This document shows, in pieces, positions 1 to 26,411 of a stretch of 26,411 bases of DNA. Each line of letters starts with the position of its first letter. Within the stretch, counting starts at the first letter, position 1. Origin of the DNA: a virus; the IMG/VR virus record IMGVR_UViG_3300008120_005083, positions 1-26,411 of that record. The stretch is one strand, 5' to 3'. The notes below the pieces were generated by a model. The model was not told the DNA's origin and did no database searches. It saw only the letters and a program-made list of their open reading frames with translations. The translations under genes and the position numbers were made by a program.

Positions 1-198
1 ACGATTACTAATAGCAACGTCAAGCATCGTAGCACCGGTAGAAATAAAATCTGTAAAGTCGGTAGGCGTTTCTTCACGACCATCAAGGAAGAATGCAATC
101 TGGTCGCTGTCTTTATTTAGTTTGTTTAGTGACTCTGCGATAAGAGACGCCAACTCATCGCGGTCTGGTTCTTGAATAACCTTCTTTTCCTTTGCCAT
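1..198 (-). CDS. RecA/UvsX-type recombinase, N-terminal part (runs off window)
   Basis: The first 66 codons of a gene that continues past the left edge. The translation begins MAKEKKVIQEPDRDE and reaches FISTGATMLDVAISNR. This resembles the segment just before the Walker A loop in RecA-family recombinases (the 'STGS..LD.A' stretch). The ATP-binding core lies outside the window, so the family call rests on that short motif plus the position directly after a gp32-like SSB, its usual partner in phage strand exchange. The ATG at 196-198 is preceded by a GAGG ribosome binding site about 7 bases upstream. A strong promoter-like sequence lies at 237-265, so the gene probably has its own transcript with a leader of about 30 bases. 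It could be another RecA-fold ATPase. Confidence 0.7.
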   Translation of the reverse strand, partial: MAKEKKVIQEPDRDELASLIAESLNKLNKDSDQIAFFLDGREETPTDFTDFISTGATMLDVAISNR

Positions 199-217
199 AT
201 ATGTCCTCAAATGTGAA

Positions 218-260
218 AATGCAGGATGACCTACTAATAATAGTAGGCCACCACTGCATT
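218..260 (-). promoter_or_regulatory. Two-tier inverted repeat overlapping the recombinase promoter
   Basis: The inner repeat is CCTACTA/TAGTAGG (230-236 and 241-247) around a 4-base loop. The outer repeat is AATGCAG/CTGCATT (218-224 and 254-260). A transcript reading through from the SSB gene could fold it as a hairpin with an internal loop. No T-run follows on the minus strand, so it is not a standard intrinsic terminator. As DNA, the inner palindrome covers the -10 box and could be an operator. Seen directly; the role is inferred. Confidence 0.5.
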
Positions 261-265
261 GTCAA
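237..265 (-). promoter_or_regulatory. Sigma70-type promoter of the recombinase gene
   Basis: On the minus strand, TTGACA (260-265), a spacer of exactly 17 bases and TATTAT (237-242) match the bacterial housekeeping consensus at 11 of 12 positions. It begins 5 bases after the SSB stop codon and ends 38 bases before the recombinase ATG. The expected start of transcription is near 230. The -10 box lies in the right-hand part of an inverted repeat (230-247). Confidence 0.75.
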
Positions 266-270
266 GGGTA

Positions 271-1053
271 TTAGTTAAAAACTTCGTCGAACTCTTCAAT
301 CATGTCCTTAACGGACGTACTCTTCTTCTCAGTAGAGGCAGACTTAGCCGCGGTAACAGAAGTCGTTTCAACCTTCGCCGGAGCTGGAGTTGCTACACCA
401 GGCGAACTTGGGTCAAGATACCGTTCAAGAGCAACCTTCAACTCTTCGTATGTCGGTTCCTTAAAGATTGCACGGATATCTGGCTGTTCAGTAAGAAACT
501 TCTCAATCTGTTCCGAGTTTCCAGCAGGAGTCTGATTCGGCTTCGGACGAACCATCGTCTTAGCAAAGTTCGTGTCAGACTTCTCCTGCGGAACATACTC
601 AACTACGATGTCACGACCGTTCTTAACGTCGGTGATATCGCCGTAGTCGGGGTCAGCAATGATGGAGAGAAGTTCTGTGTAAACGGTCTTACCGAAAGAC
701 ATAAATCGAACACCCTTCTCTTCCTCACCACGAACGATAACTGGAACGAACGTGCGAAGCTTCGCACGGAACGGACGAGCCTGTGCGTAATCGTCCTTTG
801 TACCGCCAGATGCAACTTCATCGGCGAATTCCATAATCGGGTCACGATTACCATAAGATGTGGGGGAGAGGTAAGTCTTATTACCGAGATAGTGGAAGTA
901 GAGTTCGATAAACGGGTTCTCTTTATTTTCCTTCCACGGAACAATACGAACAACGGTCTTACCTTCGGTGGGCTTCCAAAGTGCGTCAGAACGTTCACCT
1001 TGGCGATTGAACTGGTTGAGCTTAGCTTTTAGTGCGGCAATGTTTAGTGTCAT
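271..1053 (-). CDS. gp32-like single-stranded DNA-binding protein
   Basis: A 260-residue protein that should coat single-stranded DNA during phage replication and recombination. Residues about 24-160 carry the run typical of phage gp32-type SSBs: LWKPTEGKTVVRIVPW, then FHYLG, SPTSYGNRDPI, FVPVIVRGEEEKGVRF and DPDYGDITD. A proline/alanine/serine-rich linker (about 210-245) leads to an acidic, phenylalanine-ending tail (DMIEEFDEVFN), as in SSBs that recruit partners through the C-terminus. There is no cysteine anywhere, so the zinc site of T4 gp32 is absent. The ATG at 1053 has AAGGAG 7 bases upstream. The gene has its own promoter and a repeat-bearing leader, and is followed by the recombinase. 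Family sure, detailed homology to T4 less so. Confidence 0.85.
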   Translation of the reverse strand: MTLNIAALKAKLNQFNRQGERSDALWKPTEGKTVVRIVPWKENKENPFIELYFHYLGNKTYLSPTSYGNRDPIMEFADEVASGGTKDDYAQARPFRAKLRTFVPVIVRGEEEKGVRFMSFGKTVYTELLSIIADPDYGDITDVKNGRDIVVEYVPQEKSDTNFAKTMVRPKPNQTPAGNSEQIEKFLTEQPDIRAIFKEPTYEELKVALERYLDPSSPGVATPAPAKVETTSVTAAKSASTEKKSTSVKDMIEEFDEVFN

Positions 1054-1060
1054 ACATTTA

Positions 1061-1093
1061 CTCCTTAGTGTTTAAATGTTTAATGAGTTTAAA
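1061..1093 (-). promoter_or_regulatory. SSB mRNA leader with three (U)UUAAAC repeats before the RBS
   Basis: On the minus strand the leader holds TTTAAAC (1087-1093), TTAAAC (1078-1083) and TTTAAAC (1070-1076), then AAGGAG (1061-1066) and the ATG. T4 gene 32 is autoregulated: surplus gp32 binds an unstructured A/U-rich mRNA stretch with UUAAA-type repeats before the start codon. The same arrangement here suggests the same control. The repeats are seen; the function is inferred. Confidence 0.45.
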
Positions 1094-1095
1094 TA

Positions 1096-1116
1096 CCCAT
1101 AGTTGTAATCTATGGG
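1096..1116 (-). promoter_or_regulatory. Inverted repeat over the -10 box of the SSB promoter
   Basis: A perfect 7-base inverted repeat, CCCATAG (1096-1102) and CTATGGG (1110-1116), with a 7-base loop. It encloses most of the -10 box. On the minus strand the 3' side is followed by TATTTAAAC, not a clear U-run. Possible operator, or an mRNA hairpin in read-through transcripts. Confidence 0.45.
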
Positions 1117-1135
1117 GCCCTGCTTAATTTGTCAA
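1107..1135 (-). promoter_or_regulatory. Sigma70-type promoter of the SSB gene
   Basis: On the minus strand, TTGACA (1130-1135), a 17-base spacer and TAGATT (1107-1112; 4 of 6 matches to TATAAT). It sits in the 89-base gap between the Ntn-hydrolase gene and the SSB gene, with the start of transcription expected near 1100. It has the same layout as the promoter at 237-265, which raises confidence in both. Confidence 0.6.
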
Positions 1136-1142
1136 GTGCTGT

Positions 1143-1961
1143 TTAACGATTTACTAAAAATGCTTTTATTTTTATTTTTGGTGTATAGCCTTCTGGTAGT
1201 TCACTTTTTAAGCCGTGAAACTTTTCTATCTTACTTTCAAATAAGTATACCATCATTTCTAAAGTATTCAAGTTTAATACGATTTGGCTCGAAGTGAACA
1301 TCTCTTCCGTATCACGAGCCATATTCAACATTGAATTCTGTTGGTAAAGCGGTTCACGCATTGCCCGAGCAATATCGTGATAATGATTAACCTGTGATAT
1401 TTCCTTTTCTGCACTTATCTTACGAATTTTAGAAGATAAATACTTAATACCTTCTGTGTATCCCGCATCTGGATAGGTATGTCCGTGGTTTGTACGAACT
1501 GTAACGTTTTCCATATCCATATCTTTTATATCGTATTTATGTTTGGAAGTGTTTTCAATCACAAATCCTGCTTTCCTATTTGCGATAAACGTATGTCCCT
1601 TAATTCCCCCGTCAAAAGTTACAGCCATTTTCACAGCATCTTTTAACGTCTTTTGTCCAAGTGTAGCAGTGACTCTAGGACCATCGTTAGATTTCTTTCC
1701 AGACTTTTGTACTAATTGTTTTTCTTTTTCGTCGTGACCGACCATTAATGCAGTATTAATTAATCCGATACCAAATTCGTTGATGCCTTCAACCCATCCG
1801 GTTGTCACATCGTGAAATAAAGCAACTTCAACACCGTCAACCATTTTACGAATGACTTGTATTTCTGGCTTATATGGTCTATCACGGTTTTTGGCAAGAA
1901 TAACATTATTACCGATAGTAGATGCGGCGGCTATACACTCATTAACAGTAAGATGTTCCAT
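1143..1961 (-). CDS. Ntn-hydrolase-fold amidohydrolase/acyltransferase (C45/NRDE-like)
   Basis: A 272-residue protein with the pattern of N-terminal nucleophile hydrolases that cleave or exchange linear amide bonds. Visible are a candidate nucleophile Cys9 in ECIAAAS, the AKNRDR motif (23-28), GWVEGINEFGIGLINTA (55-71), a FIANRKAGFVIENT strand pair (125-138) and TNH (157-159). Related families are peptidase C45, choloylglycine hydrolase-like enzymes and NRDE proteins. In these the nucleophile becomes the N-terminus by trimming, so the eight residues before Cys9 may be a short propeptide. No signal peptide is seen, so the enzyme should act in the cytoplasm. The substrate cannot be read from sequence. 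It lies 11 bases downstream of a small unknown gene and just upstream of the SSB promoter, an odd place for an amidase. It might modify a host metabolite or wall precursor. Confidence 0.6.
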   Translation of the reverse strand: MEHLTVNECIAAASTIGNNVILAKNRDRPYKPEIQVIRKMVDGVEVALFHDVTTGWVEGINEFGIGLINTALMVGHDEKEKQLVQKSGKKSNDGPRVTATLGQKTLKDAVKMAVTFDGGIKGHTFIANRKAGFVIENTSKHKYDIKDMDMENVTVRTNHGHTYPDAGYTEGIKYLSSKIRKISAEKEISQVNHYHDIARAMREPLYQQNSMLNMARDTEEMFTSSQIVLNLNTLEMMVYLFESKIEKFHGLKSELPEGYTPKIKIKAFLVNR

Positions 1962-1972
1962 CTTCGTCCCGA

Positions 1973-2374
1973 TTAGCAGTTAATAATATTAACCAGTTTT
2001 GTGTTAACCGTTTTTAGTTTACCGTATGCGGTAACTAATATCATATTCTTAAGTTCAGACCAATCTATTTTATAAGATGTGTCGAGCCGTCCACCGTTTT
2101 TTTGTTCAATTAACTTATTGATTGCATTAATTGTATAAATGGTGTTGGTGTGTTTTTTTCTATGTACTGATATCGTTGATGGCGGTGGTGTTAGATTTAA
2201 ACTATCAGTTTTAGCAACGTTATATGTTAGTATAAGTTGAGTTGAATCATCTACGTTTTCTAACAAGTAGACTTTATTAAACATTAACTTATATGTACTT
2301 TTTATCGCTTCTATAGTTTCATCTAATCCCCCTACTGTTGTAAACGTACACAGTAGTTGAGTTGGTTGATCCAT
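1973..2374 (-). CDS. Hypothetical protein, 133 residues
   Basis: Not recognised. The protein is soluble, without membrane segments or signal peptide. The N-terminal half reads as an alpha/beta segment (LLCTFTTVGGLDETIEAIKS, then VYLLEN and QLILTYNV). A threonine- and proline-rich linker (LTPPPSTISV) leads to a C-terminal half with NTIYTINAINKLIEQ and IDWSELKNMILVT. The ATG at 2374 follows AGGTAG by 5 bases. It sits between the polymerase-like gene and the Ntn-hydrolase gene, 11 bases before the latter, so the two are probably co-translated. A role in replication or host takeover is only a guess from position. Confidence 0.6.
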   Translation of the reverse strand: MDQPTQLLCTFTTVGGLDETIEAIKSTYKLMFNKVYLLENVDDSTQLILTYNVAKTDSLNLTPPPSTISVHRKKHTNTIYTINAINKLIEQKNGGRLDTSYKIDWSELKNMILVTAYGKLKTVNTKLVNIINC

Positions 2375-2416
2375 ATTTTCTACCTATTAAGAGTAAAATA
2401 CTACTCCCAATAAATA

Positions 2417-3691
2417 TTATATTGTATCATCAAACAACGATGCTTTTTTTGTCAAGTTATCATAATTGGTACCAATTGACATTCTTAATGGATAACCACC
2501 GTCACTAAGAATCTCTTCCACTACTCCTACAATACCGCTCAGTTCCTCAGGATGACAATCTAAGAGTACTGCGTCATATGTGTACAACAATACTTTAGAA
2601 ACTTTATTATCTAAGGCCTGTAGTATTTTGGATAGTTTTGGTACGGTCGATTCAAACTCCAATGATTGTACAAAGTAATTAAAGAGTTTGTTTTCGGTAG
2701 CATCTAGTTCTTGTATGGAAATCTTTCTTCCGCTGATGGGTGCAAATAAAACATTATTAGTAAGATAGGATGTGTAGATTTCCTTTGATAACGATTTAAT
2801 ACTGTTTAACAAAGGAATGTCCGTTTCTACTTCATTTCCATATAGAATACTAAACGTGATTTGCTTTCCTTCCTCGTACTCTGTATCCGTAATATTTTCT
2901 TTTCCAAAATATAGTTTAGCCAAATATTGATGGACGGGTTCTGTGGGCAGTTCAACATTCATATAGTTTCCAATCAACCGTAGATGATAGGATTCAAAGT
3001 CCAGTTGAACTAATTTGCCGTTTTCAAATCTACTGATGAATGCTGACCGAGATCCGTCACTCTTATTCAATGCCGAAAAGTTGACTGATCCGAATCTATT
3101 ACTTGGGCGGCCAGTCATTGTATATGGAAAGTATTGAGAGTATACTTTACCATCTTTTATAAAGCGATGTGTTTTGTCCTCAAACTTATCTTTGAATACT
3201 TCGACATCAACCGCCAACCCAGATCGTTCGATAGTTCGTAAACACGATACAGCATCATCAAGGAACGTATATGTACTATCCATCGTAAAATCAGCGAGTT
3301 CCAATATCTTGTGATTGTATTTTTTGAGAATCTTTCCCCAAAGTACAATCGGTACTGTTTTATTGATGTCACTTATACGCGAGAACATTGTATGTGTCTC
3401 ATTAATATATGACGTATAATAATCGTGTATATCAATATGTTCACCGTTTTTATATACAGCAACATCTGCGTTCAATTCATTGTTTGTTTCAATAACGGGA
3501 AATGTATGTGCGTCTTTATGAGTAACCGAGTAGATGTATGTGTCTCCACTTAAAAACGTTACTGCACAACACAAAACATCATTTACAACTGGATGGGCAT
3601 AATAATCACGAAGGATGCGAGTTTGAAAATATTTCTCCGCATCCATTCGTGATTTCAAGTTGTTATATTCTTCGTAACCATTAATAATCAT
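2417..3691 (-). CDS. Short family-A DNA polymerase-like protein
   Basis: A 424-residue protein whose C-terminal 240 residues carry family-A (Pol I) polymerase landmarks in order: TGRPSNR (193-199), motif A QLDFESYHLR with Asp231, motif B GKQITFSILYG with Lys276, Phe280 and Tyr284, and motif C YTYDAVLLD with Asp373. Both catalytic aspartates are kept. Two usual residues are changed: the arginine four before the motif B lysine is Tyr272, and the glutamate after the motif C aspartate is Ala374. The first 150 residues show no DxE exonuclease motif or 5' nuclease. Full-length Pol I large fragments are about 600 residues, so this is a pared-down form. It may be an active accessory polymerase, a primer or repair enzyme, or a DNA-binding relic. 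It is upstream of the SSB and recombinase, a replication setting. No clear ribosome binding site precedes the ATG, but the spacing after the previous gene is 8 bases. Confidence 0.75.
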   Translation of the reverse strand: MIINGYEEYNNLKSRMDAEKYFQTRILRDYYAHPVVNDVLCCAVTFLSGDTYIYSVTHKDAHTFPVIETNNELNADVAVYKNGEHIDIHDYYTSYINETHTMFSRISDINKTVPIVLWGKILKKYNHKILELADFTMDSTYTFLDDAVSCLRTIERSGLAVDVEVFKDKFEDKTHRFIKDGKVYSQYFPYTMTGRPSNRFGSVNFSALNKSDGSRSAFISRFENGKLVQLDFESYHLRLIGNYMNVELPTEPVHQYLAKLYFGKENITDTEYEEGKQITFSILYGNEVETDIPLLNSIKSLSKEIYTSYLTNNVLFAPISGRKISIQELDATENKLFNYFVQSLEFESTVPKLSKILQALDNKVSKVLLYTYDAVLLDCHPEELSGIVGVVEEILSDGGYPLRMSIGTNYDNLTKKASLFDDTI

Positions 3692-3699
3692 ATTATTGT

Positions 3700-4110
3700 T
3701 TATTCGTAGAACTCAGCGTACCAGTATTCGGTATAGTCCTTAATATAGTTCCGCAACCCATCCATTGTCAAGTCCGCTTTAATCACAGCGTTTCTGTTTA
3801 AGTCAGCGGTTCCAAATATAACTACGTTGCCTGGTCTAGTTATAGTTTCTTTCTTTCCAACTATTCTCCATTTAATCATTACCGTGACGAATCGTGGATT
3901 TTTCTTTAAAGCAGTAAATTCTGTTTTATTCACTTCTGTAATATATCCTCTGTCGTTTGCCAACTGTACAAAATATCGTTCAACAAACTTTTTGTTAACG
4001 TCTTGTAGTGTAATGATAGGCTTGGATGGTGCCGGAAGTGGTTCATAAATTTCTTTTAGTTCTTCCGCTCTACTTCCATATAATTCTTTTAAGAGTTCGT
4101 CGTTATTCAT
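3700..4110 (-). CDS. Hypothetical protein, 136 residues, end of tail module
   Basis: Not recognised. The first 35 residues are acidic and helical (LLKELYGSRAEELKEIYEPL), followed by a proline-rich hinge (PAPSKPII). A compact domain then has KKFVERYFVQLAND, FVTVMIKWRIVGK and PGNVVIFGTADLNRN, and ends in an aromatic acidic tail (YWYAEFYE). No membrane segment or signal peptide. The gene begins 6 bases after the hub-like gene's stop, so it is probably a tail or baseplate component or assembly factor. It is also 8 bases before the polymerase-like gene and so marks the junction of the tail and replication regions. Confidence 0.6.
   Translation of the reverse strand: MNNDELLKELYGSRAEELKEIYEPLPAPSKPIITLQDVNKKFVERYFVQLANDRGYITEVNKTEFTALKKNPRFVTVMIKWRIVGKKETITRPGNVVIFGTADLNRNAVIKADLTMDGLRNYIKDYTEYWYAEFYE
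3742..3771 (-). promoter_or_regulatory. Possible promoter upstream of the polymerase-like gene
   Basis: On the minus strand, TTGACA (3766-3771), an 18-base spacer and TATATT (3742-3747), inside the 3' end of the 136-residue gene and about 50 bases before the polymerase-like start at 3691. It would separate replication genes from the tail operon. It lies in coding sequence, and similar matches occur inside other genes, so chance is a real alternative. Confidence 0.3.
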
Positions 4111-4116
4111 ATTCTA

Positions 4117-6789
4117 TTATTGTGGAGGATCGGTGTTCAATCCAGCTAGTTGTACTACGGCTTGTGTCCACGCCGGTCCTAAGTAGTTAAACTTTGCTCC
4201 AATCTTTGTCATCCAACCACCATTATCTATCGAATCTTCAATAGATGTAACTTGAAACGCTCCAAATGCCTTATAAAAGGCTGGAATTCTATCTATCCAG
4301 AACAACTCCCCAATACGAAACCCAGCCAAACCAGGTACGGTCAAATCTGCATTAATCGATAGTGCACCTGGAGCCGCTCCAAACGCATTAGACTTAAACC
4401 CATTACCTTCACATCTAATATTAGCGGTCATCAATTCAGGAAATGCTTCAATATATCTAAATGCATTTTCCATACCAGGGAACTCTCTATTTGCCGATTC
4501 ACCTGACGCTGGTAAAGCACGAGAGTTTGCATTTGTACCATCGACTTGTGTACCTCGACCAGTAACTGCAGCTGGTGCTGTAGAATTTGTATCTGCACAC
4601 GTTGATGTTTCTGGTTTTTTTATCGGTGCAGTCAAGTCTGGTCCGTTTTCAAGAACGCCTTCTGCTTGAGAAATACTTGTGATTGCAAACATTTCCCGTA
4701 ACGCTTCATTTGCATCAGAAATTGCTGCATCAGAACATCTATGATTAGGCTCTTCTGGTTCAATTCCAGCCGATTGTAAATCTTTCTTTTGTACCAACCC
4801 CATCGTGGCAATCTGAGAAAACATAACCTTCGGTAATGCCAAATCAACAGTACAGTCTGTGACATCCGAACCAACTAGTTTCCCATCTGACGTTTTTCTC
4901 ACATATTTGTTAAATACGTGGATATTATCTAAGAAATTGTTTGCAGCATCTTTAGAGTTTTCTTTATAATTAGAATCTACAACAGTCCATGTGGAAGTAG
5001 AATTACCTATAGTATCTCCTTCACAAAGATACTTAGTTGGTTCCGCTGAGTCAAGTGATAAATTCCAATACCCTACTGTCGCTCTATTCATTCTATCCAA
5101 CAAATTACTTATTCCACGAAGTACTGTTTCCGCCGATGCCATAGATGCAACAACAGCTTTATGATTAATCCACACTCCCGCACTTAAACACCCCCTATCC
5201 AAATCATCATCAGACTGTGGTGTTGGATCTTTAATTGCGCTTGTAGATTTTTCAAACAAACCCGTTGCTTTAAAAGAACGTGATAGCGTTGTTTCTCTAA
5301 AATAGTCTGGAGGGTTTTTTTCTTGTCGTTGTGGATTAAACTTTGCCTTAGATTCTTTTGCAGCCATTTCACTAACAATCAACATTGTACTAGGATCCGT
5401 TGATCGTAAAAATTTATTGAACCCAACAAATGATTCATGTGGATCGTCAATATAATCCGGCCCCGGCGTTTCTATTAATGAATTTTTTCGTTCTGGGTCG
5501 TTATAATATGGATCCAATATTGCAATTTTGTCTACGATATCCTTAGCAACTTGTGCTTCACTAAATACACGTTTTACTCCAACGTCGGGGTGGTTCAACA
5601 CCACGTTTACGAAAAATCTCCAAGTCATAAAATACGCATCTTCTGAATCGCCAAAAGATTTTTCACTTTCTGTTGGGTTTGGTGTGTCTCTAGTTGGTTC
5701 AGCACCCGTCGCCTTTGGTAGTTTTTTTACGTGCTTTTGCCATGCTTTAGCCTTCCCCCTCCCGACCAATACATCATCTAACAAAGTTTTTAGATTTGGG
5801 CCTGAGGTGGTCTTTGTAAAATATGAACTCACACTATTCGCTGATTGTGCGCATGGTTTTTTAGTATCTGGGTCGGCTGGCGGTGTGACTGTTCTAGTTG
5901 TGGAAAATGCCCACGAATCCTCTGACGGTCCAACAATTTTCATCGTACAATCAAATGACCCATCGGAATTTGCTTTGGTAGAAAAATTACCTACGCGGCC
6001 AAACATCCACATATATTGTCCTTCTGTGGGGTATACATAGCAGTTCATTACTTCTTCAACCCCAACACTTTTTTTCCCAAGACGTTCTAGTAACTTATCA
6101 CGTTTGGCCGCATCGTACCACGGAAACATCTTACCTGTTGTTTTATTTAGTGTGTTTGCGTTTAACCCCGTTTCACCAAAATCGCCTGTCGGTGAATGTA
6201 CTGTTTCCGGTGCAAATTGTTGTCCCCATTCCATAACAATTCCAACACCAGGAACCAAAAATAAGCGATGCAATACTTCTAACTGTGATAACGTTGGTAC
6301 CGAAAAACTAATATCTGCGGCTATTAGCAATCCTGCCTTTCCACGGGTTACCGATGCCTTTGTTATGCCTGGTGGAGGGATATATGTTTCATTAGTCGTG
6401 CTGAATAAATTAACGTTTCTATCGAATATTTGATTTAATTTGATTGCCTTATCACGATTCGTAATCATTTCTAAATCAGCATAGACGGGTTGATTTTTGT
6501 CTCCAACGTAGGTGTATCCTATCAATGGATATTTTTTTCCAGAATCACCGGCAGTTGAGGAAAAGATATCTTGATACTTCATATCTTCGCTGGTAGCATG
6601 TATGCCTAATGTAAATCCTTTACCACCTTTAAGCAAGGTGTGTTGAATAGTCGATGTTACTTTTACAAATGGAGTAGCTAGCTGTACCGTGTTATCTAAC
6701 AAAGAACGTTCGTATAGAGCTTGTCTAACGGTTTTGTCCATCACTTTATAACTTATCGACGAAACTTTATGCGGATTCACTATTGGCAT
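4117..6789 (-). CDS. Large baseplate/hub-like virion protein
   Basis: An 890-residue structural protein. I place the start at the ATG at 6787-6789 (MPIVNPHKVSS), with AGAGG 9 bases upstream. A TTG three codons earlier is in frame but overlaps the preceding gene. The N-terminal half contains beta-rich segments (SVTRGKAGLLIAADISFSVP, VPGVGIVMEWGQQF, FSTKANSDGSFDCTMKIVG). The C-terminal 100 residues (LTVPGLAGFRIGELFWIDRI, then FGAFQVTSIEDSIDNGGWMTKI) match the pattern of hub proteins of the gp27/gpD type, where a beta-barrel domain ends in 'V.S..H.I..GGW.T.I'. It follows a LysM/gpX-like gene directly, as hub genes often do. A central serine/threonine/alanine-rich stretch may be a linker. The function is probable, not proven. 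Confidence 0.6.
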   Translation of the reverse strand: MPIVNPHKVSSISYKVMDKTVRQALYERSLLDNTVQLATPFVKVTSTIQHTLLKGGKGFTLGIHATSEDMKYQDIFSSTAGDSGKKYPLIGYTYVGDKNQPVYADLEMITNRDKAIKLNQIFDRNVNLFSTTNETYIPPPGITKASVTRGKAGLLIAADISFSVPTLSQLEVLHRLFLVPGVGIVMEWGQQFAPETVHSPTGDFGETGLNANTLNKTTGKMFPWYDAAKRDKLLERLGKKSVGVEEVMNCYVYPTEGQYMWMFGRVGNFSTKANSDGSFDCTMKIVGPSEDSWAFSTTRTVTPPADPDTKKPCAQSANSVSSYFTKTTSGPNLKTLLDDVLVGRGKAKAWQKHVKKLPKATGAEPTRDTPNPTESEKSFGDSEDAYFMTWRFFVNVVLNHPDVGVKRVFSEAQVAKDIVDKIAILDPYYNDPERKNSLIETPGPDYIDDPHESFVGFNKFLRSTDPSTMLIVSEMAAKESKAKFNPQRQEKNPPDYFRETTLSRSFKATGLFEKSTSAIKDPTPQSDDDLDRGCLSAGVWINHKAVVASMASAETVLRGISNLLDRMNRATVGYWNLSLDSAEPTKYLCEGDTIGNSTSTWTVVDSNYKENSKDAANNFLDNIHVFNKYVRKTSDGKLVGSDVTDCTVDLALPKVMFSQIATMGLVQKKDLQSAGIEPEEPNHRCSDAAISDANEALREMFAITSISQAEGVLENGPDLTAPIKKPETSTCADTNSTAPAAVTGRGTQVDGTNANSRALPASGESANREFPGMENAFRYIEAFPELMTANIRCEGNGFKSNAFGAAPGALSINADLTVPGLAGFRIGELFWIDRIPAFYKAFGAFQVTSIEDSIDNGGWMTKIGAKFNYLGPAWTQAVVQLAGLNTDPPQ

Positions 6790-6790
6790 A

Positions 6791-7057
6791 TCACACAACC
6801 TCTGGTATTATTATTTGTGTACCTGGTTCAATAAATATTGATCCATTGACCCCACCGTTCGCTCTAGCGATAACGTACCAATATATAGGACTTCCTAAAT
6901 ACTTGTATGCAATTGTATCCCATCTATCACCCATACGAGCGATATGTACGAACTCGGTATCTCTCGGTGGAGTATACGCTTGCGGTATTGCTGTAGTGTA
7001 GTATCTTTTACCTTCATCGGTTCGTGTAAGTGAACTATTAGTTATGTATTTTGCCAT
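6791..7057 (-). CDS. LysM/gpX-like baseplate protein
   Basis: An 88-residue protein whose second half reads GDRWDTIAYKYLGSPIYWYV, IARANG and IEPGTQIIIP. This is the pattern of LysM-type small baseplate proteins such as P2 gpX, and of the LysM part of T4 gp53: 'GD.wd.IA...yG....w..I..aN......i..G..i.IP'. Such proteins join hub and wedge in contractile tails. The stop is one base before the ATG of the hub-like gene, which supports coupled expression. The start at 7057 follows the previous stop by 2 bases. Confidence 0.7.
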   Translation of the reverse strand: MAKYITNSSLTRTDEGKRYYTTAIPQAYTPPRDTEFVHIARMGDRWDTIAYKYLGSPIYWYVIARANGGVNGSIFIEPGTQIIIPEVV

Positions 7058-7059
7058 CG

Positions 7060-8667
7060 TTATGCTCGATTTTCGACAATGTTCTTGGTAGGTGTTGATC
7101 CAGCAGGTAAGTCTTCAGGAAGTGTGCTTAAATCATTCACAAAATCATCAGTCATATCTTCAGTTATTCCGTAGAATGGAGATTGTGCAATTCGTGATTT
7201 CTTTTCGATAAGAACAAATTTAAAGTCTACGTCAGCCCCAATCGGTATTTCTTGATCTATATCCCATGAGTATTCATTAAAATTCACATTCAACGATGTA
7301 AAGTACCCAGGTTGGTCCCAATACAGATTTCCAATAGTTAATCGTATAAGATTGGGTTGGTATACACCATTGTTAAGACCATACGCATATACGGTACCTG
7401 TTAGATAATTTAAACGTTTCCATACAAATTCTAATTCGTCTTTACTAAATGCTAATACTGATAATTTGAATCCTATTTCACGTTGAACAGAGGTATACGT
7501 TACAAACTTTTCTGGGCGGCCGACGTATTGATATGTTTTATATTCAGGAGTAACACTCTGTTGTATATCCTTGATAAATGCACGGAATCTGATTGGGTTT
7601 TCTTTTCCCATAGCAAAAGAAACAGTTATTGCATCTTCCCACCCACCAATAGCAGTAGATCGTTCTGAATTAATAAATTCATATGGTTTAGCTATGCTAG
7701 GATCTGAGTATGCTGCTTTTTTATTAGATGCATCGGTCGTATGTCGATTTGGTTCTTCGTTTTCTTCTTTATCGCCACCAAATTTCTTTTTAGTTAAGCT
7801 TTTCCAACGAGCGATTCCAAAAGACTTTGGAGCATCCTTACCTTCTATAGCATCACCTGTAGAATAAATTGCACTTAGATTAACTGGGTCAACGGCAAAG
7901 TACTTAACAAATTCGGACTTTTGTGCGACTCTGGTTCCTGCCTCCTCCGTATATTCTTTAATAAGTCTATCATCTTTATTATGATAAGCTTCTTGGAATT
8001 CTTTATTTCGTTGATTGATAATTCGCACAACCGAACCCAACTCTGGACGTATTTTTGCCCACCCAGTACTTGCATCGGTATCGGTACGACTACCAAAACC
8101 TTCTTTATCCCAAATATTTTGCTTTGCTGTGAATCCGCTTACTAATGTTGCCAAGGATGCTCCTAGTTTCTTTAGAAGACTTGGCCCTTTACCTGTTCCC
8201 TTTTCTATTTCTTCCCAGAAACGTCCACGCTTTGTATCGAACTTTTCTTTCATTGCCTTAAATGTACTTTCTTGTAATGCACCCATCTTACGGACATTTG
8301 CATCAGAACGATCTGTACTCAATACAAGTTCTGACAAAGGACGTAAATTACGTTTCATACGAACAATGTTACCAACACCAGCCAATGCCGCTTGTAGTAA
8401 TGCTTGCTTTAACAAGAACACAATACCCCGTGTACTCACGGTAAACAATGTCAATCGCTTGACATCTTGAATACCACTGCTTAATGGTAATGAACGACCA
8501 AGTGCTCTGGATGCACCTCCAAAGTATCCATCACCAGGTTTACGAACTATTAATGGATCGTCATTTGCCCCCTTTGTCGGTTTTCCGCCGTCAAATTTGG
8601 TCTTTGCCGCAGCGTATAACGTATTTACTTTTTCGTTATAACGTTGTTCAAGATTCTTAAATGCCAT
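7060..8667 (-). CDS. Baseplate / tail-tube cap-like structural protein
   Basis: A 535-residue virion protein. Residues 68-100 (DVKRLTLFTVSTRGIVFLLKQ...) form a conserved-looking amphipathic helix. Residues 110-330 are charged and low in hydrophobics. The best-marked domain is 355-490: NPIRFRAFIKDI, YQYVGRPEKFVTYTSVQREI, ELEFVWKRLNYLTG, LIRLTIGNLYWDQPGYFTSL and WDI. This recurs in phage baseplate proteins that cap or initiate the tube (T4 gp48/gp54 or LysM-adaptor type roles), though I cannot decide which. It lies between the tape measure and the gpX-like gene, as expected for a tube initiator. The ATG at 8667 is preceded by TGAGA. Structural role likely, exact identity uncertain. Confidence 0.55.
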   Translation of the reverse strand: MAFKNLEQRYNEKVNTLYAAAKTKFDGGKPTKGANDDPLIVRKPGDGYFGGASRALGRSLPLSSGIQDVKRLTLFTVSTRGIVFLLKQALLQAALAGVGNIVRMKRNLRPLSELVLSTDRSDANVRKMGALQESTFKAMKEKFDTKRGRFWEEIEKGTGKGPSLLKKLGASLATLVSGFTAKQNIWDKEGFGSRTDTDASTGWAKIRPELGSVVRIINQRNKEFQEAYHNKDDRLIKEYTEEAGTRVAQKSEFVKYFAVDPVNLSAIYSTGDAIEGKDAPKSFGIARWKSLTKKKFGGDKEENEEPNRHTTDASNKKAAYSDPSIAKPYEFINSERSTAIGGWEDAITVSFAMGKENPIRFRAFIKDIQQSVTPEYKTYQYVGRPEKFVTYTSVQREIGFKLSVLAFSKDELEFVWKRLNYLTGTVYAYGLNNGVYQPNLIRLTIGNLYWDQPGYFTSLNVNFNEYSWDIDQEIPIGADVDFKFVLIEKKSRIAQSPFYGITEDMTDDFVNDLSTLPEDLPAGSTPTKNIVENRA

Positions 8668-8679
8668 AGTTATATCTCA

Positions 8680-11600
8680 TTAAAGCGTTGCTCTCGACTG
8701 TTGACCAAAGACACCAACTTGACCACCCGCTTCTGCAGCGTTGACCAGTACTTTACCAACTTTTGCTCCATCCATCTGTACGTTCATACTACCGATTGCT
8801 CGAACAACTGCATCTAATTTTTGTTCCAATCTACCCATATCTACTGATACATTTACCGGCGTTGATCCTTGTGGTTGATTGTTTAATAGTGCACCCTTCG
8901 ATAATAAACGAACTCCGTCATTTGCAATCATATCGTTTGCGTACGCTACAACAGTATCACTATTGTGTAATGCAATTGGTCCAGATGGGGTTACTAAAGT
9001 ACGTTCACCGTATCCAGAGTTTGAAACAACGTCTCCGCCCGTTCTTGGATTCGTAATTGCACCTGCTTCAATTTTCTTACCTTGATATAAGTTTGCCAAT
9101 GCAACAATCGATGCAGTAAACGCTGCTGTAAATTGTGGTGTAAATACATCTTTGAGTTTATTAATCTTATCCATACTCAACGCCGCTAGAGACGATACTA
9201 CCTTACCTATAGCTTGTCCGAGTGTATTCATCGTAGTTGCTAGTATATTGATAGAATCTTTAGCGGCACTTACATCTTTAGCTTTAGATAGTTTACCCAA
9301 CATTTCAATAAATGAACTATATGCTGTTGTTACTTCTTTTATTTTAGCAGTGTTCGTTGCGGCTGATACGGTTGATATTTGTTGGAATGATGATAATGCT
9401 GCTGTTATTTGTGCAGGGTCCGCATCAAATTCAAATTCTATTTCAGTATTAAATGCTTCAGCGAACGACTTAAACCCTTCAGCTTTTTGTTTCACTTTAC
9501 CAAGATCGCCCATCTCCATAGCATTGAATTCTCTATACTTCTGGTATAATGGTGTAAAGTCTACTTCAGCTAAATCTTCTAGTTTGTCTGCGAGATTGTC
9601 GGTGAACATCCCACCACCTTCACCGCCAAACTTCGACATTGCTTCAGCGAAGGCCTTAAACGCTTCTGCATTATTTTTTATTTTTGCCGGGTCACCGAAG
9701 TTTTGTGCAGCGAATATCTTAAATTTTGCAATAGGGTTATCTAAATCAACTTCAAAGAAACTAGCCAATCCCTTTGAAATAACACTACCCATACCTTCAC
9801 CAGAACCTTTATAGGCCGACATTGCTTCACCAAATGCTTTCATTGCCTCCGCATTTGCTTTAACCTTATTCGCGTCAATTGTAAATGATGCAAATTTTTG
9901 TAATTTTTCAATAGGTGGTTCTTGATCAAATAGTGAAGTGATTGCTCCAGCAACCGCACCAACCATTCCACCTATTTCTCCACCAGCATATGCCGCCATA
10001 GCTTTAGCATATGATACCATTGCACTTGCATTATTTTCTACTTTAACTTTATCAATATTATACAACGCAAATGCTTGTAATTTGTCCATCGGCGGTTCTT
10101 GTTCAAATAATGAAGCAACTGCACCGGCGATTGCACCGACCGTGTTACCAATTTGTCCAGCCCCATAAGCCGCCATTGCCAATGAATACGCAACGAGAGC
10201 TTTAGCATTATTAACGACTTTATCCAATGGGATATCAAATGAACTGAACTCTACTAGTTTTTCCATTATACCCTTGCCCGGCGTTATCAAATCAGCGAGC
10301 CCAGATACAAAACTACCTGCGGCGGCCGCAATCATTGCAACTCCAAACGCAGTCATACCTACAGCAAGAGCGGTCATACCTGCACCAACTTTCATTAGAT
10401 TCATTCCATCAATTTGATTAAATGACATCAAGCCTTCTGAAAGTGTTGGGAGAGCTTTGCCCATCAACCACGTTGCTCCTGCTAAAGCGGCACCTATTGC
10501 AAGTATTGCTGTGGCAATTATACCTGCTAGAGCTAAACCACCTAAAGCTACCATAGGATCAGCAAACGCTCTAAATCCACTAGCAATTCCCTTCAATATG
10601 CCCGATATCATTTGACCAGCACCCTTACCAAGTGCACCAAGTCCTTTTCCAAAGTCTGCTATTTTAGAACCAAGTGATCCATTTACTCCACCAAGACCTT
10701 CGGGTACTCCACCACCGCCTTCTTCACCACCCCCACCGCCAGGAAGTTTAGACATAACACCTTCTTCTAACTTACCTAACGCGGAATCTTGTAGTTCACC
10801 AGCTTTTTCTGCAGCCTTTTCTTCGAGACTTGAGATGATAGATGCTCCAGCATCTTCAGCGGCGGCTGCGACAGGCCCAGCAGCCGCTGCTGCGGCTGGA
10901 GTTGCTGCACTCACTACTGACGTAGCGGCTCCTGCAACCCCACCAGCACCTCCCGTTGCTTTTTCTGCTAAAGCTTTTAACGTACCAGCCACATCGGCCG
11001 CTCCTTTACCACTACGCATTGTTGCCATCATTACGATGAATGGAGATATGAATGAGAGGCCTTGAGCAATTAAACTAATTACTTTACCAATACCCGTTAG
11101 TTCTGTATTTTGGTTCAACGTTGCTTTATCAATTCGTTCAGCGTGCTTTGCAGTTTTTTCACCAGATGCCGCCATCTGATCTTCTCTCGATCCTTCTTCT
11201 GGTTTTGGTTGCGACATACGCAATAGTTCTTCCATCGGAATACCAAATGCATTTGACAACGCAAGTTGTTCAGACCGTCTCATCTTGGTAAGATCTTTGC
11301 CTTGTGAAGCAAGTTGTGAACGTAATTCGTTCATCAACGCTCCAGTATCCCCTGATTCTGAAATTTGTGCTAACTTCGAAGAGTCAAAATTAAATCCCAT
11401 TGCTCCGAGTTCAGATTGCTTTTCTAAGAAGCCTTCATAGTCTGAGATGATAGAATCTCCGAACGCATCTACTTTCTTTAAGTCTACCCCAATCTTTTTA
11501 GCGTCAGCAGCTGCTTTAGCAAACGATGCGGCAAATCGTGTTCCGTTACGAGCCATAATATCCGTATATTGCATTACGGCTTGGAAGGCGTCCTTAGTAT

Positions 11601-13254
11601 TCAATCCCTTCTTCTTAAACTCAGCAACGAATTTGTTTTGTGCATCTACTGCACCTTTAAGGTCACCCATTGAATTCGTCATAAATCCACGACGAGCCTT
11701 TGCCAATTCTTGAACGGTGACACCCATACTACGAGCTTGTGATGCTAATTTACTTGCTGCCGCTCCAGTTAACGTACCACCAAATTCGTCACCAAACACA
11801 TCACGGGCTTCAATCATGCGGTCAAAGTAATCTTGTCCACGATTACCTACCATTTCTTGCCACTTACCCTTCACAAGATTAATAGCTTTAGTTGGTTCAG
11901 TAAATGCCATCTTGGCAAGATTTTGTGCACTAATACCAACACGGCGTTCAAAGTCACGAAGTCCGTTACCTAGACTTTGAAGAGTTCCACCAACCTTACC
12001 CAAGAAGTTTGTAGTTCCCGATAAGACTGAGGACATTTTTTCAATTTTCATATTACGAAGATTTGCTGCAGTATCACCAGCGGAATCAGCTAATCCGTTT
12101 AGACGACTTGCCGCGCTCTCTGCAGCGGAAGTTAATGTATCTAATTTTTTATCAGCTCTGTCAAACGCTGCCTCAGATTCTTCTACTCGGTTCATTGCAG
12201 ACTGCAATTCATCACCATATTCATCAAGTCGTGAAGACGCTTCTCTAGAAGATTGTTCAGCGGAAGCCAGAGCTTCTGTACTTTGTCCTAAAGCGTCCGC
12301 CATTCTGCTCTCTTGGGCAGTCATTGCTGTTATAGCTGTTTCTTGTGAAGCGGCTTGTTGTTCTAACTGTTGCAATTGACTACGGAGTTGGAATCCTGTT
12401 GCTGCTACTGCAGCAAGTTCTCGTTTAGCTTCGTCTGAACCATCTTGTAGTGCTAACCATTCATCATATAATACATTTTGTGCAGCTAGTTGTTGAGCAA
12501 CTGCGTCTCTCTGTGCTTCAATATCAGTTTTTTGTGATTGTAAAGCTTCTATACCAGATCTTATATTTGTCAACTGTTCCGTTCTTGCTTCAACTTCGGC
12601 CTGTATAGCTTTTACATTTTCTTGTGCAGCCGCTACTTCATCTCTAGCCATTTGAACCATAGCACGTGCAGCATCTGCTTGAAGTTTACGAGCTTCAAGT
12701 AAATCAGATATACCTTGCATTTCAGCCTGATGATTTTGTAACTTTTCTTGAGCGGCTTGAAGCTGTTGTTGTACTATAGGAAATTCAGCAGCAATATTGT
12801 CTAGTTTTACTTTTTCTAAATCTATTAGGTTCTTTGACTGATTAAAACGTTCCTTACCTAAAATAATATCTGCTAAAACATTACTACCAAATCCTCTAAA
12901 CGCTGCAGTTAAATCACGTTGGGCGCGTTGTCCTTGTTGAACAGCATCTGTACTGTATTTAACTTCTTTTTTGTACGGTTCAAGTGCTTGATTTATTTCA
13001 CGGCGTTTTTTACGTTCTTGTGCCTGCTCATTTCGTAAATCTGTTTGTTCTTTTCTAGTTCTAGGTGCGTCTTTTGCATATTCACCCATAGCAGAAGCTG
13101 CTTCTTTTGATACAGAACCCAATCTATCTAATTCTTCTGCACCACCTAATGTAGCGCCTCTTAATTGAAATAATGCGGGGCCGAGCGAAACCAACATTCG
13201 GTTGAGTTCCGCCATCGTACTATTAAGTTCACTAAAATCTAGTTCTTCAGCCAT
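8680..13254 (-). CDS. Tail tape-measure protein with six tandem repeats
   Basis: A 1524-residue protein, the longest in the tail module, placed after the chaperone genes where tape measures sit. Residues about 55-400 are glutamine-, alanine- and glutamate-rich coiled coil. About 430-720 is a helical mixed region. About 780-870 is alanine- and glycine-rich linker, followed by hydrophobic segments (about 900-1000) of the kind used to cross the host membrane during DNA entry. Residues 941-1300 hold six tandem repeats of 58-62 residues. The C-terminus has a glycine/serine segment (GGDVVSNSGYGERTLV) and an amphipathic tail. If fully helical at 0.15 nm per residue, the tail would be roughly 230 nm; this is an estimate only. 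No lysozyme or peptidase motif was recognised. Confidence 0.85.
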   Translation of the reverse strand: MAEELDFSELNSTMAELNRMLVSLGPALFQLRGATLGGAEELDRLGSVSKEAASAMGEYAKDAPRTRKEQTDLRNEQAQERKKRREINQALEPYKKEVKYSTDAVQQGQRAQRDLTAAFRGFGSNVLADIILGKERFNQSKNLIDLEKVKLDNIAAEFPIVQQQLQAAQEKLQNHQAEMQGISDLLEARKLQADAARAMVQMARDEVAAAQENVKAIQAEVEARTEQLTNIRSGIEALQSQKTDIEAQRDAVAQQLAAQNVLYDEWLALQDGSDEAKRELAAVAATGFQLRSQLQQLEQQAASQETAITAMTAQESRMADALGQSTEALASAEQSSREASSRLDEYGDELQSAMNRVEESEAAFDRADKKLDTLTSAAESAASRLNGLADSAGDTAANLRNMKIEKMSSVLSGTTNFLGKVGGTLQSLGNGLRDFERRVGISAQNLAKMAFTEPTKAINLVKGKWQEMVGNRGQDYFDRMIEARDVFGDEFGGTLTGAAASKLASQARSMGVTVQELAKARRGFMTNSMGDLKGAVDAQNKFVAEFKKKGLNTKDAFQAVMQYTDIMARNGTRFAASFAKAAADAKKIGVDLKKVDAFGDSIISDYEGFLEKQSELGAMGFNFDSSKLAQISESGDTGALMNELRSQLASQGKDLTKMRRSEQLALSNAFGIPMEELLRMSQPKPEEGSREDQMAASGEKTAKHAERIDKATLNQNTELTGIGKVISLIAQGLSFISPFIVMMATMRSGKGAADVAGTLKALAEKATGGAGGVAGAATSVVSAATPAAAAAAGPVAAAAEDAGASIISSLEEKAAEKAGELQDSALGKLEEGVMSKLPGGGGGEEGGGGVPEGLGGVNGSLGSKIADFGKGLGALGKGAGQMISGILKGIASGFRAFADPMVALGGLALAGIIATAILAIGAALAGATWLMGKALPTLSEGLMSFNQIDGMNLMKVGAGMTALAVGMTAFGVAMIAAAAGSFVSGLADLITPGKGIMEKLVEFSSFDIPLDKVVNNAKALVAYSLAMAAYGAGQIGNTVGAIAGAVASLFEQEPPMDKLQAFALYNIDKVKVENNASAMVSYAKAMAAYAGGEIGGMVGAVAGAITSLFDQEPPIEKLQKFASFTIDANKVKANAEAMKAFGEAMSAYKGSGEGMGSVISKGLASFFEVDLDNPIAKFKIFAAQNFGDPAKIKNNAEAFKAFAEAMSKFGGEGGGMFTDNLADKLEDLAEVDFTPLYQKYREFNAMEMGDLGKVKQKAEGFKSFAEAFNTEIEFEFDADPAQITAALSSFQQISTVSAATNTAKIKEVTTAYSSFIEMLGKLSKAKDVSAAKDSINILATTMNTLGQAIGKVVSSLAALSMDKINKLKDVFTPQFTAAFTASIVALANLYQGKKIEAGAITNPRTGGDVVSNSGYGERTLVTPSGPIALHNSDTVVAYANDMIANDGVRLLSKGALLNNQPQGSTPVNVSVDMGRLEQKLDAVVRAIGSMNVQMDGAKVGKVLVNAAEAGGQVGVFGQQSRATL
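9355..10434 (-). repeat. Six tandem ~59-residue repeats inside the tape measure
   Basis: Repeat anchors fall at residues 941, 999, 1058, 1117, 1177 and 1239 (spacings 58, 59, 59, 60 and 62). The shared core is 'K...F....ID..KVK.NAEAMKAFAEAMAAY', often followed by a glycine/alanine-rich hydrophobic stretch and 'SLF.QEPP'. The first copies are hydrophobic and the later ones more polar. The DNA copies have diverged, so this is an old duplication maintained in protein. Confidence 0.75.
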
Positions 13255-13259
13255 TTACA

Positions 13260-13652
13260 TTACCCGTTTAAAATATGATAAGCAGCTACCATAAGAGCAA
13301 GAGGATTACCACTTGGAACTGTAACTAGTGGTAATCCTCCTAATGCCATACCTTTAAATGCGGTGTCTCGTACAATAGTAGCAATAGGCATCCCATATAC
13401 GTTACTACCTTTAAATACTTTATTTCCAGATAAGTTAGCAATTGGTACCCCAGCTATCTTATCTCCTTTAAACAATTTATTACCAACGATGGTATAAATC
13501 GGTAATGATCCCTTGGCGGTATAAATATTACTACCTTTATATACTCTGAAGTTATCGACAACAGTTAGCACTGCGGCACCGCCTCTGGCGGTGCCTTTAA
13601 ATGCTCTATCTATTCCCATTCCTTCCATCAGTAGTGCTTTTAATGATATCAT
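13260..13652 (-). CDS. FKG-repeat beta protein between chaperone and tape measure
   Basis: A 130-residue protein built from about five short repeats around 'FKG....G.PIATI.GNKV'. The lysine-glycine pairs are at 19-20, 39-40, 62-63, 81-82 and 100-101 (spacing 19-23). Each unit looks like two beta strands with a tight glycine turn, so a small propeller or 'beta-flower'-like closed fold is plausible. The C-terminus ends in a hydrophobic helix (LALMVAAYHILNG). The function is unknown. It sits 5 bases after the chaperone extension and 5 bases before the tape measure, so it is expressed with both and may help in tail assembly or decorate the tail. Codons 19-25 form a perfect GC-rich hairpin. Confidence 0.55.
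   Translation of the reverse strand: MISLKALLMEGMGIDRAFKGTARGGAAVLTVVDNFRVYKGSNIYTAKGSLPIYTIVGNKLFKGDKIAGVPIANLSGNKVFKGSNVYGMPIATIVRDTAFKGMALGGLPLVTVPSGNPLALMVAAYHILNG
13575..13595 (-). promoter_or_regulatory. Perfect GC-rich hairpin inside the FKG-repeat gene
   Basis: A 9-base inverted repeat, GGCACCGCC (13575-13583) and GGCGGTGCC (13587-13595), with a 3-base loop. It is the most stable simple hairpin I see in this AT-rich window, and it lies about 60-80 bases into the gene. No U-run follows on the minus strand, so it is not a canonical terminator. It may slow ribosomes, protect mRNA 3' ends or be a coincidence of a glycine/alanine-rich repeat. Confidence 0.45.
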
Positions 13653-13657
13653 TTAGG

Positions 13658-13864
13658 TTACCGTTTAGTTCGTTTCTTTATTTCATCTGCCTCTTTCTTT
13701 TTTAACTCGTTAAACTCTCTGATGTAAAAGTCTCGAAGAAAGATTGGCATCTGGTATAAATCTAAAACACTAAATGCACCTTTTGAATAGTGCGCCGCAA
13801 CCATTATAGTTCTATGAATGTCTAACTTATACTCCGGCGTCAGGCCAAAAGAAACCAGTGCCAA
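13658..13864 (-). CDS. Chaperone extension frame, no ATG (frameshift or TTG start)
   Basis: An open frame of up to 68 residues that overlaps the last 38 bases of the baseplate-chaperone gene in another frame. It reads ...GAFSVLDLYQMPIFLRDFYIREFNELKKKEADEIKKRTKR, with a 'MP..LR.FY...L....KE' pattern and a basic coiled tail. It has no ATG near its beginning: the first is at codon 21, without a ribosome binding site. It may be reached by +1 (or -2) slippage on TTC-TTT-TGG at 13845-13853, giving a fused product of about 310 residues. Alternatively it may start at the TTG at 13862-13864, which has GGTGAGG 7 bases upstream. Overlapping chaperone frames just before the tape measure are a known phage arrangement. 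The coding nature is fairly secure; the mode is open. Confidence 0.6.
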   Translation of the reverse strand: MALVSFGLTPEYKLDIHRTIMVAAHYSKGAFSVLDLYQMPIFLRDFYIREFNELKKKEADEIKKRTKR

Positions 13865-14591
13865 TTGGCAACCTCACCGTATTAGTCGTTCCACACGATT
13901 CACAAGACATTGGGATATCAAAATCAACATCTGGAACGTGTTCCTTATATGAATCACGAATGAAACGTGAATCTCGTACTAACATATTTTCAACAAACTT
14001 CCAAATAGCTCCCTTGTTTGTATCACCGTTAACTGCGGTAATCATAGCACGGAGTCTTGCTGAAAATTCTGAACTCGTATCAGATGCTTTCTTTAGTGCC
14101 TTGACTTCCTTATCGATAGCGAATTCATCACCACGGGTTAAGAGTTTAAGCGTAACTTCTGCCTTTGATGCCGGGAGTACTACTGAAATTTGTTTTGGTT
14201 TATCTGATTCAGGTTCGTTTATAGTTTTTAGTGATGTAAGATCAACTGTCTCTTGCATTGTGTCTCCACACGAAGGACATTTAATTCCTACTGGATAATC
14301 CTTACCGTAACCAAGAATACGTGCCGCAACCATTACGGCGTTTAAATCACCAATTAACAAATCCGATGACTTTACTCCTTTGGTAACAATTAGACTATCC
14401 ATCAATTTGTCCAACACAATTCCCTTTTGAATTAAGTTTGTTGACGTAAGAATATCTTCTTCCTTTGTTGTCATATACTTTAATTCAATTTGACCAGAAC
14501 GTAACGGACTACCTTCTGGGTAAAATACACCCTTAGATGGTAAATCAATGACTTCTGTTGGATATAACTGATTGTCTGTAACTTGTTCCAT
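13827..14591 (-). CDS. T4-type baseplate/tail assembly chaperone (gp26-like)
   Basis: A 254-residue protein whose N-terminal half has the phage baseplate signature IDLPSKGVFYPEG (15-27), IELKYMTTKEEDILT (35-49) and KGIVLDKLMDSLI (56-68). It fits the 'T4 bacteriophage base plate protein' family, which includes gp26-type hub assembly factors. Two Cys pairs, CPSC (105-108) and CESC (230-233), probably form a four-cysteine zinc site. The ATG at 14591 has GGAG 7 bases upstream. The last codons (GFFWPDAGV) overlap an ATG-less downstream frame. Lying two genes upstream of the tape measure, it occupies the slot of tail assembly chaperones that wrap tape measures in other phages. I infer that role. 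The family call is good. Confidence 0.7.
   Translation of the reverse strand: MEQVTDNQLYPTEVIDLPSKGVFYPEGSPLRSGQIELKYMTTKEEDILTSTNLIQKGIVLDKLMDSLIVTKGVKSSDLLIGDLNAVMVAARILGYGKDYPVGIKCPSCGDTMQETVDLTSLKTINEPESDKPKQISVVLPASKAEVTLKLLTRGDEFAIDKEVKALKKASDTSSEFSARLRAMITAVNGDTNKGAIWKFVENMLVRDSRFIRDSYKEHVPDVDFDIPMSCESCGTTNTVRLPIGTGFFWPDAGV
13845..13853 (-). promoter_or_regulatory. Candidate +1 (or -2) ribosomal slippage site
   Basis: Read on the minus strand in the chaperone frame: TTC TTT TGG. A phenylalanine tRNA on TTT can move one base forward and still pair fully with TTT, entering the frame of the downstream extension. A -2 move from the same place also reaches it. A -1 move would hit a TGA two codons later, so -1 slippage is ruled out here. 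Confidence 0.4.
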
Positions 14592-14633
14592 AAAATAACT
14601 CCATAAGTGGTTTGAATTCTACTAATATAAATA

Positions 14634-16517
14634 TCAATCTTCGAGATTTTCTTCGTTAAAATGTTGTTTATAGACGCTATTTAAACGATGTACAAACTCC
14701 TTAAAATACGACTTTTGCTTCTCAGGAGTAACCAATGCACCATCGACAATCATATCGGCTATCCCTTGTTTTTCTTTCAAAATATCACGCATGTACTCGT
14801 CCATAGTCCCATCGCATACCATATAATAGACTTGGACTTGTGCCTTCTGACCGATGCGATGAGTTCTATCTTCCGCTTGTTCGTGGTTTGCGGGTACCCA
14901 ATCCATATTGAGGAATACAACGGTGTCAATCTTATGTTGTAATCCGTCAATACCCATACCGGCCGCCATCAAACTGAACAATCCGATTTTTGCGTGTCCG
15001 CTAACTAGTCTATCTATTGACTCTTGCCGTTCGTTTTTGTTCATTTCACCCGTCAACAAGGCTGACTGTGAACTATAATGTTCGTTTAAAAACTTTAGCG
15101 GAGCTAAGTAGTTACTGAATATAAGTATAGGCTTGTCATTATCTAAAAACTCATCAATCATTTCAACCAATCTAGGTAATTTCTTTTCAATCAAGAAACT
15201 CTGTAGTTTTGGCATATGTTTAATTGATGGTTTACCGTCCATCTTCCATTTACCAAATAATTCTTTCAGTAATTCATTGTATTCTTTCCGTTCATCCTTT
15301 GTCAACTCTACATACAAGTCATTTCGTTGCTTCGCAGGGAGTTCGGTTAATACTTGGTCTTTCTTTCGTCGGATTACTAGGTCTTTAGTGCGGTCATGCA
15401 AGTCCTGTAGGTTCATTGGGGCTTGTCCTTTCCACCCACCGTATCGTTGCACAAAGTGATAGAAGTTATTGAACCGATCTTTGTCCAAGAAATTTAACAA
15501 ACTAAATGCTTCGATTGGACGAGACATTACTGGTGTTCCCGTCAAGAAGATGGTGTACTTAGTTTTAATACCAGGATACTTTCGTCGTTCTTTCCACGAA
15601 CCTAGAATGCTCTTTGCTCGCACCGTCTGACGATTCTTCAAGAATGTAGCTTCATCACATACCAATAAGTCAAAGGCTTCGTCACGCAACCAATGATTGT
15701 TCTTTGCAACCGCATCATAATGTGTAACGTGAAACTGATTTTTTAGATTTCCATCATAATGTTTACTATCCCAAATGGTACTATCCTTTCCCGTAAATTT
15801 TTTAATCTCACGTTGCCAGTTCACGACAACGGACAATGGGCAGACGATTAATGTTTTCAGATTATGTAATTGTGCGTAGGCGATAGCTTGTACTGTTTTA
15901 CCCAATCCCGGCGCGTCGGCAATCAAACATCGACCACCTGCTCTATCGACGAACTGCACACCGACTTTCTGATATGGATACAGGTTTAATTGTAGACCCG
16001 GCACTTCAAACACCGTATCTTCTTTCTGTCGTATCTCATCCAAATCTTCTCGACGTTCTTGTAACTTATTCAGTAATTTTTCAGCCGATGATGATAAAAC
16101 GACATTCGGGAATAATGTCTTGACTTTTGGAAGATGTACTGCAGGGAACTCCCAATATTTTTCTGTCCCGTTCCATTTCCGGCCATCAATTTCGTATTTG
16201 AACTTTTCTAATAAAAGTTTATTATATGGCATAACAATGTATGCTGTTTTCGCATCTTTCAAGTGAACTTCAATTGGTCCAGACGTTTCTTCTTTCTTTT
16301 CTGATTCTCGTGCGGACATCTTGGTTCGTGGTAATGGTAAGTCAGAAACATCGTCACCAGCCAAAGCACGTTTTGCCGCCTCTACCCATTGTTTCGGAAG
16401 AGTCGTTGTTGTAGTTATCCATTGTAAATACTGTGGGGCAGTACGTCGAACGCTACCTAGCGTATTACCGGCGTACTTGCCCCAAGTAAATATTACCTCA
16501 TCTAACGACGGATGCAT
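14634..16517 (-). CDS. SNF2-family helicase with ExoX-C-like and HARP-like N-terminus
   Basis: A 627-residue superfamily 2 ATPase expected to move on or remodel DNA, for example at forks, during recombination or in packaging-related clearing. Residues 1-50 (FTWGKYAGNTLGSV..., PQYLQWI) match the ExoX C-terminal-like domain. Residues 83-140 (VHLKDAKTAYIVMPY..., YWEFP) resemble the HARP-type substrate-recognition segment of SMARCAL1. The motor has Walker A DAPGLGKT (201-208), DEAT (288-291), LTGTP (325-329), a motif V region (AAGMGIDGLQ) and motif VI AEDRTHRIGQ (548-557). All catalytic motifs look intact. The ATG at 16517 has only a weak GGGA upstream. It lies between the glycan genes and the tail genes, 42 bases before the chaperone. 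Family certain, biological role inferred. Confidence 0.9.
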   Translation of the reverse strand: MHPSLDEVIFTWGKYAGNTLGSVRRTAPQYLQWITTTTTLPKQWVEAAKRALAGDDVSDLPLPRTKMSARESEKKEETSGPIEVHLKDAKTAYIVMPYNKLLLEKFKYEIDGRKWNGTEKYWEFPAVHLPKVKTLFPNVVLSSSAEKLLNKLQERREDLDEIRQKEDTVFEVPGLQLNLYPYQKVGVQFVDRAGGRCLIADAPGLGKTVQAIAYAQLHNLKTLIVCPLSVVVNWQREIKKFTGKDSTIWDSKHYDGNLKNQFHVTHYDAVAKNNHWLRDEAFDLLVCDEATFLKNRQTVRAKSILGSWKERRKYPGIKTKYTIFLTGTPVMSRPIEAFSLLNFLDKDRFNNFYHFVQRYGGWKGQAPMNLQDLHDRTKDLVIRRKKDQVLTELPAKQRNDLYVELTKDERKEYNELLKELFGKWKMDGKPSIKHMPKLQSFLIEKKLPRLVEMIDEFLDNDKPILIFSNYLAPLKFLNEHYSSQSALLTGEMNKNERQESIDRLVSGHAKIGLFSLMAAGMGIDGLQHKIDTVVFLNMDWVPANHEQAEDRTHRIGQKAQVQVYYMVCDGTMDEYMRDILKEKQGIADMIVDGALVTPEKQKSYFKEFVHRLNSVYKQHFNEENLED

Positions 16518-16523
16518 GAATTA

Positions 16524-16757
16524 TCAATCCCGTGGGTCAATAACACTATCACTCGTTTCTTCAATTCTAACATAAACCATACGGTCTACATCAAGACGCC
16601 ACCCGGCTGATGAATCAAGTCTCAGAATTTGCATCATCTGAGCGTTCGCATCTTCAACCTGCTTCCAAAGAACTGCTTGATAGTCCTTTAATAGTTTATT
16701 GTTAGATTTTATTAGTTGTTCTAGTGCTATTGGAACTTCCATAGTAATTTCATTCAT
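16524..16757 (-). CDS. Small hypothetical protein, 77 residues
   Basis: Not recognised. The protein is mostly helical, with an amphipathic stretch (ALEQLIKSNNKLLKDYQAVLWKQVEDAN), a short polar turn and an acidic end (IEETSDSVIDPRD). It has no cysteine and no membrane segment. The start is well supported by TTTGGAGAA before the ATG at 16757, and the stop lies 6 bases before the helicase ATG, so it is a real co-expressed gene. It could be a small partner of the helicase or of the preceding hydroxylase-linked genes. Confidence 0.6.
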   Translation of the reverse strand: MNEITMEVPIALEQLIKSNNKLLKDYQAVLWKQVEDANAQMMQILRLDSSAGWRLDVDRMVYVRIEETSDSVIDPRD

Positions 16758-16774
16758 TTATAAATTCTCCAAAA

Positions 16775-17839
16775 TTATTTTTTAACTCTTGTCTTTCTTT
16801 TTGGTTTAGTAGCAGGTTTAACGTTCACCGTAATTCCTATAGTTGATGTGAGGTGTTGTTTAAACAATTCAATTTTTTTGTTAAAATCAACCCCTGCTAC
16901 GTTTATAGGAGCCACTTGTGATGGTGTGGGTTTGAGTGCGTTTTCTTGTTGAATACGTGCATCTCGTTCCGCTTTCTCTGCTTCCATTTTCTTTATACCG
17001 TTTTGCTGTTCTTTCTCTTGTATCTCTTTCACTCTTTCCCAATATATAGAAGGTGTCTTAAAACCAATTTCATCTTTGTTAACGAAATTAGGAACGTTGG
17101 GCTTGGTTCTATGTGTGGATTCAACCGTACCATCTGGGGTTGTGTGAACTGGACACTTTCTGCTTCCGTCTGGTGGATGCATACCTCTGAAATAATTTTT
17201 TTGCCAAAGATTTGGATCATATACCACACGTTGTCGCTGTTCTGACATAAACTCTGTTCTAGAAATATTCCAATCCCAATACAGATCGTGAAATTCTTTA
17301 GATTCAGCTTCACTCATTGAACGAATTTCTGGCTCTTCCATATCTTCAAATAAACGCATATCAACAGGATATAATTGACAGAACGGTTCACCGATTTTCA
17401 TTTCAAACTTACCAGGCTGCGTGAATCTCCAATTCATAGTAGATGTATATGGAAGCCAATGCGTTTCTACTAATCCTGAAAGGGGAATTATGTTTGGTGT
17501 TGGTTCATTTGGCGCACCCGTCATAAACATTCCATACGGATACTCCGTCTTGAATACATAACCTAAATGCCAAGTCAAAGTTCCTTCTCCAAAATGTGTC
17601 ACGGGATAATCAGTACCACCCAGATGAGTAATTTGTATATCGCCGGCAGTACGACCACCATTCCACTCCGCTATAAAATGCGAAGTGGATAGTAGTTGCC
17701 ATCCCCACGAATTTGCCATAGACAATGGTAAACAACGATAGGGATTTTTATTGGCAGCAACATCCATCCAATCACGACGAGACGCCGCTGGTACGAGTTT
17801 TGGTGGATTTGTCGTAGTAGGATATGCTATTACTTTCAT
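16775..17839 (-). CDS. DUF6065-like protein
   Basis: A 354-residue soluble protein. Residues about 1-215 match my memory of the DUF6065 family: PPKLVPAASRRDWMD, YRCLPLSMANSWGW, FIAEWNGG, THFGEGTLTW, GLVETHW, TMNWRFTQPGKFEMKIGEPFC and a final YFRGMH. The many conserved Trp, Asn and Glu residues look like a binding pocket. The biochemical role of the family is not known to me. The C-terminal 120 residues are a separate charged tail: coiled coil (KEIQEKEQQNGIKKMEAEKAE approximately 270-295), a proline hinge and a lysine-rich end (KRKTRVKK). It starts 6 bases after the dioxygenase stop, so the two are probably co-translated and may work on the same substrate. The family call is from pattern memory. 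Confidence 0.6.
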   Translation of the reverse strand: MKVIAYPTTTNPPKLVPAASRRDWMDVAANKNPYRCLPLSMANSWGWQLLSTSHFIAEWNGGRTAGDIQITHLGGTDYPVTHFGEGTLTWHLGYVFKTEYPYGMFMTGAPNEPTPNIIPLSGLVETHWLPYTSTMNWRFTQPGKFEMKIGEPFCQLYPVDMRLFEDMEEPEIRSMSEAESKEFHDLYWDWNISRTEFMSEQRQRVVYDPNLWQKNYFRGMHPPDGSRKCPVHTTPDGTVESTHRTKPNVPNFVNKDEIGFKTPSIYWERVKEIQEKEQQNGIKKMEAEKAERDARIQQENALKPTPSQVAPINVAGVDFNKKIELFKQHLTSTIGITVNVKPATKPKRKTRVKK

Positions 17840-17845
17840 AGTATT

Positions 17846-18391
17846 TTACACATGCGACCAATGTAAGAACATTTGAACAACATATTGTTCAGGAGAACAA
17901 ACCAACGGTTCTCTCCAATGTTTCATAGTTGTGCCTAAAATCATACCGCCGTCACCCATACCAATTGTCAAGGGAACCGTGTTACTTAGTTTGTCCGTAA
18001 CCCATAACGGCCAATCGGTTGTTAGATTATTGTATAGTGTAACGGAAATTGTGTAATCCAACCCAGTTCGATCCGTGTGGGGCTGAAGTGTGCCACCGTT
18101 ATAGTAAATTCTAGCAAAAGAGTTTGCTGGTTTAATTTTACCAACAATACCTAACTCTTCTTCAATTCGTGGTTGTACTGCTCTTAAAGCAGATTCAAAC
18201 TCATTATGATTTCCTCCAAAGGATTGATCATAAAACGCATTTGGGGTTTCCGCTGTCTTTCCCTCAAACCGAAGCATATTCTCTTCTTTCATAGCCAATA
18301 CGATACTGGCATAGTTTACACATTGTTCCGGCGTAAACAATTCTTTAAGATACGCATATCCGTGCTTTTCAAAAAATTCTGCTTGATTCAT
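17846..18391 (-). CDS. 2-Oxoglutarate/Fe(II)-dependent dioxygenase (hydroxylase)
   Basis: A 181-residue enzyme of the prolyl-hydroxylase/PHYH-like type. Such enzymes use O2 and 2-oxoglutarate to hydroxylate a carbon, releasing CO2 and succinate. The iron site is visible: HTD (His105, Asp107) in LQPHTDRTGLDYTISVTLYNN, and His158 in MKHWRE. The co-substrate-binding basic residue may be Arg160, but this is not clear. SFARIYYNGG (91-100) is the usual strand before HxD. Its small size fits a single catalytic domain without targeting or membrane parts. AAGGAG stands 9 bases before the ATG. It is preceded by two carbamoyltransferases and the glycosyltransferase and followed by a DUF6065-like gene, suggesting that it makes the hydroxyl that is then glycosylated. 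A small-molecule substrate cannot be excluded. Confidence 0.8.
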   Translation of the reverse strand: MNQAEFFEKHGYAYLKELFTPEQCVNYASIVLAMKEENMLRFEGKTAETPNAFYDQSFGGNHNEFESALRAVQPRIEEELGIVGKIKPANSFARIYYNGGTLQPHTDRTGLDYTISVTLYNNLTTDWPLWVTDKLSNTVPLTIGMGDGGMILGTTMKHWREPLVCSPEQYVVQMFLHWSHV

Positions 18392-18394
18392 AAC

Positions 18395-19939
18395 TTATTT
18401 CTCCTTGTGAATTATAAAAGTTTCTAGTACAACCGCATCGAGTTCTTTATTCTCCAATACCCAAAGTGCTTCTTTATAGGTGTTAAGTATTGGTTTTCCT
18501 GCTATATTAAAAGACGTATTTAACAACACACCGATTCCCGTCTTATTATGTAGTTCTGTGAGTAGTTCATATAAGAATTTATTTTGTTCTTTGGTTACCG
18601 TTTGTACTCTAGCAGTCCCATCGATGTGTGTAATTGCTGCCAATCTATCTCTATATTCTTCACGCACTTTTGGACAAAAACTCATCCAACGTGTTTCACC
18701 TTCCCATTCAAAATACTTAGAAACATCTTCTAAACGTACAACTGGAGCAAACGGACGATAATATTCTCTTCCTTTAACTTTTGCATTTAAAGTATCTTTC
18801 ATATCGCGTATACTAGGGTTACACAATATGCTCCGATTTCCCAATGCTCTAGGACCATGTTCACATCTATCACGAACAACGCCTATTATTTTGCCTGACG
18901 CAATATAGTCTGCCAATATTGCCGTGTCAAGGGGTGTACCGTTTTTTTCGTGTACTATATTCATCAACTCTTTTCTATCCCACACCAACGGACCAGCATA
19001 TGTGCAGTCCATTGGTTCAATTGGTTTTATAGTAGACGCTAATAACCCAACAGCCAATCCACAATCATTGGGGTTGGGTGGAACAAACACATTTCTGATT
19101 TTAGCTAATTTAGTGTTGTTTAATATATTCAGTCCACATCCACCGACTAAAATTAAAGGCAACGATGGGTACTCGTTTAGGAATGGAGTTATCTCTTCTT
19201 CAAAAATTTGCTCAAATACAAATTGATTTGAAGCGGCTAAATCTTTAGCATCTTGACCCGTAAATCTAAACTCATATGATACGTCTAAAACGTTTATTAT
19301 GGTTTTTAATGTGTTCGGTATGTTCCCACCGTCTCCACTATTATATATAGTGTACAATTTATCTACGAAATCTTTTCTAACATTACCGTAATTTGCAAAT
19401 CCCATAAGTTTACCCGCATATACGAGATTACCCCAATACGGTTCCTCTTTTCGTATATCTTCTATGTAATGGGCAATTAAACCATATGGAACTGCCAAAT
19501 CTCGTTTACCAGAATATATTTTTGTAATTCCGCCTCGCCTGTCACCTATAAAAACATTAAAAAATCCTTCATCAGAACCACCGTCCGCTGATACTATTAA
19601 CGCATTGTTGTATGGTGATTGATATAATCCTGAATATGCATGTGCGGCATGATGTGGAATGTATTTATATTGTTTTGCTGGAAATATTTTATAGTGATCG
19701 TGTGCTATGGAATTCCACGCAACCGTCTCATATTCCACCACACCATACTTCTCTTCAAAGTATTTTTTTATTTCGTGTATAATTGGCACCGCATATGGTT
19801 CTTTTACGCTATAATAAAACCACAATCCTATATTTTTTAATGACATAAACCGTTCAAGTTCTACAACCTCTAAAAGTTTATCGTCTTTGGATATAGCAAA
19901 TGCCGTATTGTGTGAACCAAAAAAACCTAAATTAAACAT
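18395..19939 (-). CDS. Carbamoyltransferase, NodU/TobZ family (copy 2)
   Basis: A 514-residue enzyme that should move a carbamoyl group from carbamoyl phosphate, via carbamoyl-adenylate, to a hydroxyl, typically of a sugar. The Kae1-like N-terminal domain has HHAAHAYSG with metal-type histidines, SADGGSDEG, VGGCGLNILNN and DRCEHGPRALGNRSILCNP. The C-terminal YrdC-linked part has GREYYRPFAPVV, EGETRWMSFCP, GTARVQTV and LLNTSFNIAGKPI. All landmark motifs are intact. It begins 2 bases after the stop of a paralogue; the C-terminal domains of the two are much more alike than the N-terminal ones. It ends 3 bases before the dioxygenase start. It probably decorates a glycan made by the upstream glycosyltransferase. 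A small-molecule carbamoylation is possible. Confidence 0.85.
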   Translation of the reverse strand: MFNLGFFGSHNTAFAISKDDKLLEVVELERFMSLKNIGLWFYYSVKEPYAVPIIHEIKKYFEEKYGVVEYETVAWNSIAHDHYKIFPAKQYKYIPHHAAHAYSGLYQSPYNNALIVSADGGSDEGFFNVFIGDRRGGITKIYSGKRDLAVPYGLIAHYIEDIRKEEPYWGNLVYAGKLMGFANYGNVRKDFVDKLYTIYNSGDGGNIPNTLKTIINVLDVSYEFRFTGQDAKDLAASNQFVFEQIFEEEITPFLNEYPSLPLILVGGCGLNILNNTKLAKIRNVFVPPNPNDCGLAVGLLASTIKPIEPMDCTYAGPLVWDRKELMNIVHEKNGTPLDTAILADYIASGKIIGVVRDRCEHGPRALGNRSILCNPSIRDMKDTLNAKVKGREYYRPFAPVVRLEDVSKYFEWEGETRWMSFCPKVREEYRDRLAAITHIDGTARVQTVTKEQNKFLYELLTELHNKTGIGVLLNTSFNIAGKPILNTYKEALWVLENKELDAVVLETFIIHKEK

Positions 19940-19941
19940 TA

Positions 19942-21522
19942 TTACTTCCCTTTAGAAAAATAAAAATCTTCCAAAAATACCCCATCCATCTGTGTGTTTT
20001 CTAGCATCCATATTGCATCACGGTATGTGTTCAAAATGGGCTTTCCAGCTATATTAAACGATGTGTTGAGTAAAACACCCACCTCATAGTGGTATGCTAT
20101 AACTGTTAGTAAATCATACAGCCATTCGTTTTGTTCCCGAGTAACTGTTTGTACTCTAGCTGTACCATCAACATGCGTTATCGCTTTTAATCTGTCTCTC
20201 CACGCGGTTCGAACTCTTGGACAAAAACTCATCCAACGTGTTTCACCTTCCCACTCAAAATACTTGTTTACATCTTCTAGTCTAACAACTGGAGCAAATG
20301 GTCTGTAGTATTCTCGATTTTTAACTTTTGCGTTTAGTGTATCTTTCATATTCGGTGCGGAGGGATGGCATAGAATGCTTCTATTACCCAATGCACGGGC
20401 ACCGTGCTCCATTGTGCCCCGTACCACTCCAATTATTTTATGATTTAAAAACAGTTCATCTGCCAAATGTCTAAGACGTAACGGTTTAGCATTATACTGA
20501 TGAACGTACTTAGACAGAGTTTCTTTGTCAAATGGTTCCGGTCCAATATATGTAGAATCAAATGGTTCTTCAGGTTTTAGATGTCCTAACATAAATCCCA
20601 ATGACAATCCTCTATCGTCTGGGTTGGGAGATACAAACGTTGGTCTAGTTTTTGCAACTCTGGTATTATTTAATATATTCATCGCACATCCACCTGTCAA
20701 TATCAAATTACTTTCTTTATCTGATATATTTTCGTATAGTGATTTATCAAATACTTCTTCAAAGACAAATTGGGATGTCGCCACTATATCCTTCTCTATC
20801 TGCCCATTTAGTTTGTAGTCTCCGACAGGCAGTTTTAATGCGTCTTGTAACTTTTTATAGTTATCTAGCCGCATCTCAGAATTCCAATGATGTCCTACAT
20901 AATAATTTCGAATAGCATCTTTGTATTCTTCAACAACCTGACCATATCCAACCAGACCCATCAATTTGCCAGGATAAACCAACATACCTTGTAGTGGTAA
21001 TTGTTCTTGTTTAATAGAATCACAATGGTATCCCAGATACGCATATTTTTCACCTATATTACTTCTACCATCCTTGTTAAGTAATGTTAGTCCGTTTTTT
21101 CTATCAATTTTGTAGTAGTTGTAATTTCCATCATCACCCCCACCATCAAAACTAAGCACGTGTGCCTCGTCAAACGGTGACTGATAAAATGAGTTATACG
21201 CATGCCCCTCTTGATGCCAAAATGGAATCACTTTCTTAGTATTAAAAAATTCATAAATAGAATCAAATTCATTAGAGAATGCCTTTAAATCTGAGTAGTT
21301 ACAGAGAACAGTATCAAATTTTGTTACTCCATACTTTTTCTTAAAGTAATTTAACACCGTCTTATATCCGTGTGCCGGATGTATGAATCTTGGTTCGAAC
21401 CAAGCCAATCCCATATTTTTTATTTCAATCAATCGTTCTATATCTAATACTTCAAGTATTTTACCATCTTCAGCGATAGTAAAAGAAGAATTGTGTCCAC
21501 TATAAAAAGATAATTCAAACAT
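19942..21522 (-). CDS. Carbamoyltransferase, NodU/TobZ family (copy 1)
   Basis: A 526-residue paralogue of the gene downstream. Motifs are HQEGHAYNSFYQSPF, SFDGGGDDG, LTGGCAMNILNN, TMEHGARALGNRSILCHP, NREYYRPFAPVV, GETRWMSFCPRV, GTARVQTV and LLNTSFNIAGKPILNTY. The N-terminal domain, which should include acceptor-binding surfaces, differs widely from copy 2, suggesting a different hydroxyl or sugar target. Its ATG overlaps the glycosyltransferase stop by 8 bases (ATGTTTGA), so translation is probably coupled and the two gene products made in proportion. Family certain; acceptor unknown. Confidence 0.85.
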   Translation of the reverse strand: MFELSFYSGHNSSFTIAEDGKILEVLDIERLIEIKNMGLAWFEPRFIHPAHGYKTVLNYFKKKYGVTKFDTVLCNYSDLKAFSNEFDSIYEFFNTKKVIPFWHQEGHAYNSFYQSPFDEAHVLSFDGGGDDGNYNYYKIDRKNGLTLLNKDGRSNIGEKYAYLGYHCDSIKQEQLPLQGMLVYPGKLMGLVGYGQVVEEYKDAIRNYYVGHHWNSEMRLDNYKKLQDALKLPVGDYKLNGQIEKDIVATSQFVFEEVFDKSLYENISDKESNLILTGGCAMNILNNTRVAKTRPTFVSPNPDDRGLSLGFMLGHLKPEEPFDSTYIGPEPFDKETLSKYVHQYNAKPLRLRHLADELFLNHKIIGVVRGTMEHGARALGNRSILCHPSAPNMKDTLNAKVKNREYYRPFAPVVRLEDVNKYFEWEGETRWMSFCPRVRTAWRDRLKAITHVDGTARVQTVTREQNEWLYDLLTVIAYHYEVGVLLNTSFNIAGKPILNTYRDAIWMLENTQMDGVFLEDFYFSKGK

Positions 21523-24500
21523 TTTGTTTACCCATAATTGCTAGATACGCTTGTTCATAACTACGATAATGTTCTGGAGCACCGTTTCCTGCATTGTGTA
21601 TAATAAATGCTTGTGTATTAGTTTTTGGATTTACTAATACAGAGTTAGAACCACGTGCTAAATCTCCCAACAACTGCCAATCTTTACACGTTACCCAGAA
21701 CACATCACAGTTCGTATCCATCTGGACTTTATAGGTGTTTTCTATATTATTATGCACCCAAACGCCCAGCAGTCCTTGATCAATATTTGAATCAAAAGGT
21801 GCTGGTATTTCCAGTAACTCATCAATCATGCTTATTAAACTGTTTGCGTACCCCATGTATGTTCCAGCATTAACGTATTTGTATGGAGAATTTATTTTTT
21901 CATACTTTTCTTGGAACTGACTGTATTGATACGTAAATATCTGTTCTGCTGAAATCAATACTCTTGTGTCCTTCTTTATAAAGTTTGTTAGTGCAACGGT
22001 AGGTGTGTTGTTAAATAACGTATCATACCCGTCCATCACCAATACTATATCTTCGCTGTTATAAAGTGTTCTCAATTGTTGTTGTAGTAATATCAAACGT
22101 TCTCTAGTATTTCGAGGATTAAATACCTGCCCAATACCAATAAATTCTACTTCAATATTATACTTCGATGCCGTATCTAACAAGTACTTAGCTTTTTCTC
22201 TAGCAATATCTTGTGTTTCTTCGAATGCCCAAACTAATATCTTTAGTTTTCGAGAGTTACTTTCTATGTCAAATTTTATACGTTCATCGTGTTTATACTC
22301 TTCCCACCATTCCCAGCTTTCAGTAATAGTAATTGGATTTGGAGTTATTCCTTTATATACACTCGGATGTGCAATTCCATGCAAGTATGAAACACCGGAA
22401 TAAATTTCCCATTCTTTAATAGAACGCTCATTTCCTAGACCATATATACCCAAGTCTTTACCACCATCAATGTTTCTTAATATTCTGTGGTGTCGTTCTA
22501 CGCTCTTTTGAGCCATATCGTTTATGATGTTTTGATCAAAAGTATTCCAATGTCTTAGTCTATCTGGAAAATAATATTTTAAATGCCATGCTACGAATTT
22601 ATTTGGATTGAATAAATCCCAACCACGCGTCCACGAACGCATAGCTAACGTAGACTCTTCACCGTGGAAGTATAAGTTTGGATCATATGGTACTTCCCGA
22701 ACCCAAAATCCAGGAGCAAATACGATGGCTGCACTTATATGTCGAGATGGTATTGGTTTTTCTAGATTATCCGCCGGTAAGAATCCGTATGTGAAATAAC
22801 TAGAATGTGGATTGATATTATCTATCTTTTGTTTTTTTACTTGTGCATCATATAATATCCCATCACGTTCTTCAACCACTTCACCATCTAACGGTGGTAG
22901 TGCGGCAACAGCAGTCATATCATAATAATACGGTGGACCTATACTAATAATGCTTTTTGGATTTGGTAGTTCGCTATACATGCCCATCAACATCTCATCC
23001 CAATCTTTAGCAAAAATGGTATGAGAGTCAACTTGCATATAAAAATCTTCATCGTTAAAGAACTTATCTTGTACTAAATGTCTAGCCCAACAGACAGAAC
23101 CTTCTACGTCTTTCCAAAATACCTTGTGTATTTTTATTCGCGGGTCATTATCAAATACTGTAGTATCTTCAGTTTCGTCGTATTGCCAACACAAACCAAT
23201 TCTTATATTCTCAGGATATTTTGCTTGTGACAAACAACTATTAATTGTTCTGACTAATTGATCGTCTCTGAATGATGCAATGTTTACGAATATGGTTTTT
23301 GGTTTTAATCTAAATGTTACACCAAGATATTCTTCTAATTGCTGAACTGATCTTGTGTAGTTATTTTCTTCTAGAATTTTGTTTATTACGTTTATCGAAT
23401 TGTCTTGGAGTTTATTAAGATTTGGGCGTCTGTACGCGCTTCCATCTAAGTCCGCGGCATTATAATTATGCCACACAACCGCTTCAGATGTTAGTTTAAC
23501 ATCCCACCCGTTTAAATAACTTAAGAACAATTGTACATCTTCTTCACCTTTACTTACTATTTGATTTGGCACTTGAATTTCTTTCAACCAATCACTTGGC
23601 GCAAATATAAATCCACCCGCTATCCATTTGTTGTCAACAATTTCATAATCACTCATAGCTCCTAAATTTCTAGGGTCTAGTCTATTATCCTTTTCGTTTT
23701 CTGATGATAAGAATTGTTTGATAACTAAGGGAGCGTTTGTGGGAATTTTTGTAATATATTCTTGATTTGTTTCGGACAAATCAAAATGATTTGGATATGT
23801 AGACAGTAGCGTTTTAGTATTATGGAACCTACAAGTCTCAAGTTGATTTATTAGGATGTTATCCCAATTTGGTCTAAATCTAGAATGTGCATCTATCTGG
23901 AAAAAGTAATCTTCGTTAGTATACAGTTTATCTTTTATCAACTCTCGTGCCCAAACCACACCTTTTGAATCTTCTTTAGGTGTATAAATAATCTTTATGT
24001 TTGGGAAATTTTCATTTAATAATAACTGGTGGTGTTCATCATCGTGTTGTAAATGTACTCCTACTGTTATTCTGTCGAGGTTGTGAACGGTATTATACAA
24101 ATCTTTAAGCGTTGGGATTAATTGCTTATCGTGATATGCGGCAATTGATACAAATATAGTTTTGTTTTCAAAGTTCCAAGAGTCTTTATATTCTCTAGAC
24201 CAGTTTGCTACATATTTTTCGTGGTGTAAAAAGTCCAGTTGATCAAGTTCATCATAAGGTTTTGTATTAATATAAAAATTCTTATCTAGAACATCATTCA
24301 TATATCCACGCATTCTATATGCATATGAGGACAGCGTGGAGTAGTCATTTCCTATAAATTTAATAGCTCTCGTGCAGATTAATTGCTCTATGATTGGAAT
24401 GTAATTGTAGTGTGGGTTTATTTTTGTAGCCTTAGCCACCTCATCATAGAAATATAATTTATAGTGTCGAGCAAGAGGTTCAAAAAACTGTCTATTAGTT

Positions 24501-26074
24501 TCGTCTGTTGCGATATATAATCTTGAACCTATAGGAATTGTATCTTTTATATTATTAAAAATCTCTTCAGCAGATATGAATAGATGTTTGTACTGAAAAT
24601 CGTTTCTTCGGATATGAATTGCGTAATACTGTTGATCGCCTAACCAATTAATTGTTTGCCAAGCCATATCTGTTATTTCTGTTTTATAATGTACGTGGCG
24701 TCCAATTAATCTTTTTAACTCATTCTGTTTTGAAGTGTGGATTGTTTGATAAAAATTTCCTAGAAGAGTTCCATCGAAAAATATACAATCCCCATCTCCC
24801 ATAAAATCTTCTTTATTTAAAACTTCTCTGTTCTTGGTGAAGTCTGTATTCGGTTTAATTTTTTCGAAGTTCAACACATATCTCGGTACTTCATAGTCCA
24901 TAACTTTTGATGCAATAGTTGATATGTTGCCAAATGATGGTTCTATCTGTTTAATACTACAGAACTCTTCGAATGACATAACACCAATCCCCAAATCGTC
25001 TATATCAAAAAAATCCTCCAATCCAAACTCATCACGAAGAAGATACATTTTATATTTTGGTGGTAATACTAGTACTTTATTTGTTAGATAAGCAATACAC
25101 ACCGCCAACTCTAATGACATTCTAATATTATTGAATCCACCGGGCCACGGACGTAAAACAATGTATCCAGCAGAACCATCGTAAAATTTTAAAATGTCAG
25201 ATGTATCCCATTTTAAATGGTATAAAAAGTCAGTTCGTTCCTGAGAAACGTTTGTCAATAAAAGTTTATCTATAACGTTTTTTGCTGATTGAAGTGGTAT
25301 ATTCATATTTCTGTCCATAGTATATGCCTGTTTAAACCACAGGTATGATTTACTTATATCCAATATTTCGTTTGGAAAATGTATAAGTTTACTTACGTCA
25401 GTATCTCCAACATTTTTCCAAGCAGTACAATATCCAAAATCTTCTACATAATTTATATGTAATTTATTCTTTTTTACAGCGTAATCAAGCCCCCACATTT
25501 CTGCTTCCCAACGCTTTGTCTGTCTACGTATGCCCTCAGACGCTTCTTTATAATCTTGAATTATTTTTTTTAGTGTTTTGAAATTGATACAAAATGGATA
25601 CATAATGCCCCACCCGTATCTATCAGACTCATCCACAGTCCAATTGTTCAAAGGATAATAGTGAATAAATCTTTGAGCTATAATCTCATCATCTTTGGGT
25701 TGATATGTTATTGGTTCCAAAAAAATCATGTCTGGGTCTAGAAACAGTAACGTATCATCATCCTTAAAATAGTTGTTATCACACAACCATTTAATGCTCA
25801 TATACTTATTCGGAATTGCACCCCACCAATGCTTTTCTCCACGCTTGGCATGCTCTTCTGTATTTTCCCACTCCAATGCGTAATCGGGAAGATCTATAAC
25901 TGTTACATCTTTATCGGTATAAACATCAAATGGACGATGTTCGCCCATTTCATCAAGACACCGCAAAAATATCAATTTACCGTTTTGATTAACTTTCTTC
26001 CGTGACCAGTTTAATAAACGACACTGCCACGATTGATAATCACTATTACTAGTTGGTACTATGATATAATCCAT
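21515..26074 (-). CDS. Five-domain fused glycosyltransferase
   Basis: A 1519-residue protein that reads as five enzymes in a row. (1) About 1-245: GT-A fold with DPDM (113-116), preceded by WWGAIPNKYMSIKWL, resembling hydroxyproline arabinosyltransferases. (2) About 300-610: O-fucosyltransferase-like, with RPWPGGFNNIRMSLELA, HIRRNDF (487-493) and ATDE (522-525). (3) About 637-925 and (4) about 926-1235: two copies of the Skp1-type GlcNAc transferase domain, with FVSIAAYHD and FVNIASFRD starts, GVVWAR and SVCWAR, and metal-type DAH (728-730) and DSH (1016-1018). (5) About 1275-1495: lysyl-hydroxylase-type glucosyltransferase, with VLVMDGYDTLF (1344-1354), SAEQIF, YVNAGTYMG and NIDQG. No signal peptide or membrane segment. 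ATG at 26074 has GGGAG upstream and overlaps the epimerase by 26 bases. Domains 3-5 are the best supported; the sugars used are unknown. Confidence 0.75.
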   Translation of the reverse strand: MDYIIVPTSNSDYQSWQCRLLNWSRKKVNQNGKLIFLRCLDEMGEHRPFDVYTDKDVTVIDLPDYALEWENTEEHAKRGEKHWWGAIPNKYMSIKWLCDNNYFKDDDTLLFLDPDMIFLEPITYQPKDDEIIAQRFIHYYPLNNWTVDESDRYGWGIMYPFCINFKTLKKIIQDYKEASEGIRRQTKRWEAEMWGLDYAVKKNKLHINYVEDFGYCTAWKNVGDTDVSKLIHFPNEILDISKSYLWFKQAYTMDRNMNIPLQSAKNVIDKLLLTNVSQERTDFLYHLKWDTSDILKFYDGSAGYIVLRPWPGGFNNIRMSLELAVCIAYLTNKVLVLPPKYKMYLLRDEFGLEDFFDIDDLGIGVMSFEEFCSIKQIEPSFGNISTIASKVMDYEVPRYVLNFEKIKPNTDFTKNREVLNKEDFMGDGDCIFFDGTLLGNFYQTIHTSKQNELKRLIGRHVHYKTEITDMAWQTINWLGDQQYYAIHIRRNDFQYKHLFISAEEIFNNIKDTIPIGSRLYIATDETNRQFFEPLARHYKLYFYDEVAKATKINPHYNYIPIIEQLICTRAIKFIGNDYSTLSSYAYRMRGYMNDVLDKNFYINTKPYDELDQLDFLHHEKYVANWSREYKDSWNFENKTIFVSIAAYHDKQLIPTLKDLYNTVHNLDRITVGVHLQHDDEHHQLLLNENFPNIKIIYTPKEDSKGVVWARELIKDKLYTNEDYFFQIDAHSRFRPNWDNILINQLETCRFHNTKTLLSTYPNHFDLSETNQEYITKIPTNAPLVIKQFLSSENEKDNRLDPRNLGAMSDYEIVDNKWIAGGFIFAPSDWLKEIQVPNQIVSKGEEDVQLFLSYLNGWDVKLTSEAVVWHNYNAADLDGSAYRRPNLNKLQDNSINVINKILEENNYTRSVQQLEEYLGVTFRLKPKTIFVNIASFRDDQLVRTINSCLSQAKYPENIRIGLCWQYDETEDTTVFDNDPRIKIHKVFWKDVEGSVCWARHLVQDKFFNDEDFYMQVDSHTIFAKDWDEMLMGMYSELPNPKSIISIGPPYYYDMTAVAALPPLDGEVVEERDGILYDAQVKKQKIDNINPHSSYFTYGFLPADNLEKPIPSRHISAAIVFAPGFWVREVPYDPNLYFHGEESTLAMRSWTRGWDLFNPNKFVAWHLKYYFPDRLRHWNTFDQNIINDMAQKSVERHHRILRNIDGGKDLGIYGLGNERSIKEWEIYSGVSYLHGIAHPSVYKGITPNPITITESWEWWEEYKHDERIKFDIESNSRKLKILVWAFEETQDIAREKAKYLLDTASKYNIEVEFIGIGQVFNPRNTRERLILLQQQLRTLYNSEDIVLVMDGYDTLFNNTPTVALTNFIKKDTRVLISAEQIFTYQYSQFQEKYEKINSPYKYVNAGTYMGYANSLISMIDELLEIPAPFDSNIDQGLLGVWVHNNIENTYKVQMDTNCDVFWVTCKDWQLLGDLARGSNSVLVNPKTNTQAFIIHNAGNGAPEHYRSYEQAYLAIMGKQNV

Positions 26075-26411
26075 ACTGCTCCCGTATCCAGTTAAATGTA
26101 CGAGTCATTCCTTCTTCTAATGTAATAGCAGGTTCCCAATTTAACAATGCTTTTACTTTGTCATTATGTGAATTTCTTCCACGTACTCCCAACGGTCCTT
26201 CAATGTGTTTACGTTGGAGTTTGACATTTGCTGCATTTTCAATAATGGTAATCAATTCATTAACAGATACCATTCGGTCTGACCCAATATTAAATGCCGA
26301 TTGATGTGGACTATCCATTACTCGAATTGTCCCCTCTACCGCATCGTCAATATACAAGAATGACCGTGTTTGTTCACCGTCACCCCACACTTCAATCGTA
26401 TCAGAGTTGGT
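26049..26411 (-). CDS. GDP-mannose 3,5-epimerase-like, C-terminal part (runs off window)
   Basis: The last 120 residues of an NAD-dependent epimerase of the extended short-chain dehydrogenase family. The gene is cut by the right edge of the window; the frame stays open to the last base. The segment VWGDGEQTRSFLYIDDAVEG, then FNIGSDRMVSVNEL, HIEGPLGVRGRNSHN and LLNWEPAITLEEGM closely follows plant and bacterial GDP-mannose 3,5-epimerase, especially 'GP.GVRGRNS.N'. That enzyme makes GDP-L-galactose (and GDP-L-gulose) from GDP-mannose. The catalytic Tyr-x-x-x-Lys and the Rossmann loop are outside the window. Its stop overlaps the glycosyltransferase start, so it likely supplies the sugar nucleotide to it. 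A related UDP/GDP-sugar epimerase is possible. Confidence 0.75.
   Translation of the reverse strand, partial: TNSDTIEVWGDGEQTRSFLYIDDAVEGTIRVMDSPHQSAFNIGSDRMVSVNELITIIENAANVKLQRKHIEGPLGVRGRNSHNDKVKALLNWEPAITLEEGMTRTFNWIREQYGLYHSTN

What the first reader, a model, noticed from the sequence alone, without database searches (positions are those of the whole stretch)
16775..26411. Phage operon resembling eukaryotic hydroxylation-dependent O-glycosylation with added carbamoylation
Six consecutive same-strand genes, with overlaps or gaps under 10 bases, encode a GDP-mannose epimerase-like enzyme, a five-domain glycosyltransferase, two carbamoyltransferases, a 2OG/Fe(II) hydroxylase and a DUF6065-like protein. 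In eukaryotes, Skp1 is hydroxylated at a proline and then GlcNAc-modified; plant hydroxyprolines are arabinosylated, and collagen hydroxylysines galactosylated and glucosylated. Domains like those transferases are here fused beside a hydroxylase. My inference is that the phage hydroxylates a virion or host protein and builds a carbamoylated glycan on it. Bleomycin biosynthesis, which makes GDP-L-gulose and a carbamoylated mannose, is a partial chemical parallel.
Basis: partly seen in the sequence, partly recalled or inferred. Interest (0 to 1): 0.88.

Follow-up and report, generated by a model that had tools for sequence, protein, structure and literature searches.

The report
Phage hydroxylation-linked protein sugar-coating operon
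This virus of bacteria carries a compact operon whose enzymes look like those that plants, slime moulds and animals use to hydroxylate proteins and then attach sugars, and related phages pair the same hydroxylase and sugar-transferase genes every time, often near proline- and threonine-rich fibre genes, so phages may coat their own fibres with hydroxyproline-type sugars.

Summary
In detail: six same-strand genes (26411-16775, gaps -26 to +6) encode a GDP-mannose-3,5-epimerase (cut by the contig end), a 1519-aa protein with five glycosyltransferase domains (HPAT-like, O-FucT, GlcNAc twice, PLOD-GT), two NodU/TobZ carbamoyltransferases, a prolyl-hydroxylase-fold 2OG/Fe(II) enzyme and DUF6065. 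Same-order relatives exist in several phage records, one of 166.6 kb. The strongest new evidence is linkage. In 18 of 18 dereplicated viral loci with the HPAT/O-FucT/GlcNAc transferase, a hydroxylase lies within 10 ORFs (1 of 22 control loci). In 15-16 of 18 it is the directly preceding gene, as a two-domain protein whose N-terminal half is a prolyl 4-hydroxylase by sequence (1e-24). Half of these loci also hold (TP/SP/AP)n-rich, extensin/AGP-like genes, but this is not above the background of these phages (p=0.19), so the substrate stays a candidate. Carbamoylation is optional (12/18). No thymidylate synthase or C5-cytosine methylase was found, which weakens a DNA-modification reading. Best reading: hydroxylation-dependent O-glycosylation of a phage fibre/virion protein, new to phages; substrate, sugar and linkage unproven. 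Side finding: a phage LH3-like fusion behind collagen-like tail fibres.

The parts
26049..26411 (-). GDP-mannose-3,5-epimerase, C-terminal 120 aa (gene cut by contig end)
   Evidence: 99% identical to L050 epimerase, which hits plant GDP-mannose-3,5-epimerase 2c59 at 4.7e-91 over its full length; Pfam GDP_Man_Dehyd/Epimerase 4e-8/1e-7
21515..26074 (-). 1519-aa multidomain glycosyltransferase
25205..26074 (-). GT domain 1 (aa 1-290), HPAT-like (hydroxyproline O-arabinosyltransferase family)
   Evidence: window domain HPAT 3.6e-4, sub-threshold; homologues 2.9e-11 to 7.5e-11
24299..25165 (-). GT domain 2 (aa 304-592), O-FucT PF10250
   Evidence: 6.9e-24, 6/6 homologues
23309..24157 (-). GT domain 3 (about aa 640-922), GlcNAc PF11397
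22307..23293 (-). GT domain 4 (about aa 928-1256), GlcNAc PF11397
   Evidence: 8.4e-82 for the family in the protein; 60% identical to lone ORF L003:3397-4401
21572..22189 (-). GT domain 5 (aa 1296-1501), PLOD glycosyltransferase PF25342
   Evidence: 3.2e-22; family profile hits mimivirus R699 2e-32 and human LH3 1e-27; DXXD motif present
19942..21522 (-). carbamoyltransferase 1 (NodU/TobZ family)
   Evidence: Carbam_trans_C 9.6e-59, PHROG_1601 1.6e-107
18395..19939 (-). carbamoyltransferase 2 (NodU/TobZ family)
   Evidence: Carbam_trans_C 6.2e-62; PDB novobiocin/GdmN/TobZ carbamoyltransferases 1e-39 to 6e-45
17846..18391 (-). 2OG/Fe(II) hydroxylase with prolyl-hydroxylase fold
   Evidence: invariant H105-x-D107...H158; model pLDDT 94.4; VIA Z 18.5 to P. 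putida prolyl hydroxylase 4j25, Z 17.9 to Dictyostelium prolyl hydroxylase 6t8m
16775..17839 (-). DUF6065 protein
   Evidence: PF19541 1.6e-68; dUTPase-like fold in model, Z 11.6

Best explanation
The operon encodes a hydroxylation-dependent protein O-glycosylation system of a T4-like phage. Proposed steps: (1) the 2OG/Fe(II) enzyme hydroxylates side chains, most likely prolines, of a repetitive Pro/Thr/Ser-rich or collagen-like fibre protein of the phage; (2) GDP-mannose-3,5-epimerase makes GDP-L-galactose/GDP-L-gulose; (3) the multidomain transferase primes the hydroxylated residue (HPAT-like or GlcNAc domain) and extends the glycan, the O-FucT-like domain probably using the GDP-sugar; (4) where present, NodU/TobZ carbamoyltransferases carbamoylate sugar hydroxyls; (5) DUF6065 has an unknown accessory role. 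Shown here: the enzyme families, the prolyl-hydroxylase fold, and the conserved physical linkage of hydroxylase and transferase. Inferred: substrate, residue, sugars, order of steps, and the purpose (decorated tail fibres for stability, host binding or shielding).
For: Linkage: 18/18 dereplicated (90%; 10 clusters at 70%, 6 at 60% identity) HPAT/O-FucT/GlcNAc transferase loci have a 2OG hydroxylase within 10 ORFs vs 1/22 UvsW control loci, p=1.7e-10; directly 5' with gaps of -1 to 23 nt in 15 loci, plus one with a frame break. That adjacent hydroxylase has an N-terminal prolyl 4-hydroxylase domain (Bacillus P4H 1.2e-24, human P4HA2 1e-19, PBCV-1 3e-17, Chlamydomonas 6e-17) and a C-terminal domain of the window enzyme's family. 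The window enzyme's profile matches the P4H domains (E 1.7e-5, probability 78.6%) and its model is closest to prolyl hydroxylases. All five GT domains match families whose studied members act on protein residues or on hydroxylated residues (family functions from own knowledge and PMC9546862). Candidate substrates beside the module in relatives: a 688-aa (TPSITTTPS/TPSPV)n protein directly 5' of the epimerase in the 166.6-kb relative, and similar ones in L002, L032, L237, L251, L264 (47 nt from the P4H gene), L267; collagen-like proteins in L003, L030, L032. GlcNAc-type GTs in other phages are directly preceded by PTS-rich genes 14/71 vs 4.0 expected (p=3.7e-5). No predicted membrane segment.
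Against: PTS-rich genes are also common near the control gene (9/18 vs 6/22, p=0.19), so the substrate link is weak. The window itself holds no PTS-rich or collagen-like gene, being truncated. The window hydroxylase lacks the P4H-type N-terminal domain of most relatives, has no significant sequence match to solved P4Hs, and lacks an evident Lys/Arg at the usual 2OG-binding distance after the distal His; SnoN (not a protein hydroxylase) also scores Z 18. GlcNAc-type GTs elsewhere rarely have a hydroxylase nearby (3/71). DUF6065's dUTPase-like fold is unexplained.
Confidence: 0.56

Rival explanations
1. Host-surface reading: the genes remodel host LPS or capsule (O-chain glycosylation and carbamoylation, with hydroxylation of a sugar or lipid), e.g. 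to exclude competing phages.
For: Published reading of similar phage GT clusters: pelagimyophage host-recognition-cluster GTs as O-chain modifiers (PMC7029224) and cyanophage GT/carbamoyltransferase/2OG clusters as capsule decoration or secondary metabolite (PMC7824862); S-SCSM1 genes likewise called cell-wall synthesis (PMC9602691). GDP-mannose-3,5-epimerase can feed LPS L-galactose.
Against: GT domains are of protein-acting families, not LPS families; an obligate prolyl-hydroxylase-type partner (18/18) has no known role in O-antigen synthesis; no membrane proteins, polymerase or flippase in the operon.
Confidence: 0.2
2. Mucin-type reading: the GTs glycosylate Ser/Thr of PTS-rich fibres directly, and the hydroxylase acts on something else or only shapes the polyproline backbone.
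For: GlcNAc-type GTs next to PTS-rich genes usually have no hydroxylase nearby (14/71 adjacent PTS; 3/71 with 2OG); repeats are Thr/Ser-rich; O-FucT enzymes modify Ser/Thr.
Against: For the HPAT/O-FucT-containing GT the hydroxylase is always linked, usually as the adjacent gene.
Confidence: 0.14
3. DNA hypermodification: hydroxylated bases are glycosylated and carbamoylated (as with 5hmC carbamoyltransferase or TET-associated GTs).
For: Phage carbamoyltransferases can act on 5hmC (PMC8670742); one homologue's GlcNAc domain has a weak sub-threshold TAGT hit (1.7e-4); DUF6065 has a dUTPase-like fold.
Against: No thymidylate synthase/hydroxymethylase family protein in 12 records and no C5-cytosine methylase in 15, including the 166.6-kb relative; in PMC8670742 the DNA-acting carbamoyltransferases co-occur with thymidylate synthase, while others sit by GTs; hydroxylase fold is closest to prolyl hydroxylases.
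Confidence: 0.05
4. Secondary-metabolite cluster: the enzymes make a small carbamoylated glycoside (bleomycin/tobramycin-like).
For: Carbamoyltransferases match antibiotic-pathway enzymes (novobiocin, GdmN, TobZ); L-gulose plus carbamoyl sugars occur in bleomycin.
Against: No NRPS/PKS or scaffold-forming enzyme in the operon or the relatives' genes that were scanned; GTs are of protein-acting families.
Confidence: 0.05

Closest known systems
Dictyostelium/protist Skp1 pathway (PhyA prolyl hydroxylase, Gnt1 hydroxyproline-GlcNAc transferase)
   Same: Soluble prolyl-hydroxylase-fold enzyme (Z 17.9 to 6t8m) plus GlcNAc PF11397 transferase domains; multidomain soluble GT
   Different: In a phage operon, with O-FucT, HPAT-like and PLOD domains, epimerase and carbamoyltransferases; substrate unknown, repeat fibres rather than Skp1 are candidates
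Plant hydroxyproline-rich glycoprotein (extensin/AGP) O-glycosylation
   Same: P4H domain in relatives, HPAT-family domain, neighbouring (TP/SP/AP)n proteins in several relatives
   Different: No arabinose pathway seen; GTs fused in one protein; window HPAT hit sub-threshold; hydroxyproline not shown
Mimivirus/animal collagen lysine hydroxylation-glycosylation (LH3, L230, R699; PMC9546862)
   Same: PLOD-type GT domain with DXXD motif; collagen-like proteins near the module in L003, L030, L032
   Different: Window hydroxylase looks prolyl-type rather than lysyl-type; no collagen gene in the 11 relatives' records tested
S-SCSM1 cyanophage cluster (PMC9602691)
   Same: O-FucT directly next to an OG-family hydroxylase (5e-24), with carbamoyltransferase, mannose-6-P isomerase and GDP-mannose-3,5-epimerase
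   Different: Single-domain GT, no HPAT/GlcNAc/PLOD fusion; published as cell-wall modification
Bleomycin sugar pathway
   Same: GDP-mannose epimerisation and NodU/TobZ-type sugar carbamoylation
   Different: No peptide-synthetase scaffold; protein-acting GTs and hydroxylase instead (from own knowledge, not tested)

Membership tests
Prolyl hydroxylase | DSBH fold with HxD...H iron triad | tested here: met
   Model pLDDT 94.4, Z 18.5 to 4j25; H105, D107, H158 invariant
Prolyl hydroxylase | Sequence-level match to P4H family | tested here: inconclusive
   Window family vs phage P4H domains hhalign E 1.7e-5, 78.6%; no P4H among PDB hits with the profile; relatives' extra N-terminal domain clearly P4H
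Prolyl hydroxylase | Hydroxylates proline | not testable with these tools
   needs assay or MS
Hydroxyproline-linked O-glycosylation system | Hydroxylase and GT genetically coupled | tested here: met
   18/18 vs 1/22, adjacent in 15-16/18
Hydroxyproline-linked O-glycosylation system | Hyp-GlcNAc transferase-family domain (PF11397) | tested here: met
   8.4e-82
Hydroxyproline-linked O-glycosylation system | HPAT-family domain (PF23452) | tested here: inconclusive
   window 20.4 bits vs cut-off 23.9; homologues above cut-off
Hydroxyproline-linked O-glycosylation system | Pro-rich substrate encoded with the enzymes | tested here: inconclusive
   adjacent in several relatives but 9/18 vs 6/22 in controls, p=0.19; none in window
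Collagen lysine glycosylation (LH3/R699) | PLOD-type GT domain with DXXD | tested here: met
   motif per PMC9546862
Collagen lysine glycosylation (LH3/R699) | Collagen-like substrate in the same phage | tested here: inconclusive
   present in L003, L030, L032; absent from 11 other records incl. 166.6 kb G029
NodU/TobZ O-carbamoyltransferase | Carbam_trans_N and _C domains | tested here: met
GDP-mannose-3,5-epimerase | Full-length match to solved enzyme | tested here: met
   4.7e-91 for the relative whose C-terminus is 99% identical to the window fragment; window copy truncated
Phage 5hmC carbamoylation system | Thymidylate-synthase-family hydroxymethylase in same phage | tested here: not met
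   0/12 records; most are fragments, but G029 is 166.6 kb
dUTPase (for DUF6065) | dUTPase fold | tested here: met
   Z 11.2-11.6, 113-126 residues, moderate-confidence model
dUTPase (for DUF6065) | dUTPase activity | not testable with these tools
   needs assay

The most novel reading that the evidence does not exclude
Bacteriophages make hydroxyproline-rich glycoproteins: a phage-encoded prolyl hydroxylase and a fused HPAT/O-FucT/GlcNAc/PLOD transferase decorate (TP/SP/AP)n or collagen-like tail-fibre stalks with carbamoylated, L-galactose-containing glycans, the first hydroxylation-dependent protein glycosylation in a bacterial virus.
Probability: 0.4. Interest if true: 0.93.

Novelty: new variant of a known kind. 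Interest (0 to 1): 0.78.

Why it matters
Hydroxyproline- and hydroxylysine-linked O-glycosylation is regarded as a trait of eukaryotes and giant viruses. A conserved phage hydroxylase-glycosyltransferase pair, with candidate repeat-fibre substrates nearby, would bring it into bacterial viruses, would give the many unexplained phage 2OG oxygenases, multidomain GTs and carbamoyltransferases a testable joint function, and would offer soluble, bacterially expressible enzymes for making hydroxyproline glycoproteins.

Tried and rejected
Collagen as the universal substrate: rejected because PF01391 is absent from 11 relatives' records including the 166.6-kb one. PTS-rich association as proof: tested and not significant at locus level. 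DNA modification: no thymidylate synthase or C5 methylase. Cyanophage host by psbA: none found in 15 records; host stays unknown. PDB sequence search with the hydroxylase profile and the DUF6065 profile: no useful hit. Aligning S-SCSM1 gp260 with the hydroxylase failed (19%); the true neighbour relative is gp258. Cultured phages with P4H close homologues (Salmonella Sen-NF, Erwinia Y3) carry it beside asparagine synthase, without such GTs. No cultured phage with the HPAT/O-FucT/GlcNAc fusion was found. Literature searches found no paper on phage hydroxyproline glycosylation; DUF6065 is unmentioned. TET/AlkB families did not appear among the 50 listed fold matches, which does not exclude them.
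Full report
Check of the observation. The window is the whole of a 26,411-bp linear viral record of a T4-like myophage (gp32-like SSB, UvsW-like helicase, T4 baseplate family protein). Pfam gives O-FucT 6.9e-24, GlcNAc 8.4e-82, GT_PLOD 3.2e-22, two Carbam_trans pairs, and DUF6065 1.6e-68. The N-terminal 290 residues reach HPAT only at 3.6e-4, under the cut-off, but homologous domains pass it (L003 7.5e-11, L261 3.6e-11; 3 of 6 aligned members). Each GT domain keeps its motif. So the five-domain transferase is real.

Relatives. L002 and L003 keep the order GT ... hydroxylase, DUF6065, UvsW, baseplate (L002 also the epimerase), but have no carbamoyltransferase in the module; in L003 the GT domains are partly separate genes. 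L045-L050 (one near-identical family, one record of 166,598 bp) carry epimerase (99% identical), GT, a lone GlcNAc GT, both carbamoyltransferases, hydroxylase, a methyltransferase-like gene, DUF6065 and UvsW (89%). L032 carries epimerase, lone O-FucT, GT2s, carbamoyltransferase (70%), hydroxylase and DUF6065. The epimerase is a GDP-mannose-3,5-epimerase (4.7e-91 to 2c59).

Hydroxylase. No Pfam hit, but HxD...H is invariant. AlphaFold (pLDDT 94.4) gives a fold closest to Pseudomonas prolyl hydroxylase (Z 18.5, 169 residues, 2.8 A), Dictyostelium prolyl hydroxylase 6t8m (17.9), human PHD2 (17.8) and the chlorella-virus collagen prolyl hydroxylase (16.7); SnoN also reaches 18.0, so fold alone does not settle the substrate (Foldseek 5e-10 to 4j25). 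A caveat from the alignment: no clear Lys/Arg at the usual 2OG-binding distance after the distal His; an invariant Arg lies two residues after it.

Linkage test. Anchoring on the HPAT/O-FucT region, 49 loci were fetched, 18 after dereplication at 90% with at least two upstream ORFs (10 clusters at 70%, 6 at 60%). All 18 have a 2OG hydroxylase within 10 ORFs, against 1 of 22 UvsW loci without the GT (Fisher 1.7e-10). Carbamoyltransferases: 12/18 vs 1/22 (3.5e-5). In 15 the hydroxylase stop and GT start are -1 to 23 nt apart; L241 adds a sixteenth with a frame break in the GT. This adjacent hydroxylase is about 410-437 aa: the N-terminal half is a prolyl 4-hydroxylase by simple sequence search (Bacillus P4H 1.2e-24, human P4HA2, PBCV-1, Chlamydomonas; PF13640) with the canonical H-D-H-K residues invariant; the C-terminal half belongs to the window enzyme's family. 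The two profiles are related (hhalign E 1.7e-5). In the 166.6-kb relative the single-domain enzyme is the only ORF that either hydroxylase profile finds.

Substrate candidates. In the 166.6-kb relative the gene directly 5' of the epimerase encodes 688 aa of (TPSITTTPS)/(TPSPV) repeats; similar (TPSPV)n, (TTAPP)n, (TPAP)n proteins flank the module in L002, L032, L237, L251, L264 (47 nt from the hydroxylase, ending in GPPGPPGPP) and L267. Collagen-like proteins lie by the module in L003, L030 and L032. However, PTS-rich genes occur around control UvsW loci too (9/18 vs 6/22, p=0.19), so this is suggestive only. For GlcNAc-type GTs alone, a PTS-rich gene is directly 5' in 14/71 vs 4.0 expected (p=3.7e-5), though 2OG genes are then rare (3/71). 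From own knowledge, clustered SP/TP/AP dipeptides are the sites plants hydroxylate and glycosylate in extensins and AGPs.

Alternatives. DNA modification of the 5hmC-carbamoyl type (PMC8670742) needs a thymidylate-synthase-family hydroxymethylase: none in 12 records, and no C5 methylase in 15. Host-surface modification is the published reading of comparable clusters (PMC7029224, PMC7824862, PMC9602691) and remains the main rival; it does not explain the obligate prolyl-hydroxylase-type partner or the protein-acting GT families. A cultured cyanophage, S-SCSM1, carries a reduced version (hydroxylase of this family directly after O-FucT, carbamoyltransferase, GDP-mannose-3,5-epimerase), which makes the idea testable.

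DUF6065 has a dUTPase-like fold (Z 11.6, moderate model); its role is open.

Side finding. The PLOD search uncovered a separate ~600-aa phage protein (S-CAM9 gp218 and about 70 contigs): GT25 (6.3e-29), PLOD-GT (7.5e-47) and a C-terminal domain matching the lysyl hydroxylase domains of 6ax6 'procollagen lysyl hydroxylase and glycosyltransferase' (2.3e-9) and human LH3 (1.2e-6). A Gly-X-Y fibre gene lies within 5 kb 5' in 17 of 19 dereplicated loci with enough flank, vs 2 of 20 UvsW loci. This independently supports the principle that phages hydroxylate and glycosylate their fibres.

Verdict. Observation confirmed; interpretation partly supported and strengthened; new variant of a known kind, high interest, substrate unproven.

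Noticed in passing
L020:7329-9170 (S-CAM9 gp218, P0013) and about 70 viral loci L060-L132: GT25 + PLOD-GT + lysyl-hydroxylase fusion (an LH3/COLGALT-like protein) with a Gly-X-Y collagen-like fibre gene within 5 kb upstream in 17/19 dereplicated loci vs 2/20 controls; S-CAM9 fibre is GPKGEKGQKG-rich.
   Followed up: partly
window 16775-17839; L037-L043: DUF6065 has a dUTPase-like fold; it also occurs in alphaproteobacteria, two of them (L038, L041) with a TPTPTP-rich ORF two genes upstream.
   Followed up: partly
window 17846-18391; PHROG_2954 / S-SCSM1 gp260: A PHROG family labelled 'ferrochelatase' matches the window's 2OG hydroxylase at 2.6e-25 and looks misnamed.
   Followed up: no
L030:10765-12555 and 12570-13934: Pentapeptide-like TPFGQTPFASF repeat protein followed by a radical SAM gene, between DUF6065 and UvsW, next to three collagen-like genes.
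   Followed up: no
window 1143-1961: Acyl-CoA:6-aminopenicillanic acid acyltransferase-like protein (3e-4), near a DNA polymerase A-like gene at 2417-3691.
   Followed up: no
L251 GT (10001-13684), aa 640-712: Weak sub-threshold hit of the GlcNAc domain to TET-associated glycosyltransferase PF20691 (1.7e-4).
   Followed up: no
L004-L014 and other GlcNAc-GT loci: Lone PF11397 GTs in unrelated phages directly follow TPTPTP-rich genes more often than expected (14/71 vs 4.0).
   Followed up: partly
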